This document shows positions 1 to 62,614 of a stretch of 62,614 bases of DNA, piece after piece; positions within the stretch are counted from its first letter, which is position 1; each line of letters begins with the position of its first letter. The notes under the pieces were generated by a model that saw nothing but the letters and a program-made list of their open reading frames with translations, was not told the origin of the DNA and made no database searches. This stretch comes from Lactobacillus pasteurii DSM 23907 = CRBIP 24.76 (lineage in GTDB: Bacteria > Bacillota > Bacilli > Lactobacillales > Lactobacillaceae), in assembly GCF_000297025.1 (NCBI RefSeq), contig NZ_CAKD01000005.1:1-62614 (forward strand), written 5' to 3'. Made by a program: the position numbers and the translations under genes.

Positions 1-106
1 GATTCATTCAAATTGCACTGAAACAGATCATATAAAAACCAATAAAGCCCAGAAAAGCTCAACAGCGACAAGACTTGATCTTGATTTTGGTGCTTTCAAG
101 TTTTAG
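1..106 (+). other. Possible 3' end of an unrecognised ORF entering from the left edge
   Basis: The frame starting at base 2 is open for 34 codons and stops with TAG at 104-106. Its tail reads ...TRLDLDFGAFKF. It is too short to assign. It could be the end of a gene or of a transposase lying outside the window, or a chance open frame. Confidence 0.2.
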
Positions 107-134
107 TTATGTAATCAAAGAGTATTCAATACTG

Positions 135-162
135 TTGACTTTTTATAATAAAGCGCTATCAT
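135..162 (+). promoter_or_regulatory. Predicted promoter of the beta-glucoside operon
   Basis: TTGACT (135-140) and TATCAT (157-162) are separated by 16 nt. They lie just upstream of the antiterminator target and licT, as expected for a leader controlled by antitermination. Confidence 0.55.
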
Positions 163-186
163 GTGATATAGAAGTGAAGAATTATC

Positions 187-252
187 GTATTGTTAACGAA
201 AGTGCAAGAGCGATTTAGATGCCATTTTGTGGCACTAGGTCGCTCTTTTTTT
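187..252 (+). promoter_or_regulatory. RAT-like antiterminator site overlapping an intrinsic terminator upstream of licT
   Basis: A hairpin pairs AAGAGCGA (206-213) with TCGCTCTT (240-247), has an inner TGCCA/TGGCA pair, and runs into T residues (245-252). The preceding bases (about 187-205, containing ATTGTTAACG) overlap the 5' stem and resemble the ribonucleic antiterminator target of LicT/BglG proteins. This is the classic self-regulated leader of bgl operons. The hairpin is directly visible; the RAT assignment is inferred from resemblance and context. Confidence 0.6.
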
Positions 253-267
253 CTTGGGAGGTTTTAT

Positions 268-1114
268 GTGAAAATAAAACGAATTTTGAATAATAGTGCA
301 GTAATTGCGGAAAAGAGCGATGGTACAGAAGTAATACTATTAGGAAAGGGAATAGCTTTTAACCAAAAAATTGGTAATTTAGTTGATAAAGCCAAAATAT
401 ATAAAAGCTTCAGTCCCAGTTCAAAAATTCAACGGAAAAATGTAATAGATACTGTTCATGAAATAGATCCTGTATACTTTGAATTATCTCAAAAAATTTG
501 TGAACGACTCAAAAGAGAAGAAGGAATTAGATTAACAGATAGTGTCTATATAACGTTGACAGATCACCTTGCTACGAGTGTAGAGCGAGCACAAAAAGGG
601 CTTTATCTAAGCAATAAATTTTTATGGGATATTAAGGACTATTATCCAAAAGAATATAGCTATGGTGTCTGGGCTCTTAAGTTGTTAAATCACCAATTTG
701 GTGTTGATTTTCCAGAGGATGAAGCGGCATTTATTGCTGTTCACTTGATAAGTGGAGAGTTGGGGCAGGATATTGATGAATTTCAACGATCCATGAAATT
801 TATAAGAGAGATAACCAAGCTTGTTCGTCACTATTTCAGAATAGATTTGGATAATAAAACCCTGAACTATAAGCGTTTTGCTGTCCATTTGAAGTTTTTC
901 TGGCAAAGAATGATGTATGAAACAGATAAAAAGCCCTACGGTGATTTAAGCAAGGAAATATTGGAGGTGATAAAAGAAAGTGATATTGATGCTTATCTAT
1001 GTGCATTGAAGATAAAAGAATATATAAGGCATCAGTACAATTAAGAACTTAATAATGAAGAAGTAATGTATCTAGCAATTCATATCAATAAAATTACAAG
1101 GGAGGAAAGAAAAG

Positions 1115-1137
<23 letters not shown>
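268..1137 (+). pseudogene. licT: BglG/LicT-family transcriptional antiterminator with an in-frame nonsense codon in PRD2
   Basis: The RNA-binding CAT domain (residues 1-55, MKIKRILNNSAVIAEK) is followed by PRD1 with its two regulatory histidines (about H100 and H159) and PRD2 with its first histidine (about H207). GTG at 268 is preferred because GGGAGG lies 6-12 nt upstream and the CAT domain begins there. After 258 residues the frame meets TAA (1042-1044). The same frame continues with ELNNEEVMYLAIHINKIT to TGA at 1135-1137, which is the normal PRD2 end including the fourth conserved histidine (LAIHI). The stop is therefore an in-frame nonsense change, not a natural end. The truncated product would keep the RNA-binding part but lose its last phosphorylation site. 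The gene precedes bglP, its usual partner. A sequencing error is possible. Confidence 0.85.
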
Positions 1138-4418
<3,281 letters not shown>

Positions 4419-4429
4419 TGATAGACTGC

Positions 4430-4464
4430 AAAAATACCTAGCCAGTAATTGGTCAGGTATTTTT
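4430..4464 (+). terminator. Intrinsic terminator after the beta-glucoside operon
   Basis: AAAATACCT pairs with AGGTATTTT around a short inner stem, and a T run follows. Confidence 0.75.
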
Positions 4465-4489
4465 AATTGAAGACTTATAGTATACTGCA

Positions 4490-4600
4490 CGGACACACAA
4501 AAAGTAGACGATTTTTTGTTCTAACTAACAAAGGCTTGTTTCCGATATTCTACCGGAGCCAAGCCTTTTAGTCTGCTCATTTTCTCTATTATTGGTACTT
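4490..4600 (-). mobile_element. IS3-family (IS150/IS1223-like) insertion sequence remnant
   Basis: Read on the minus strand, the last codons of an OrfB transposase are visible: IEKMSRLKGLAPVEYRKQ and a TAG at 4521-4523. The terminal-repeat-like GGACACACAAAAAGTAGAC lies at 4491-4509. The motif LKGLxPVEYR is the common C-terminus of IS3-family integrases. Only about 100 bp survive; no other part of the element is seen nearby. Confidence 0.75.
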
Positions 4601-4611
4601 ATATAATTTAA

Positions 4612-5520
4612 TCACCATTTTTGCCTTTCGGCATCAACTGCTATTTTTAAGTACTGGATTATATCAGAAAAATACGACTTATTGGTCGTATTTTTTAGGA
4701 AACTGGCGCCATAGACTATCGAAATATTGCAATCCAGAAAATTGTATACGACATTCGTATTTTTATTATCATAAGAAAAACTTGGTACTACTGAAATTCC
4801 TTTATTGGTTGCGGCATACATTTCACAACCAGCAACACTGTTAACTTTAGAAATATTTATCTCCGGATTTGCCTTTTGTAGCATAGTTTCAATTTTTTGA
4901 ACGGATTTTACAGAATTTTTACTGTCCCAGATCCATATTTTTTCGTGCTTTATATCATCAAAATTAATGTATCTTTTTTTCGATAAGGGATTGTTTTTAG
5001 AAATAATTACAGAATATCCCGCTTCAAGTAGAGGCCTGAATCCAATTCTATTATCTCCTTGAAAAAAATCTTCCTGGATCAAAATAAAATCTGCTTTATT
5101 TTGAAAAAATAACTCTATGTTATCTTGATAAGGACTGGAAGGATAGAAGTTAGATAATTGAATTTTTCTACTTTTATTCTTCTCGTATAAGTTAACAAAA
5201 GTAGGTAAATAAGCTTTTTCAAAGGGAAGAAGAGAATGGCAAATTTTGATTGGCTGGGATTCTTTTTCGTTATAGATATCGTTTAAGCCAGATTGAAATT
5301 GATTATTCAAATTAGACATTAAATGATAAAATTCTTCACCTTGAGAAGTGAAATTAGTTGTATGTCCGATAACTTGAATCAATTTAAAACCTAATTCGTC
5401 TTCTAAATTTTTCAAATTTTTAGAAACTGTTGGCTGAGTTACAAATAGTTTCTGAGCTGTTTTAGTAATACAGCCTGTTTCACCAAGTGCCAGTAGGCAA
5501 TTAATTTGCATTGAGTTCAT
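4612..5520 (-). CDS. LysR-family transcriptional regulator
   Basis: This 302-residue protein has an N-terminal winged helix-turn-helix (about residues 3-62, with CITKTAQKLFVTQPTVSKNLKNLEDELG as the recognition region) followed by a type-2 periplasmic-binding-like effector domain. It is divergent from the permease and flavoprotein genes across a 108-bp intergenic region, the usual arrangement for a LysR regulator controlling its neighbours and itself. The start may be M1 or M4; neither has a strong ribosome binding site. The effector is unknown; a carboxylate taken up by the neighbouring permease is a reasonable guess. Confidence 0.88.
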   Translation of the reverse strand: MNSMQINCLLALGETGCITKTAQKLFVTQPTVSKNLKNLEDELGFKLIQVIGHTTNFTSQGEEFYHLMSNLNNQFQSGLNDIYNEKESQPIKICHSLLPFEKAYLPTFVNLYEKNKSRKIQLSNFYPSSPYQDNIELFFQNKADFILIQEDFFQGDNRIGFRPLLEAGYSVIISKNNPLSKKRYINFDDIKHEKIWIWDSKNSVKSVQKIETMLQKANPEINISKVNSVAGCEMYAATNKGISVVPSFSYDNKNTNVVYNFLDCNISIVYGASFLKNTTNKSYFSDIIQYLKIAVDAERQKW

Positions 5521-5628
5521 ATTAATATTCCATTTCGTTATGTTAACATTCTAAACAGTTTTCATCATATTACATTTAGTGCCTTAAAATCAATACTGTA
5601 ATCGCTAACATACGAAGGGAGTATTTTT

Positions 5629-6903
5629 ATGAGTTCAATGTGGATTGCCATAATAATATTATTGATGGTAATAGGTTGTTTCATTTCTGGAAAGGTTTCG
5701 CTATCTATAACGGGTTCTTTGGTTTTGGTATCTCTATTGATTTTTAATGTTTTACCACCAGAAAGGGTTTTTGCTGGATTTACTAATACTAGTGTAGTTT
5801 TATTTGCAGCAATGTTTGTTGTAGGTGCAGTAATTCAAAAGACAAGTATTTTAACTGCAACTACAAAATATATTGGTAGGTTTAAGGACAAACCACAAAT
5901 TTTGATTTTAATAACATCTATAATTGCTACGCTCTTATCTATTTGTACTAGCGGAACAATTGCAACTGTAATTTTATTACCAATTCTAATTGGAATTTGT
6001 GATGAAACGGGTTTCCCCAGGAGCAAGATTCTTTGGCCTTTAGCAACGATTGCATGGTTTAGTGCAGGAGCTTGGTTTCTAGGTACGGGTGCTTTAAATA
6101 TGTCTTGGTCTTCTGTAATGATGAATCTAGGTGCTAAATCTGCACTAAATATAAATGATTTTCTGTTTATTAGATTGCCATTCATTATAGTTATGATCCT
6201 ATATTTAACTTTTATAGCTCCAAAGTTATTACCAAATATTGAAAATACAAAGCTAAGTGAGAGTCATACCAAAGATTCTTCGCAAGCACAAGCGTTAACA
6301 CCAGTTAAAAATAAAATAGCTATTACCATAATCTTGGCAACTATTATTTTGATGATACTTTCTACATATATCCATATCCAAGCCTATGTAATAGCTATGG
6401 TAGGGGCCTTATTATTAGTTATTAGTGGTACGTTGACTAATCAAGAAGCATTAAAAGCAATTAATCTTAATATTATTTTTTTAGTCGCAAGTATGTTGTC
6501 GTTGGCTGATGCATTATCTTATACAGGCGCAGGAAAAATGATTGGTAATTTGTTGGCCAAAAGTATAGGTGGAATTAGTAATCCATTTTTGATTATGGGA
6601 ATCTTCTTCTGTGTTTCGTTCATTGTTGCACAATTTATTGGAAGTTTGCCAACTGTAACTATTTTTATTCCATTGATTACCTTAGCCTGTCTAAAGATGG
6701 GGCTTGATCCTCGCGGTGCAGTATTAGCTGTTACTTGCTCAGCTGGAGCTGGATTTTTGACACCAATAGGTTCAGCAATGCATGCATATGTAATGGAGCC
6801 TGGTGGCTATAGTTTGAAAGATTACATTAAAGCAGGTTGGCCGTTAGCTGTTATTTTAATTATTATGGGTGCAATTGTTCCTCAATTGATGTATCCACTT
6901 TAA
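5629..6903 (+). CDS. SLC13/DASS-type anion (dicarboxylate) permease
   Basis: This very hydrophobic 424-residue protein has about eleven predicted membrane segments and two homologous halves, with the pattern of ArsB/NhaD/SLC13 permeases (SGTIATVILLPILIGIC in the first half and GSLPTVTIFIPLITLAC in the second, where Ser/Thr-rich re-entrant hairpins sit). It lies 14 nt upstream of a flavoprotein reductase gene and divergent from lysR, which suggests uptake or exchange of the acid that the flavoprotein reduces. The substrate cannot be read from sequence. GAAGGGAG is a good ribosome binding site. Confidence 0.8.
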   Translation: MSSMWIAIIILLMVIGCFISGKVSLSITGSLVLVSLLIFNVLPPERVFAGFTNTSVVLFAAMFVVGAVIQKTSILTATTKYIGRFKDKPQILILITSIIATLLSICTSGTIATVILLPILIGICDETGFPRSKILWPLATIAWFSAGAWFLGTGALNMSWSSVMMNLGAKSALNINDFLFIRLPFIIVMILYLTFIAPKLLPNIENTKLSESHTKDSSQAQALTPVKNKIAITIILATIILMILSTYIHIQAYVIAMVGALLLVISGTLTNQEALKAINLNIIFLVASMLSLADALSYTGAGKMIGNLLAKSIGGISNPFLIMGIFFCVSFIVAQFIGSLPTVTIFIPLITLACLKMGLDPRGAVLAVTCSAGAGFLTPIGSAMHAYVMEPGGYSLKDYIKAGWPLAVILIIMGAIVPQLMYPL

Positions 6904-6917
6904 AAAGGAGAAAAATT

Positions 6918-8408
6918 ATGAAAGAAGAAAGATACGATGTTGTTGTTGTAGGAGCTTCCAATGCTGGAGGCATGGCAGCTGGGGCTGCTAGACAAAAAGG
7001 TGCCAAAGTACTGGTTATTGATAAAGAAAGTACAGTGGATTATTTGTATAGAAATACTATTGCTTCTGTCAATAGTAGTGCGCAAAAACAAGCAGGAATT
7101 AAAATAGACAAACGTGAATTAGTAGAATTTTTATCAGCATTTGCACAAGATAATGTTAACCAAAAACTTCTATGGAAATGGGCTAATGAAAGTGGTGAAG
7201 CATTAGACTGGCTTGAAGAAAATATTTTAGAACCAAATGGTGACCATTTGTATGTTGAAGCTGACGCTAAGTATGAAACATTGATCAATAAAGCTTTTCC
7301 TACTGGAAATGAGGTCACTTCTGATGATAAATCATGGGACCGCGGCTGGGGTCGATACATGATAAAGGAATTGAAGAACATGGGGGTAGACTTTGCTTGG
7401 AAGACAAAGCTAGAGCATCTTATCACTGATAGTCAAAATAAAATTATCGGATTAGAAGTAAGAGATGAAGACACTAGTAAAGTTCGTAAAATATATGTAA
7501 ATAAGGGTGTTGTGATTTGTACTGGTGGTTATGGAAATAACTTGGCTTTAATGCAGAAATGGGCTCCAACTTTACTTAAGAAAAATACTTTTGGACAGGG
7601 CCCAAGAGATGATGGGTCTGGTCAGATTGCAGCTATGGAAGTTGGTGCAGCCCGAGATGAAGAACCAGCAAGTATTATTTTTGATCGAGGAGCTGTACCA
7701 GTAGGTACCAATATCATAGATTTTTATATTAATGATTGGCAAAGTCATCAATTTGTTTTAGGATCATATCCTTTACTTAAGGTAAATCTTCGTGGTGAAA
7801 GATTCTTTAATGAAAGTGCCCCATATCAATTCGCAATGAATTCCTTAATGCATCAGCCAGGTCATCTTGAAGTTATGATTTGGAATGAAAAGACCATGGA
7901 TAACTTAAAACAATTCCACACTTTAGGTTGTTCAAGATTAGGTTGGCCAGGAATTTTTGACACTGATGGAGAAAAGAAGCTATTGAAAAAATTCCTTGAA
8001 CTGGGTTATGTTCAACAAGCTGATAGTATTGAGGAATTGGCTGAAAAAATGAATTTGCCAAAAGATACATTGATTAATACAGTTAAAAAATATAATGAAA
8101 TGTGCCAAAAAGGTGAGGATACCGAGTTTGGTAAGGAAGCTTATCGTTTATTCCCAGTTGATGGAGCACCATATTATGCAGTAACTTTAGGTGGAATTTT
8201 GTTGGCTACTTTAGATGGGGTGCGTGTAAATGATAGCATGAACGTTTTAGATGAAAATTGCAATCCAATAAAAGGACTTTATGCAGCTGGTAATTGTGCA
8301 GGTGGATTCTTCTGGGGATCTTATCCAGATAGAGTTCCGGGATTAACGGCAAGTCATGCGATAACATTTGGTAGATTAGCTGGACTAAATGTTGTAAGTG
8401 AAAACTAA
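6918..8408 (+). CDS. FAD-binding fumarate-reductase-like flavoprotein
   Basis: This 496-residue FAD_binding_2 protein begins with a dinucleotide-binding fold (VVVVGASNAGGMAAGAA, with VIDKE ending the second strand). The central region has GPRDDGSGQIAAMEVGA, and the C-terminal FAD segment reads GLYAAGNCAGGFFWGSYPDRVPGLTASHAITFGRLAG. No FMN-binding domain or signal peptide is seen, so it is a soluble, probably cytoplasmic, single-flavin enzyme. Relatives reduce fumarate, urocanate or other enoates, or dehydrogenate ketosteroids; which applies here is open. ATG 6918 is chosen because AAAAGGAG lies 8 nt upstream. It is co-transcribed with the permease. Confidence 0.82.
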   Translation: MKEERYDVVVVGASNAGGMAAGAARQKGAKVLVIDKESTVDYLYRNTIASVNSSAQKQAGIKIDKRELVEFLSAFAQDNVNQKLLWKWANESGEALDWLEENILEPNGDHLYVEADAKYETLINKAFPTGNEVTSDDKSWDRGWGRYMIKELKNMGVDFAWKTKLEHLITDSQNKIIGLEVRDEDTSKVRKIYVNKGVVICTGGYGNNLALMQKWAPTLLKKNTFGQGPRDDGSGQIAAMEVGAARDEEPASIIFDRGAVPVGTNIIDFYINDWQSHQFVLGSYPLLKVNLRGERFFNESAPYQFAMNSLMHQPGHLEVMIWNEKTMDNLKQFHTLGCSRLGWPGIFDTDGEKKLLKKFLELGYVQQADSIEELAEKMNLPKDTLINTVKKYNEMCQKGEDTEFGKEAYRLFPVDGAPYYAVTLGGILLATLDGVRVNDSMNVLDENCNPIKGLYAAGNCAGGFFWGSYPDRVPGLTASHAITFGRLAGLNVVSEN

Positions 8409-8535
8409 TGAAATAACCAAGCAATCTGAAATGAAATCCTAATTTGGGCCATGTTATTGATTAACTTTGTTTAGAACCGTATTTCGATATTTTATCAATG
8501 TCACTAAGCTAAGTGCTTGACAAATTATTCAACTC

Positions 8536-8567
8536 AAGAATCGAATCGTTTTGATTCGGTTCTTTTT
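8536..8567 (+). terminator. Intrinsic terminator
   Basis: AAGAATCGAATC pairs with GATTCGGTTCTT (one G-U pair) and is followed by T5. It closes the permease-flavoprotein unit or forms part of the left flank of the IS4-type element that follows. The rest of 8409-8627 shows nothing else recognisable. Confidence 0.7.
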
Positions 8568-8627
8568 CAATTTAAATAAAAGGTGCACGCCCTCACCTCA
8601 TTTTCCGCATAGAAAGGACATACACCT

Positions 8628-9906
8628 ATGAATAATATTCATAAAAATATTCTAAAACTACTAAATGACATTATCAATAATATCGCATTGAATATCGGCA
8701 AATAGTCCGTTGTTAAACACGCTTTCACACGCTTTCGCAAGCTAAACGCTATCGACTTGATCAGAGTCATTCTAGGAATGGGAGCTGCTTAAGGCATTTC
8801 CAGACGTCAATCTTAGAATGACTGCATCTACTTTTGAGCAACAAAAGGCTAAATCTGATCATAAACTTTTGGATGATCGATATTTGATCTTGGTAATCGA
8901 CGGCTCCGATTTCAATCCTCCATTCAATCCAAATTCAGAAAATCTCTTTCAACGCACTGATGAAAAAGAGTATTGTCAGATTCACGTCAATGCACTTTAC
9001 GATATTTTAGATAAACTCTATATTGATATATCCATCCAGCCCAGGCAGAAAATGGATGAGCGTCAAGCTGCCCTGGAAATGTTAAAGAAGTTGAATGGAA
9101 CTGATCAAGAATTTTTAGTCTTGATGGATCGAGGCTATAGCAGCTTCAATCTAATCGAGACTTGCAATCGACTTGATGGATGCAAGAATCTTATTCGTAC
9201 TAAAATAGACAAGGGCGGAATTAAGGAGATAGCTAGTCTAGAAGATCATGAATATCATATCGACTTATTTTGTCGAGTTACGGATTCAAATTATTACTTC
9301 AAGACTCATAAAGACATGGAGAAGCTTCATCTTGTCAATTCTAAGCATAAAGTCTCCCTTTCAAAAAACGCCAAAGATCATCGGTAGGACTTCGAAAGAC
9401 TTTGCACTGTCAAGTTCAGAGTCTGCAAGTTTAGGATCAATCCGCCAGGATCTGAGAATGAACGGGAAGTGCACATAACCAATCTAGACAGAGAAAGCTT
9501 CCCATTGTCTCGATTAAAGGAGGTTTATCATCTTCGCTGAGGAATCGAAACTTCATTTAGAGAGCTCAAGTATGATCTAAGTGCAGCACAGTTCCATTCA
9601 AAGAAGGATCAATTTGTTTATATGGAATTGTACGCTCATTTTTCCATATACAATGCAGTCAGCTTGTCCATGGGATTGGGCCAGCATACGAAAGGAAAAA
9701 GAAAATATCTGTATCAGTTCGACTTCAAAATGGCTTGTTGTGCATTCAAGTAGAGTTTTAGTTCAAGTGACAATTCTGAAGCAAGCTTCAAGAAAATGCT
9801 GGTGAATATCGCATACTATCTAACTTCCATCCGGCAAGGTAGGAAAGACAAGAGAAATATGAAAGCGAAAATGGTCATCAGTTTTCCATATCGATTGACA
9901 GCTTAA
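8628..9906 (+). pseudogene. Degenerate IS4-type transposase
   Basis: Translation in shifting frames gives a DDE transposase: MNNIHKNILKLLNDI at 8628, a stop at the TAG in 8703-8705, RVILGMGAA then TAA, the first catalytic Asp in LVIDGSDFNPP (about 8893), the second in LVLMDRGYSSFNLIE (about 9120), and the YREK box YHLRxGIETSFRELKY (about 9527) whose Trp codon is TGA. The tail ends TSIRQGRKDKRNMKAKMV...LTA with TAA at 9904-9906. At least three stops and two frameshifts (near 9387 and 9478) show it is inactive. The open stretch 8818-9387 is a piece of this gene, not a gene of its own. Confidence 0.85.
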
Positions 9907-9933
9907 GCAAATATTTGAAATAAGCCATTGAGT

Positions 9934-9974
9934 GATATGAACCCCGAAATTCTTGTCCGAATTTCGGGATTCAT
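9934..9974. repeat. Palindromic repeat, copy A
   Basis: TGATATGAAC is followed by a stem CCCGAAATTC / GAATTTCGGG with a 6-nt loop; outer bases ATGAA and TTCAT also pair. The same sequence family recurs at 10745-10788 (inverted) and 43083-43125. It lies between the 3' end of the IS4-type gene and the 3' end of the minus-strand gene at 10047-10661, so it may act as a bidirectional terminator. Confidence 0.7.
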
Positions 9975-10046
9975 AGCATTCATCGTTATTTTGTTTGGTT
10001 GATAAGATGTTATAAATTTGGAATTTATATCAAAGTTTCGAGATTT

Positions 10047-10661
10047 TTATTTATTATTTTTCAAAATTTCTTTTGCCTTATCTTGATAGTTTTTTGCTTG
10101 TTGCTTATCTTTCAAGGTTTCATATATATGAGATATAAGCATGTAATAGGCTACTCGTTTTTGAGGATCAGCTTCTGATTTTGACTTTTCTATTAATTGA
10201 TCAAGCTTATCGGTTTCATTTAACACGAGAACTTTATATGGTAATTCAATTTGACCTCTAACTTTTGAAAAGTTCTTATTAGTTTTAATCTTTTTATATA
10301 CTTTTTGAGCTTTGGTCTTATCTAATTGATCCATGTAATACATCAATTCACGAATATAGAAATCTAATTTTTGTCTTTCAGTAAAATGAGCTTTTTCAAT
10401 TTGAACAAAAAGTTCTTCTAGCCTAATTCGATCGTTGTGATAAAGGTATGAATTTAACTTTAGCACAGCTCTATTATATTCGGGAATAATTCTGATAGTT
10501 TCTTTTTGATCAATTAACTGATCAAATGCTTTCGTATCCTCACTTAATGCCAAAGGCGTAATTTTATAAATCAATTTTTTTCTCTTATATTGACTATAAA
10601 ACTGAATTATAAAAGTTAAAGCAACTAAAATTACAATTATTATTACATATGTAGAGTTCAT
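10047..10661 (-). CDS. Membrane-anchored helical-repeat (TPR-like) protein of unknown function
   Basis: This 204-residue protein has one N-terminal membrane segment (residues 5-22, VIIIVILVALTFIIQFY) followed by a basic KRKK and an all-helical, charged domain with TPR-like spacing (Ala/Tyr at helix contacts, KAQKVYKKI, AKNYQDKAKEIL). The domain is probably cytoplasmic by the positive-inside rule. It has the same length and layout as the protein at 31338-31946, with which it appears paralogous. It stands alone on the minus strand between two inverted copies of a palindromic repeat. No function is assigned. Confidence 0.7.
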   Translation of the reverse strand: MNSTYVIIIVILVALTFIIQFYSQYKRKKLIYKITPLALSEDTKAFDQLIDQKETIRIIPEYNRAVLKLNSYLYHNDRIRLEELFVQIEKAHFTERQKLDFYIRELMYYMDQLDKTKAQKVYKKIKTNKNFSKVRGQIELPYKVLVLNETDKLDQLIEKSKSEADPQKRVAYYMLISHIYETLKDKQQAKNYQDKAKEILKNNK

Positions 10662-10744
10662 ATCTTTCCTCCAAACTTATTATCCAATCTATTATTACAC
10701 AAATGAAAATACTTTTATCGATATTTTTAAATTAGTATCGGCAA

Positions 10745-10788
10745 GAAAAATCTCGAAATTCGGATAAGAATTTCGAGGATGCATATCA
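10745..10788. repeat. Palindromic repeat, copy B (inverted); also terminator of the minus-strand operon
   Basis: On the minus strand it reads TGATATGCAT, then stem CTCGAAATTC / GAATTTCGAG with a 6-nt loop, then a T run. It lies 3' of the gene ending at 10826, so it probably terminates the glycosaminoglycan operon. Confidence 0.75.
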
Positions 10789-10825
10789 ACTTCGAACTTT
10801 TTAGTCCATGAATATCTTTATAAGT

Positions 10826-11626
10826 CTAGGTAAGAATATTATATCCGTATGCTTCTAATTCTGTTAGTGCGGGGAAAGCATCTGAAGATGGGTCTTTTAC
10901 CAGTTTAGTAAACGTCAATGAATCAGTAATAACAGAAGAAATTTCAAACTTTTGCCGTTTATCTGTCTTCTCCAAATGAATATCTTGTTCACTGCCATCT
11001 GAAAACCTTAATGTGGCCTTTTTCCAATAAGTATCGTGAGGATAATCTGCCCGTAAAACAACTCCTATGCCATCTAGCTTGACTTTCCTACCAAAATCAA
11101 TCGTTAATTCTGCATCTTCACGACCATCGATTCCCCATGATTGGAAAGGAAAATTGCCATGCCCGTGATTTTCTAAGTAGCCGTCAATAGCATTTTTTGC
11201 CCAAAAAACTGTTAGATTACGTGTTTCAGCATTGGCTGATGCATGAGGAAAAGCGTTTGAATTATGATGTTGATCATGTGAGTTAACAGCTAGATTCTGA
11301 TGCATGGCAATTTCTTCTGGATTTGCAAATCTTACTTTTGCATAAGAAAATCTGTTTGAAAATACACCTTTGCTGTAAGGCCATTCTCTTTGTAAGTCGA
11401 AGAATATATCATATTTCCAGATTTTATCTGTCAAATAAATTAGAGCTGGAGATAATGCAGGATCCAGTTGAACAACTATATAACAAGGGCAGTGATCTAC
11501 TTCAACTTGAAAATAGTCGCCTAAAGCATATGCTCGTTTAAATCCAAGGTAAGTGTCGTATCCGTCAGAATTAGTTTTGACTACTTTATTATCCTTGTTG
11601 AGTAGTGAAAGGGTGATTTTGTTCAT
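10826..11626 (-). CDS. Discoidin/F5-8C-like galactose-binding-fold protein in the glycosaminoglycan operon
   Basis: In this 266-residue protein with no signal peptide, the C-terminal half (about 135-262) has the pattern of a discoidin (F5/8 type C) jelly roll: FWAKNAIDGYLENHGHGNFPFQSWGIDGREDAELTIDFG resembles the N-terminal strands of such domains, and FTKLVKDPSSDAFPALTELEAYG the last ones. The N-terminal half is also beta-rich and unassigned. It is the last gene of the operon, 14 nt after the heparinase-like gene, so it may bind or process intracellular uronate oligosaccharides. Cytosolic discoidin-like proteins are uncommon; the exact role is unknown. Confidence 0.7.
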   Translation of the reverse strand: MNKITLSLLNKDNKVVKTNSDGYDTYLGFKRAYALGDYFQVEVDHCPCYIVVQLDPALSPALIYLTDKIWKYDIFFDLQREWPYSKGVFSNRFSYAKVRFANPEEIAMHQNLAVNSHDQHHNSNAFPHASANAETRNLTVFWAKNAIDGYLENHGHGNFPFQSWGIDGREDAELTIDFGRKVKLDGIGVVLRADYPHDTYWKKATLRFSDGSEQDIHLEKTDKRQKFEISSVITDSLTFTKLVKDPSSDAFPALTELEAYGYNILT

Positions 11627-11640
11627 AATAAACCTCTATT

Positions 11641-13566
11641 CTAGTTCTTTAATGCCAAGGGGGTATGGTCAATGGTTGCAAAAGCTTGATGGTGGAATGG
11701 CGTATCATCAATCGAGAAAATCTTTTTTCCTGTAAATACTTCTTGATGAAAGATAGCGATGCAATATTCATGACTAGGAGTGATTATTTTCCATCCCTCA
11801 GCAGTTTCTTCTTTAACAGGCCGATCAAAGTTTTGTAAAATAGGAATTTTTTCAATTTTCAGATCAGTACTTGCTAAAATTGTTGAAAGAGAAACATTAT
11901 CCGTAAAAGATTTTTTTAAAGTAATCATTTTACTTTGCTCAATTTCATTATATTTTGGCGAAAATGGGAAATCAGTTAATTCAATAGATTCAGAATGAAT
12001 GAATTTCCAAGAGGAATTTGGAGTCTTAATAATGTCATCATTGTAATCTGTTGATGGATATAGGTGCCAAAGTTGGTTAATCTCGTGATTACCAGAAATT
12101 GAAACTTCATCGGATATAATCCAGACGCCACATTCTAACATAATAACCTTTCTTGTCCATATTTCTAACGGGTTGTTTCCAACTACTGATCCTTCTAGAT
12201 AATGGATGCTTTCTTTAGTGTTATAGAAGGTTGGTAGAACTTTATAATAAGAATCAAAGTCCCAACTACTATTAGGTTTTGCTGGTTCATAATTGTCGAT
12301 GAGTACAGAATTATGAGCCTGCATTGATTTTAGTAAGATTCTAGTTGGATGGTCTTCGCGATAAGTATATCTACCAGAATCAACGAAAATTGGCTCTCCT
12401 TTACCATATATTGAAAGGTGAAGGTTATCAGAGTGAGCATGACCACTACCCATTGAACCATTATTGAAAAATAGATAATTGGAATCTATTTGCCAATTGG
12501 AGCGCAAGGCAAAGTTACCACTCGAAAAACCTAGATAGTTTAGATTTGTAGGTTTTCGTTTTCCTATTTTTTTATATTCTAAGAAATTTTGACCAATATA
12601 TATCAAATCTTCATATGAGAATTCGCCAAAATAGTTAATTTGTTCATCCTTGAGTAGATAGGCACTATTAGCCAGAATATCGTTAGGTGAAACTTGATCA
12701 CTATCACCGAAGTTTGGCAATAATTTTTTAGGAGTAACTATTTGCTGCAGAGTATTGGACATTTTCTTAATGATAGGAAGAACTAAATTTTCGATAATCT
12801 TATTAGGCTTGAAAAACAATAAGTGCTGTAATGCTAATAATAATTCAACATGATACATTGGTGATTGTTCCCAATCCATTCCATCATCTAAAACTTGTAA
12901 ATTTAATTGAAGTTTTAGTTCATTTAAAGCCCATTGATATAGATCATTGTTTTCAAAATCTTTATAGATGAAGGGAAGGGTGATAAGAATCCCACATACT
13001 TGAATACTTCCCCAATTGCTCAATTGGTATTTAGGTACGTAGTTTTCCTTTAGATATAAGATTTGTTTTTCTATGCTTGAGGAAATTTTTTCTAATTCAG
13101 CATCAGTTATCTGATTTGACCAGCTTAGATAGGTGAGACAGTTTATCCAATTGACCAGTCTAATACCAGTATCAAGAGTTCGAGTTGAATTTTGATTTAT
13201 AATTATGGGGTGTTGATTAATCCAAGTTAAGATTAGTTCTTTTGCTTTCACAAAATACTTGCTATTGTTTGTTAAAACTCCTGCTAAAAAAAGATAATTC
13301 AACCAATCCATCCGATTTAGCATAAAGTTCCATTCTGGATCATCATTTTTGATGGTTTCAAAATTTAACTGGTCTAAGTGATAAATCTTTGTACATCTCT
13401 CCATGTCCCAACGACGATCAAATTTGAAATCGTGGTTTAATAATAAATTAGCTTCTGAAATAAATTTAGACTGTTCATCCTTAGGTATGAGGGTAGAATA
13501 GGAATCTGGATTTAGAAGTGAAATTCGATGATCTATTTGCTGTTTTAAATGAATTAAATTAATCAT
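11641..13566 (-). CDS. Heparinase II/III-like polysaccharide lyase (cytoplasmic)
   Basis: This 641-residue protein has an N-terminal alpha/alpha toroid (to about residue 340) and a C-terminal Heparinase_II_III beta-sandwich. Its signature NGSMGSGHAHSDNLHLSIYG and PIFVDSGRYTYRED carries the conserved His/Asp and Tyr residues of the family. No signal peptide is present, so it should act on imported oligosaccharides. The start at 13566 is chosen because GAAAGGA lies upstream; an earlier in-frame ATG (13596) sits inside a terminator hairpin. Relatives cleave heparin, heparan or hyaluronan oligomers; specificity is not readable. It is transcribed after the PTS genes with a weak terminator between. 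Confidence 0.85.
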   Translation of the reverse strand: MINLIHLKQQIDHRISLLNPDSYSTLIPKDEQSKFISEANLLLNHDFKFDRRWDMERCTKIYHLDQLNFETIKNDDPEWNFMLNRMDWLNYLFLAGVLTNNSKYFVKAKELILTWINQHPIIINQNSTRTLDTGIRLVNWINCLTYLSWSNQITDAELEKISSSIEKQILYLKENYVPKYQLSNWGSIQVCGILITLPFIYKDFENNDLYQWALNELKLQLNLQVLDDGMDWEQSPMYHVELLLALQHLLFFKPNKIIENLVLPIIKKMSNTLQQIVTPKKLLPNFGDSDQVSPNDILANSAYLLKDEQINYFGEFSYEDLIYIGQNFLEYKKIGKRKPTNLNYLGFSSGNFALRSNWQIDSNYLFFNNGSMGSGHAHSDNLHLSIYGKGEPIFVDSGRYTYREDHPTRILLKSMQAHNSVLIDNYEPAKPNSSWDFDSYYKVLPTFYNTKESIHYLEGSVVGNNPLEIWTRKVIMLECGVWIISDEVSISGNHEINQLWHLYPSTDYNDDIIKTPNSSWKFIHSESIELTDFPFSPKYNEIEQSKMITLKKSFTDNVSLSTILASTDLKIEKIPILQNFDRPVKEETAEGWKIITPSHEYCIAIFHQEVFTGKKIFSIDDTPFHHQAFATIDHTPLALKN

Positions 13567-13586
13567 GTAGCAAGTCCTTTCGAAAT

Positions 13587-13613
13587 AAAAAAGCACTGAG
13601 ATATACTCAGTGC
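13587..13613 (-). terminator. Intra-operon terminator/attenuator between EIID and the heparinase gene
   Basis: On the minus strand GCACTGAG, a 5-nt loop and CTCAGTGC are followed by six T. The position inside the operon suggests partial termination that lowers expression of the last two genes. Confidence 0.7.
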
Positions 13614-13624
13614 AATATATTATT

Positions 13625-14446
13625 CTAAGCAGTAGTCAAAATCTTTAATGCACTTAATACAATACCTACGATTACAGTCAGAATAACTAATTTGTAAGTA
13701 GTCCAGTGACGTTTTTTGATCAAGTAGTACATTAATAATGTGTACAATACAGGTAATAGAGCTGGAGCAATCTTATCTAACATTTGTTGAATGTCGATAA
13801 CTGATTTACCAGTAGCCCCTTTAGCAGTAACGGTGTAGGTGATACCTACTTTCATTTTGACGAACGTAGCAGCAAGTCCAGCGATAACGGTAATACCGAT
13901 CATAGCTGCTGTATCAGAGATAACAGCCATTTGACTACTTAATTTATCAATCATGCTAGTACCAAGTTTGTGTCCGTAAGCTCCGACACCAAGCTTGATA
14001 GCTAACAAAGTAATGTTTTCAGCTAAAAGGAAGAAAATAGGAGCTAATGTTACACCACTCATAGCTAAAGAAGCAAAGATTGATGAGAATAATGGGGCAA
14101 TACAGAATTGTGATAGTGAGTCACCAATACCAGCCAAAGGTCCCATGAGGGCCATCTTGATACCACGAGCTTCTTGATAGTCTGCACCACCATCAGCCAT
14201 TGCCATGTGAATGGAAGTAATGAATGGTAAGAAGTTAGGATTAGTGTTGTAAAATTCAGTATTTTCTTCCAACGATTTAGCTAATTTAGCCTTATCATTA
14301 CCGTATAGCTTCTTAAATGCAGGATACATGACAAGTGAGTATCCCAAACCCTGATAGTTACTGTAATTAAAGCCGTTTTGTAAAAAGTATGCTCTCAGAG
14401 TTGTAATTAAATAATCTTTTTTAGTAAATACTTTAGATCCAGTCAT
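13625..14446 (-). CDS. PTS mannose-family EIID component (glycosaminoglycan disaccharide type)
   Basis: This 273-residue membrane protein shows the EIID signature NGFNYSNYQGLGYSLVMYPAFKKLYG near the N-terminus, MALMGPLAGIGDSLSQ in the middle and hydrophobic helices near the C-terminus. The start at 14446 is supported by GGAGG 9-14 nt upstream and a 14-bp overlap with the EIIC gene, implying translational coupling. With EIIC, EIIB and the EIIA encoded at 21456-21854 it would form a complete transporter importing and phosphorylating unsaturated disaccharides. Confidence 0.9.
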   Translation of the reverse strand: MTGSKVFTKKDYLITTLRAYFLQNGFNYSNYQGLGYSLVMYPAFKKLYGNDKAKLAKSLEENTEFYNTNPNFLPFITSIHMAMADGGADYQEARGIKMALMGPLAGIGDSLSQFCIAPLFSSIFASLAMSGVTLAPIFFLLAENITLLAIKLGVGAYGHKLGTSMIDKLSSQMAVISDTAAMIGITVIAGLAATFVKMKVGITYTVTAKGATGKSVIDIQQMLDKIAPALLPVLYTLLMYYLIKKRHWTTYKLVILTVIVGIVLSALKILTTA

Positions 14447-15233
14447 CTCTTGATTCCTCCGTGCTTGTGTTTGCTGAACTAGTAGTTGCATTGGCATCTT
14501 TCTTACCGCTGAAGAAGAATACCAGAAGTGCAACAATAGTACCAAATATAGCAATACCGATTACAGGGGTGGTAAAGTAGGCTGCTAACGCATAGCCAAG
14601 TAATGCAAATGGAATGAATTCCTTCTTAAGCATTACGCTCATGATCATTGCGAAACCGATAGCAGGAAGCATACCACCGGCTACTGATAAACCTGTCAAT
14701 AGCCATTGTGGAATCATCTTAACTAATGTTTGAAGAGTACTCATACTGTAAGCACCAAGGAAGCCTAGGAAGAAACCAACAATTGCAAACAAGCAAACAG
14801 TCGCATTAGAAATCAGACGATATTTTGTAAAGTTCTGAGCTTTCAAAGCTTTCTTAGCTGATTCTGGGAATCCAGCACAAAGAGTATAAACAAAAGTTTG
14901 TAAGAATTGGATTGCAACAGCAAATGGAATTGATAAAGCCAAAGCGGAAGCAGCAGTAATTTTACCAGCAGAAGTAATTGCTAGCAAAGTACCAATGATT
15001 CCGGGGCCAATTGGGTTAGGTGGAACAGTACCACCAGCACCAACACCAAATCCCATAAAGGCCAATTCGGCTACAGCACCACAAGCTAATGCAGTAGGGA
15101 TATCACCTAAAATAACACCAACCCCAAAGCTTAAAACCAATGCTCTGTTAGTATAAATACCCCAAAGCATACCAGCATAACAAAATGCGGTCCACAATCC
15201 AATTAGGATTGCTTGAATTAAAGATATATGCAT
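14433..15233 (-). CDS. PTS mannose-family EIIC component
   Basis: This 266-residue, strongly hydrophobic protein begins MHISLIQAILIGLWTAFCYAGMLWG and contains the family motif GDIPTALACGAVAELAFMGFGVGAGGTVPPNPIGPGIIG. The C-terminus is short and polar. It forms the translocation channel with EIID. The ribosome binding site AGGAGG is 7 nt upstream of the start. It belongs to the minus-strand operon that begins with the unsaturated glucuronyl hydrolase gene. Confidence 0.9.
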   Translation of the reverse strand: MHISLIQAILIGLWTAFCYAGMLWGIYTNRALVLSFGVGVILGDIPTALACGAVAELAFMGFGVGAGGTVPPNPIGPGIIGTLLAITSAGKITAASALALSIPFAVAIQFLQTFVYTLCAGFPESAKKALKAQNFTKYRLISNATVCLFAIVGFFLGFLGAYSMSTLQTLVKMIPQWLLTGLSVAGGMLPAIGFAMIMSVMLKKEFIPFALLGYALAAYFTTPVIGIAIFGTIVALLVFFFSGKKDANATTSSANTSTEESRDDWI

Positions 15234-15245
15234 TTTTACATCCTC

Positions 15246-15737
15246 CTATAGATAGTTTTTAATATCCACTTCAACAGATCCATCATTTCCAGATGGAGTG
15301 GTCTTGGTGTTGAATGAAACATTGTATTTTTCAGATAATGTTCTCAAAGCATTCTTGTCTTCTTCACCTAAAAAGATAGATCTGGTGATTTTTTCTTTTC
15401 CTGGAGCATTATGAATATTACCAATATTCATTTCGTGGATAGGAACACCGCCAGCTACAAGTTTCAAAGCATCTTCAGGGTCTTTAACAATAATGAAGAT
15501 CTTTTGTGCTGGGTTAGCCTTATGAATAATATCAATAACTTTTTGTACGCTATAAAATCTCATAGCGATGTTACCTGGAATAAGGGCTTTCATCAAAGTT
15601 TGAGCAACAGGGTCTCCAGCTGCTTCATCGTTTGCCACAATACAAGTATTAATATCAAGTGTCTTAATCCACATTTGTCCTTGACCATGGACTAGGCGTT
15701 CATCAATTCTTGTCATTACAATATTTGGTTCAGCCAT
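15246..15737 (-). CDS. PTS mannose-family EIIB component
   Basis: This 163-residue soluble protein has its phosphorylated histidine (about H17) in TRIDERLVHGQ. It transfers phosphate from EIIA to the incoming sugar. It lies directly after the glucuronyl hydrolase gene and before EIIC. AGGAGG precedes the start. Confidence 0.92.
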   Translation of the reverse strand: MAEPNIVMTRIDERLVHGQGQMWIKTLDINTCIVANDEAAGDPVAQTLMKALIPGNIAMRFYSVQKVIDIIHKANPAQKIFIIVKDPEDALKLVAGGVPIHEMNIGNIHNAPGKEKITRSIFLGEEDKNALRTLSEKYNVSFNTKTTPSGNDGSVEVDIKNYL

Positions 15738-15749
15738 TTTTACATCCTC

Positions 15750-16943
15750 CTACCAATACATATTCCAATTATTATTTTGTTTAAATCTGGTTAATGCTTC
15801 TAAATAGAAGTAGTCACCCCATAGGTTTCCTTCATCTACTCCGTGACCTGAATGCCAGGAGTACACACCATGATTTAGCAAAGCGGTAATGCCTTGAGTC
15901 TTTTCATCTGTGTATGATTCAACAAGGTTATGAAGCATTACACTTTGTGCTTTCTCATAGATAGGGAAAAGTTCACTATCTGGATTCAAGAAGCGTTGCA
16001 TTTGATTCATACCACAAACTGCAATTGCAGTTGCTGAAGAATCTTTAGATTGATAATCTCCATCGCTGAAGATTAAGTCCCAATAAGATACAAAATCTTT
16101 TGGCAATCTATTTAAGAAGTAGTTGGTTACTGATTCGAAAGTATCAATGTCCGAATCATCATGCAATCTGCTGTAGTTCAAAGCAATTCCGTAGATTAAC
16201 CAAGCTTGACCTCTTGCCCAGCTAGAATCATCTGAATAACCTTGACGGGTTTTCCCACCCAAAGGCTCACCACTTACAGGATCAAAGAAGAAAGTATGGT
16301 ATGCAGATCCATCTTCGCGGATTGCATATTTTAAAGTAGTAGCGTAGTGATTTTTTACTACTTCAAGATAATCAGTATTACCTGTTTCTTTATAAGCCCA
16401 GTATAGAAGTGGAATATTAAGCATAGCATCGACTATTAACCGGTAATTATCACTGTCGCCAATATTTCCCCAAGCTTGAATAAATTTTCCTTTTGGGTTA
16501 TATCTTTCCATTAACTTATCCGCAGCCATTAGCGCAGCTTTTTTTCCGAGCTCATTGCCGGTTAACTTGTAGGCTGCAACACAAGATGGGATATATAAGA
16601 AACCAAGATCATGATGATTGACATCTACTTGGTTCTTAATTCTATCGTAAAAACTTTCGACATTTTTTTCGGCTAGTTTTCTAAAAACTTCTTCATGTGA
16701 ATTTTCATAACATAACCATAAGATTCCGGTCCAAAACCCAGGTGTCCATTCAACATTTTTTGCAGTAGCATATGTATTATTGATTGTAGACGAGTCTGGA
16801 AAGGTTTCCCCAAGCTTAACGATATTACGCTTAACCTTCTTAATTACATCATTGATTGCATGATCAAGCTCAGTCTCAGAGATTCCAGATGCATTTTTGA
16901 TTCTTGTAGGATCAACCAACATCTCTTTCTTGATTGTGCTCAT
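15750..16943 (-). CDS. Unsaturated glucuronyl hydrolase, GH88
   Basis: This 397-residue cytoplasmic enzyme hydrates the 4,5-unsaturated uronate of lyase-made disaccharides, releasing 4-deoxy-L-threo-5-hexosulose-uronate and the amino sugar. The alpha6/alpha6-barrel motifs are present: EWTPGFWTGILWLCYE, DLGFLYIPS (catalytic Asp about D112) and RLIVDAMLNIPLLYWA (about D172), the two aspartates known to be required in GH88. It is the first gene of the minus-strand operon and is followed by EIIB 12 nt on. Similar ugl-PTS clusters handle hyaluronan and chondroitin disaccharides in streptococci. Confidence 0.93.
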   Translation of the reverse strand: MSTIKKEMLVDPTRIKNASGISETELDHAINDVIKKVKRNIVKLGETFPDSSTINNTYATAKNVEWTPGFWTGILWLCYENSHEEVFRKLAEKNVESFYDRIKNQVDVNHHDLGFLYIPSCVAAYKLTGNELGKKAALMAADKLMERYNPKGKFIQAWGNIGDSDNYRLIVDAMLNIPLLYWAYKETGNTDYLEVVKNHYATTLKYAIREDGSAYHTFFFDPVSGEPLGGKTRQGYSDDSSWARGQAWLIYGIALNYSRLHDDSDIDTFESVTNYFLNRLPKDFVSYWDLIFSDGDYQSKDSSATAIAVCGMNQMQRFLNPDSELFPIYEKAQSVMLHNLVESYTDEKTQGITALLNHGVYSWHSGHGVDEGNLWGDYFYLEALTRFKQNNNWNMYW

Positions 16944-16994
16944 CGTTTCCTCCTGATAAATAAAAATTATTGTTTCGATTCATCTTGCAACAAT

Positions 16995-17031
16995 AGTATA
17001 AGCATAATTCTAAAAAATGTAAACGCTTTTT
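16995..17031 (-). promoter_or_regulatory. Promoter of the minus-strand glycosaminoglycan operon with overlapping cre box
   Basis: On the minus strand TTTACA (17018-17023) and TATACT (16995-17000) are 17 nt apart. TGTAAACGCTTTTT (17018-17031, plus strand) matches the CcpA consensus TGWAARCGYTWNCW at 13 of 14 positions and covers the -35 box, so catabolite repression is expected. The remainder of the gap up to 17255 holds the operator listed next and AT-rich DNA with no gene. Confidence 0.75.
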
Positions 17032-17043
17032 CTTTATAAGAAA
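17029..17043. promoter_or_regulatory. Putative IclR operator, copy 1
   Basis: The near-palindrome TTTCTTTATAAGAAA sits just upstream of the -35 of the minus-strand operon. The identical 15-mer occurs upstream of kduI at 18101-18115, and the IclR gene lies between the two. Inference: it is the binding site of that regulator. Confidence 0.6.
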
Positions 17044-17255
17044 CAGTAAAAAAGACTATAAAAGTATAAAAATCGCATGATATCAATGATTTGAAGAAAA
17101 AATATTTTTTGGCTGTTCAAAAAATATATTTACCTTTTATAAAATTTTGATATTATTATTTCCAAATGAGAGACAATCTCGATTTTTTTGTGTAGGATAA
17201 CTTATAGAATGTGTAGTTTAAATTTTTGAAGTTAAAGAAAAGAGGTAGGATTATT

Positions 17256-18017
17256 TTGGACTCTACTAAAGTAAAACCTTATGGGACGGTTCTTATAAAG
17301 CAAAAAGAAATTCTAGATTTCTTATTAAGTTATGAAGGAGCACCTACTCTTGCTGACATAAGTAAAGGATTGGGTCGACCAAAGCCAACTCTCTTAAAGA
17401 TTTTGAACACTATGGAATTAATTGGCTTTGTGAGAAAAAATGGGGATACGAAACAATACAGTTTAGGAATATCCTTGATTCCTTACGCCCAAAAAGCAAT
17501 ATCAAGTTTTGATATTGTAGAGGCAGCAAGTCCATATTTACGAAAACTCCGTGATTTGACCCAGGAAACAGTTAATTTAGGCGTTATTAGGGATAATAAA
17601 ATAGTTTTAATTCAAAAGCTTGAAAGCCCTCAAAGCATAAAAATGCAGTCACAAATAGGTGGAACAATGAGGCTGTACTCTTCAGCAATGGGAAAGGCGT
17701 CGCTTGCAACATACAGTCAAAGTAAATTGATACATTACTTTAACAACGAGTCTTTTGATGCAATAACAACTCAAACCATTACTAATCCACAAATATTGAC
17801 TGATGAACTTAGGATTGTCCAGCGTGATGGATATGCTGTGGATGATGAAGAAAATGAAAGGGATGTTTTTTGTATAGGAGCTGCTTTATACAAAAATGGA
17901 CATTTATATGGTGCCTTTAGCATCAGTACACCGAAATATAGGTTATCTGACGAAAGAAAAAGAGAATTTATCGATTTGCTGAAGAAAACCCAGCTTTCTA
18001 TTTTAGAAACAATATAG
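17256..18017 (+). CDS. IclR-family transcriptional regulator of the glycosaminoglycan locus
   Basis: This protein of about 253 residues has an N-terminal winged helix (ILDFLLSYEGAPTLADISKGLGRPKPTLLKILNTMELIGFVRK) and an IclR effector domain (SSAMGKASLATYS, GYAVDDEENERDVFCIGAALYKNG, GAFSIS). TTG at 17256 is preferred as start because AGAGGTAGGA lies just upstream; another in-frame TTG at 17226 lacks such a site. It sits between the divergent hydrolase-PTS-lyase operon and the kduI operon. IclR-family KdgR proteins of enterobacteria control KDG metabolism, so sensing KDG or a precursor is plausible. Confidence 0.88.
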   Translation: MDSTKVKPYGTVLIKQKEILDFLLSYEGAPTLADISKGLGRPKPTLLKILNTMELIGFVRKNGDTKQYSLGISLIPYAQKAISSFDIVEAASPYLRKLRDLTQETVNLGVIRDNKIVLIQKLESPQSIKMQSQIGGTMRLYSSAMGKASLATYSQSKLIHYFNNESFDAITTQTITNPQILTDELRIVQRDGYAVDDEENERDVFCIGAALYKNGHLYGAFSISTPKYRLSDERKREFIDLLKKTQLSILETI

Positions 18018-18040
18018 GAAGAAAAAAATAAATCTGATAA

Positions 18041-18087
18041 AACGCTTGCATTTTTCACGTGTAAGCGTTAAATTTATTTTGTATAAA
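18041..18087 (+). promoter_or_regulatory. cre-like boxes and probable promoter region of the kduI operon
   Basis: AACGCTTGCA (18041-18050) and TGTAAGCGTT (18060-18069) form an inverted repeat; TGTAAGCGTTAAAT matches the cre consensus at 13 of 14 positions. A TATAAA at 18082-18087 can serve as -10, placing the cre box over the -35 region. CcpA repression is therefore expected on both arms of the locus. Confidence 0.6.
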
Positions 18088-18100
18088 ATGATAAATGATA

Positions 18101-18115
18101 TTTCTTTATAAGAAA
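18101..18115. promoter_or_regulatory. Putative IclR operator, copy 2
   Basis: TTTCTTTATAAGAAA is identical to 17029-17043. It lies downstream of the -10 candidate and just before the kduI ribosome binding site, where binding would block transcription. Confidence 0.6.
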
Positions 18116-18126
18116 TGAGGCTGAAA

Positions 18127-18972
18127 ATGAATTTGAATTTAGTTTATAAATATGCTCATAGTCCGGAGGACATCAAACATTTTGACAGTGATAAAATGCG
18201 AGAAGAGTTCTTGATGGAAAGAATTTTTGAGCCTGGAAAAATTCTTCTCACATATACTTACAATGATCGAATGATTTTTGGAGGAGTTACTCCAGCAGAT
18301 GAACCACTTGAGATCACTTTATCAAAAGAATTGGGTGTTAATTACTTCTTGGAGAGACGTGAGTTAGGAGTAATCAATATAGGTGGTGAAGGAACTATTG
18401 AGATAGATGGTGAAAAGGAAAATATGGTTAAGCAAGATGGCTATTATATCGGTCAAGGTGTAAAGCATATTATTTTCTCATCTAAAGATAGTGCTAGACC
18501 AGCTAAGTTTTACATTGTATCAACTCCAGCTCATAAACATTACCCCAATAAGAAACTCCCATTTAAGGATGCAATTTCAATGAAGCTTGGCGATCAAGAT
18601 CATATGAATGCTAGAACGATTTATAAATATATTGATGCATCACAAATGGATACCTGTCAGCTTCAAATGGGTTATACCGTTTTGGAAAAGGGTAATGGCT
18701 GGAACACCATGCCAGCTCATACCCATGCTCGCAGAATGGAAGCTTACATGTACTTCGACTTTGAAAATGAAGATACAAGATTGTTCCATATTATGGGTAG
18801 ACCTGATGAAACTAAACATATCGTAGTTCAAAATGAACAAGCGATTGCTAACCCAAGTTGGTCAATTCACTGCGGTATAGGTACTACAAGCTATTCATTC
18901 ATTTGGGCTATGTGCGGTGAAAACCAAACATATGATGATATGGATGCAATTCCTATGGAAGATTTGAAATAA
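18127..18972 (+). CDS. kduI: 5-keto-4-deoxyuronate isomerase (4-deoxy-L-threo-5-hexosulose-uronate ketol-isomerase)
   Basis: This 281-residue cupin converts the uronate released by the GH88 hydrolase to 3-deoxy-D-glycero-2,5-hexodiulosonate. The metal site MPAHTHARRMEAYMYFDF (about residue 200) carries the conserved His/His/Glu. The length is normal for KduI. ATG 18127 is chosen over 18115 because GAGG lies 7 nt before it. It is the first gene of the kduI-kduD-kdgK-aldolase-EIIA operon. Confidence 0.93.
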   Translation: MNLNLVYKYAHSPEDIKHFDSDKMREEFLMERIFEPGKILLTYTYNDRMIFGGVTPADEPLEITLSKELGVNYFLERRELGVINIGGEGTIEIDGEKENMVKQDGYYIGQGVKHIIFSSKDSARPAKFYIVSTPAHKHYPNKKLPFKDAISMKLGDQDHMNARTIYKYIDASQMDTCQLQMGYTVLEKGNGWNTMPAHTHARRMEAYMYFDFENEDTRLFHIMGRPDETKHIVVQNEQAIANPSWSIHCGIGTTSYSFIWAMCGENQTYDDMDAIPMEDLK

Positions 18973-19002
18973 AAATAAGATAAAAAGAAAGAGGATCTAG
19001 AA

Positions 19003-19827
19003 ATGGTAGAAATTCACCAAACTGAAGAAGAAATTAGACGTCATGAAGAAGAATTAGACAAGTTCAAGATGAGTCAATTTGACTTGACTGGAAAAGTTGC
19101 CATTATTACTGGTGGTAACACTGGTTTGGGACAAGGTTATGCAGTTGCCATGGCAGAAGCTGGTGCTGATATCTTTATTCCAACTTTCGGTAAGCTTGAA
19201 TGGGAAAACACCCGTAAATTAATTGAAAAGCGTGGTCGCAAAGTTGAATTTATGGATGTTAACTTAACTGAACCTGGTATTACTGACAAGGTAGTAGAAG
19301 AAGCAGTTAAGAAGATGGGCCGCATCGACATTCTTGTAAACAATGCAGGAATGATTAGAAGAAATCCTTTGCTTGAATCAAAAGATGAAGATTGGGACCG
19401 CGTAATTTCAATCAACTTATCAGCTGCTTACCACATGTCATTGTCTGCAGCTAAGGTCTTTGCTAAGCAAAAGTATGGAAAGATTATTAACATCGGTTCA
19501 ATGCTATCATTCCAAGGTGGTAAATTTATTCCATCATATACTGCATCTAAGCACGGTGTTGCAGGACTTACTAAGGCATTTGCTTCAGAACTTGGCGTTT
19601 ACAACATTACTGTAAATGCAATTGCTCCAGGATACATTAAGACTGAAAACACTGCTCCTATTAGAGCTGATAAGGAACGTAACAAGGAAATTCTTGATCG
19701 TATTCCTGCAGGACACTGGGCAGATCCATATGAATTGATGGGTATTGCTGTATTCTTAGCAAGTGATGCATCAAGTTACATTAATGGTGCAATCATTCCA
19801 GTTGATGGTGGTTACTTAGTTCGTTAG
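19003..19827 (+). CDS. kduD: 2-dehydro-3-deoxy-D-gluconate 5-dehydrogenase (SDR family)
   Basis: This 274-residue short-chain dehydrogenase reduces 3-deoxy-D-glycero-2,5-hexodiulosonate to KDG. NAD(P)-binding TGGNTGLG is at 36-43, NNAG at 113-116, and the catalytic Ser166, Tyr179 and Lys183 (YTASK) are in place. About 22 charged residues precede the Rossmann fold and appear as an N-terminal extension compared with usual KduD proteins; a good ribosome binding site (AGAGGAT) supports this start. It lies between kduI and kdgK. Confidence 0.92.
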   Translation: MVEIHQTEEEIRRHEEELDKFKMSQFDLTGKVAIITGGNTGLGQGYAVAMAEAGADIFIPTFGKLEWENTRKLIEKRGRKVEFMDVNLTEPGITDKVVEEAVKKMGRIDILVNNAGMIRRNPLLESKDEDWDRVISINLSAAYHMSLSAAKVFAKQKYGKIINIGSMLSFQGGKFIPSYTASKHGVAGLTKAFASELGVYNITVNAIAPGYIKTENTAPIRADKERNKEILDRIPAGHWADPYELMGIAVFLASDASSYINGAIIPVDGGYLVR

Positions 19828-19840
19828 AAAGAAAAGAACA

Positions 19841-20797
19841 ATGGCAGAGTTAATTACAATTGGAGAACCTCTCGTCCTCTTTGCTTCGACTGAAGAGGGG
19901 GTGAGCCTTGATAAAGCAACAAGTTTTACCAAATATTTAGCAGGTGCAGAAGTAAATGTTGCAGTTGGTTTGACTAGATTGAACCATACTGTTGATTATG
20001 TGAGTGTGGTTGGCGATGATCCGTTTGGGCAATTCTTAAGGGATGCAATCGCTGAACAAAAGATTGATACTAAGTACTTATATACTAGTTCTAAATATCC
20101 AACGGGCTGCATGTTTAAATCTAAGACAAGTACTGGTGATCCTATCACGTTTTACTTGAGAAAAGGATCAGCTGCAGCTCATCTATCAAAAGAAATTATT
20201 GATCAAATTGAACTTGCTGGCGTAAAGTGGGCTCACATTACGGGAATCTTACCAGGTATTTTGGAGACTCCAGATGTAATTTTCCATCTGCTAGAAAGAC
20301 TTAAAAAAGCCAATGTTTCAATTTCTTTTGATCCTAACTTGAGGCCAGCAGTCTGGCCTAGTCAAGAAATTATGATTGAAACAATCAATAACTTAGCTAA
20401 GTCAGCAAAAATGATTATGCCAGGAGTTAAAGAAGGGGCCATTTTGACAGGAGAAACTGAGCCAAGAGCAATTGCAGACAAGTTCTTTAGTCAAAGTGAG
20501 ATTACTGAAACAGTAGTAATTAAGATGGGCCCTGAAGGAGCGATGATCTTTAGACGTGGGCAAGCAGATGCTCCAATAATTTCTGGATTTAAAGTGGATC
20601 ATGTTGTTGATACAGTTGGTGCTGGTGATGGCTTTGCTGTTGGCTTATTGAGCGGAATTTTAGAAGGTAAATCTCTAGAAGAAGCCGTTAGCCGTGGCAA
20701 TGCGATCGGTGCGATGGCTGTGATGTCGCCAGGCGATAATGACGGCTATCCAGATCCAAGTATGCTAGATAAATTTTTGAAAGAAGCAGAAAACTAA
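19841..20797 (+). CDS. kdgK: 2-dehydro-3-deoxygluconokinase, PfkB family
   Basis: This 318-residue PfkB carbohydrate kinase phosphorylates KDG to KDPG. The N-terminal LITIGEPLVLFAS and AGAEVNVAVGLTRLN are typical of KDG kinases, and the C-terminal DTVGAGDGFAVGLL holds the anion hole and catalytic Asp (about residue 263). It is separated by 13 nt from kduD and 2 nt from the aldolase gene, implying coupling. Confidence 0.93.
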   Translation: MAELITIGEPLVLFASTEEGVSLDKATSFTKYLAGAEVNVAVGLTRLNHTVDYVSVVGDDPFGQFLRDAIAEQKIDTKYLYTSSKYPTGCMFKSKTSTGDPITFYLRKGSAAAHLSKEIIDQIELAGVKWAHITGILPGILETPDVIFHLLERLKKANVSISFDPNLRPAVWPSQEIMIETINNLAKSAKMIMPGVKEGAILTGETEPRAIADKFFSQSEITETVVIKMGPEGAMIFRRGQADAPIISGFKVDHVVDTVGAGDGFAVGLLSGILEGKSLEEAVSRGNAIGAMAVMSPGDNDGYPDPSMLDKFLKEAEN

Positions 20798-20799
20798 TT

Positions 20800-21444
20800 A
20801 TGCAAAAATCAGAACTATTAAATAAACTAGTAAATTCTGGTGTGGTAGCTGTTATCCGTGGTGATGATAAGGAACAAGCGCTCAAAACAGTTGATGCAGT
20901 TATTGCAGGTGGAATTACTGCAATTGAACTTACTTTTACTGTGCCAGGAGCAGATCAAGTTATTTCAACTTTAAGTAAAAAATATCAAGATCGTGAAGAT
21001 GTGATTATCGGTGCGGGAACGGTTTTGGAGCCAACTTCGGCTAGATTAGCTATTATTAACGGTGCTAAATTTATCGTTAGTCCAAGTTTTAATAGCGAAG
21101 TTGCTAAGCTTTGCAATCTATATTGTATTCCATATACTCCAGGCTGTATTACACCAACTGAAATTCAATCAGCCTTAGCCTATGGTGCTGAGTTGATTAA
21201 GATTTTCCCTGGTAATGTTGCAGGTAAGGGTGCGATCAAGGCTTACAAAGGACCATTTCCATATGTAAATATTATGCCAACAGGTGGTGTTGATTTGGAT
21301 AATATGGCAGAGTGGTTCAAAGCTGGAGCTAGCGTAGTTGGGGCTGGAAGTAATTTGACTAAAGATGCAGCTACTGGAAATTACGTAGCAGTTAGTGAAA
21401 TGGCTAAAAAATATCGCCAAAAATTCGAAGAAATTAAATCATAA
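20800..21444 (+). CDS. kdgA: KDPG aldolase
   Basis: This 214-residue TIM-barrel class I aldolase splits KDPG into pyruvate and glyceraldehyde-3-phosphate. The Schiff-base lysine (about K134) is in GAELIKIFPGN, the active-site Glu (about E43) in AIELTFTVPG, and the phosphate site in NIMPTGGVDLDNM. It completes the uronate branch of the locus. Confidence 0.94.
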   Translation: MQKSELLNKLVNSGVVAVIRGDDKEQALKTVDAVIAGGITAIELTFTVPGADQVISTLSKKYQDREDVIIGAGTVLEPTSARLAIINGAKFIVSPSFNSEVAKLCNLYCIPYTPGCITPTEIQSALAYGAELIKIFPGNVAGKGAIKAYKGPFPYVNIMPTGGVDLDNMAEWFKAGASVVGAGSNLTKDAATGNYVAVSEMAKKYRQKFEEIKS

Positions 21445-21455
21445 GGAGAGAGCTT

Positions 21456-21854
21456 ATGCCAACAGAATTAGTACTTATCAGTCATGGCCATCTTGCAGAT
21501 GAAATGAAGAAGAGTTGTGAAATGATTATGGGATCGCAAGATCATATCCGAACAGTTGCTCTTCTTCCAGAGGACAGTCAAGAATCTTTCTATGAAAGAT
21601 TTAAAGAAACGACAAAAGATATTAACGATCAAGAAATTCTTGTTTTTGCTGATTTAATGGGTGGTACTCCTGCTAATACCATCTATAAGGCAATTGCAAG
21701 TGGAGCTAATATTCATTTGATGACAGGGATGAATTTGGCAATGATAATTGAATGGGTAAATAGCCAAATATTATCTCAAGAATCAGATTATCTTGATGCT
21801 GCCAGAAATGGCCTCGTGGATGTAAATGAATTAGTTAAATCTCTGAATAATTAA
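21456..21854 (+). CDS. PTS mannose-family EIIA component
   Basis: This 132-residue cytoplasmic protein has its phosphorylated His (about H10) in LVLISHGHLADEMKKS, plus ADLMGGTPANTI and MNLAMIIEW typical of the ManX EIIA domain. It is the EIIA missing from the divergent EIIB-C-D operon, so the transporter is split over the two arms of the locus. It is close to the second EIIA of the window (40571-40969). Confidence 0.92.
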   Translation: MPTELVLISHGHLADEMKKSCEMIMGSQDHIRTVALLPEDSQESFYERFKETTKDINDQEILVFADLMGGTPANTIYKAIASGANIHLMTGMNLAMIIEWVNSQILSQESDYLDAARNGLVDVNELVKSLNN

Positions 21855-21882
21855 TAAACTTAAAAAATCTCCCCCTCTAGAA

Positions 21883-21922
21883 TAAAGGCAGTAATTCGTA
21901 ACTAGAATTGCTGCCTTTTTTA
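21883..21922 (+). terminator. Intrinsic terminator between EIIA and the secreted lyase gene
   Basis: AAAGGCAGTAATTC pairs with GAATTGCTGCCTTT, followed by T6. The lyase gene starts only 24 nt later without an obvious promoter of its own, so read-through probably supplies it. Confidence 0.85.
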
Positions 21923-21945
21923 TCTAAAAATATAGGTATACAACG

Positions 21946-24900
21946 ATGTTAAAGAAAATTAATTTTGGTACACAAAAACGCTTTTCAATTCGTAAATTAA
22001 CTGTTGGTGCTTGTTCAGTATGTTTAGGAGTATTTTATTTGAACTTTACTCCAAATCAAACAGTTTTAGCAGCAGATGATAATACGAGCAATCCGGTTTT
22101 AACCAATAATTCAGCTACAACTATAACTAATACAAATAGTACAAATGACAGTACAGATAAAGATAACGAAACTACAGTAGAAAATTTGGTGAAAAATGGT
22201 GATTTTTCTCAAACTGCTTCAAAAACTGGTAAGTGGACAGGGGAAGCTGCAAAATCATGGGATAGTCCGTGGATTCCAACTGCTACTGAAAATGCTAAAG
22301 TGGAAGTTGAAGACGGCAAATTACACATTTCTTCTGATAGCAAATTCAGGGCAGCAGTAACTCAAACAATTAAAATTGATTCAAGTAAAAAATATGTTAT
22401 GGATTATGATGTTGAAACTAAAGACTTAGAAGGTGCTGGCGTTAGAGTTAGGACTAGAAGTCTAGATGACAGTGGTAAGGAAATTTTGCCAAAAGAGCAA
22501 TTTTTTACTCCATATACTAATAAGACAAGTACCAAACATATTAATCAGCAATTTCAATTTTCACCAGAAACTAAGCAAATTAAGTTTGAAGTGTTTTTTG
22601 AAAATAGTACAGGAGATGCCTATTTCGATAATATAAGCTTTAAAGAGTATGTTAAAAAATCCGGAAATGTAAAAGAGGAACCTAAAGCTGAGAATGGTGA
22701 GGTTAATCTTGAAGATAACAAGTATTATCTAACTAATTTATCTAATGCAGATTATAAAATTGAGGATTCGGAAGTTGCGACTGTTAAAAATAATTTGATT
22801 ATTCCGAAAAAATCAGGAAGCACGAAAGTATTAATTACCAAAGATCAGAAAGAAATTGGACAGTTCATGCTAAATATTTCTGATCATCAACAGAGTGTTT
22901 ATGATAAAATCCTAGATTCTTGGGAAAATGTTTCCTTAGGTAATGAAAACTATGATGATAGTAATCCATATATGAAGTCATTGCTTGATAAAACTGAAAG
23001 CGATGTTGCTAATAATTTGTCTAAATGGGATGCAACTCAAGAAAGTAATAGTATATTCAGCGACGTAACTGATTTTAATAAATCAGCAAACATAACTACA
23101 ATTTACCGCAGACTAGAACAATTTTCTCAAGTACTAACTAATAAATCTTCTAAATATTATGAAAATGGTGAGTTAGCATTGAAATTGAAGGATGGGATGT
23201 CTTACTTATATGCTAAAGTTTATAATGAAAATAAAGATATCGTTGGTAATTGGTGGGATTACCAAATAGGAGTACCAAGAGCGATTGTAAATATTTTAAC
23301 GTATGCTAATCTATATTTTAGTGATGCAGAAGTCAAAAAATATTTATTACCGGTCGATAAATTTTTGGCAGATCCTACACATTTACTATCTGCAGATCAT
23401 GCTCCTGCAATTGGTGGAAATGCAACAGATTTAAGTAAAGTTACTATCCTAGCAGGTGCACTTAAAGGAGATAGTTCAAGAATTCAAAAGGGTGTTGATG
23501 TTCTTTTACCAACTTTAACTTATGTTGAAAAGGGTAATGGCTTTTATAAAGATGGATCGTATATTGATCATGTTGATAAAGACTTACACGGTGTGGCATA
23601 TACTGGAGCTTACGGCAATGTGTTGATGGATGGCTTTTCTCAAATTATGCCGATGATTTCAAATACAGAATTTGCCTTACCAAAGGAAGAGACTGATATC
23701 GTGTACGGATGGACTGATCAAGCCTATTTCCCAATCGTTATAAATGGTGAATTGATGGATATGACTCGTGGGCGTTCTATCAGTCGAGCTACTGCTGAGA
23801 GTCATGCAGCAGCAATTGAAGCTTTGCGTGGAATTGTCAGAATCGCTCAAGCAAGTGATGCAAATATAAAATCACATTTATTATCTGTAGTTAAGGGAAA
23901 GATTGCAAATGATACTTTTTATGTTCCTTATCAAAATCTAAAGTCATATACTGATATAGCATTATTTAATAAGTTATTGACGGATAAAAGTATTATCACC
24001 GAAAAGGGTAAGAATTATATTCAATTCTTTAATAACATGGATAAATTTGTCTACAATAATGTAGATGATAGTTTTTCTTTTGCAATTAGCATGTTTTCTG
24101 ATAAAACTAAAAATTATGAGGATATGAATAATGAAAATCGCCATGGTTGGTATACTTCAGATGGCATGATTTATTTGTATAATGGCGATTTGGCACATTA
24201 TAGTAATGGATATTGGCCAACTATTGATCCATATAAATTGCCGGGTACAACCGAATTAACTACTAAACGAGAAGATGGAAGCGGTCAAGCTGTTTTACCT
24301 AATAGTTTTGTAGGGGCAACAAAGCTGGGTGAAAAATCAGCTACAGTTGCTATGGATTTCATAAACTTTAATAAGGAATTAACGGCTCGTAAAGCATGGT
24401 TTATCTTTGGCGATAAAATTGTATTTTTGACTACTGATATTCAAAATAATAGTAATGATCCAAGTGTAACTACTGTTGAAAACCGAAAGATTTCAGATCA
24501 AAATCGTAAGGTCTATGTTAATGGCAAAGAAGTAGATCTAACTGATCCAACTACTGAAACGGTACAGACCTTGTATATCGATGCAGACGATAATAATCAA
24601 AGAATTGGATATATATTCTTAAAGCCACTTACCTTAGAGATTAATAAAGATCAACGAACACATAGTTGGAGGGAAATCAATTACGGCCAATCAGATGATC
24701 AGATAACGAATACTTTTTTAACGGCAATACATACAACAACCGAAAATGGTGAAAATATAGCATATGTGTTAGTACCGAATAAAGATCAAAATGCTCTTAA
24801 AAAAATTCAAGCTGACGTAAAGGTTGTTGAACAAACAAATGATATTCAAGCCGTATATGATAAAGAGAATAACATGTATGGAGTAGTTAAATATAACGAT

Positions 24901-25599
24901 AATCCTTATATGCTCTCAAAAGACTTGGTTCTTAAGCAAGCCGGAATATATATTATTAAAAAGATAAATGATGGATACGAATTAAGTTTCTCACATCCAA
25001 GAGATGAGTTCGATTATTCAACATTGAAGAGAGAAAATGCTTCTGATAATTTTAAAATTGTAAAGGAAGCTACAGAAAAAGATGGATCTACGGTTGTAAA
25101 AATTATTGTCAAAGAAAAGCATAAAAATAATTCACAAACTAATGATATAAGTAAGGGAACTGAACTTGAGATAATAAGTAATAGTGATGAAAACAATAAT
25201 GCAACTACTAACTCAGACCAAGCAGCAGTTCCAATAATAAAATATCTATATCATAATGCTTATCTTTACGATCAGGCAGGTAAAAGAACAAATACATTAG
25301 TTTTGAAACGATTCAATTTTATTAATACTTACGGTAAATTAACGATTGCAGGTAAAAAATATTATCGAATTGATAAGGCCCACTATGTAGCGGCTAATAA
25401 TATTGATCCGATTAAACGAACTTTGAAGAGAAATTCTTTTATCTATGATGAATTTGGAAAGCTAGTTAAAAAGACAACTAACGCAACAAAAAAGGGTCGT
25501 AAAATTAATACCTATGGCTCAATTGTAAAAATTAATGGCAAGAAATTTTATACTGTAGGTAAGAATCAATTTATTAAGGCGATTAATTTTAAAAAGTAG
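21946..25599 (+). CDS. Secreted polysaccharide lyase family 8 (hyaluronate/chondroitin lyase) with SLAP repeats
   Basis: This 1217-residue surface enzyme has a YSIRK-type signal peptide (residues 1-43, KRFSIRKLTVGACSVCLG), a carbohydrate-binding-like beta domain (about 78-235), the PL8 alpha/alpha toroid (about 315-660) and beta-sandwich domains to about 1050. Key features: aromatic patch NWWDYQIGVPRA (435-446), catalytic Asn in GGNATDLSK (about N492), His542 in SYIDH, and Tyr in AYTGAYG (about Y556). Five extra residues lie between His and Tyr compared with streptococcal enzymes. Two C-terminal SLAP repeats (about 1095-1217, ...YLYDQAGKRTNTL... and ...FIYDEFGKLVKKT...) should bind it to the cell wall; there is no LPXTG. 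It makes unsaturated disaccharides for the neighbouring PTS. Confidence 0.92.
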   Translation: MLKKINFGTQKRFSIRKLTVGACSVCLGVFYLNFTPNQTVLAADDNTSNPVLTNNSATTITNTNSTNDSTDKDNETTVENLVKNGDFSQTASKTGKWTGEAAKSWDSPWIPTATENAKVEVEDGKLHISSDSKFRAAVTQTIKIDSSKKYVMDYDVETKDLEGAGVRVRTRSLDDSGKEILPKEQFFTPYTNKTSTKHINQQFQFSPETKQIKFEVFFENSTGDAYFDNISFKEYVKKSGNVKEEPKAENGEVNLEDNKYYLTNLSNADYKIEDSEVATVKNNLIIPKKSGSTKVLITKDQKEIGQFMLNISDHQQSVYDKILDSWENVSLGNENYDDSNPYMKSLLDKTESDVANNLSKWDATQESNSIFSDVTDFNKSANITTIYRRLEQFSQVLTNKSSKYYENGELALKLKDGMSYLYAKVYNENKDIVGNWWDYQIGVPRAIVNILTYANLYFSDAEVKKYLLPVDKFLADPTHLLSADHAPAIGGNATDLSKVTILAGALKGDSSRIQKGVDVLLPTLTYVEKGNGFYKDGSYIDHVDKDLHGVAYTGAYGNVLMDGFSQIMPMISNTEFALPKEETDIVYGWTDQAYFPIVINGELMDMTRGRSISRATAESHAAAIEALRGIVRIAQASDANIKSHLLSVVKGKIANDTFYVPYQNLKSYTDIALFNKLLTDKSIITEKGKNYIQFFNNMDKFVYNNVDDSFSFAISMFSDKTKNYEDMNNENRHGWYTSDGMIYLYNGDLAHYSNGYWPTIDPYKLPGTTELTTKREDGSGQAVLPNSFVGATKLGEKSATVAMDFINFNKELTARKAWFIFGDKIVFLTTDIQNNSNDPSVTTVENRKISDQNRKVYVNGKEVDLTDPTTETVQTLYIDADDNNQRIGYIFLKPLTLEINKDQRTHSWREINYGQSDDQITNTFLTAIHTTTENGENIAYVLVPNKDQNALKKIQADVKVVEQTNDIQAVYDKENNMYGVVKYNDNPYMLSKDLVLKQAGIYIIKKINDGYELSFSHPRDEFDYSTLKRENASDNFKIVKEATEKDGSTVVKIIVKEKHKNNSQTNDISKGTELEIISNSDENNNATTNSDQAAVPIIKYLYHNAYLYDQAGKRTNTLVLKRFNFINTYGKLTIAGKKYYRIDKAHYVAANNIDPIKRTLKRNSFIYDEFGKLVKKTTNATKKGRKINTYGSIVKINGKKFYTVGKNQFIKAINFKK

Positions 25600-25637
25600 T
25601 TCAAGTTATGTAAGTTCTAAAATTTTTTCGATAGATC

Positions 25638-25668
25638 AAAAGCAACGGCTAAAAAGTCGCTGCTTTTT
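25638..25668 (+). terminator. Terminator after the PL8 gene
   Basis: AAAGCA...TGCTTT hairpin with a T run. It also lies at the 3' end of the opposing rpiR gene. Confidence 0.6.
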
Positions 25669-26418
25669 CTATGCTTTAGCGAAACCTGTCCGAACAGAAT
25701 AGGCGTCAGCAAAAATTCTAGTCATAATCTGCAATGGAAGCCTGGATCGCACTTCATAATCTGGAAAATAATTTGTTTTTGAAATATAACCATTAAATAG
25801 TAAAGTAGATGGTTTAGCTAATGAACTATCTCTATTAGTTGTAAAAGTTAAGATTGGCACTTCATTATGATTTAATTCTCTAGCTGCTTCAACCAATTCT
25901 TCAGTTTCACCGTTTAAAGATACAAAGATAACTTCTTCATTCGCACGAATATTTTTAGCAACAGTTTTAATGATATTAGGGTCAGTATGTAATTGGGCAT
26001 ATTTGCCAGTTAACTGTAATTTGATCATCATTTCTTTTGCAATTGCTTCCGAAAAACCTCGGGCCAAAAGATAAATACTGGAAGCTTGTTTAGTCATTGA
26101 AATACTATCTTCGATTGTCGAGTAACTTAGATTATGAAGAGTGTTGTTCATTTCGATTTCATTTTTAGTAATAACTTCACGTATTTTGTCATCTACATCA
26201 TTTAATATGCTAAAAGCACCCTCTTTAAGTTTCAGTGATTCTCGATAAGCGGTGTAACCACTATATCCCATTTTTTGCATTGTTCGAACAATTGTTGCAG
26301 TTGAAACATTAGAAAATTGACTTAAAGCAACAATTGACATTTTAGCAATTTTTTCGGGATTGTTTTGAACTAGATTCCATAAGTATAATTCTGCATTACT
26401 TAAGTCTTTATTAGCCAT
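25669..26418 (-). CDS. RpiR/MurR-family transcriptional regulator
   Basis: This 249-residue protein has an N-terminal RpiR helix-turn-helix (IAKMSIVALSQFSNVSTATIVRTMQKMGYSGYTAYRESLK) and a C-terminal SIS sugar-phosphate-binding domain (SSIYLLARGFSEAIAKEM, EVIFVSLNGETEELVEAARELN). It is divergent from the sugar-phosphate kinase and PTS genes, its likely targets, with a ketohexose phosphate as plausible effector. Confidence 0.88.
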   Translation of the reverse strand: MANKDLSNAELYLWNLVQNNPEKIAKMSIVALSQFSNVSTATIVRTMQKMGYSGYTAYRESLKLKEGAFSILNDVDDKIREVITKNEIEMNNTLHNLSYSTIEDSISMTKQASSIYLLARGFSEAIAKEMMIKLQLTGKYAQLHTDPNIIKTVAKNIRANEEVIFVSLNGETEELVEAARELNHNEVPILTFTTNRDSSLAKPSTLLFNGYISKTNYFPDYEVRSRLPLQIMTRIFADAYSVRTGFAKA

Positions 26419-26420
26419 TT

Positions 26421-26434
26421 TGTAAACCTTTACA
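26421..26434. promoter_or_regulatory. cre-like or RpiR operator palindrome
   Basis: TGTAAACCTTTACA is a palindrome (TGTAAA-N2-TTTACA) and matches the cre consensus at 13 of 14 positions. It abuts the rpiR start in the 108-bp divergent region, so either CcpA or the RpiR protein could bind. Confidence 0.45.
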
Positions 26435-26526
26435 TAAATTAATAAAAAAACGATTTATTTGGAAAATCCTTACATCAATTTTTTCTTATATTGAAGATGT
26501 TGATAAGTTAGAAGGGAGCATTATAA

Positions 26527-27445
26527 ATGATCTATACAGTGACCTTAAATCCTGCGATAGATTTAGTTATTATCACTAAGGAGCTTAAAGCAGGAGTAGT
26601 TAATCGAACCGAGAGTTTTGAACTTCAGCCTAATGGTAAGGGTGTAAACGTTTCTTTTATCCTTCAAAAATTAGGTATATCTAATATTGCTACTGGTATT
26701 GGTGGAGGATTCACTCTCGATTATGTCAAAGAGGGATTAGAAAAACAAGGTATTCCAACTAAGTTTTTGAAGGTAGATCAAGCTACTAGGGTTAATGTTT
26801 TTACTAGAGTATTGAGTGAAGGAAAAGAATATAAAGAAGTTAATCCTGGGCCAATTATCTGTGAAAAAGTTCAAATAGATTTTCTAAAGATGTTATCAAG
26901 AGAATTACAAGAGAATGATCTATTGATTGTATCGGGAAGTTTTGGAACTGGAATTGAACATAGTTATCTTGTCAGGATAGCAGAATTATGTCAAAAGAAA
27001 AAGGTTAAATTAGTTATTGATTCTAGCTATCCAGAAGTATTAGATACTTTACCATACCATCCATTTTTATTGAAGCCAAATGATGAGGAATTAGCGGGTT
27101 ATTTTGGTGAATTAACACCAATTGATGATAAAACAGTAATTAATTTGGCCAGAAAGTTAATTAAACAAGGATGCCAATATGTATTAGTATCTCTTGGAGA
27201 GCGTGGAGGTGCATTGATTAGTAAGGATAAAGCTTATTTTGGTAATGCACCTAAAATCCAGGTTTTAAATACGGTTGGTGCGGGAGATACGATGCTAGGG
27301 ACTTTCATTGGAAAGTATTTAACTGATGGTCAAGTCAAGAAGGTCGATTGCTGCTGGTAGCGACACTGCTAGCAAGATGGGATTGACAAATTACCAAATT
27401 GAAGGATTATTAGCAGATGTTCAAATAGAAGAGAGGGAATATTAA
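26527..27445 (+). pseudogene. lacC: Tagatose-6-phosphate/1-phosphofructokinase-type kinase (PfkB), frameshifted near the C-terminus
   Basis: The LacC/FruK subfamily is recognised by MIYTVTLNPAIDLVI, PNGKGVNVSFILQKLG and NTVGAGDTMLGTFIG. The original frame ends at 27360 (277 codons). One extra base near 27342-27344 (AAGAAGGTCG) is responsible: removing one G restores ...KKSIAAGSDTASKMG...EEREY with TAA at 27443-27445, overlapping the next ATG. A family protein of about 305 residues would result. The lost segment is the final helix next to the nucleotide site, so activity is doubtful. It should phosphorylate tagatose-6-P or fructose-1-P. Confidence 0.82.
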
Positions 27446-29362
27446 TGTCTAAATATGATTTAGTAGCCGCTACTGGCTGTGCAACGGGGGTATCCCATAC
27501 TTTCGTGGCTGAAGAAGCTTTAGAAAAGGCTGCTGAAAAACTTGGTTATACAATTAAAGTTGAAACTCATGGTCAAACTGGTGTTGAACATAGGTTAACA
27601 GATGAAGAAATTAGAGCCGCTAAGGCGGTAGTTATTGCTTCTGATATTGATGTTGATCCTGATCGTTTTGCTGGAAAAAAGCTTGTTATTGTACCTGTAG
27701 CTAAGGGTATCAAAGATCCAGAAGATCTAATTAAATCAGCGCTTGATGAACAAACTCTGATATATAAAGCGGGAGAAAAGGCTAACACTTCAGAAACTAA
27801 AGGTACATCTATCAGTTTGGCAACTACTATTTATCAATCGCTGATGAATGGTGTTTCTCATATGTTACCGTTTGTAGTTGCAGGTGGGGTTTTAATTGCT
27901 GTTTCGTTCTTTTGGGGTATTTTTTTCAGCTGATCCAAAAAGTGATTAATATAATCAATTTGCTGCAATGTTAATGACTATTGGTGGGACTACAATGAAT
28001 TTAATGGTTCCAGTTTTATCAGCTTTTATTGCTGAAGCCTTAGCTAAGAGAACAGGTTTAGTAGTTGGTTTTGCTGCAGGTATGATCACATATAACGGTG
28101 GCGGTGGTTTCTTAGGTGCCATTGTCAGTGGCTATTTATCAGCAATTGTAGTTTTACTATTGCAAAAATTATTTAAAGCTTTGCCAGATCGGCAATTTAG
28201 AGGTTTGAAATCAATTTTTCTCTTTCCTGTATTAGGGGTATTTATTACAGGGATGTTGATGTTCGCCTTGAATACACCAATTCATGCTTTAAATACTTTT
28301 ATGATGAATTGGCTAAAGGGTTTTGAAAATAGTAATCCCATTTTACTTGGTATTATTATTGGTATCATGTGTGTAGCTGACTTTGGTGGACCGATCAATA
28401 AGGCTGCATATGTAACGGGAACAGCCTTGCTAGCCCAAGGCAATTACTTTTTCATGGCAGGGGTCTCCGCTGCATGTATTGCTCCTCCACTTGCAACGGG
28501 TTTTGCAGTTTTGTTTAATCGGAAGGCATATTCAAATGATGAAAGAGCAGCTGCTTATGTTAACTTTTTGCTAGGTTCAACTCATATCACTGAAGGGGCT
28601 ATTCCATTTGCTGCTAAAAATCCATTGCTTAATATTCCTGCTTTCATGGTTGGTTCCGCTGTAGCAGCATCTTTGACTTATATTTCAAAAATCCAAGTTC
28701 CTGCTCCTCATGGTGGCTTTATTGTTTTACCGTTAGTTAATAAACCATTTTTATGGGTATTATGGATTATAGTTGGTTCAATAGTTTCAGGTCTTTTATT
28801 AGCGATAATTGCTAATAAATCAAAAAATAGTCAACCAGTTGTAGCTAGTCCAAGCTTATTTGAAGAAGATACAAAGTCTGCAGAGGTAGACATTGATACT
28901 CCTAAAGTTGAATATGATCCTGACGAAATTTTAAATGTAAACAATATTGAACTTGATGTAGACGTAAACTCTCGTGATGAAGCTTTAAAACATTTAGCTA
29001 AATTAGCAGTTAAAAATGGTTTGGCAAGTGATGAATCAGAAATTTATAAACAATACCAGGTTTGTGAACAAGAGGGCTCAACTGGAATGACAGACGGTTT
29101 TGCTATTCCACATGCTCAATCTAGAAATATTACTAAATCTGCTATGGTAGTGTTAAAGCTTAAACATCCCGTTGATTGGAATTCTTTGGATGGTAAAAAG
29201 ATTGATACTGTAATTTCATTCCTAATTCCAGATAATGATAGTAAAGATCATCTAAAATATCTCTCTAACACTGCTAAATTACTCACACATGCTGATTTTG
29301 TACATAAATTAAAAGTCAGCCAAACTGCTGATGAAATTAAAAAGTTATTTAGCGATAAATAA
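27445..29362 (+). pseudogene. Fructose-family PTS permease EIIBCA, disrupted by a frameshift and a stop
   Basis: EIIB (residues 1-105, active Cys in AATGCATGVSHTF) runs into EIIC until the seven-T run 27920-27926, where the frame shifts to a TGA at 27931-27933. With six T the reading continues IFSADPKSD, then meets TAA at 27947-27949, then YNQFAAMLMTIGG and the rest of EIIC and EIIA (active His in FAIPHAQS) to 29362. A frameshift and a nonsense codon therefore lie within 30 bp, so the protein (about 638 residues when intact) is not made. Context (kinase of LacC type, RpiR regulator) suggests tagatose, fructose or a related ketose as the former substrate. Confidence 0.87.
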
Positions 29363-29370
29363 TTTTAATT

Positions 29371-29388
29371 AACTGGTACGAACCACTT
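29371..29388. promoter_or_regulatory. GntR operator, site 1 (upstream of lacD)
   Basis: AACTGGT-ACGA-ACCACTT. The flanking heptamers are the same (in inverse orientation) as at the gntR promoter (32046-32063) and nearly the same as at the PTS promoter (38115-38132). It lies 3 nt upstream of the lacD -35 box. Confidence 0.65.
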
Positions 29389-29391
29389 TAT

Positions 29392-29420
29392 TTTACAAAA
29401 TGTAAATGCTATCATTATAT
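29392..29420 (+). promoter_or_regulatory. lacD promoter with cre box in the spacer
   Basis: TTTACA (29392-29397) and TTATAT (29415-29420) are 17 nt apart. TGTAAATGCTATCA (29401-29414) matches the cre consensus at 13 of 14 positions and fills the spacer, so CcpA should repress. Confidence 0.6.
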
Positions 29421-29457
29421 ATGTAAAAGAAAGCGGATTCATTTTAAGGAGAAAAAT

Positions 29458-30447
29458 ATGCGTAAAATTACATTTGAAGTTGCTAAGCACATGGAAAAAT
29501 TATCGAATAAAGCTGGAGTAATCAGTGCTCTTGCAATTGATCAACGTGGATCACTTAAGAGAATGTTAGCAGAAGCTGCAAATAAGCCAGCTGATGAAAC
29601 AACAATTGTTGATTTTAAGAAGGCTATTTCTAAAGAATTGACACCATATGCATCATCAATTTTGACAGATCCTGAATATGGCTTGCCTGCTACTAAGCTA
29701 AGAGATAAGAATTGTGGCTTGTTACTAGCTTATGAAAAGACAGGCTATGATACTACTGAACCTGGTAGAATGTGTGACTTGATTGAAGATCAATCAGGTT
29801 TGAGAATTAAGGAAGCAGGAGCAGATGCAATTAAATTCTTGGTATATTACGATGCTGATGAACCTGATGAAATTAATGATAAGAAGCGCGCTTTTGTCGA
29901 AAGAGTAGGTGCAGAAGCTAAGGCTACTGACTTGCCATTGTTCTTAGAATTACTTACTTATGATGGTAAGATGGATGATGTCAAGAGCCCAGAATATGCT
30001 AAAATTAAGCCTCATAAAGTAATTGAAGCAATGAAGGAATTCTCAGATCCTCGATATAATGTTAGTGTATTAAAGGTGGAATTGCCATTTAATCTCAAAT
30101 ATGTAGAAGGCTTTACTGATGGAGAAGTGGTTCATACCAGAGACGAAGCTTTACAATTATTGAAGGACCAATCGGATGCTACTGACTTGCCATACATTTT
30201 CTTATCTGCAGGGGTAACTTCAGAAGAATTTATCGCCGAAATTAAGATGGCAGAAGAAGCCGGTGCCGAATTTAATGGTGTCTTATGTGGTCGTGCTACT
30301 TGGAAGCCTGCTATCAAGCCATTTGCTGCTGAAGGAGAAGAAGTAGGAAGCAAGTGGTTAGCTGAACAAGGTAAGCAAAATATTGAAAATTTGAATGCTG
30401 CCTTAGTTGGTGCTAAGTCTTGGAAAGAAAAGTTAACAGTAGAATAG
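29458..30447 (+). CDS. lacD: Tagatose 1,6-diphosphate aldolase
   Basis: This 329-residue class I aldolase splits tagatose-1,6-bisphosphate into dihydroxyacetone phosphate and glyceraldehyde-3-phosphate. LacD signatures: VISALAIDQRGSLKRM near the N-terminus, GADAIKFLVYYD, and the Schiff-base region VSVLKVELPFN (Lys about 206). TAAGGAG is the ribosome binding site. It is intact although the kinase and PTS genes just upstream are broken, and it has its own promoter and an operator shared with the agaS/nagA and PTS genes, so it probably now serves the GalNAc pathway. Confidence 0.94.
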   Translation: MRKITFEVAKHMEKLSNKAGVISALAIDQRGSLKRMLAEAANKPADETTIVDFKKAISKELTPYASSILTDPEYGLPATKLRDKNCGLLLAYEKTGYDTTEPGRMCDLIEDQSGLRIKEAGADAIKFLVYYDADEPDEINDKKRAFVERVGAEAKATDLPLFLELLTYDGKMDDVKSPEYAKIKPHKVIEAMKEFSDPRYNVSVLKVELPFNLKYVEGFTDGEVVHTRDEALQLLKDQSDATDLPYIFLSAGVTSEEFIAEIKMAEEAGAEFNGVLCGRATWKPAIKPFAAEGEEVGSKWLAEQGKQNIENLNAALVGAKSWKEKLTVE

Positions 30448-30470
30448 CAACAATACAAACATACTAACCT

Positions 30471-30514
30471 AGTGTTAGGGATTCATTCGACGGAATGTCT
30501 CCCTAGCACTTTTC
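30471..30514 (+). terminator. lacD terminator
   Basis: AGTGTTAGGGA pairs with TCCCTAGCACT with an inner ATTC/GAAT stem, followed by T4. Confidence 0.8.
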
Positions 30515-30551
30515 TACGTAATATCAAATAATATTTGATTTTGGGTAGAAA

Positions 30552-30580
30552 ATAAGCTAGAGCAAAAAGCTCTAGCTTAT
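30552..30580. terminator. Bidirectional terminator
   Basis: A perfect 12-bp stem ATAAGCTAGAGC / GCTCTAGCTTAT with an A5 loop directly abuts the stop codon of the minus-strand gene. Confidence 0.75.
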
Positions 30581-31198
30581 TTAGATTCCATAATAAATAG
30601 GCAATTTTTGATTAAATCCCTTCATCTGAACCCGGTCTGACTGATCATCAATATTAAACTCAGTAAAGGAAATATTATCAACCGTGCCGATTTTATCAAT
30701 GTCAACTTGAAGTAAGGCGGCAATAAAGGCTCTAATAGTAAAACCATGACAAACAATCATAACAGTTTTCCCTTTATAGTTCGCTTTTAGATTGTCATAA
30801 AATGACTGAACTCGATCAATAACATCCTGGAAACTTTCGGCATCTTTGGCATATTTGAGGTAATTATCAGTGATTAAGCCTTCGCAATCAAAAGCATCGG
30901 GGTATAGATCGTATAATGGAGTAACAGATTTACCATCCCAAGAGCCAAAGTTCATTTCAAGTAATTTTTGATCTAGAATGATCTCTTTTTGGTCATTCGT
31001 CAATAATTTAGCAGTTTGAACTGCACGATTGAGTGGACTAGAAAAAACTTGGTCGATTTTCTTTAAGTCTAGTTTGGGATAAATTTTTTGAACTTTTTCA
31101 ATCCCGACCGGGCTAAGGTCGGGATTGCTTTGAGCACCAGAAATAATATCGCCAGTATTGTGGTTGCTGACGCTGTGTCTAACTAATATTAATTCCAT
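30581..31198 (-). CDS. Histidine phosphatase superfamily protein (phosphoglycerate-mutase-like)
   Basis: In this 205-residue protein the phospho-accepting His is in LVRHSVSNHN at the N-terminus (the usual RHGxT motif is altered to RHSVS), then FSSPLNRAVQTAKLL, MNFGSWDGK and the second catalytic His in VIVCHGFTIRAFIAALL. The substrate is not identifiable; family members are broad phosphatases as often as mutases. It is a single gene transcribed away from the TPR-like gene. Confidence 0.88.
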   Translation of the reverse strand: MELILVRHSVSNHNTGDIISGAQSNPDLSPVGIEKVQKIYPKLDLKKIDQVFSSPLNRAVQTAKLLTNDQKEIILDQKLLEMNFGSWDGKSVTPLYDLYPDAFDCEGLITDNYLKYAKDAESFQDVIDRVQSFYDNLKANYKGKTVMIVCHGFTIRAFIAALLQVDIDKIGTVDNISFTEFNIDDQSDRVQMKGFNQKLPIYYGI

Positions 31199-31245
31199 AA
31201 GATTTGACCTTTATCCTTTCTATTTATTTAAACTATACTCATTAT

Positions 31246-31259
31246 TGTAAACGCTGTCA
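31246..31259. promoter_or_regulatory. cre-like box
   Basis: TGTAAACGCTGTCA matches the CcpA consensus at 13 of 14 positions. It lies between the divergent phosphatase and TPR-like genes, so either may be catabolite controlled. Confidence 0.55.
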
Positions 31260-31337
31260 ATATTTTATGAAAACTTTTACATTTGTATAAAATATAGGAT
31301 AATAAAGTTAAGTTAATAGCAGGGAGTAGGAATTGAA

Positions 31338-31946
31338 ATGAAACCAATTTTTTATATTATTTTGTTTGTTTTATTTGTTCTATATTTAATTTTCGAAGTT
31401 TATTTTAGAAGGCGGACACAGAAAAATACGTATAAATTAATTAACAGCTTGCAACAGGGAGATCTGAAAACTTTCAATAAGTTGGTTAATGATCCAGCAA
31501 TCAAAAAAACTGTTTCGGCTTATACTCGCTTATCGCTGACATTCAATGCTGCAATTGCAGAAAATCATATTGAAGCTGCTGATAAAGTTTTTGATGAGAT
31601 AGCTTCCTTGAATTTAACTAGCGAACAAAAATTAAGCTTTTTTGGCAATGCACTAAACTACTATATTGGTTTGAAAAATAAGCCAAAAGCAAAAATCTGT
31701 TATGACAAGGTCAAATCAGCTAGAAGAAACGAGGCTCAAAAGGATTATTTGATGACGATATATGAAGTGATGGTTGAAGATCAAACCAGCAAAAAGAAGC
31801 TCATCGAACAGCGTTTAAATCATGAGGCAAACGAGCAAAAGTTAGCAGATTATTATTTACTTGAGCATATTTATCAAGTTGAAGGTGATCTCTATAAAGC
31901 AAAAGAATGTAGTCAATTAGCTCAGAAATTAGCGAAGCAATTATGA
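31338..31946 (+). CDS. Membrane-anchored helical-repeat (TPR-like) protein, paralogue of 10047-10661
   Basis: This 202-residue protein has an N-terminal membrane segment (residues 3-23) followed by RRR and a helical, TPR-like domain (DLKTFNKLVND, HIEAADKVFDEIASLNLTSEQKLSFF, DLYKAKECSQLAQKLA). Matching features in the protein at 10047-10661 (Tx-Kx-F-x-L start, xLxxTExQKLxFx mid-section, QxAKxxxxxAxxxLK end) and equal length point to paralogy. It stands alone. Function unknown. Confidence 0.7.
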   Translation: MKPIFYIILFVLFVLYLIFEVYFRRRTQKNTYKLINSLQQGDLKTFNKLVNDPAIKKTVSAYTRLSLTFNAAIAENHIEAADKVFDEIASLNLTSEQKLSFFGNALNYYIGLKNKPKAKICYDKVKSARRNEAQKDYLMTIYEVMVEDQTSKKKLIEQRLNHEANEQKLADYYLLEHIYQVEGDLYKAKECSQLAQKLAKQL

Positions 31947-31956
31947 TAAGATAGAG

Positions 31957-31989
31957 AGTAATTATCGAATTTCGTATTTGATAATTACT
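31957..31989 (+). terminator. Probable terminator
   Basis: AGTAATTATC pairs with GATAATTACT around a 13-nt loop; the following T run is interrupted. Confidence 0.5.
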
Positions 31990-32003
31990 TTCTATTCACA
32001 AAA

Positions 32004-32063
32004 AGAAAGCGCTTTTTTGAGTGATTTATGATATACTTGACTCATAAGTGGTACCAACCAGTT
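32004..32063 (+). promoter_or_regulatory. gntR promoter with cre-like box and GntR operator, site 2
   Basis: AGAAAGCGCTTTTT (32004-32017) resembles cre (12 of 14). An extended -10, TGATATACT, is at 32029-32037. AAGTGGT-ACCA-ACCAGTT (32046-32063) lies over or just after the transcription start. The right half plus TATAA is identical to the PTS promoter site. The placement suggests autoregulation by road-block. Confidence 0.65.
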
Positions 32064-32080
32064 ATAAAGGAGACGAAAAA

Positions 32081-32797
32081 ATGGCTAATCCGCTTTATCG
32101 TGAGCTGATGGATCGGCTCGAGAAAGAAATCAAAGAGATGTATGCTCCTAATGATAAACTTCCTAGTGAGCGAGAAATGGTTAAACAATATAACGTTAGT
32201 CGTAGCACGATTCGCCTAGCTTTGGGGGATTTGGAACAAAGAGGAATTATCTATCGTTTACATGGCAAAGGAACTTTTGTTTCATCTTATTTTTGGGCTC
32301 AAGCTAGTTTATCTACCACTTATTCTTTTAGTAAAATGACTAGCAATGGTTTTAAGCCAAGCACAAAAAATATTTCTCTCGGTGTCGTTGCTGCTGATGA
32401 AGAGATTAGCGGTCAATTAAATCTGGAGCTTAACGAGCGGGTCTATGAATTGACGCGCTTGCGTATGGCTAACGGGGAACCATTTTTATATAGTAAAACT
32501 TATCTACCTAAGAAACTTTTTCCTGATTTTGTCTTGGAAGATGTTGAGCAAGATTCCTTATATAACGTTATGCAAAAGAAATATCATCAAATCAGTGTTT
32601 TAGCTTTTGAAGATATTAAGGCAGTTAATTTGGATGCTCGAGTAGCCAAAATTCTCGATGTTAATGAAGGAGATGCGGCGATGAAGATATATCGACGGAC
32701 AATTAATGATAAAAATGTATCTGTTGAATATACCAAGGCTTTGGCTAGAGGAGATAAGTTTATTTATCAGTCAAAACAGTATAACAATATTTATTGA
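32081..32797 (+). CDS. GntR/HutC-family regulator (GnbR/NagR-like)
   Basis: This 238-residue protein has a GntR winged helix (PSEREMVKQYNVSRSTIRLALGDLEQRGIIYRLHGKGTFVSS) followed by a UTRA effector domain (VYELTRLRMANGEPFLYSKTYLPKKLFPD, AMKIYRRTINDKNVSVEYTKALARGDKF). ATG 32081 follows AAAGGAG; the longer frame from 32048 would begin inside the operator. It heads agaS-nagA and probably represses these genes, the PTS operon and lacD, relieved by an amino-sugar phosphate, as GnbR does in L. casei. Confidence 0.88.
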   Translation: MANPLYRELMDRLEKEIKEMYAPNDKLPSEREMVKQYNVSRSTIRLALGDLEQRGIIYRLHGKGTFVSSYFWAQASLSTTYSFSKMTSNGFKPSTKNISLGVVAADEEISGQLNLELNERVYELTRLRMANGEPFLYSKTYLPKKLFPDFVLEDVEQDSLYNVMQKKYHQISVLAFEDIKAVNLDARVAKILDVNEGDAAMKIYRRTINDKNVSVEYTKALARGDKFIYQSKQYNNIY

Positions 32798-32814
32798 TTT
32801 TATGAGGTGTAGAC

Positions 32815-33984
32815 ATGTTTGAAAAGACAGATGAACAATTGAAGGCACTAGGTGCAGATATTACTACTAGAGAAATTGCTCAACAACCAGATTTATGGCG
32901 CCAAACTTGGGATATTTACCAAGCTAAAAAAGCAGAAATTGAAAGTTTTTTAACTAACATTCATGAAAAGTTTGGCAAGGTTAAAGTTATTTTTACCGGC
33001 GCAGGAACTAGTGCTTATGTTGGTAATACTGTGATGCCATATCTTAGAAAGTATGGAGATCGCACTAAATATAATTTTGAAGCAATTGATACAACTAAAA
33101 TTGTTTCTACTCCAGAATATTATTTAGAAGAAGATACCCCGACTATCTTAGTTTCCTTTGCTCGTAGTGGTAATTCTCCTGAATCTGTCGCAACTGTCGA
33201 AGTTGCTAAGCAAATTGTCAAGAATCTTTACCAAATTGCTATTACTTGTGCTCCAGAAGGGTTCTTGGCTAAGGATTTACAAGATGATCCTAATGGATTG
33301 GTTTTATTAATGCCTGAAAAGTCACTTGATTTAGGTTTTGCGATGACAGGTTCATTTTCATGTATGTCACTAGCAACCTTGCTTGTTTTTGACACTATTT
33401 CAGACGAATTAAAGCATAGTTTTGTAGAACAAATTGCAAAGATGGGTGAGGAAGTAGTAGCTAGAGAATCAGAAATTCAAGCTCTGGTAGATACTGATTT
33501 TGACCGAATTACCTACATCGGTAGTGGTGCACTTGGCGGCTTGGCAGAAGAAGCAAGATTGAAGATTCTTGAATTAACTGCAGGTAAGGTAGCAGCTTTG
33601 TTTGATACTTCAATGGGTCTTCGCCATGGTCCAAAGTCATTCTTGGATGATAAGACAATTGTTTTCGACTTTGTTTCAAACAATACCTACACTCGTCAAT
33701 ATGATTTAGATATTCTTGATGAAATTAAGAATGATGAAATTGTTCCATTAGTAATGGGAGTAGGACAAAATAAGGATGATCAGAACTTTGGTGGTAGATT
33801 CTTCGCCTTTAGCGAAGCAAGATTGTTGCCAGATGCATACATGGCCTTCCCAGACATTATGTTTGCTCAAACAATAGCCTTATTGACCTCAGTTAAAGTT
33901 GGAAATACTCCGGATACGCCATCTCCAACAGGAACGGTTAATAGAGTAGTTAAGGGTGTTACTATTCACGAGTACAGCAAATAG
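32815..33984 (+). CDS. agaS: Tagatose-6-phosphate ketose/aldose isomerase-type SIS protein (galactosamine-6-phosphate deaminase-isomerase)
   Basis: This 389-residue protein has two SIS domains (FTGAGTSAYVGNTVMPYL and SFARSGNSPESVATVE in the first, ITYIGSGALGGLAEEARLKILEL and GLRHGPKSFLDD in the second) in the AgaS subfamily. Relatives turn galactosamine-6-P into tagatose-6-P plus ammonia. The position between gntR and nagA mirrors gnbR-gnbE-gnbF of L. casei. Confidence 0.92.
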   Translation: MFEKTDEQLKALGADITTREIAQQPDLWRQTWDIYQAKKAEIESFLTNIHEKFGKVKVIFTGAGTSAYVGNTVMPYLRKYGDRTKYNFEAIDTTKIVSTPEYYLEEDTPTILVSFARSGNSPESVATVEVAKQIVKNLYQIAITCAPEGFLAKDLQDDPNGLVLLMPEKSLDLGFAMTGSFSCMSLATLLVFDTISDELKHSFVEQIAKMGEEVVARESEIQALVDTDFDRITYIGSGALGGLAEEARLKILELTAGKVAALFDTSMGLRHGPKSFLDDKTIVFDFVSNNTYTRQYDLDILDEIKNDEIVPLVMGVGQNKDDQNFGGRFFAFSEARLLPDAYMAFPDIMFAQTIALLTSVKVGNTPDTPSPTGTVNRVVKGVTIHEYSK

Positions 33985-33994
33985 CAGGTAAGTT

Positions 33995-35155
33995 ATGACT
34001 TATTATGTTCATGCAGATAAATTCTTTTTAGAAAATCGCACCGAAAATGGTGGATTTTTAGAGATAACAGATGATGGAAAATTTGGTCTTTATCACCGAG
34101 AAGTACCAAAATCAACTGCCGAAATTCATGATTATTCAGGCAAATGGATTGCTCCAGGATTAGTTGATACTCATATCCATGGCTCAGTAAAAGAAGATGT
34201 TATGAGTAGCGATTGGGAAGGAATCAATCGATTATCTGAGGCTTTGCTTAGTGCAGGAGTAACTTCATGGTTGCCAACAACAATTACTGCAGCTGATGAA
34301 ACTTTGACTAGGATTTGTCAGATGTTTGCCCAGCATCATGGAGAGGAAACTGGAGCTAAGATTCAAGGATTACATTTTGAAGGTCCATTTTTTACAGAGG
34401 AACATGCTGGGGCTGAGAATCCCAAGTATATGTGTGATCCAGACCTTGATTTGTTCAATAAGTGGTTGAATGCTTCGGGAGGATTACTAAAAAAAATCTC
34501 AATGGCACCTGAACGTAAAGGCGCCAGAGAATTTATTCGTGAAGTGACTAAGCAGGGCATAGTTGTAGCTTTGGGACACTCTAATGCAGCTTTTAACGAA
34601 GCTGTAGCTGGTGTTGAAGCAGGAGCTAGGGTATTTACTCATACATTTAATGGAATGCCAGATCCCGCTCACCATGGAGCTACTATTGCCAATGCTGCAA
34701 TGTTATTAAACAACGTAGTTGATGAATTGATTTGCGACGGACATCATGTTGAAGAAGCTCTTGTACGAGGGTTGATCAATGTAGTTGGCCCTGAACATGT
34801 TGCTTTGATTACTGACTGCATGGAAGCAGGGATGATGCCAGATGGAGACTACATGCTGGGAGAATTATCAGTTTATGTTCAAGATGGCATGGCTCGACTA
34901 AAGCAAGATAACAGTCTAGCTGGTAGTATTCTTCAATTAAAAGATGCAGTCAAGAATGTAGTAGATTGGACCATCGTGACGCCAGAAAAGGCAATTATGA
35001 TGGCTTCATATGTTCCTGCTAAAAGTGTAAATATTTTGGCAAGTTGTGGGTCAATAAAGCCAGATAAGGATGCTGACTTTATCGTTTTAAACCCGGATAT
35101 GACGTTAGTTGAAACATATTTGAATGGTGAGTCAAGATATCAAGCTACTAAATAG
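33995..35155 (+). CDS. nagA: N-acetylglucosamine/N-acetylgalactosamine-6-phosphate deacetylase
   Basis: This 386-residue amidohydrolase has a metal-binding HIHG motif (H60, H62) in GLVDTHIHGS, HFEGPFF with the catalytic-site Glu, VALGHSNA and FTHTFNGMPDPAHH, and the catalytic Asp in LITDCMEAG. It removes acetate from amino-sugar 6-phosphates. Next to AgaS the likely substrate is GalNAc-6-P, although GlcNAc-6-P is also possible. The ribosome binding site is weak (GCAGGT). Confidence 0.93.
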   Translation: MTYYVHADKFFLENRTENGGFLEITDDGKFGLYHREVPKSTAEIHDYSGKWIAPGLVDTHIHGSVKEDVMSSDWEGINRLSEALLSAGVTSWLPTTITAADETLTRICQMFAQHHGEETGAKIQGLHFEGPFFTEEHAGAENPKYMCDPDLDLFNKWLNASGGLLKKISMAPERKGAREFIREVTKQGIVVALGHSNAAFNEAVAGVEAGARVFTHTFNGMPDPAHHGATIANAAMLLNNVVDELICDGHHVEEALVRGLINVVGPEHVALITDCMEAGMMPDGDYMLGELSVYVQDGMARLKQDNSLAGSILQLKDAVKNVVDWTIVTPEKAIMMASYVPAKSVNILASCGSIKPDKDADFIVLNPDMTLVETYLNGESRYQATK

Positions 35156-35179
35156 AATATTAATTATGACTAGTATAAG

Positions 35180-35221
35180 AGCTAAGACTCACTAAATTAT
35201 TTAGTGTTTCTTAGCTTTTTT
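35180..35221 (+). terminator. Terminator between nagA and galK
   Basis: AGCTAAGA/TCTTAGCT outer stem with CACTAAAT/ATTTAGTG inner stem and T6. It is strong, so galKT may depend on read-through or on a promoter in the 40 nt that follow, which is not clear. Confidence 0.85.
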
Positions 35222-35258
35222 GATATTAAATATCAGAATTGATGAATGAGGTATAAAT

Positions 35259-36428
35259 ATGAATAATGATGAACTATTGTCAGCCTATCAGTCAGTTTTT
35301 GGTTCAGCTGGAGAAGAAATATATTTTTCACCAGGAAGAATTAATGTTATCGGGGAACACACCGACTACAATGGTGGTCATGTATTTCCAGCTGCAATAA
35401 GCTTAGGTGTTTATGGTGTATATGGAGCAAGAACAGATAAAACTGTTGCAATGTTTTCTAAAAATATTGCAAGTGGTGTGGTTGAATTCGATCTTGAAGA
35501 TGAAACGATCGAAAAAGGCGATCGCTTTTGGATCAACTATTTTAAAGGAATGATAACTTACCTGAGACATAGTAATGATGGCGCCAAAATAAATCATGGC
35601 TTTAACCTGTACATCAATGCGACACTTCCATCAGGAGCAGGTCTTTCATCATCAGCTGCTTTAGAAATGTTAATGGGCAAAATCTTGAAGGATAAGTTTT
35701 TACTAGATGATGATTCAATTTCTATAGCAAAAATGGGCCAAAGAACAGAAAATGAATTTATTGGCTTGAATTCAGGTATTATGGATCAGTTTGCATGCAT
35801 TATGGGTAAAAAGGATGCTGCTATTTTCCTAGATTGCAACAGTATGGAATATGAGTACATGCCGTTGAAATTGGGTGACTATGAAATTGTGATCATGTCG
35901 ACTAATAAAGAACATACACTAGCATCCTCAGCATACAATGATCGAGTTAGAGAATGTCAAAGTGCACTAAAGAAATTGCAAAAGAAATTAGATATTACAA
36001 GCTTAGGTGAACTTGATGCAAAAACTTTGGATGAGTACAGTTATTTGATCAATGATGCCGTTGAATTGAAGCGAGCTCGACATGCAGTTTTGGAAAATGA
36101 GAGAACAATTCGTGCTACCAATGCCATGAAAATGAACGACTTATCACAATTAGGACATCTATTGAATGCTTCACATGTGAGTCTACATTATGACTATGAA
36201 GTTACGGGTGCAGAACTAGATACTCTGGCAGAAAGTGCATGGGCTAACGGGGCAATTGGCGCTAGAATGATCGGCGGAGGATTTGGTGGATCAGCTATCG
36301 CCATTGTAAAGAAAACTGATGCTGCTGAATTTAAAAAGAAACTTACCAAAATTTACTTTGATAAGTTTGGATATAATGCAAGTTTTTATGATGCAGAGTT
36401 GGTTGATGGTACGAAAAGGATTTATTAA
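35259..36428 (+). CDS. galK: Galactokinase
   Basis: This 389-residue GHMP kinase has GRINVIGEHTDYNGG (about 27-40), the ATP-binding LPSGAGLSSSAALE (about 125-138), the catalytic Asp in GIMDQFACIMG, and GARMIGGGFGGSAIAIV near the C-terminus. It makes galactose-1-phosphate for GalT. Placed inside the amino-sugar cluster, it fits release of free galactose from a Gal-containing disaccharide. Confidence 0.96.
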   Translation: MNNDELLSAYQSVFGSAGEEIYFSPGRINVIGEHTDYNGGHVFPAAISLGVYGVYGARTDKTVAMFSKNIASGVVEFDLEDETIEKGDRFWINYFKGMITYLRHSNDGAKINHGFNLYINATLPSGAGLSSSAALEMLMGKILKDKFLLDDDSISIAKMGQRTENEFIGLNSGIMDQFACIMGKKDAAIFLDCNSMEYEYMPLKLGDYEIVIMSTNKEHTLASSAYNDRVRECQSALKKLQKKLDITSLGELDAKTLDEYSYLINDAVELKRARHAVLENERTIRATNAMKMNDLSQLGHLLNASHVSLHYDYEVTGAELDTLAESAWANGAIGARMIGGGFGGSAIAIVKKTDAAEFKKKLTKIYFDKFGYNASFYDAELVDGTKRIY

Positions 36429-36430
36429 CT

Positions 36431-37903
36431 ATGACAGCAATAGAAGCTTTTGCACAACAAGTAATTGAGAGTGGCAGCTATTCGCCATTAGATCGTGTTT
36501 ATGTAACAAACAAAATAAAGGCATTGGTTGGAGAAGATGATGAAGATATTTCTTCAAGTGATTTGGTTGATCAACTAGTGGCAATTGCTGTCAAGAATAA
36601 AAAAATAGTTGATGATACTACTTCTAAAGAAATTTTAAATGATTTATTGCACGATTTAGCTACGCCAATCCCTAGTGAGATAAATCGTACTTTTTGGGAA
36701 AAGATGGGGACATCTCCCAAAGAAGCCACTGATTGGTTTTACAACTTATGTATAAAGAATAATTACATAAAGAAAAAAGCGATTGATAAAAATATTGTTT
36801 ATGAGGGAACCAGTAGCAAGGGGCATGAATTAGAAATTACTATTAACTTGTCAAAGCCAGAAAAAGATCCACAATCGATAGCTAAAGCTGCTCTTATTAA
36901 AAATAATGATTATCCAAAATGTGCGCTTTGTCTGGAGAATGAGGGATATCTTGGTGATTATGGTAAAAACTCTCGATCGAATTTAAGAATAGTCAGAATG
37001 ACTATTGGTGGACAACAATGGGGGATGCAATATTCTCCCTATGCCTATTTTGATGAACACTGTATATTTTTAGATCAAAAGCATGTTCCGATGGTTATTG
37101 ATCAACAAACTTTAATAAATCTGATCGAGATTGAACGTATGTTACCACACTATTTTGTTGGGTCAAATGCTGACTTGTCAATTGTTGGTGGATCAATGTT
37201 AGCTCATGAACATTATCAAGGTGGTAAACATATATTTCCAATGATGAAGGCAAAAATTAAACAAGTGATAGACTTTCCTACCTTTTCTGATGTGAAATGC
37301 GGGATAGTTGATTGGCCAATGAGCGATTTGCGGTTGATTTCTAGCGATACGAGGCAGCTGATTAAGTTGGCAGATCTAATCATAAATTTCTGGGATCAAT
37401 ATTCTGATCAAACGATAATGATTCACGCTTATGATGAATTTGGTCAAAGGCATCATACTGTTACTCCAATCATGCATCGGGAAGACGATAAATATATTTT
37501 AGATTTAGTTTTGCGTGATAATAATACATCTGATCAGTATCTTTTAGGCATTTTCCATCCTCATGAAGAACTATGGCATATTAAAAAAGAAAATATAGGC
37601 TTGATTGAGGTTATGGGCAGAGCAATATTACCTGGAAGACTTAAAGATGAATTACAAGAAGTGAAGAAGTATTTATTGCATCAGCCTAATGATATGGCAG
37701 AAAAGCATGAAAAATGGGCGAAGCAGTTGTTGCTTGAAAACCACATTACGGCCGATAATGTAGATGAAATAATTAGGCAAGCAGTTATTGAAATATTTGA
37801 AGCAGTTTTGCAATCTGCGGGAGTCTTTAAAGACGATAGTGACGGTAAAAAAGGACAAGATAAGTTTATTGAACAGTTAACCTATAGATTGAATAAAAAT
37901 TAA
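36431..37903 (+). CDS. galT: UDP-glucose-hexose-1-phosphate uridylyltransferase, class II
   Basis: This 490-residue protein belongs to the Firmicute-type GalT family, about 140 residues longer than the E. coli type. Recognisable: PKCALCLENEGYLGDYGKNSRSNLR, YFDEHCIFLDQKHVPM and the active-site HEHYQGG (about residue 258). It starts 2 nt after the galK stop and is translationally coupled to it. Confidence 0.94.
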   Translation: MTAIEAFAQQVIESGSYSPLDRVYVTNKIKALVGEDDEDISSSDLVDQLVAIAVKNKKIVDDTTSKEILNDLLHDLATPIPSEINRTFWEKMGTSPKEATDWFYNLCIKNNYIKKKAIDKNIVYEGTSSKGHELEITINLSKPEKDPQSIAKAALIKNNDYPKCALCLENEGYLGDYGKNSRSNLRIVRMTIGGQQWGMQYSPYAYFDEHCIFLDQKHVPMVIDQQTLINLIEIERMLPHYFVGSNADLSIVGGSMLAHEHYQGGKHIFPMMKAKIKQVIDFPTFSDVKCGIVDWPMSDLRLISSDTRQLIKLADLIINFWDQYSDQTIMIHAYDEFGQRHHTVTPIMHREDDKYILDLVLRDNNTSDQYLLGIFHPHEELWHIKKENIGLIEVMGRAILPGRLKDELQEVKKYLLHQPNDMAEKHEKWAKQLLLENHITADNVDEIIRQAVIEIFEAVLQSAGVFKDDSDGKKGQDKFIEQLTYRLNKN

Positions 37904-37930
37904 AATATATTTTTATTTTGTATAGTATAT

Positions 37931-37984
37931 AAAAATAGCTAATAGGAAATGGGGATTAAAAGCCTAACTATTAGCTATTTTTAT
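37931..37984 (+). terminator. galT terminator
   Basis: AAAAATAGCTAATAG pairs with CTATTAGCTATTTTT around a 22-nt loop. Confidence 0.75.
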
Positions 37985-38108
37985 TTTTAGTTATAGATAT
38001 GTATAGATTTAAAGCTGTACAAGTAAAGACAAAAATAAATATAATTTTTTGCCATATTAATTTTCTGGTCTAGACTAATAAAATAATAATAATTTTTTGC
38101 ATAAATCA

Positions 38109-38159
38109 TTTACAAGGTGGTTATAACCAGTTATAATATAATTGTAGAAAGCGGTTACA
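38109..38159 (+). promoter_or_regulatory. PTS operon promoter with GntR operator, site 3, and cre box
   Basis: TTTACA (38109-38114) and TATAAT (38132-38137) are 17 nt apart. AGGTGGT-TATA-ACCAGTT (38115-38132) fills the spacer. AGAAAGCGGTTACA (38146-38159) resembles cre at 12 of 14 positions just downstream. Dual control by the GntR protein and CcpA is expected. The remaining 37985-38108 is AT-rich with nothing recognised. Confidence 0.75.
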
Positions 38160-38193
38160 TTAATTGATGTTTTTCTAGTAGAGGAGAGAAATT

Positions 38194-38679
38194 ATGAACA
38201 TTGTTGGTGTAAGAATAGATGGGAGACTTGTCCATGGACAAGTGGCCAACTTGTGGACACCTAAATTGCAAGTTGACAGAATTATTGTAATTGACGACGC
38301 TGCTTCAACAGATGATATTCAAAAAAGCGGTTTAAGGATGGCAACACCTATGACCACTCGCTTGAGTGTTCTTAACTATAAAGTAGCTGCTGACCATATT
38401 AACAACGAAAGGTATGGTAAGCAAAGAGTATTTCTTGTAGCTAAAAAACCACAAGAATATTTGAAGCTACTTAATGAAGGAGTTCAGCTGAAATCTATTA
38501 ATGTTGGTACTATGTCACAAACTCCAACAACTAAAGCTGTAACTAAACAGATAAATGTTGAGCAGGAGGATATTGAAGTCTTTGATGAGATTGCTAAAAA
38601 AGGTGTTGAATTGACAGCTCAATTGACTCCTAGTGATGAATCACATGACTTTATGAAGTTGTTGGATGCAGTTAGATAG
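38194..38679 (+). CDS. PTS mannose-family EIIB component (GalNAc/galacto-N-biose type)
   Basis: This 161-residue protein has its phospho-histidine (about H14) in GVRIDGRLVHGQVANLW. It is the first gene of a B-C-D-A PTS operon controlled by the same operator as gntR-agaS-nagA, which points to GalNAc or a GalNAc-containing disaccharide as substrate. It differs clearly from the EIIB of the glycosaminoglycan operon. Confidence 0.91.
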   Translation: MNIVGVRIDGRLVHGQVANLWTPKLQVDRIIVIDDAASTDDIQKSGLRMATPMTTRLSVLNYKVAADHINNERYGKQRVFLVAKKPQEYLKLLNEGVQLKSINVGTMSQTPTTKAVTKQINVEQEDIEVFDEIAKKGVELTAQLTPSDESHDFMKLLDAVR

Positions 38680-38693
38680 GAGGAGTAATTACG

Positions 38694-39587
38694 ATGGCTA
38701 TATGGCAGATTATTCTAATCACGTTGTATGCAGGATTCCAAATTCTTGATGAATTAACCCTTTATACAGGCTTTAACACTCCTGTAGGTGCTGGATTTGT
38801 TGTGGGTTTAATCATGGGAGACCTTAAAACCGGTTTGATAATTGGTGCAGGTATGCAATTGATGGTTTTAGGTGTTGGTACTTTTGGCGGTGCTTCAAAG
38901 ATCGACGCAACCATTGGTACTACTTTAGCAACTGCTTTCTCAATAAGTGTTAGCGGGATGAGCCCACAAGTGGCAATTTCTTCTATTGCTGTTCCAGTAG
39001 CTGCTATCATGGTTCAATTGGATATCTTGGCTCGTTTTACCAATACTTTCTTTGCTCACAGAGTTGATCACTACATTGAAACGTTTAACTACAAGGCAAT
39101 TGAGCGTAACTTCTTATACGGTGCTTTGCCATGGTCACTATCAAGAGCAATCCCTGTATTTATTGCTTTAGCGTTTGGTCGTGGTTTAGTTCAAAGTATT
39201 GCAGATGCATTGAACGGAAGCTGGGCATGGCTTGGAACTGGTTTGTCAGTTGCCGGTGCTACTTTACCAGCTGTCGGTTTTGCAATTTTGCTTCGCTACT
39301 TACCAGTTAAGAAGCATGTTGCTTACTTGATTCTTGGCTTTACTATTACTACCTTGCTTACAGTTGTATTTGGTAACATTCAAGCTCTTGGTGGCGGTGT
39401 TGCTGCAGTTAACAAGAACTTCGTTGGTACATTTAACTCATTGCCAATGTTAGCAATTGCTTTGATTGGTTTTGCTTTAGCAATCTTGTACTACAAGAAG
39501 GCTATTAGTTCAACTACAAGTGTTGCTGCAGCTCCAAAAGCAAGCAGTGTGAGTGATGAGGGGGAAATTACTGATGATGAACTCTAA
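38694..39587 (+). CDS. PTS mannose-family EIIC component
   Basis: This 297-residue membrane protein has DELTLYTGFNTPVGAGFVVGLIMGDLKTGLIIGAGMQLMVLGVGTFGGASKIDATIGT, typical of the AgaW/AgaC group. A Ser/Ala-rich tail ends in acidic residues, and its last codons overlap the EIID start. Confidence 0.91.
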   Translation: MAIWQIILITLYAGFQILDELTLYTGFNTPVGAGFVVGLIMGDLKTGLIIGAGMQLMVLGVGTFGGASKIDATIGTTLATAFSISVSGMSPQVAISSIAVPVAAIMVQLDILARFTNTFFAHRVDHYIETFNYKAIERNFLYGALPWSLSRAIPVFIALAFGRGLVQSIADALNGSWAWLGTGLSVAGATLPAVGFAILLRYLPVKKHVAYLILGFTITTLLTVVFGNIQALGGGVAAVNKNFVGTFNSLPMLAIALIGFALAILYYKKAISSTTSVAAAPKASSVSDEGEITDDEL

Positions 39588-40392
39588 TTCAAACTACAAA
39601 ATTACTGATGCTGACATTAAGCAGATTAATAAACGTTCATTATTTGCTTTCCAATTAGGCTGGAACTATGAAAGAATGCAAAATAGTGGCTATTTGTACA
39701 CGATTTTGCCACAACTTCGCAAGATGTACGGTGATGGCACTCCTGAATTAAAAGAAATGATGAAGGCTCACGTACAGTTCTTCAACACTTCGCCATTCTT
39801 TAACACAATTGTAACTGGTATTGACCTTGCTATCGAAGAAAATGAAGGTATTAAAGGAAAAGAATCAGTTAACGGTTTGAAAGTTGGTTTGATGGGACCA
39901 TTTGCCGCAATCGGTGACTCAATCTTTGCTGCTTTGATTCCAGCTGTATTTGGTGCGTTGGCAGCTGCTATGGCTAAAGAAGGAAACCCAACTGGTTTAT
40001 TCATTTGGGTACTTGCTAACATAGCAATATGTGTTTTCCGTTGGAAACAATTACACTTTGCATACGAAAAAGGTGTATCGCTTGTTACTGAAATGAGAGA
40101 TACCTTGAATGCATTGACTGATGCTGCAACTGTTTTAGGTGTGTTCATGGTAGGTGCCTTAGTTGCAACAATGATTAATGTTAAGTTTGGCTGGGTTCCA
40201 AACATTGGTGGAGTTTCTGTAAATATTCAAAATGACTTGGATATGATTATTCCTAAGTTATTACCTGCTGCAATTGTTGGTTTTGTTTACTGGCTTTTGG
40301 GTAAAAAGAATATGACTTCAACCAAGGCAATTCTAATTGTGTTAGTACTTTGTGTTGTTTTAGGTGGACTTGGAGTTTTAACTAAAGCATAG
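39574..40392 (+). CDS. PTS mannose-family EIID component
   Basis: This 272-residue protein has the EIID signature FAFQLGWNYERMQNSGYLYTILPQLRKMYG and VGLMGPFAAIGDSIF. ATG at 39574 (or 39577) follows GAGGGGGAA and overlaps the EIIC gene by 14 bp; the longer open frame from 39553 has no ribosome binding site. Confidence 0.91.
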   Translation: MMNSNSNYKITDADIKQINKRSLFAFQLGWNYERMQNSGYLYTILPQLRKMYGDGTPELKEMMKAHVQFFNTSPFFNTIVTGIDLAIEENEGIKGKESVNGLKVGLMGPFAAIGDSIFAALIPAVFGALAAAMAKEGNPTGLFIWVLANIAICVFRWKQLHFAYEKGVSLVTEMRDTLNALTDAATVLGVFMVGALVATMINVKFGWVPNIGGVSVNIQNDLDMIIPKLLPAAIVGFVYWLLGKKNMTSTKAILIVLVLCVVLGGLGVLTKA

Positions 40393-40426
40393 AAAAAATA
40401 TAACGATCATGAGTAGTCTTGGTCGT

Positions 40427-40520
40427 TATATATTAGCCTTTAATCACTGTCACCTCTAGATTTGAATTATTTTAAACATGACTTCTTACCAAATCATATT
40501 GGATTGAAGGCTAATATATA
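40427..40520. repeat. 19-bp inverted repeat between EIID and EIIA
   Basis: TATATATTAGCCTTTAATC (40427-40445) and GATTGAAGGCTAATATATA (40502-40520) are inverted copies with one mismatch, 56 nt apart. A smaller hairpin (ATAACGATC / GGTCGTTAT, about 40400-40429) lies just before it. There is no T run, so a simple terminator is unlikely; an mRNA-processing structure or a small inserted element is possible. Confidence 0.6.
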
Positions 40521-40570
40521 TCGATTAAGAATTTAATTGAATAAAACTAAATATGGAAGAGAGAAGAGTT

Positions 40571-40969
40571 ATGAGTAAAGATTTAATATTGATTAGTCAT
40601 GGACAAATGGCAGCTGGAGTTAAGGAGAGTTGTGAATTGATTATGGGACCACAAGAACATGTTCATGCAGTTTGTCTATTGCCTGAAGAAGGTCCTGAAG
40701 ATTTTGAAGTTAAGTTTAATAAAGAAATTGAAGCTTGTAATGACGATGAAATCTTAGTTTTCGCTGATTTGATGGGTGGCACTCCTGCTAATACTATTAG
40801 TCGTTTGATTATGAGTGGCAAAAAAATTCATTTGATTGTTGGAATGAATTTGGCAATGGTTATTGAATGGGTAAATTCTCAAATGGTAGGTACAGAAGGA
40901 GCTTATGTATTAGCTGCTAAGAACGGTATAGTCGACGTAAATAATTTCTTAGCTAATATGAAAAAGTAG
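40571..40969 (+). CDS. PTS mannose-family EIIA component
   Basis: This 132-residue protein has its phospho-histidine (about H10) in LILISHGQMAAGVKES, plus ADLMGGTPANTI and MNLAMVIEWVNSQM. It is the last PTS gene of the operon, separated from EIID by 178 nt containing the inverted repeat. ATG 40571 is preferred by similarity to the other EIIA; an upstream ATG (40553) would add six residues. Confidence 0.9.
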   Translation: MSKDLILISHGQMAAGVKESCELIMGPQEHVHAVCLLPEEGPEDFEVKFNKEIEACNDDEILVFADLMGGTPANTISRLIMSGKKIHLIVGMNLAMVIEWVNSQMVGTEGAYVLAAKNGIVDVNNFLANMKK

Positions 40970-40982
40970 GATAGAAGAATTT

Positions 40983-41020
40983 AGGGTAATAGATTTTGAA
41001 TGAAGCTGTTACCCTTTTTT
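40983..41020 (+). terminator. Terminator/attenuator before the hydrolase gene
   Basis: AGGGTAA (40983-40989) pairs with TTACCCT (41009-41015) with T6 following. It covers an ATG at 41000, favouring the later start at 41039 for the next gene. Confidence 0.65.
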
Positions 41021-41038
41021 AGTAAAGGAATATACAAA

Positions 41039-43066
41039 ATGTTCGAGTACTCTCTTAGATATGTTTTTGATATAAGACACAATTCTGCGGAAAAGGATAC
41101 AGCTTTACTCAATTTTGTTAAGAGTGCGCAGATTGATGATGTTTGCTTTATTATCAATGCGGAAGAGTTAAACCATAGTCACTTAACAAGAGAAGAAACT
41201 CAGCCCTGGCTAGATCAAATAAAAGAGCTTCAAGCTAAATTGAAAGATATGGGGATAACTACTAGTTTAAATCCATGGACTACCATCATGCATTCAGATA
41301 GAGGATTTAAAATAGATAATAAAGTTGGATTTGATACTTTTGTTGATATTGAAGGCAATAAGGCTAAAGATATGGCTTGTCCAGCTGATCCTAAATGGCG
41401 CCAATATCTTGTAGAAAGATATACGCAATATGCCTCAATCCACCCTAAGCGTTTGTGGCTAGAAGATGATTTCAGACATTATAATCATTCACCTCTAAAA
41501 TTAATGTGCTTTTGTCCACGACATATGAAGATATATCAGGAAAAATTAGGGAAAAAAGTGACAAGGCATGAATTCGTCAAAGCGTTGCTAGCCCCAGGGC
41601 AGGTAACGGACGAGCGCAAGATTTATTTAAATCAAGCGCGCAAAGAAATGATTGAAGTTGAACAATTGATCGAGAAAGCAGTTCATGAAGTGAGTCCTGA
41701 AACTGATCTAGGGCAAATGACTTCGTTTCCAGATTGGCATGCAGTTGAGGCAAGAGATTGGGCGGGCTTGTTAGATGCTCAAAGAGGCAAAAAAGCGCAA
41801 CACCCCCGAGTAGTTCGTCCACATTTGCCAGCATATAACGAAGTATCCCCGATAATGTATGGCCGAGATTTTGAAAAATATAGCGTCATTACAGCAGCTT
41901 ATGCAGGAGCAAAAGCTGAATTATATCCTGAACTAGAAAATAGTATGTGGACTAGGCAAGTAAAATCCAATAATTTCATCGCCTTTCAAATTATTACTAC
42001 TGCTTTATTGGGGGCTAAGGGTATTTTATTAAATATCTTTGACATGATGGGCAATGGTATTAACGATAGCTGGGATTATAGTCGCTTGTTAAGCCAAATT
42101 AAACCATTTGTCTCAAAATTGGCAGAAATTAGGATGGATGTTGGTGGTTTAGCTGGTGTTAAGGTTTTAGTTGATCAAGATGCTGTTTTTTATGGTCAGA
42201 CTATCACAGGCAAGTTGGTTGATGAATTATTGCCACAGGATAAACAATGGGCTAGTTTATTAAGTTCATTCGGCATAGCGACAACGATATTGCCGATTGA
42301 TCACGCTACTGTTAATAATATTCAAAATGAAACACTAGCAATTTCAGGTCAATTGCTTCGTGGACTGCCTAAGGCAGAAATTAGGTATCTTTTTGCAAGC
42401 AATAAGATTTTACTTGATGGTGAAAGTGTTCAAGCTATCATTGATTTGGGCTTGGCTAATGAACTTTTGCATATTGTCAAAGCTCAATGGTATCAACCTA
42501 AGACGGCTTATCAATCGTTTGAACAAGCAGATGGACGTCAAGTTAACAATGTTAAAGATCCAAGAGTCACTATGTTGCAACATACTGGAAGTTATCTATC
42601 TCTTGATTATGAAAAGGATGCTGACGTACAAGTATGGACCTCAGCTTATAACTCAATTGATCAGAAATTAGGAAATATGATGACGATAGTGGATCATAAG
42701 GCGATACTTTTACCGATAAGTGCAGATTTAAAGTATGGCTGGGAAGCACAATATTCATCTTATAAGGAGGGACTAATTAAGCAGATGCTTGATGAAATTG
42801 GACCAGTTGATTACTTAACGGAGATGCCAAATGTTAAACTGAAGATTGATCGTACGCGTCGTGAACTTTGGATAGCTAACTTTACTTTGGATGAATATGA
42901 ACAAATAAATTGGCATTATACTCTTAAACCAAATCACCAGGTGGAAGTTACTAGATATAAAAAAGATGCATATCAAGTTGATGAAGTTGAAGTAGAATTT
43001 ATGGATGACTTAGCAGTTATTCAGGTAAGGTTGGCACCTCTAGAATTGATAAAAGTAAAATATTGA
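41039..43066 (+). CDS. Putative TIM-barrel glycoside hydrolase (family not assigned) in the GalNAc/galactose cluster
   Basis: This 675-residue cytoplasmic protein has no signal peptide. The N-terminal region looks like an (alpha/beta)8 barrel: SLRYVFDIRHNSAEKD, TTSLNPWTTIMHSDRG, RLWLEDDFRHYNHSPLKLMCFCPRHMKIY and LGQMTSFPDWHAVEARDWAGLLDA. Acidic residues in WLEDDFR and later in AELYPELENSMWTRQ are candidate catalytic sites. The middle (about 380-560) resembles the glutamine-amidotransferase-like domain of GH42-type proteins, and a small beta domain ends the chain. Similar layouts occur in uncharacterised Firmicute proteins. It takes the place of the GH35 phospho-beta-galactosidase of the gnb operon, so a (phospho)galactosidase role is inferred. 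AAAGGA precedes the start. Confidence 0.7.
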   Translation: MFEYSLRYVFDIRHNSAEKDTALLNFVKSAQIDDVCFIINAEELNHSHLTREETQPWLDQIKELQAKLKDMGITTSLNPWTTIMHSDRGFKIDNKVGFDTFVDIEGNKAKDMACPADPKWRQYLVERYTQYASIHPKRLWLEDDFRHYNHSPLKLMCFCPRHMKIYQEKLGKKVTRHEFVKALLAPGQVTDERKIYLNQARKEMIEVEQLIEKAVHEVSPETDLGQMTSFPDWHAVEARDWAGLLDAQRGKKAQHPRVVRPHLPAYNEVSPIMYGRDFEKYSVITAAYAGAKAELYPELENSMWTRQVKSNNFIAFQIITTALLGAKGILLNIFDMMGNGINDSWDYSRLLSQIKPFVSKLAEIRMDVGGLAGVKVLVDQDAVFYGQTITGKLVDELLPQDKQWASLLSSFGIATTILPIDHATVNNIQNETLAISGQLLRGLPKAEIRYLFASNKILLDGESVQAIIDLGLANELLHIVKAQWYQPKTAYQSFEQADGRQVNNVKDPRVTMLQHTGSYLSLDYEKDADVQVWTSAYNSIDQKLGNMMTIVDHKAILLPISADLKYGWEAQYSSYKEGLIKQMLDEIGPVDYLTEMPNVKLKIDRTRRELWIANFTLDEYEQINWHYTLKPNHQVEVTRYKKDAYQVDEVEVEFMDDLAVIQVRLAPLELIKVKY

Positions 43067-43082
43067 AAAAGTAAAGCAAACA

Positions 43083-43125
43083 TGATATGAACCCCGAAAT
43101 TCGGACAAAAATTTCGAGGTTTTTA
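43083..43125. repeat. Palindromic repeat, copy C; terminator of the PTS-hydrolase operon
   Basis: TGATATGAACCCCGAAATTC is the same as in copy A (9934-9974); the stem closes with AATTTCGAGG and a T5 tract follows. It lies directly 3' of the hydrolase gene. Confidence 0.75.
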
Positions 43126-43381
43126 TTTATGCCCAAATTATTTAAATAAGACAAAATCGGTATAAACAGAAGTATTATGGAATGTTATCTGGATGGGCAG
43201 AAAGAGGATGATACAACTTGGTATATCGAAATTAAGGAAACAGCTATCGAACGAAGATTAATATGCGACTGAAGAGATCAGATTTATGAGTTCATATCGA
43301 TTACCTGATTATTTTTTGTTTCGATACCGACTTAAAAACTGCACGATATAAGACTATTTTACCTATATTATTCGTATTTTG
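43126..43381. other. Non-coding stretch, possibly gene remnants
   Basis: No gene is supported. The longest open piece is 31 codons at 43177-43272 (MECYLDGQKEDDTTWYIEIKE...), without a recognised family. It may be the tail of a lost gene. Confidence 0.35.
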
Positions 43382-43409
43382 TTGACTTAATAAGCTGATA
43401 TTGTATAAT
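43382..43409 (+). promoter_or_regulatory. Promoter of the ABC transporter-adenine deaminase operon
   Basis: TTGACT (43382-43387) and TATAAT (43404-43409), spacer 16 nt. The leader is under 30 nt, leaving no room for a riboswitch. Confidence 0.75.
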
Positions 43410-43432
43410 TTTAGCTATAAAGGAGGACGAAT

Positions 43433-44263
43433 ATGAACAATAGATCAGCGATACATTTAATTGTTCCAGCTTTTTTAGGAGTTTTGATTTTTACCTTTTT
43501 CCCACTGATCCAAATAGCAATTCCTACTTTCCAAGCCAAAGGGAACGTCTTTGCTGAGTATGTTAGATTTTTACAAAACTCGTACAATCTGCAAGTTATT
43601 GCTAGAACGTTCATGATTTCAGTGATAACTGTCATCATTGTTTTAGTCTTAGGTCTGCCTGTTTCGCTTTGGATTGCAAGACAAAAAGTAGGAGTGAAGC
43701 AAGTTTTAAGTTTGCTGATCTTGTTTCCAATGCTGACTAATGCGGTCGTAAGAAACTTTGCCTGGATAATTATTTTGGGCAAGGATGGAATTTTAAACAA
43801 GTTATTTATGGCCTTGCATATTAGCAATCAGCCAGTATCTATTCTCTATACAAATATTTCAATTGTGATCGGATCTGTTTATCTATTTTTGCCAATTATG
43901 ATTACTTCCCTGATTGGCAGTATTTCGGAATTGAATATTGAGGTTGAAGAAGCTGCTGCAGTTTTAGGTGCAACACCATTGACTAGCTTCTTTAAAGTTT
44001 TAATTCCTCAGCTTACTCCTGGAATTTTTACGGGATGTATCTTAGTTTTTGCCGGAACAATGACAGCATATACGACACCGCAAATTTTAGGTGGTAATCG
44101 TCATTTAGTGATGTCAACGCTGATTTACCAACAAGCAATGACCCTTGGAAATTGGCAGAGTGCTAGTGTGGTTGCAATTGTCTTAATTCTAATCTCGGCA
44201 TTTTCAATGTGGTTAATGAGACGCATCAGCCATATGTTAGATAGGAGGCCAAGTCTTGCTTAA
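43433..44263 (+). CDS. ABC transporter permease, spermidine/putrescine (PotB) type
   Basis: This 276-residue membrane protein has about six helices, with the inner-membrane EAA loop EEAAAVLGATPLTSFFKVLIPQLTPGI (about 178-204) that contacts the ATPase. It is the first gene of a permease-permease-ATPase-binding protein-adenine deaminase operon, with AGGAGG 5' of the start. PotB-type sequence does not prove a polyamine substrate; the context suggests a purine-related ligand. Confidence 0.85.
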   Translation: MNNRSAIHLIVPAFLGVLIFTFFPLIQIAIPTFQAKGNVFAEYVRFLQNSYNLQVIARTFMISVITVIIVLVLGLPVSLWIARQKVGVKQVLSLLILFPMLTNAVVRNFAWIIILGKDGILNKLFMALHISNQPVSILYTNISIVIGSVYLFLPIMITSLIGSISELNIEVEEAAAVLGATPLTSFFKVLIPQLTPGIFTGCILVFAGTMTAYTTPQILGGNRHLVMSTLIYQQAMTLGNWQSASVVAIVLILISAFSMWLMRRISHMLDRRPSLA

Positions 44264-45044
44264 TTCCAAAAACAAAATATTGACCGTAATATCCATAATT
44301 GTATTAGCAATTCTAATGTTGCCATTGATATTGGTTGTTATTACTTCATTCAACACGCAAAATTCAATTTCCTTACCTATCGAAGGCTTTACTTTTAATT
44401 GGTATGCCAATATTTTTCAACAACCAGATTTTATTGCTGGGTTTGAATCAAGTTTATTAGTTGCTTTGATTGCTAGTGGATTGGCCTTAATTATTGGCAT
44501 CCCTGCTGTGTACGCCTTAACCCGGTTCAATGTTCCCAAAGCATCATGGTTTCAATCATTCTTCTTAAGCCCAACTTTGATACCAGAAATTGTTATTGGC
44601 TTTGCACTCTATCAAACCATCGTCATAACCATTAGAATCCCAGTGTTCATTGGCTTAATTATTGGACACTTTCTGCTTTGTTTACCTTATGTAATTCGGC
44701 TGATCACGGCTAGTATGTTGCTTTTAGATCGACATATTGAAGAGGCTGGTTGGGTTTATGGTTGTTCGCCAAGAAAGACCTTCTTTTTATTGGTTTTGCC
44801 GAATATTAAGACTAGCATTATCGCAGCATTCATGATGTGTTTTATTAATTCATTTAACAATATGCCAATTTCGCTATTTATGAATGGACCATCTTTGACA
44901 ATGTTGCCACCTGCGATCCTTAATTATTTGCAAAATAACTATGATCCAACAGTTTCTGCAATTTCAGTACTATTGATGGTCTTCACTGGATTAATGATGT
45001 TTTTAGTAGAAAAGGCGATTGGTCTTAAGAGCCTAACCAAATAA
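44256..45044 (+). CDS. ABC transporter permease, PotC type
   Basis: This 262-residue membrane protein has the EAA motif EEAGWVYGCSPRKTFFLLVLPNIKTSI. It overlaps the first permease gene by 8 bp and pairs with it as a heterodimeric channel. Confidence 0.85.
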   Translation: MLNSKNKILTVISIIVLAILMLPLILVVITSFNTQNSISLPIEGFTFNWYANIFQQPDFIAGFESSLLVALIASGLALIIGIPAVYALTRFNVPKASWFQSFFLSPTLIPEIVIGFALYQTIVITIRIPVFIGLIIGHFLLCLPYVIRLITASMLLLDRHIEEAGWVYGCSPRKTFFLLVLPNIKTSIIAAFMMCFINSFNNMPISLFMNGPSLTMLPPAILNYLQNNYDPTVSAISVLLMVFTGLMMFLVEKAIGLKSLTK

Positions 45045-45054
45045 GGAGAAAAAC

Positions 45055-46098
45055 GTGGCAAATTTAGAAGTAAAAAAATTAGCAAAATCATATGATGGAA
45101 AAAACAAAATTTTGCAGGATATTTCTTTTTCTGTCAAAGATGGAGAGTTGGTTTCGATTTTAGGACCATCAGGATGTGGTAAAACTACAACCTTGCGGAT
45201 TATTGCAGGCTTGCTAGATGAAAGTTCTGGTCAAGTGTTAGTTGATAATAAGGACGTGACGAAGGTTCCAGTATATAAAAGGAATTTTGGAATGGTTTTT
45301 CAAAGTTATGCCTTGTTCCCGCATCTTAATATTTTTGAAAATGTAGCCTTTGGACTAAAAATGCACGGCATGAATAAGTCAGAAATAAAAACAAAAGTTG
45401 AAGAGATCTTGGAAATTACTGGTTTAACTGAATACGTCAAAAAATATCCCGCTCAACTTTCTGGTGGACAACAGCAAAGAGTTTCTTTAGCTAGAGCTTT
45501 GGTGATCAATCCGCAACTTTTGCTAATGGATGAACCACTGAGCAATCTTGATGCAAAATTGCGCTTAAAAATGCGTGAAGAGATTCGTCGCTTACAACAG
45601 AAATTGAAGATGACAGTATTGTTTGTCACTCATGACCAACAAGAATGTTTTGCGATTTCAGATCGAGTTATGATCATGAAGGAAGGCAAGATCGATCAAT
45701 TTGATACTCCGCAAAACATTTTCCATCATCCTAGGACTGAATATGTAGCCCGTTTTATTGGCTATGACAACTTTATTCATTTTGAGCAAACTCAGCTAAT
45801 CGATAAGCATCGTATTCAAGTGAAAGGAAGAGTCTTTGAATCAGTTGATGAATGTAAAAATGCTAAGCTGCTGACAATTCGACCTGAAAATATTGAAATA
45901 ACGAGCCAAGATGAAGCTGAAAATGTTATGTCAGGTACGATTATCAGCAATGAATATCTAGGTCAAAGTTTTAAATATCGGATCAAAACGGACTTAGGTG
46001 AATTTCAAGTTGAGGAAAGTCGCAAAAAGATGCGCTTAGTGGGAGAACAAGTAAGCTTGTTCTTACCAGCTAAACATCTCCATGCACTGTCAGAATAG
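45055..46098 (+). CDS. ABC transporter ATP-binding protein, PotA type
   Basis: This 347-residue protein has Walker A GPSGCGKTT (about 37-45), Q-loop FQSYALFPHL, signature LSGGQQQR (about 136), Walker B LLLMDEPLSNLDAKLR, H-loop VTHDQ, and a C-terminal TOBE-like domain (LTIRPENIEI). It starts with GTG (45055) after AAGGAG. It energises the two permeases. Confidence 0.93.
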   Translation: MANLEVKKLAKSYDGKNKILQDISFSVKDGELVSILGPSGCGKTTTLRIIAGLLDESSGQVLVDNKDVTKVPVYKRNFGMVFQSYALFPHLNIFENVAFGLKMHGMNKSEIKTKVEEILEITGLTEYVKKYPAQLSGGQQQRVSLARALVINPQLLLMDEPLSNLDAKLRLKMREEIRRLQQKLKMTVLFVTHDQQECFAISDRVMIMKEGKIDQFDTPQNIFHHPRTEYVARFIGYDNFIHFEQTQLIDKHRIQVKGRVFESVDECKNAKLLTIRPENIEITSQDEAENVMSGTIISNEYLGQSFKYRIKTDLGEFQVEESRKKMRLVGEQVSLFLPAKHLHALSE

Positions 46099-46125
46099 TT
46101 ATTGGGATTTTTGAAAGGAAATTTT

Positions 46126-47184
46126 ATGAAGCTCAAAAAAATTGGCGTTTTAGCTGCAGGTTTAATTGTTGCTGGAGTTGCAGTGGCTACTTCCGCATGT
46201 TCAGCAGGCTCAAGTTCAAATGGTGGAAAGATCGTTGTTTCAACTTTTGGTCTTTCTACTAAGCAAATGCAAAACGATGTTTTAAAGCCTTTTACCAAAG
46301 AAAATGGCGTTAAGGTATCAACTCAATTTGGCGATAGCTCGACTCGATTGACGCAAATTCAACACAATCCTAATTCAGGCGTTGATGTAATTGAATTAGC
46401 TCAAAACAATGCAGTAACTGGCGCTAAGAAGAAACTTTTTGCCAAACTTGATTTCAGCAAATTGAAGAACTTCAAATATTTATCTAGTGCGCAACAAAAG
46501 TTGGCAAAGCAAACAAACTCTGTTCCTTATACTTTAAATAGTATCGGGATTGTTTATAACCCAAAAAAGGTAAATCTCAAGGAATGGAATCAATTATGGG
46601 ATAAAAATCTAAAAGGAAAGATTGCAATTCCAGACATCACTACTACTTTTGGCCCAGCTATGCTTTACTTAGCAGGTGACCATGCCAAAACAGCCGTAAC
46701 TAGTGATAATGGCGCTGCAGCTTTTAAGGCCTTGAAAGAATTGAAGCCTAATGTAGTTAAGACTTATGCTCAAAGCTCTGACTTAAGCAATATGTTTAAG
46801 ACGGGTGAAATTGAAGCAGCAGTTGTTGGTGATTATGCAGTAGGGATGCTTCAAGCAACTAATCCAAATTTGAAATATGTAGTGCCAGCATCTGGAACTT
46901 ATGCTAACTATGACAATGTAGCTATTTTGAAGAATAGCAAGAATAAGGATGCTGCTTACAAGTATATTGATTTCCGTTTGAGTCAAAAGATTCAAAAGAA
47001 GGTTGCAGGTGCCAAGTCACTAAACAACGCCCCTGTAAATACAGCGGTAAAATTGACTGATAGTGAAGCTGCTAATAAAACCTATGGTGATGTTGCCAAG
47101 AGAGCAAAGACAATTGATTTCTTCTATGTAAATGACCATATGTCTTCATGGATTAATCAATGGAATAAGATTATGAATCAATAG
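46126..47184 (+). CDS. Extracellular solute-binding lipoprotein, PotD type
   Basis: This 352-residue protein has a lipoprotein signal peptide with a lipobox-like VATSAC near residue 25. The mature type-2 periplasmic-binding fold includes IVVSTFGLSTKQMQNDVLKPF and NSIGIVYNPKKV. ATG 46126 follows GAAAGGA; the longer frame from 46102 is unlikely. It would bind the substrate of the upstream ABC permease. Ligand-site residues of true PotD were not compared, so ligand identity is open. Confidence 0.85.
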   Translation: MKLKKIGVLAAGLIVAGVAVATSACSAGSSSNGGKIVVSTFGLSTKQMQNDVLKPFTKENGVKVSTQFGDSSTRLTQIQHNPNSGVDVIELAQNNAVTGAKKKLFAKLDFSKLKNFKYLSSAQQKLAKQTNSVPYTLNSIGIVYNPKKVNLKEWNQLWDKNLKGKIAIPDITTTFGPAMLYLAGDHAKTAVTSDNGAAAFKALKELKPNVVKTYAQSSDLSNMFKTGEIEAAVVGDYAVGMLQATNPNLKYVVPASGTYANYDNVAILKNSKNKDAAYKYIDFRLSQKIQKKVAGAKSLNNAPVNTAVKLTDSEAANKTYGDVAKRAKTIDFFYVNDHMSSWINQWNKIMNQ

Positions 47185-47189
47185 TTATT

Positions 47190-47220
47190 AAAGGGGTTGG
47201 CAATAGTCGCCCCTTTCTTT
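47190..47220 (+). terminator. Attenuator between the binding protein and adenine deaminase genes
   Basis: AAAGGGG pairs with CCCCTTT around a 13-nt loop, followed by a T-rich stretch; the next start codon is 12 nt away. Confidence 0.65.
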
Positions 47221-47232
47221 ATAGGTGAGATT

Positions 47233-48936
47233 ATGACCAAGGTAGATTTATTAATAACAAATGCCAACGTGTTCAATGTTTTTCTGCGAAAATTTGAACA
47301 GGTTACTGTGTCAGTTAAGGATGGCAAGTTTTATTGGATTGATCGAGAATTACCAAATATTGAAGCCAAAACGGTGATCGATTTATCTGGAAAATATCTT
47401 ATTCCAGGATTGATTGATGCTCATATGCATATTGATAGTTCGATGACTACTCCAGAAATTATGGGTAAAACTATTGGCAAATATGGAACTACAACTATCG
47501 TAGCTGATGACCATGAAATTACAAATGTTGCTGGAATAGCTGGACTAAAGAACTTTATCAATCAACCATCGCCGATAGATATTTTCTTTGGTATACCTTC
47601 ATCAGTCCCTTCAACAAGTGAAGCACTGGAAACAACAGGTGGAAAAATTGGTGTTCATGAAGTTGAAGAGTTGCTAAAAGATCCTAGATTTATTTGTCTA
47701 GGTGAGGTAATGAACTTTAAAGAGATGACGGCAGAAGGGCCAACTTTGATCAAAGATATTATTAATACCTGCCAAAAAATTCGACCTACAATGCCACTAG
47801 AAGGACATGTTCCAGCCTATTGCGGAGAAGACTTAGCAAAAGTTATTTTTTCAGGTGTAACAACAGACCATACTCAGCAAACGGCTGCTTTAGTTGATGA
47901 AAAGATCCGTAATGGAATGTTTGTTGAGCTTCAGCTTAAATCCATGCATCAAGAAGTGCTAGATACCATTATCAATCATCAATATTTTGAGCATGTAGCC
48001 TTAGTTACGGATGACTCTATGCCAGATCTTTTACTTACTAGTCATTTGAATGCTTTAGTCGAAAAAGCTATTGCAATGGGGATGAAACCAGAGGACGCAA
48101 TTTATATTTCTACTTATACACCTGCTCGGCATATGGGATTATGGGATCGTGGAGCAATTGCGCCAGGAAGAGTGGCTGATTTTGTTGTTTTGGACAATCT
48201 TGAAAAGTTTGCAATTTCTAAAGTTTACAAAAATGGCCAACCATTTTTGACAGACTATCAAGAAGCAGATTATGAATTTTTACCAGAATTAAGACATTCA
48301 GTTATTGCGACTAAATTATCTGAAAAAGATTTAGAATTAACCACCAACTTAGTCCAAAATGGGGCAGTTTTAGCTAATGTCATGCAACTTAATGAAGTGG
48401 GCACATTTACCAACTACGTACAGAAAAAAGTTGAAGTTAAGGATCACAAAGTTCTATGGAAACAAGCAGGCCTGGCGTTAATTCTGGTTCAAGAGCGCTA
48501 TGGAAAGTCTGATGGACGGCAATACCAATTAGGATTGGTGGATCGTGCTATTAGTGGAGATGGCGCAGTGGGAGCTACTTGGGCGCATGATCATCATAAT
48601 TTGATGGTGATGGGTACCAACATTTCAGGCATGATTAAAATCCAGCATAAACTGATTAACCAGCAAGGCGGCTACATTGCTGCCAAAGGGGATACGATTG
48701 TTGCAAATGCTCCACTAGCAATTGGGGGAGTTGTTAGTGATCAACCAATTGAAGTATTAGGTAAACAAATTGGCGAAATTAGACAAACGATGAGAGATTT
48801 GGGATACAAAAATACTAATGAAATTATGTCCTTTTCAACTTTATCGCTATTAGTTTCGCCAAATCTAAAAATCTCAGATAAAGGTTTATTTGAGGTTAAG
48901 AGTCAAAAGAAGGTTGAACTATTTGTAGAAAAATAG
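47233..48936 (+). CDS. ade: Adenine deaminase
   Basis: This 567-residue amidohydrolase deaminates adenine to hypoxanthine and ammonia. It has metal-site HMHIDSS (H64, H66), LGEVMNFKEM (bridging Glu), EGHVPAYCG, DHTQQT and LVTDDSMPDLL, and the C-terminal Ade domain with WAHDHHNLMVMG. The length is typical. The start at 47233 follows GGTGA. Operon position behind an ABC transporter suggests purine-base salvage. Confidence 0.94.
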   Translation: MTKVDLLITNANVFNVFLRKFEQVTVSVKDGKFYWIDRELPNIEAKTVIDLSGKYLIPGLIDAHMHIDSSMTTPEIMGKTIGKYGTTTIVADDHEITNVAGIAGLKNFINQPSPIDIFFGIPSSVPSTSEALETTGGKIGVHEVEELLKDPRFICLGEVMNFKEMTAEGPTLIKDIINTCQKIRPTMPLEGHVPAYCGEDLAKVIFSGVTTDHTQQTAALVDEKIRNGMFVELQLKSMHQEVLDTIINHQYFEHVALVTDDSMPDLLLTSHLNALVEKAIAMGMKPEDAIYISTYTPARHMGLWDRGAIAPGRVADFVVLDNLEKFAISKVYKNGQPFLTDYQEADYEFLPELRHSVIATKLSEKDLELTTNLVQNGAVLANVMQLNEVGTFTNYVQKKVEVKDHKVLWKQAGLALILVQERYGKSDGRQYQLGLVDRAISGDGAVGATWAHDHHNLMVMGTNISGMIKIQHKLINQQGGYIAAKGDTIVANAPLAIGGVVSDQPIEVLGKQIGEIRQTMRDLGYKNTNEIMSFSTLSLLVSPNLKISDKGLFEVKSQKKVELFVEK

Positions 48937-48951
48937 AAAATCTAGCGTAGA

Positions 48952-48996
48952 AAATAGATAGACATTGATTCAGGTTTTTAATCAATGCCTATTTAT
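48952..48996 (+). terminator. ade terminator
   Basis: CATTGATT / AATCAATG inner stem with AAATAG / CTATTT outer pairs and a T-rich tail. Confidence 0.7.
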
Positions 48997-49105
48997 TTTG
49001 GGCAAAAGGTATACTTTTTTCGATACAAATATTTGCTATTGAAAAGGCTTTCTTTATAATAAAAGCATAGATTTCATGATTAAATATGACAAAGGAACAT
49101 TAAGG

Positions 49106-49978
49106 ATGAGAAATTTAGCAGTTATTGACATCGGTGGCACCAGTATTAAGTTTGGTGCATGGGTTGATGAGAAGTTGGTTACTATGGATAGTGAACCAAC
49201 ACCTGATAATCTTGATGATTTTTATGATGTATTAAAGATTAAAGTTGAAAAAATCAAGAATATATATGGTGATATTAGTGGCGTTGCCATTAGCTCTCCT
49301 GGTGCAGTTAATAAGTCAGCAGGGCGCATAGATGGTGCAAGTGCTATTCCATATATTCATGGATTTCCTATTTTTGATAAATTAGAAGCATTATTTGGTT
49401 TGCCTGTAAGTGTTGAAAATGATGCTAACTGCGCCGCACTAGCTGAAGTTGCTTACGGAGCTGGAAAAGATAACCAGAATATTCTTTTCTTAGTTTTAGG
49501 AACAGGAGTCGGCGGAGCTATTATCATCAATCGAAAGATTTTTCATGGTAGTCATCTCTACGGTGGTGAATTTGGTTTTATGCAGGTAAATGACCACGAA
49601 ACCTTGAGTGAAGCATGTTCACCAGTCAATTTGGCGCGGAAGTATAATGAAATTACGGATGAGGATTTAACTGGCAAGGAAGTATTTGATCTTGCAGATC
49701 AAGGCAATCAGCTTGCACATGATTTGCGTGAAAAAATGTTAGAATCTCTTGCAGTTGCAATTTATAATCTACAATATTCTTATGATCCTGAAAAATTTAT
49801 TTTGGGTGGCGGAGTATCCAATAATCCACGATTGCTACCACTTTTGCGTGAAAAAATACAACAAGTTACAGCTCGAGTATCCATTGCAGACATTGAACCT
49901 AAGGTTGAATTATGTAAATTTAGAAGCGATGCCAATCTTTATGGCGCAGTAGTTGATTTTTTGCAAGAACATGAATAA
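49106..49978 (+). CDS. ROK-family sugar kinase
   Basis: This 290-residue protein has phosphate-1 motif AVIDIGGTSIKFG, catalytic Asp in VENDANCAALAEVAYGAG, and GTGVGGAIIINRKIFHGSHLYGGEFG. The usual zinc-binding CxCGxxGC of many ROK proteins is replaced by EACSPVNLARK, as in some beta-glucoside and N-acetylmannosamine kinases. ATG 49106 fits an AAAGGA site. A TTATAAT-like -10 lies about 45 nt upstream. The substrate is not identifiable; the following PTS remnant hints at a former beta-glucoside role. Confidence 0.85.
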   Translation: MRNLAVIDIGGTSIKFGAWVDEKLVTMDSEPTPDNLDDFYDVLKIKVEKIKNIYGDISGVAISSPGAVNKSAGRIDGASAIPYIHGFPIFDKLEALFGLPVSVENDANCAALAEVAYGAGKDNQNILFLVLGTGVGGAIIINRKIFHGSHLYGGEFGFMQVNDHETLSEACSPVNLARKYNEITDEDLTGKEVFDLADQGNQLAHDLREKMLESLAVAIYNLQYSYDPEKFILGGGVSNNPRLLPLLREKIQQVTARVSIADIEPKVELCKFRSDANLYGAVVDFLQEHE

Positions 49979-49991
49979 GTATACTGTTATA

Positions 49992-50201
49992 GTGAATGAA
50001 CCAATGATGTATGATATGCCAATCGTATTTAACTCAGTTTATGCAATTCCATTTGTTTTAACGCCAATGGTAGCTACTACTTTAGCTTATATCGCAACTT
50101 CTTTGCACTGAGTAAATTCAACTTACATCATCATTCCATGGGGCACTCCTCCAGTAATTTCTGGTTACTTAGCAACTGGTGGCGATATTGAAAAAAGATA
50201 A
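49992..50201 (+). pseudogene. Remnant of a lactose/cellobiose-type PTS EIIC
   Basis: One frame reads NEPMMYDMPIVFNSVYAIPFVLTPMVATTLAYIATSLH, a TGA, then VNSTYIIIPWGTPPVISGYLATGG to TAA. NEPxMxxxPIVxNxxxAIPF and IPWxTPPxISGYLATGG are the C-terminal signatures of CelB/ChbC-type EIIC. Only about 70 codons survive and they contain a stop, so it is inactive. Nothing remains of the N-terminal two thirds nearby. Confidence 0.85.
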
Positions 50202-50228
50202 GTAAAACTAGATCTCCCCTCTAGCTAA

Positions 50229-50266
50229 AATACCCAGGCAATCGATTTGATTACCTGGGTATTTGC
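50229..50266. terminator. Bidirectional terminator
   Basis: AATACCCAGGCAATC pairs with GATTACCTGGGTATT (one G-U) around a 5-nt loop. It serves the plus-strand remnant and the minus-strand hydrolase gene. Confidence 0.8.
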
Positions 50267-50283
50267 TTATAAAAGTTTTATAT

Positions 50284-51024
50284 CTACTTAGTCAAAAAGT
50301 TGACAACTCTATCATAAACTTCGGCTCTATTTTGATGCAGTCCATGGTCGCTTTCAGGAACAAGGTGATATTCACAGTTATCCAAAACAGCTTCAAAGTG
50401 GCGGCTTGCATATGGATTTACAATCTTGTCATTTTCACTATGCAAGGCTAGAACTGGACCATGAAATACCTTAGCTGTTTCGTAAACGTTGATAAATTTC
50501 GCCGTTCTGAAGTACCAGCCATTCAACTGAAAATCTTTGAAATCAAGCTTTTCAGGGACGTTATTTGGATCATAGTCAACGCCCATGCAAGTGCCGATCT
50601 TTGCATCATCGACTAAGGCAGCTGCTGGAGACATAATAACCAACTTATCAACCAGATCATTGTAGTAGCCTGCCATCATTGAAGAAACAACGCCGCCTTG
50701 AGAGTGACCGATTAAATAAAGATGATCTCTTCCTTCAAGCTGAAGGGCATAGTTCATAATTGCTTGATAGTCTTCTAGCTCATTGAAAATTGACATATTG
50801 TCAAGCATTCCATCGCTAAGGCCATGTCCATTAAAGTCGAATCTAATTGTAGCTAAGCCTTTTTTCTGCAATAGAACTGGAAGTAGGTCATTTACTTTTG
50901 GATCCATCATACCGATAAAGCCGTAAGCTAGGATTACGACATCATATTTTTCAGTATTTGGAATTGACACTTTAGCTGCTAACTTCAAGCCATCTCGCAT
51001 AATTATAATATCTTTTTCTGACAT
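50284..51024 (-). CDS. Alpha/beta hydrolase, cinnamoyl/feruloyl-esterase-like
   Basis: This 246-residue cytoplasmic serine hydrolase has nucleophile Ser108 in GHSQGG, Asp about 199 in SENDKIV and His about 227 in ESDHGLH; FDFNGHGLSDG follows strand 4. The sequence layout resembles the characterised cinnamoyl esterases of L. johnsonii, including an inserted lid region (about 136-175). It would release hydroxycinnamic acids from plant esters, but other short-chain esters are possible. It lies downstream of the broken MFS gene on the same strand. Confidence 0.85.
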   Translation of the reverse strand: MSEKDIIIMRDGLKLAAKVSIPNTEKYDVVILAYGFIGMMDPKVNDLLPVLLQKKGLATIRFDFNGHGLSDGMLDNMSIFNELEDYQAIMNYALQLEGRDHLYLIGHSQGGVVSSMMAGYYNDLVDKLVIMSPAAALVDDAKIGTCMGVDYDPNNVPEKLDFKDFQLNGWYFRTAKFINVYETAKVFHGPVLALHSENDKIVNPYASRHFEAVLDNCEYHLVPESDHGLHQNRAEVYDRVVNFLTK

Positions 51025-51044
51025 TTTACCTACCTCGTATATTA

Positions 51045-52227
51045 CTAATGATTTTTACTATCGCGTTTAACTAATAGTGCTAATGCAGTACTTAAAACCA
51101 TATTGGCAACATTCAATAAAAGGATGTATTTAGGAGCTGCATTGCCTGCGATTGCCGTAATCCAAGCTGCCATTGAAATAATGCCAAATTGAGCAAAAGC
51201 TGAAAATAGTCCCGCCCATGATTGAGTCGTAGCTTTCATGGTTGGGTATAGATTTCCCAATACAGCTGAAGTTAATTGGTAAAGACCATTAGCTGCAAAG
51301 AAACCGACGCATAGACTAGTTACATATAAAATCCATGGAGCATTGATAGCATATGCCAATAATAGGCTAGCTGCACTAATTAGTGGGTAGTAGATTAAAA
51401 TATCTAATTCTTTAATGCCTTTTTTCAAAATAAATGAATTGAACAAAACAGCAATTGAGGCACCAATTGCGTAAACAGATTGCAAGGTACTTGGCTGAGC
51501 AATCCCGTATGATTTTGCAAGCTCTTGGTAAGTATTGATCCAAAGCAAAAAAGCTGCAGTGGTGGTAAAGCCCATAAAAACTAGGCAAATTGTACCAAGA
51601 CTAAACGATTTTTGGACAGAATTGTTGCTATTTTTTTCATTGTTCGCAGTTTTTTGAACCTGTTTAGGGTAAGGCAGAAATGCTAAAAGTGTAGCAAGTA
51701 CTAAGTAGACAATACCAGTTGACATAAAGACTACCCTAAATGGTACACCAACAAAACCACCGAGCAGAATTGCTACTGGCAAGAAGAACTGTCCTAAGTT
51801 AATTGCAAATTTTGACATTAAAGCGGCTGCTGATGAAGATTGAGGAAAAATTTCCATCAAGGTTGGAAAATTAGATGCATTCAAAAATGAATTGGAGATA
51901 CCGCCAATTATAGCAATGATATAGGCAACAGTTTGATTTGGTGCAAATAAAAGCCTAATGTAGTAGATTGTCTATCCTAAGTGGCCGATCACTGCCGATG
52001 CACGCCGACCAAACTTATCTGAAATTGGCCCAGTAATCAAAGTTGATAAAATACCACCGATACCAACAGCCCCACCAACTGCTAAAACGCCAGCGATATT
52101 TGTATGCCAAATTTGTGCAAATTCTGATTTAAATTGTGCAAGTAGGGACATCCCCCAAACCCATCACAAAATATGAAAAGTAGACTGAACCAGCAGTCCC
52201 AAGATATTTATTTTTCTTATTGCTCAT
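51045..52227 (-). pseudogene. MFS transporter with one frameshift and one nonsense codon
   Basis: From ATG at 52227 the frame reads MSNKKNKYLGTAGSVYFSYFVMGLG and then shifts: the G5 run should be G4 to continue MSLLAQFKSEFAQIWHTNIAGVLAVGG...GPISDKFGRRASAVIGHLG (the classic MFS loop 2-3 motif). A TAG at about 51973-51975 follows, then TIYYIRLLFAPN. The remaining frame is open from ATG 51884 to 51045. An intact protein would have about 393 residues and 12 helices. It probably once transported a substrate related to the adjoining esterase. Confidence 0.85.
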
Positions 52228-52288
52228 CTGCAACACCTTTTCTCATCAATACAAAATTAATTCCTTCACAATCTATGGTATAAATAAC

Positions 52289-52302
52289 CGAAAGCGTTTT
52301 CT
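52289..52302. promoter_or_regulatory. cre box upstream of the MFS-esterase unit
   Basis: CGAAAGCGTTTTCT matches the CcpA consensus TGWAARCGYTWNCW at 13 of 14 positions, about 60 nt before the (broken) MFS start. Confidence 0.6.
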
Positions 52303-52424
52303 AATAGAATATACATGGGAAATGATAGAAATATTTTATTGATTATATTTTCTATATATGGCAAAGTTATTTGAATAAAACCGCACAGCTAAATTATTAG
52401 CTAAAAAATAATTACAAAAACATG

Positions 52425-52752
52425 TTGACAAACACCGATAACCGATTAAAATAATTATTAACAATTTAATTAACCGAAGACAAAGATAAAGAAGAGTAAC
52501 CTAATCCAAGTTTTCAGCGAGTCTCGTTAGGTGCAAGGAGATAAATAAAGTTTAGGCGAAAATCACTTTTGAGTTCAACTTCTTAATTTATAGTAAGAAG
52601 GAGTGGGAGCACCCATTACAGTGCCGACGTATCGCCAGGATTACTGGCTGCACGTGTAGAGATATTGCTAGCAATAGTGATATGAAGACAGGGTGGTACC
52701 ACGCTCAAGCGTCCCTCAATCAGACTTTATTCTGGTTGAGGGATTTTTTGTT
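52425..52752 (+). ncRNA. T-box leader of brnQ, probably isoleucine-specific, with its promoter
   Basis: Promoter TTGACA (52425-52430) and TAAAAT (52447-52452), spacer 16. The leader contains GAAGAGTAA of stem I, the T-box core GGGTGGTACCACGC (52691-52704), and a terminator CCCTCAA...TTGAGGG (52713-52742) followed by T6; the T-box sequence can pair to form the antiterminator. A candidate specifier ATC (52562-52564, in GCGAAAATCAC) would read tRNA-Ile; the exact specifier needs structure modelling. It makes brnQ expression respond to uncharged tRNA. Confidence 0.88.
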
Positions 52753-52781
52753 TTCAAGAAAGTGAAAAAGGAGTTGTATTT

Positions 52782-54155
52782 ATGAAAGATTCAACATCAG
52801 AGAAATTAACGTGGAAGGGATATTTAGTTGTTGCATCCCTACTATTTGGTCTATTTTTTGGTGCCGGGAACTTAATTTTTCCACTTCACCTTGGACAACT
52901 AGCTGGGAAGAATTGGCTCTTAGCTGCAGCCGGCTTTTTGGTTACCGGAGTTTTGTTGCCACTTTTATCGGTATTGGCTGTTTCAATCACTCGCTCTGAA
53001 GGAGTTTATGATATTGGTAAGCCTTTAGGTAAAGTTTTTGCAGTTGTTTTTATGGTTTTGATTCATGCGACCATTGGACCGTTGTTTGGTACTCCAAGAA
53101 CAGCAACTGTTTCTTTCACCGTTGGTATTGCACCATTTGTACCACAAAATGCTGAAAAAGTATCTTTGCTCATCTTTTCAGTATTATTCTTTGCAGCAGC
53201 TTTTGCGTTTTCCTACCATCAAAACAATATCTTGTCTAATATCGGTAAGGTTTTAAATCCACTATTTTTAGGCTTGTTATTTTTGGTATTTGTTGTTGCT
53301 TTTCTTAATCCTCTAGGCAATCCTCAAGTGGCTACAGTAACTCAGGCATATCAACATTCTGCCTTAGTTAATGGCTTTTTGGAAGGTTATAATACAATGG
53401 ACGCTTTAGCCGGCCTTGCATTTGGTGTTACGGTTGTTACAGCAATTAGGGGAATGGGCTTTAAGAGTTCAAAAACAATCTCCAAGGTAGTTGCTCAATC
53501 AGGTTTTGTTGGAGTATCGGCAATCGGTTTTATCTATTTGCTATTAATCTTAATGGGAGCCATGTCGCTAGGTCGCTTTTCAGTATCTGACAATGGCGGC
53601 GTTGCGTTTAACCAAATTGTTAATGTTTATGGCGGGGTATTTGGGCAAGCACTACTAGCATTGCTATTGACAGTTACTTGCTTGACTACAGCAGTTGGTC
53701 TAGTAGCAGCTTTTGCTCAAGACTTCCATAAACATTTTCCAAAGGTAAGCTATCATACTTGGCTTTTCCTAAGTTGTTTTTCTTCATTTCTTGCTGCTAA
53801 CTTTGGCCTAGATCAAATCATCGCTTGGTCAACGCCAATGTTGATGTTCTTATACCCATTGTCAATGGTATTAATTTTGTTATCAGTATGTTCGCCACTA
53901 TTTAATAAGGATAGCGTAGTTTACTTCTTTGTAATTCTATTTACAGTCGTACCAGCTTTGGGAGATATGGTTGTAGCCTTTCCAAGTGTTGTTAGTCAGA
54001 GCAGTTTCGGTCTTGCTGTAGCAAGTCTTCGAGCTCATTTGCCACTTGCTCAAATGGGCATGTCATGGCTAGTACCAGCACTTATCGGTTTAGCAATTGG
54101 CCTAGCTGTACACTATGCAAAGGGAAGAAGTATGGCTGTAAATGTAGAATCTTAA
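52782..54155 (+). CDS. brnQ: Branched-chain amino acid:cation symporter
   Basis: This 457-residue protein has about twelve helices with the LIVCS-family N-terminus LVVASLLFGLFFGAGNLIFPLHLGQLAG. It imports isoleucine, leucine and valine. Control by the upstream T-box agrees. AAAAAGGAG precedes the start. Confidence 0.95.
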   Translation: MKDSTSEKLTWKGYLVVASLLFGLFFGAGNLIFPLHLGQLAGKNWLLAAAGFLVTGVLLPLLSVLAVSITRSEGVYDIGKPLGKVFAVVFMVLIHATIGPLFGTPRTATVSFTVGIAPFVPQNAEKVSLLIFSVLFFAAAFAFSYHQNNILSNIGKVLNPLFLGLLFLVFVVAFLNPLGNPQVATVTQAYQHSALVNGFLEGYNTMDALAGLAFGVTVVTAIRGMGFKSSKTISKVVAQSGFVGVSAIGFIYLLLILMGAMSLGRFSVSDNGGVAFNQIVNVYGGVFGQALLALLLTVTCLTTAVGLVAAFAQDFHKHFPKVSYHTWLFLSCFSSFLAANFGLDQIIAWSTPMLMFLYPLSMVLILLSVCSPLFNKDSVVYFFVILFTVVPALGDMVVAFPSVVSQSSFGLAVASLRAHLPLAQMGMSWLVPALIGLAIGLAVHYAKGRSMAVNVES

Positions 54156-54171
54156 AAATTTTCAGCTAATC

Positions 54172-54207
54172 AAATAGAAGCCATTTATCTTTATGGCTTC
54201 TATTTTT
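54172..54207 (+). terminator. brnQ terminator
   Basis: AAATAGAAGCCAT pairs with ATGGCTTCTATTT, followed by T2 within a T-rich stretch. Confidence 0.8.
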
Positions 54208-54310
54208 GTATAAGTATGTCTGAAAACGATCAATCAAAATGAGATCAAATTTTCTATCTTTAAAAATTCCTAGATAAAAACTATAATTTTAGTAATCCAA
54301 AAGAAAGGTT

Positions 54311-54326
54311 TTACCATGTTACCATG
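54311..54326 (+). repeat. 8-bp tandem duplication over the start codon of the MFS gene
   Basis: TTACCATG occurs twice in tandem (54311-54318 and 54319-54326). Each copy carries an ATG. The first ATG (54316) is well spaced from AAAGG but leads to a 16-codon dead-end frame; the second (54324) opens the transporter but lies about 15 nt from the ribosome binding site. Confidence 0.75.
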
Positions 54327-55493
54327 TCAAAGTACACTTTACGCTCGATTCTATTTGTCTTTGTAGCTTTTATGCTGGGATGCAATGAATACATGATTGT
54401 TGGTGTTTTGCCCGATATTGCCAAAGAATTTCATGCTTCGCTATCAAGTTTGGGTTATATCGTAACTTTATTTGCACTTGTTTATGCAATCTCAACGCCG
54501 ATTATCACAAGTCTAGCGCATCATTTTAAGCGCCATCAATTATTATTTGTTCTAATTATGATTTTTTTGCTGGGAAATACTTGGACTGCGATGTCTAGCA
54601 ATTATTATTCTTTGCTCTTTTCGCGAATTGTTACAGCTTGCACTGCCGGGACAATTATCTCTATTGTGCTCATTTTCGGTAATTTTATCGCTCCAATTAA
54701 TAAAAGGGCTTCGCTTTTATCTTGGATTTTTGCTGGATTTAGTATTGCCTCAGTCGTTGGGGTACCACTTGGGACAATGATCAGTACTTATTTTTCTTGG
54801 CATATGAGTTTTTGGCTGATTTCTATCTTGACTGTAATTTGTCTGCTACTATTGATTGGGTTAGTGCCAAGAAATACCGATCTTAAGCGCAAAAACACCA
54901 CTGAAAAAAGCAATCAATTCGCCTTGATTGCCGATCGCCGGATTCTTTATTCAGTTATTTTCGTCGTTATGGTTTGTGCAGCTCAATATACATATTACAC
55001 TTACATTCGGCCATTGATCACTAATGAAATGCATTTTAGTTATTCTTGGCTAAATTGGCTACTCTTGGGGCTCGGTTTAGCCTCAATTATTGGGAATAAA
55101 GTCGGAGGGGTAATTGCAGACAAGGGTGGCATGAAGCTTTTGCCTTACATTTACTCTGGAATGACTTTGACTTTGATTTTGCTAAGTGTGTTCATTCATT
55201 TCAGCTGGTTAGCTTATGTGCTTGCATTTTTGCTGTCGAGTTTTATTTCAGCTTATGGTGCATCTACGCAAGTATTTTTCCTTGATGTGGCAAGCCAAGA
55301 CTATCCACAGTCGCTTGATTTGGCTTCATCGCTGAACTCAATTTTTGCCAATGTAGGAATTTCGCTTGGATCCTTCACAGCAGCGCAAGTTGCGGGAGTT
55401 ACCTCGATTACTACCACGGGATATGCAGGTGCAGTTTACAGCTTGATTGGTGTAATCTGTCTAGTCGTGGTAAATAAGACTTTGAAGAAATAA
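54324..55493 (+). CDS. MFS transporter, DHA1 (AraJ/PbuE-like) family
   Basis: This 389-residue protein has twelve predicted helices. The N-terminal FVAFMLGCNEYMIVGVLPDIAKEF is typical of the DHA1 drug/sugar/purine efflux group, and GTMISTYFSWHMSFWLISI marks the helix 5 region. The substrate is unknown. Translation may be weakened by the duplicated start region. The frame is intact. Confidence 0.85.
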   Translation: MSKYTLRSILFVFVAFMLGCNEYMIVGVLPDIAKEFHASLSSLGYIVTLFALVYAISTPIITSLAHHFKRHQLLFVLIMIFLLGNTWTAMSSNYYSLLFSRIVTACTAGTIISIVLIFGNFIAPINKRASLLSWIFAGFSIASVVGVPLGTMISTYFSWHMSFWLISILTVICLLLLIGLVPRNTDLKRKNTTEKSNQFALIADRRILYSVIFVVMVCAAQYTYYTYIRPLITNEMHFSYSWLNWLLLGLGLASIIGNKVGGVIADKGGMKLLPYIYSGMTLTLILLSVFIHFSWLAYVLAFLLSSFISAYGASTQVFFLDVASQDYPQSLDLASSLNSIFANVGISLGSFTAAQVAGVTSITTTGYAGAVYSLIGVICLVVVNKTLKK

Positions 55494-55503
55494 TTTCTAT
55501 ACA

Positions 55504-55544
55504 AAAAAGCAATAGATCACGACAATTAGTGATTCATTGCTTTT
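55504..55544. terminator. Bidirectional terminator
   Basis: AAAAGCAATAGATCAC pairs with GTGATTCATTGCTTTT (one mismatch) between the convergent MFS and permease genes. Confidence 0.8.
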
Positions 55545-55555
55545 AGTTTGGAGTA

Positions 55556-56998
55556 TTATTTTTGACGTTTTACTTCAAGCTTGCGAAGAAGGGGCAAAAT
55601 AAATCCTGTTCCGAATAGGAATAAAACAACAATAATGTTCATCCATAATTGATGGAACCAGGTAGCAGTTCCGAATTTTCCATTTTGTGGCAAAAAGGCC
55701 ATCGTGGCACAAATGAAGGTTAGAAGGAAGCACCACCAACCAACTGCCAAGGCACCTTTACGGTTCTTGATGAAGACAAATTCATTTTTGCTGAATTGCT
55801 TCTTGTTATATCTCATGATTAGGAAGCATAGGAAGACAACGGAGGTCTTGTAAGGCGAAACGATGGTGTTGATGTTCAATAACCAGTTAACGAAGTCATT
55901 GATTTGAGGTAAGGTACCACCTAAGATAACTAGGAATAGGGTCGTACCTGCTGTAAAAATGTAACTGTTAATTGGGCGACCATTCTTGTTCTTCTTCAAT
56001 AACCAACTTGGCATGTAGTTAATTGCAGTATCAGAAGCAAGGAAACGACTAGCTGCATCGATTAAAGCTGCGATTTGTGCTAGCAAACTGACCAAACATA
56101 CTAGTGAGTAAGCTAACATTAAGCTGTTACCCATGCCGGCTTCTTGACTCAATAATTGGAAGGCGTAGTAGTCACCGTTCATCTTGAAGTCGTTAGGGAT
56201 GTGTTTTGCATCAAACAATACTGCTAAACCTAATGTTTCTAAAATTACCATTAAAGCAGTAACAAAGAATAATAACCACATAGTTCTTGGGAATTCTTTG
56301 CGGGGATGCTTTAAGCGAGAGATGTATGGCGCAACTAGTTCGGCACCAGACATGGCAAAGATCAACATGCTGGCACTTGAGAAGTAGTGTAAGTCAAGGT
56401 GTGGCTTAATGTTATCCCAAGTAAGCTTAGTTGCAATATGTCCGCCGTGAGTCAATGACCAAACGATCATGCCAAAGAATACAATCGTCATCACAACCAT
56501 TGCAATTCCACTCCATAAAGAAGTAGCGTCTAGCGCATCTTTAACCGTATTGTCAAAGATCAAAAATAGCAAGATGATCAAGAAAGTAATCAAACTAAAG
56601 ACCATTGGTGACATACGGTCTCCCAGGGATCGGTCTCCTAGGATAACCCATGAAATTGAAACTACAACTGAACTAGCACAGTCAATCAAATAAGGAATGG
56701 TCTGAGCCCAATACATCCAAGCAGTTGCATAACCCAAAAAATCGCTCCCAGTTCCGCGTCTGATCCAGGATGCCATACCACCTTCTTCTTCTCCGGCATA
56801 TACAGAACCAAGTTCTGTGGCAATCATAGTGTATGGCAATTGGTAAAACAGCAACATGATGATCCATAATACCAAAACAAATAGTCCATATTCTTGGTAA
56901 GGATAGAATGGATCTTCAAAACTAATAACGGTGATGTAGACGAACATCGAGAGGGTTATCCAACCCATATAATTATTTTTACTTTTTTCCTCAGTCAT
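55556..56998 (-). CDS. APC-family amino acid permease (antiporter type)
   Basis: This 480-residue protein has about twelve to thirteen helices; EEGGMASWIRRGTGSDFLGYATAWMYWAQTIPY and SASMLIFAMSGAELVAPYISRLKHPRKEFPR are features of the glutamate:GABA-type antiporter group. The start at 56998 follows GAGGAG; the longer frame from 57016 is less likely. It is divergent from the ornithine decarboxylase gene (205 nt apart), so ornithine/putrescine exchange is the likely job, giving acid resistance. The substrate is inferred from the neighbour only. Confidence 0.82.
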   Translation of the reverse strand: MTEEKSKNNYMGWITLSMFVYITVISFEDPFYPYQEYGLFVLVLWIIMLLFYQLPYTMIATELGSVYAGEEEGGMASWIRRGTGSDFLGYATAWMYWAQTIPYLIDCASSVVVSISWVILGDRSLGDRMSPMVFSLITFLIILLFLIFDNTVKDALDATSLWSGIAMVVMTIVFFGMIVWSLTHGGHIATKLTWDNIKPHLDLHYFSSASMLIFAMSGAELVAPYISRLKHPRKEFPRTMWLLFFVTALMVILETLGLAVLFDAKHIPNDFKMNGDYYAFQLLSQEAGMGNSLMLAYSLVCLVSLLAQIAALIDAASRFLASDTAINYMPSWLLKKNKNGRPINSYIFTAGTTLFLVILGGTLPQINDFVNWLLNINTIVSPYKTSVVFLCFLIMRYNKKQFSKNEFVFIKNRKGALAVGWWCFLLTFICATMAFLPQNGKFGTATWFHQLWMNIIVVLFLFGTGFILPLLRKLEVKRQK

Positions 56999-57202
56999 TT
57001 TTTCTCCTCTTATCACTAATATTTAGACCATTGGTGATACTAAGACGAAGGCGACTTGTTTTTTCTTTTTAAAAATCTATCTAGTAAATACATACTTTGT
57101 CCTTTTTTACTCCGAAGGTTATTTTATAGAAAATAAAACTACAATACCAGAGTTTTTACAATGTATAATTTACTTATCAAGGATATGAAGGGAAAAATAC
57201 CG

Positions 57203-59293
57203 ATGCATTATTTAAAGATTGCAGCAAGAAAAGAGCTATTGCCATTTTTACCTAAAAATTGGCCGGCAATAGAATTAGAGGAAAAGCTTAATGGTGCGGA
57301 CCTAGCGGCAGTTGTCATCAAAGAAGGTGACAACCGAGCACGAGCTATGCACAACTTGTGGACGACAGAGTTGAGGCTGGATGTGCCTTTAATTGTTTAC
57401 GATGAAAAAAAGAACATGACTGAGCTGATTGATCGATTAGCCAGCAAATATGAACTAAAAGTTGTCCCAGAATTTCTACGTGATTTGACTGCTTTTGCGG
57501 ACCAGGATGATTTAATTTTGAGTACGCCTGGTCACCACAACGGCCATTTCTATGATCGCCATCCAGCTGGAGCGGTGATGAAACAATTTTTTGGCGAAAA
57601 TCTCTTCAGAGCTGATGTTTCTGATAGTGTAGCAGAGCTTGGCGACATGATGACCCATGAAGGTGGCCCGCTTGAAGCTGAAAAAGAAGCCGCTAAAGCT
57701 TATCATGCCGATAAAGTTTACTTCTGCACCAACGGTACCACTAGCGCCAATACAATCTGTAGTGCAGCTGCTTTGACTGAAGGAGATTTAGTTTTATTTG
57801 ATCGCAACAACCATAAAAGTCTTTACAATAGTGCCTTAGTGATGACAGGTGCACGGCCAGTTTATTTGCCAACTGATCGAAATGCCGATGGACAAATTGG
57901 ACCAGTAGTAGCTGCTAGCTTAGATGAAGACAAGATCAGGGCGGAAATTGCTAAGGTTGCGCCTGAAAAAGCTGATGTAGAGAGACCATTTAGATTAGCT
58001 GTTTTGCAGCTAGAAACTTACGATGGTATTTTTTACAATGCAAAATATTTGATTCAAAAGTTAGGAAAATTGTGCGACTATATTTTATTCGATTGTGCTT
58101 GGGGTGGGTATGAACAATTCGTTGATGTCTTGCGCGATTCGTCGCCAATGCAATTAAACTATGGACCAGATGATCCAGGAATCTTAGTCACCCAGTCAAT
58201 TCATAAGCAGCAAGCTGGTATTGCTCAAGCTTCGCAAATTCTCAAAAAAGACGGCCATCTTAAGGGGCAAAAGAGATATATCGATCATAAACATTTCAAC
58301 CATGCATACCTTAAATACGTGACCACTAGTTATTCTTATCCAGTTTATTCATCCCTGGTGGTGAATGCCAGAATGGCCAATTCTGCTGCTTGCCAGACTT
58401 GGTGGAGGGATGCGATCAAGCTCTCAATTGAGTTTAGAAAGAAGCTTTTGAAGAATAGTAAATTGTTCAAGCCGCTCGTTAAGCCTGTTGTTAATGGTCA
58501 AAAGTGGGAGAATATCCCAACAGATCTTTTAGCTGATGATCCAAAGGCCTGGGAGATTAAGCTTGAAGACAATTGGCATGGCTTTAAGCAGCTTGATGAT
58601 GGTGAAGTAATGCTTAGTCCGCTCAAGTTGACGATTTTAAATCCTGGAGTTGATCTGGCAAATGATGAGTTTACTGATGAAGGTATTCCAGGCGTCGTGC
58701 TAGAAACCTACCTTCATGAGCAGCGCATTATTCCTGAAAAATCAGATATTTATTCGACTTTGTACCTAATCACACCTGGTGAAAGTCAAGTAGATATGGA
58801 GACGCTATATCTTGCTTTGATGGACTTTGAAAGAGCATATTTGAATAAGACTTCTTTGCAAGAGGTTATGCCTAAGCTTTTCCAAGCATATCCTGAAAGA
58901 TATCAAGGTTACACTCTGTATCAACTATGTCAAGAAATTCATGAGTATTACCGGACAAATAGAATTTTTGACCTTGAAAAGAAGCTTTTTGTAAAAAATG
59001 ATTTTCAAAATTATTCAATCAAACCAAGTTTGGCTGATCAAGAATTCAATAAAAATAATAGCAAGTTAGTTGGACTGGATAATTTAGTTGGTGAAATCGC
59101 CTTAGAAGGAGCTTTGCCGTACCCACCAGGTGTGTTCATCGTAGCTCCTGGCGAAGTGTGGCATCAAGACGATGTTGATTACTTCAAGTTATTGATTGGC
59201 GCTTCTAAGAAGTTCCCTGGATTTGAGCCGGAAATTCAAGGCGTGTATGAGCAAGCTGGCAAGATTGTTGGCGAAGTTTTGAATAGGAAATAA
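57203..59293 (+). CDS. Ornithine decarboxylase (Orn/Lys/Arg decarboxylase, PLP fold type I)
   Basis: This 696-residue protein has a short N-terminal wing domain, then the PLP domain: LSTPGHHNGHFYDRHPAG, VYFCTNGTTSANT, FDRNNHKSLYNSAL, FDCAWGGYEQF and the Schiff-base Lys in QSIHKQQAG (about K335). The C-terminal domain contains GEIALEGALPYPPGVFIVAPGE. Motifs match the inducible ornithine decarboxylase of Lactobacillus 30a closely. ATG 57203 is preferred because AAGGGA precedes it; an upstream ATG (57161) has no site. It would convert ornithine to putrescine, consuming a proton. Confidence 0.9.
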   Translation: MHYLKIAARKELLPFLPKNWPAIELEEKLNGADLAAVVIKEGDNRARAMHNLWTTELRLDVPLIVYDEKKNMTELIDRLASKYELKVVPEFLRDLTAFADQDDLILSTPGHHNGHFYDRHPAGAVMKQFFGENLFRADVSDSVAELGDMMTHEGGPLEAEKEAAKAYHADKVYFCTNGTTSANTICSAAALTEGDLVLFDRNNHKSLYNSALVMTGARPVYLPTDRNADGQIGPVVAASLDEDKIRAEIAKVAPEKADVERPFRLAVLQLETYDGIFYNAKYLIQKLGKLCDYILFDCAWGGYEQFVDVLRDSSPMQLNYGPDDPGILVTQSIHKQQAGIAQASQILKKDGHLKGQKRYIDHKHFNHAYLKYVTTSYSYPVYSSLVVNARMANSAACQTWWRDAIKLSIEFRKKLLKNSKLFKPLVKPVVNGQKWENIPTDLLADDPKAWEIKLEDNWHGFKQLDDGEVMLSPLKLTILNPGVDLANDEFTDEGIPGVVLETYLHEQRIIPEKSDIYSTLYLITPGESQVDMETLYLALMDFERAYLNKTSLQEVMPKLFQAYPERYQGYTLYQLCQEIHEYYRTNRIFDLEKKLFVKNDFQNYSIKPSLADQEFNKNNSKLVGLDNLVGEIALEGALPYPPGVFIVAPGEVWHQDDVDYFKLLIGASKKFPGFEPEIQGVYEQAGKIVGEVLNRK

Positions 59294-59294
59294 G

Positions 59295-59345
59295 AAAACA
59301 GCTCTCAAAAACGGAAGCGATCATCCGTTCAAGGGAGCTGTTTTT
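59295..59345. terminator. Bidirectional terminator
   Basis: AAAACAGCTC pairs with GAGCTGTTTT and an inner ACGGA with TCCGT, with T runs on both strands; it serves the convergent decarboxylase and ATPase genes. Confidence 0.85.
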
Positions 59346-59346
59346 G

Positions 59347-60777
59347 CTATAGTTGATTATTCAAAAAATTTTTATATTCAACAACTGTAACTTGGTGTTG
59401 TTTGGCATAGGTTAAGAACTCAGAATTTGCTTCCTTGACGAAGAAATAAAGATAAGACTTGTGAATCTTAGGTACAAGTAAAGCTCGCTCTTGAAGTAGG
59501 TCAATCATACTTGAATCTAGATTACTTGCATTGCGCCACTTACATTCACCAATAATTCCTTCGGTATTGTCATAATTTGGTGCAACAATATCAATTTCTT
59601 CTTGTCTTTTTTTTATTGGATTAGGTCCCCACCAATTTGAAACATCTCTTGGTTCAATCGGTAAATCTTTAGCTTGCCATAGCCATTCTTTACAAATTTG
59701 TTCAAAACTAGGCCCCAGAAAGTTTGCTAGTTGATTAGAGATGCGCTTTTCTAAACCAGCAATTCTTCCAGAGTTGATAGCACTTTGCTGGGTAGCAATA
59801 AAAAGAAACCAAAATCTGAATAAACCATCATTAATTTGATAAATTTTTTGTTTATTGCTTGTTGAATAAATCGGCATTTTGCTCTTAAGGATACCTATTT
59901 CTATTAATTCATTTAGATATCTTACGAGGCTGCTGTTGTTATTTAAATGAGTAGCTGTAAAAATATCATTAAATCTACTTTTTCCATGAGCAATTGCAGT
60001 TAAAATCGCAAAGTAAATTTCAGGTTTGTTAAATTCTTGTTCCAATAAAGCATTAGGTTCATTAAAAAGAATAGAATCTGGATAAAGAAATAATTCTTTG
60101 ATGTTTTCTGCCAGGGTTAAATTTTGATCGATACCAGTTAGATACTGTGGAATCCCGCCAGTTATGCTGTAGTATGCCAGCAAATCATCTTCATTAACTT
60201 GAGCTAGTAACTTCTTAGTGTCAAAGATTGTAAAAGGATTAATCTTAAATTGAGCGGTTCTTCTGCCATATAAGGGGCTTTTGATTCCTAATACTTGTTT
60301 TTCCATAAAAGACATCGATGATCCACATAGAATGAGCATGATATTACTATTTTGTTTATATATGTGATCAATGACAAATTGCAATTCAGAGCTAATTGCA
60401 GGATTAGACTGTGCAAAATATGGATATTCATCAAGTACTAGGATTAATTTTTGATCTAGTTGATTGGCGATATTTTGAACATATGTGAAGGCATCGCGAT
60501 AGTTTGAAAAATTTTCAGGACTAGGTGTTAATTCAGGGTGATCTTTAGTAAAAGAGGCAATATCATTGGCGAATAAGTTCAAATTCTGCTGTGGAATAGT
60601 TTGGATTCCTTGCGAATAAATAACCGGCTTATCTTTGATAAATTCTCTAATCAGTGAAGTTTTTCCAACGCGTCTTCGACCATAAATAATGGCCATTTGA
60701 AAAGATGATGATTGATAAAGTCGATTAAGTCTAGATAATTCATAACTTCTAGCAACGAAAGGATAATTTTGAATCAT
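59347..60777 (-). CDS. AAA ATPase of the ATPase_2/DUF234 family
   Basis: This 476-residue protein has Walker A YGRRRVGKTS (32-41), Walker B KLILVLDEYPYF (about 109-120) and sensor LILCGSS. A winged-helix-like middle (about 260-310) and a C-terminal nuclease-like DUF234 region follow, with EEIDIVAPNYDNTEGIIGECKWR (a D-ExK pattern of PD-(D/E)XK nucleases). Such proteins are common in bacteria and archaea, and their function is mostly unknown. It is a solitary gene, preceded by an unusual AT-rich inverted repeat. Confidence 0.83.
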   Translation of the reverse strand: MIQNYPFVARSYELSRLNRLYQSSSFQMAIIYGRRRVGKTSLIREFIKDKPVIYSQGIQTIPQQNLNLFANDIASFTKDHPELTPSPENFSNYRDAFTYVQNIANQLDQKLILVLDEYPYFAQSNPAISSELQFVIDHIYKQNSNIMLILCGSSMSFMEKQVLGIKSPLYGRRTAQFKINPFTIFDTKKLLAQVNEDDLLAYYSITGGIPQYLTGIDQNLTLAENIKELFLYPDSILFNEPNALLEQEFNKPEIYFAILTAIAHGKSRFNDIFTATHLNNNSSLVRYLNELIEIGILKSKMPIYSTSNKQKIYQINDGLFRFWFLFIATQQSAINSGRIAGLEKRISNQLANFLGPSFEQICKEWLWQAKDLPIEPRDVSNWWGPNPIKKRQEEIDIVAPNYDNTEGIIGECKWRNASNLDSSMIDLLQERALLVPKIHKSYLYFFVKEANSEFLTYAKQHQVTVVEYKNFLNNQL

Positions 60778-60802
60778 ACTTTATACCTCACTTATCTTAA
60801 TT

Positions 60803-60854
60803 TTACTATTATTAATTATACTATAAAAAATTGTACTATTAAAAATAATAGTAA
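60803..60854. repeat. AT-rich inverted repeat in the ATPase gene promoter region
   Basis: TTACTATTATT (60803-60813) and AATAATAGTAA (60844-60854) are perfect inverted copies; ACTATTA also recurs directly at 60805 and 60835. It lies 26 nt upstream of the ATPase start and could be an operator. The rest of 60778-60927 shows nothing else. Confidence 0.55.
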
Positions 60855-60927
60855 CTTAAAAATGAGTGTTAGCGCAAATAAAGGGAATGCAGAACGGTTA
60901 GTTGAAAATATCATTTGTAGCGAAAAA

Positions 60928-61164
60928 TTATTTTAACTCATGAGCAATCTCGGTAATTAATGAATTGGAATCTTTCAAATATGAAATTCCGATGCTTAAT
61001 TGAAGATGGCTAGTAGGAATATGAATGAGCTTTACTTTTTTGCTCTTTTGTTTGGCAATTCTTGTAGCTATGCTTTTCATAGCAATAGTATAACCCAGTC
61101 CTTCAATGGCTAGTTGAGTAGCAGCAATTGAATCTGCGACTTTTACGACTATACTATGGTTCAT
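60928..61164 (-). pseudogene. LysR regulator C-terminal remnant
   Basis: 78 codons read SIVVKVADSIAATQLAIEGLGYTIAMKS...VKLIHIPTSHLQLSIGISYLKDSNSL, the end of a LysR effector domain. The whole DNA-binding domain and most of the effector domain are missing; sequence similarity may start a few codons upstream (near 61180) before a stop. The break coincides with that of the divergent flavoprotein gene. Confidence 0.8.
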
Positions 61165-62520
61165 AATGGCTGGTTTGATGCAGCTTTATGGAAGATTTTG
61201 CGTCAGAAGATTTTAGATCGCAAGGATAAGATCGATGTTTGGTACAATGCTCGAGGTTTGCATTTAATTCAGGATCCTATTAGCAAAACTATCAAAGGTG
61301 CGCAAATTTTAAAGACTGGCCAAAAAATCAATGTTTTTGCTAAAAAGGGTGTAATTTTGACAACGGGTGGTTTTGAAAATAATAAAGAAATGGTTCAAAA
61401 CTACTTAGGCGCATCAAAATTATCTCCATTGGGTAGTATTTATAATAAGGGTGATGGAATTAAGATAGCTCAAGAAGTTGGTGCCAAGTTATGGCATATG
61501 CATAACTATGAGTCATTGGGCCTACTTCATGGTTTGTCTTTCGATACTCCAGAAGGAGAACGCTCGGAACTAATTCTGTCATTCCCAGGATTGAACAACG
61601 GTAGTGTATTCATGATTGCAGATGACGGCAAGCGCTACTTCAATGAAACAGAATCTAACCGTCATGGTCACATCTTTAGTCATAGTATGTGGAGAATTCC
61701 ACGGACAAATGAAAAGCCATATATCATTTTTGATCAAAAGCAATACGAGTATATTCAAGATAATCCGATTCCATATGATCAATTCAATGAAAAATTAGTC
61801 AAGGCAGATACAATTTCTGAATTAGCTGAAAAGATTGGCGTTAGTGCAACTGGACTTGAAGAACAGGTGGCTTTGTTCAACCAAGAAGCAAATGATGGTA
61901 GGGATGTACAATTTGGCCGTGATTCTAAGACCATGAAGGCCTTTAGCGAGGGTCCATACTATGCTATCAAGATGATGTACAATGTTCTGAATACTCAAGG
62001 TGGACCACAACGAAACGTTAAGGCAGAAATTTTGAATGTAAATGATGAGCCAATTCCACATTTGTATGGAGCTGGTGAATTAGGTGGTATCTGCGCTAAC
62101 CAATACCAAGGTGGTGGAAACTTGGCTGAGTGCTTAATTTGGGGTAAGATTGCCGGAGAACAAGCAGCAGCTAACGAATCCTTGGATGAAACAGCATCTG
62201 ATAAGTACAATGGAATCAACGAACTAGTTGATGGAAATAAAGTTGATGATATTGAACTTGGAAAAGATCAATATCTTGGCTCTTCTGAAGCTGGTATTGG
62301 TGGAAAATTAGTGGTTAGAGTCACATATTCTGACAATGCGATCAAGAAGGTAGAAGTAGTTCAAGATCACGAAAGTGAAGACGTTGGTAAGAGAGCCCTT
62401 GAGTTGATTCCACAAAGAATTGTTGAGAAAAACTCGGTTGATGTTGATGCAATATCAGGTGCATCGGCAACAAGTCGAGCAATTAAAGAAGCAGTCAAGG
62501 ATGCCATTGAAAATAGATAA
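61156..62520 (+). pseudogene. Fumarate-reductase-like flavoprotein lacking its FAD N-terminus, with FMN-binding domain
   Basis: The open frame gives 454 codons, starting in the middle of an FAD_binding_2 protein (WKILRQKILDRKDKIDVWYNARGLHLIQDP) and missing the N-terminal Rossmann motif of about 130-170 residues. The remaining parts are GVILTTGGFENNKEMVQNYLG, the C-terminal FAD segment GAGELGGICANQYQGGGNLAECLIWGKIAG, and an FMN_bind domain (about 380-454) ending in DAISGASATSRAIKEAV, whose Ser/Thr is the usual flavin attachment site. Without the FAD fold it should be inactive. The ATG at 61156 has no ribosome binding site and is probably an artefact of the junction. Confidence 0.82.
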
Positions 62521-62533
62521 ATAATAGTTTCTG

Positions 62534-62570
62534 ATAAGCATTGAGTGATAAAATCAGTGCTTATTTTTTT
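62534..62570 (+). terminator. Terminator after the truncated flavoprotein gene
   Basis: ATAAGCATTGA pairs with TCAGTGCTTAT (one G-U) and is followed by T7. Confidence 0.8.
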
Positions 62571-62614
62571 GCCTAAAATCTTAAGAAATGGTAAAGACGC
62601 AAATCTTAAAAATT

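What the first reader, a model, noticed from the sequence alone, without database searches (positions are those of the whole stretch)
41039..43066. Unassigned glycoside-hydrolase-like protein replaces GH35 in a gnb-like operon
The cluster order gntR-agaS-nagA-(galK-galT)-PTS matches the galacto-N-biose/GalNAc operon of L. casei, but no GH35 or GH42 gene with standard motifs is present. Instead there is a 675-residue cytoplasmic protein with barrel-like motifs (WLEDDFRHYNHSP, CFCPRHMKIY) that I cannot place in a family. galK-galT nearby imply free galactose is released in the cell. It is a candidate new (phospho-)beta-galactosidase or phosphorylase for imported Gal-GalNAc/GlcNAc.
Basis: partly seen in the sequence, partly recalled or inferred. 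Interest (0 to 1): 0.75.

Follow-up and report, generated by a model that had tools for sequence, protein, structure and literature searches.

The report
Candidate missing mucin-sugar enzyme of lactobacilli
A Lactobacillus gene whose protein matches no family in the libraries searched sits where related bacteria carry a known galactose-splitting enzyme, and it likely encodes the enzyme with which L. johnsonii and its relatives would break down the mucin sugar galacto-N-biose.

Summary
A 675-residue protein (41039-43063) follows gntR-agaS-nagA-galK-galT and a mannose-class PTS; the window has no GH35 or GH42, although the genome has one GH42 elsewhere. It matches no Pfam family, no NCBIfam model above chance and no PDB sequence. 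A confident model (pLDDT 93.6) shows the full three-domain fold of GH42 beta-galactosidases, but beta4 ends in Asp-Asp instead of Asn-Glu; these and Glu298 on beta7 are invariant in 57 of 57 aligned sequences. Four lines tie it to galacto-N-biose (GNB) use. (1) In 37 genus genomes the gene and this PTS occur in the same 17. (2) One further genome keeps only remnants of both. (3) Other genera carry GH35 in the PTS cluster (5 of 5; directly beside it in 4). (4) In six gasseri/johnsonii-type genomes the gene lies far from the PTS operon, yet both promoters carry the same palindrome. L. johnsonii and L. gasseri are reported to use GNB and lacto-N-biose without a GnbG homologue, so this is a strong candidate for the unidentified enzyme. 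Substrate, phosphorylation state and catalytic residues are untested. Best reading: a new GH42-like family of (phospho-)beta-1,3-galactosidase.

The parts
41039..43066 (+). GHx: 675-aa GH42-like putative (phospho-)beta-galactosidase; longer frame possible from 41000
41453..41503 (+). codons of residues 139-155 (end of predicted barrel strand beta4, with invariant D143-D144, R146, N149, H150): predicted acid/base region
   Evidence: invariant in 57 of 57 rows of A2; strand 138-141 in the model
41930..41932 (+). codon of Glu298 at predicted strand beta7 (298-300): predicted nucleophile
   Evidence: invariant in 57 of 57 rows; strand 298-300
40983..41020 (+). terminator-like hairpin with six T between IIA and GHx (possible attenuator)
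   Evidence: not listed by the terminator scan, whose loop limit it exceeds; L. gigeriorum (L001) has a hairpin of different sequence at the same place
40553..40969 (+). PTS EIIA, mannose/GalNAc class
39553..40392 (+). PTS EIID
38694..39587 (+). PTS EIIC
38194..38679 (+). PTS EIIB
38109..38137 (+). promoter-like TTTACA-17-TATAAT before the PTS genes (11 of 12 letters)
   Evidence: 25 such sites found in the stretch, 23.4 expected, so a match to consensus only
38115..38132 (+). AgaR2/GnbR-type operator candidate AGGTGGTTATAACCAGTT inside that promoter
   Evidence: motif class described in PMC4694137 section 20, letters defined here
36431..37903 (+). galT, hexose-1-phosphate uridylyltransferase
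35259..36428 (+). galK, galactokinase
33995..35155 (+). nagA-type HexNAc-6-phosphate deacetylase
   Evidence: TIGR00221 above cut-off
32815..33984 (+). agaS, predicted GalN-6-phosphate deaminase/isomerase
   Evidence: TIGR02815, 433 bits, under its cut-off of 529
32081..32797 (+). gntR (UTRA) regulator, 238 aa, likely AgaR2/GnbR type
32046..32063 (+). AgaR2/GnbR-type operator candidate before gntR
29371..29388 (+). AgaR2/GnbR-type operator candidate before lacD
29458..30447 (+). lacD, tagatose-1,6-bisphosphate aldolase

Best explanation
The 675-residue protein is predicted to be a cytoplasmic beta-galactosidase with the GH42-like three-domain fold that likely splits galacto-N-biose (Gal-beta1,3-GalNAc), probably as a 6-phosphate, after the mannose-class PTS encoded just before it would have imported it. 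Shown: gene order, absence of a family match, co-occurrence and one joint decay with this PTS, GH35 in the PTS cluster of other genera, invariant acidic residues. Predicted: the fold; Asp143 or Asp144 on beta4 as acid/base and Glu298 on beta7 as nucleophile of a retaining mechanism. Inferred: the products are galactose, which GalK-GalT would take into the Leloir pathway, and GalNAc-6-phosphate, which NagA, AgaS, a tagatose-6-phosphate kinase (not identified here) and LacD would take to triose phosphates. Lacto-N-biose would be a second substrate, as for GnbG of L. casei. A GntR repressor binding at 38115-38132 would switch the PTS genes and, by read-through, GHx.
Against: No activity, substrate or phenotype was measured. 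The GH42 Asn-Glu on beta4 is absent; the Asp-Asp pair is also what some substrate-assisted hexosaminidases carry (recalled). The highest TM (0.65) is to an alpha-fucosidase, 6tvk, and in G056 a 6tvk-like gene, not GH35, lies beside IIC-IID. GH35 also occurs without a close IIC in G042 and G044. The sign test on independent pairs is at its floor (p 0.0625). The palindrome's total count per genome (3-4) is hardly above the reversed-pattern control (1-3); only its places speak. A hairpin separates GHx from IIA. Lacticaseibacillus songhuajiangensis has GHx with no gene of this PTS in the 19.7 kb held. galK-galT are in the cluster only in the window, and nagA was not found in the stretches of eight genus genomes. 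PMC4694137 found no in vivo role for AgaR1 in S. suis. The phenotypes were read in later papers, not in the original study.
Confidence: 0.63

Rival explanations
1. A substrate-assisted beta-N-acetylhexosaminidase: the invariant Asp143-Asp144 pair would act as in GH84-like enzymes and cut a HexNAc-headed disaccharide such as GalNAc-beta-Gal or GlcNAc-beta1,3-GalNAc, again giving GalNAc-6-phosphate.
Against: Invariant Glu298 on beta7 is not needed by that mechanism; the leading full-length matches are GH42 and other three-domain enzymes; the gene takes the slot of the galactosidase GH35; the reported phenotype is on Gal-headed sugars.
Confidence: 0.13
2. A GH112-like inverting phosphorylase that splits GNB/LNB with phosphate to galactose-1-phosphate, which galT would use.
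For: Asp as catalytic acid of GH112 is recalled.
Against: galK would be superfluous; weaker profile similarity than to GH42 (E 0.087 against 0.0025); Glu298 kept; a PTS usually delivers phosphorylated sugar.
Confidence: 0.06
3. A glycosidase of the same pathway but for another GalNAc- or GlcNAc-containing sugar, for example a fucosylated, alpha-linked or glycosaminoglycan-derived disaccharide.
For: Alpha-L-fucosidase 6tvk has the highest TM (0.65), and a homologue of it lies beside IIC-IID in G056; L. casei imports a fucosyl-GlcNAc by a mannose-class PTS (PMC6109692). The window has a glycosaminoglycan cluster upstream; a GH31-like gene lies beside GHx in three genomes.
Against: GHx has no detectable sequence similarity to the G056 fucosidase-like protein (hhalign E 0.26). 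The gasseri-type PTS stretches read (four genomes) show no PL8 or GH31; these were not searched genome-wide. The reported phenotype is on GNB/LNB.
Confidence: 0.13
4. L. johnsonii and L. gasseri cleave GNB/LNB with GH1 6-phospho-beta-galactosidases or a GH42, and GHx has an unrelated or accessory role.
For: L. gasseri has two characterised LacG enzymes (title in the reference list of PMC5940811); G000, G012, G016 and G031 have full-length GH42; BiBga42A, a GH42, was assayed on lacto-N-biose (PMC10688820).
Against: LacG of L. casei did not act on unphosphorylated LNB or GNB (their 6-phosphates not listed in the passage seen); GH42 does not track the PTS; of the genes examined only GHx shares its palindrome.
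Confidence: 0.12

Closest known systems
gnb operon and GnbG (GH35) of Lacticaseibacillus casei
   Same: GntR regulator, AgaS, NagA-type deacetylase, mannose-class PTS and one cytoplasmic glycosidase
   Different: The glycosidase has no sequence match to GH35; galK-galT are inside the window's cluster; GHx is detached in the gasseri/johnsonii group
BgaC-gadVWEF operon under AgaR1/AgaR2 of Streptococcus and relatives (PMC4694137); that BgaC is GH35 is recalled
   Same: Two GntR regulators, hydrolase plus PTS in one regulon
   Different: GHx in place of the hydrolase
GH42 beta-galactosidases (e.g. BiBga42A, 8ibt)
   Same: Predicted full three-domain fold; the colinear stretch VD..G....CP and a CxC after beta4
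   Different: No PF02449 match; Asp-Asp instead of Asn-Glu on beta4; about 12% identity
GH164 beta-mannosidase Bs164 (6t5o)
   Same: A GH42-like fold in a separate sequence family (TM 0.60)
   Different: Glu acid/base; beta-mannoside specificity (PMC7105311)
Alpha-L-fucosidase 6tvk (family GH151 recalled)
   Same: Highest TM of the listed matches, 0.65
   Different: No detectable sequence similarity of a 6tvk homologue to the family
GH112 galacto-N-biose/lacto-N-biose phosphorylase
   Same: Same presumed substrates; distantly similar structure
   Different: No PF09508 match; weaker matches; found in 0 of 37 genus genomes

Membership tests
GH35 | match to PF01301 | tested here: not met
   No Pfam family at E<=1 for the protein; no GH35 among the families matched by 57 members at E<=0.1; hhalign to 8 GH35 proteins E 0.35
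GH42 | match to PF02449 | tested here: not met
   hhalign to 16 GH42 proteins E 0.0025, probability 12%
GH42 | three-domain architecture (barrel, trimerisation domain, beta domain) | tested here: met
GH42 | Asn-Glu (acid/base Glu) at the end of beta4 | tested here: not met
   D143-D144 in 57 of 57 rows; NE[YF] in 16 of 16 GH42 proteins
GH42 | nucleophile Glu on beta7 | tested here: inconclusive
   E298 in 57 of 57 rows and at predicted strand 298-300; its role and exact superposition were not tested
GH42 | homotrimer | not testable with these tools
   no oligomer tool
clan GH-A | retaining, acid/base on beta4 and nucleophile on beta7 | tested here: inconclusive
   candidate residues lie on the right predicted strands; stereochemistry not testable
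GH112 | match to PF09508 | tested here: not met
   hhalign E 0.087 against 3 GH112 proteins
GH112 | phosphorolysis to Gal-1-P | not testable with these tools
   needs an assay
6tvk-type fucosidase and GH164 (6t5o) | fold and sequence | tested here: inconclusive
   TM 0.65 and 0.60, but no PDB sequence match with profile A2 beyond a chance defensin
L. casei-type gnb operon | GntR, AgaS, NagA, mannose-class PTS | tested here: met
L. casei-type gnb operon | GH35 GnbG | tested here: not met
   no GH35 match in G000
new CAZy family | a biochemically characterised founding member | not tested
   CAZy not available; no paper found in the searches named

The most novel reading that the evidence does not exclude
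[quoted passage not shown] johnsonii, L. gasseri and bee-gut lactobacilli, having displaced GH35 within one regulon.
Probability: 0.52. Interest if true: 0.8.

Novelty: new variant of a known kind. Interest (0 to 1): 0.7.

Why it matters
Passages of two papers state that L. gasseri and L. [quoted passage not shown] This names one gene that can be deleted or expressed to settle it. It would also give a first function to a family seen in several phyla that has no Pfam or NCBIfam model in the scans made here, and another case of an unusual acid residue on a GH42-like barrel.

Tried and rejected
Searches that led nowhere: PDB by sequence and by profile A1, 0 hits; by profile A2, 3 chance hits to a defensin. 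The bridging homologue L127 hit a designed protein SAKe6AE (7on6, E 3.1e-12, 5 stretches; that it is a designed protein is recalled); I took it for a repeat artefact and did not follow it, as neither the window protein nor the profiles show it. Viral fold library: nothing informative, best E 1.3e-5. Global hhalign with A1 failed. Weak PF01301 hits in G006, G007, G012, G020 and G030 overlap their GH42 genes and were not counted as GH35; G032 has one true GH35 on another contig. Kinase 26527 fits 1-phosphofructokinase better than LacC, so no tagatose-6-phosphate kinase is named. Lactobacillus-specific basic residues as a phosphate site: R138, H147, H255, R365, K402 and K600 stand out, nothing decisive. 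AgaR2-type site before GHx where the gene is not in the PTS operon: one at 2 mismatches, in G013, among 16 upstream regions scanned. Families absent from the listed fold rows are not taken as excluded.

Papers: PMC6109692, PMC7366668, PMC5940811, PMC10688820 and PMC7105311 seen in passages; PMC4694137 in passages plus sections 19 and 20; Bidart 2014 and 2017 not seen. The supplementary site tables of PMC4694137 could not be opened (no look-ups allowed), so whether that paper already lists a hydrolase for L. gasseri is unknown. No paper on this protein was found in searches (open-licence PMC only).

Full report
What is there. The frame 41000-43066 (688 aa from the first ATG) encodes the protein, called GHx here; the start at 41039 (675 aa) has AAGGA just before it, and 16 of 17 aligned relatives start within one residue of it. 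It is the last gene of gntR-agaS-nagA-galK-galT-IIB-IIC-IID-IIA-GHx. Pfam and NCBIfam name the neighbours: UTRA/GntR regulator, AgaS family (TIGR02815, 433 bits against a cut-off of 529), NagA (TIGR00221 over its cut-off) and a sorbose/mannose-class PTS. IIC, IID and IIA score best with galactosamine or N-acetylgalactosamine PTS models, all below their cut-offs; IIB scores best with the general sorbose-class model. Galactokinase and GalT pass their cut-offs. GHx matches no Pfam family at E<=1, two NCBIfam models only at E 0.05-0.08 and no PDB sequence.

Relatives. A search of 5.8 billion proteins scored 7997 candidates and gave 376 at E<=1e-3; the best 120 were listed, at 58% identity or more, and those with organism names are Lactobacillus. 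Three bear a UniRef label beginning 'Glycoside hydrolase fa', one legible as family 42 N-term; Pfam here does not back it. Nine loci in titled records include L. gigeriorum, L. johnsonii, L. hominis and Lacticaseibacillus songhuajiangensis. Among 398 genomes of the class 3 matched, all of the own genus, G000 among them. Among 299 of the phylum one distant homologue appeared besides G000, in G594 with E 4.3e-118, and two matches at E 0.02 and 0.3; in the class of G594, 1 of 17 genomes, G594 itself. Searching with the G594 protein gave 234 proteins at E<=1e-3, 120 listed; those with names come from Oscillospiraceae, Armatimonadota and Spirochaetia. Of 57 members scanned one by one none matched a glycosidase family in Pfam at E<=0.1.

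Coupling to the PTS. Of 60 relatives' genomes 37 are of the own genus. GHx is in 17 of these 37, in G036 with a broken frame. The PTS IIC at 72% identity or more is in 17 of 37, the same 17; in the other 20 the listed matches have 51% identity or less, and G024 and G026 have none (set comparison). On an rpoB-fragment tree of 32 of the 37 (G001, G024, G029, G032 and G034 lacked a usable hit) GHx needs 7 changes, at least 5 on well-supported branches. All 5 independent pairs co-vary with the PTS; the sign test is at its floor of 0.0625. GH42, taken as a control trait from 12 genomes with substantial matches (partial or fragmentary hits in G024, G032 and G036 not counted), goes the same way in 0.6 and the other way in 1.1 of 5 pairs. 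Some absences may be incompleteness: G006, which lacks both, is 79% complete. Two more genus genomes came from the class search, which found them by GHx; only these were then checked for the PTS. G260 has both intact. G328 has remnants of both on different contigs, with 7 in-frame stops in one GHx stretch and 4 in the IIC stretch. In G036 the IIB and IID frames are also short or split; sequencing error there was not excluded.

GH35 in the slot. Of the 23 genomes of other genera, 5 have IIC at 57% identity or more (G058, G056, G047, G054, G039), and all 5 have a GH35 gene in the cluster. In four it lies directly before IIB-IIC-IID. In G056 it lies about 9 kb from IIC, beside another IIB, while the gene next to IIC-IID encodes a protein with GHL6 and GH42M domains that matches fucosidase 6tvk at E 8e-139. 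G053 and G057 (IIC 48-49%) also have GH35 in the stretch, with GH88; G042 and G044 have GH35 without a close IIC. No GHx was found in these nine genomes. In the genus only G032 has a true GH35, on another contig. GHx lies within 10 kb of IIC in 11 of 17 genomes; in G011, G012, G016, G031 and G036 it is about 100-125 kb away and in G034 on another contig.

Shared palindrome. In four of those six genomes (G011, G012, G016, G036) I read the operon gntR-agaS-nagA-IIBCDA: no GHx, GH35, GH42, GH3 or GH31 match in it, and five downstream frames scanned are no glycosidases. Yet AACTTAATATANTAAG, with up to one mismatch, stands before GHx in 6 of 6 and before IIB in 6 of 6. Elsewhere in those genomes it occurs only once each in G011 and G031. 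Hits per genome are 3-4 (the GHx site counts on both strands) against 1-3 for the reversed pattern, so the number is not unusual; that both promoters are hit in each genome is. The six are close relatives, so this is not six independent cases. A copy lies 28-43 bases before the GH35 frame of G058, one of 3 hits in that genome. A second GntR protein near the PTS operon of G011 and G012 is 46-47% identical to the GntR proteins divergent from GH35 in G058, G039 and G054, and 26-27% to the window's GntR. This fits the published split in which AgaR1 sites precede hydrolase and PTS genes (PMC4694137 section 20), though that paper saw no in vivo role of AgaR1 in S. suis. That this palindrome is the AgaR1 site is my inference. 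The window genome has no copy of it. There the promoter-like site before IIB (38109-38137) holds an AgaR2/GnbR-type site at 38115; like sites with 0 mismatches stand before gntR and lacD. The pattern was written after seeing these three, so their count is not an independent test: the window has 5 sites at 2 mismatches or fewer against a mean of 0.5 in 20 mononucleotide shuffles. Independent support is the same motif before gntR or IIB in other neighbourhoods, for example L107, L108, L110, L119 and L122-L124.

Complications. A hairpin with six T (40983-41020; -13.8 kcal/mol for the fold) stands between IIA and GHx, and L. gigeriorum has one of different sequence at the same place. Read-through would give less enzyme than transporter. 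galK-galT were seen in the cluster only in the window (0 of 20 other stretches; not in L001), and nagA was not found in the stretches of eight genus genomes: G001, G017, G019, G023, G029, G032, G033 and G035.

How it would work. The PTS would import galacto-N-biose, and perhaps lacto-N-biose, with phosphorylation; GHx would hydrolyse the beta-1,3 bond; GalK-GalT would take the galactose and NagA-AgaS-LacD the GalNAc-6-phosphate. In L. casei, GnbG acts on LNB and GNB, and the phosphorylated forms might be its natural substrates (PMC6109692). Which sugar bears the phosphate was not settled by anything read.

The gap it fills. A discussion passage of PMC7366668 says L. gasseri and L. johnsonii use LNB and GNB but have no GnbG homologues, so other glycosidases must act; PMC6109692 says gnb homologues are not detected in them and speaks of undiscovered pathways. 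L. johnsonii ATCC 33200 (L003; G012 by its contig length of 550,939) has GHx, a gntR-agaS-nagA-PTS operon, a GH42, no GH112 and no true GH35. That G011, with a chromosome of 1,894,360 bases, is L. gasseri is recalled from that length.

Verdict. Observation confirmed, interpretation supported as the best of several, activity untested. I rate it a new variant of a known kind: a sequence-novel glycosidase family of GH42-like fold in the slot of GH35.

Noticed in passing
window 10826-25599: A glycosaminoglycan-use cluster: heparinase II/III-like protein, GH88, KduI, KduD, a PfkB-type sugar kinase, KDPG aldolase and a PL8 lyase with YSIRK and SlpA domains; PTS genes among them by similarity only.
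   Followed up: partly
window 190-4418: LicT-type antiterminator, beta-glucoside PTS IIABC and a GH1 protein closest to 6-phospho-beta-glucosidase models, under their cut-offs.
   Followed up: partly
L001 448-1821 and 7701-9905: In L. gigeriorum a GH3 gene takes the place of galK-galT between nagA and the PTS, and a GH31 gene lies downstream of GHx.
   Followed up: partly
L112 9484-11457: In G056 a 6tvk-like fucosidase gene (GHL6 and GH42M domains) lies between gntR and IID-IIC.
   Followed up: partly
L007 9809-12022: A GHx homologue in Lacticaseibacillus songhuajiangensis, outside the genus and without genes of this PTS in the 19.7 kb held.
   Followed up: no
G011:C1:23737 and G031:C1:23680: A third copy of the palindrome with one mismatch, about 4 kb from GHx; its gene was not examined.
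   Followed up: no
L119, L122, L126: In three genomes a protein of 941-953 aa that resembles GH31 (24-25% identity) lies directly beside GHx.
   Followed up: no
window 47197-48936: Adenine deaminase-like protein after genes that resemble a spermidine/putrescine ABC transporter (43433-47184; name recalled, conserved in order in L001).
   Followed up: no
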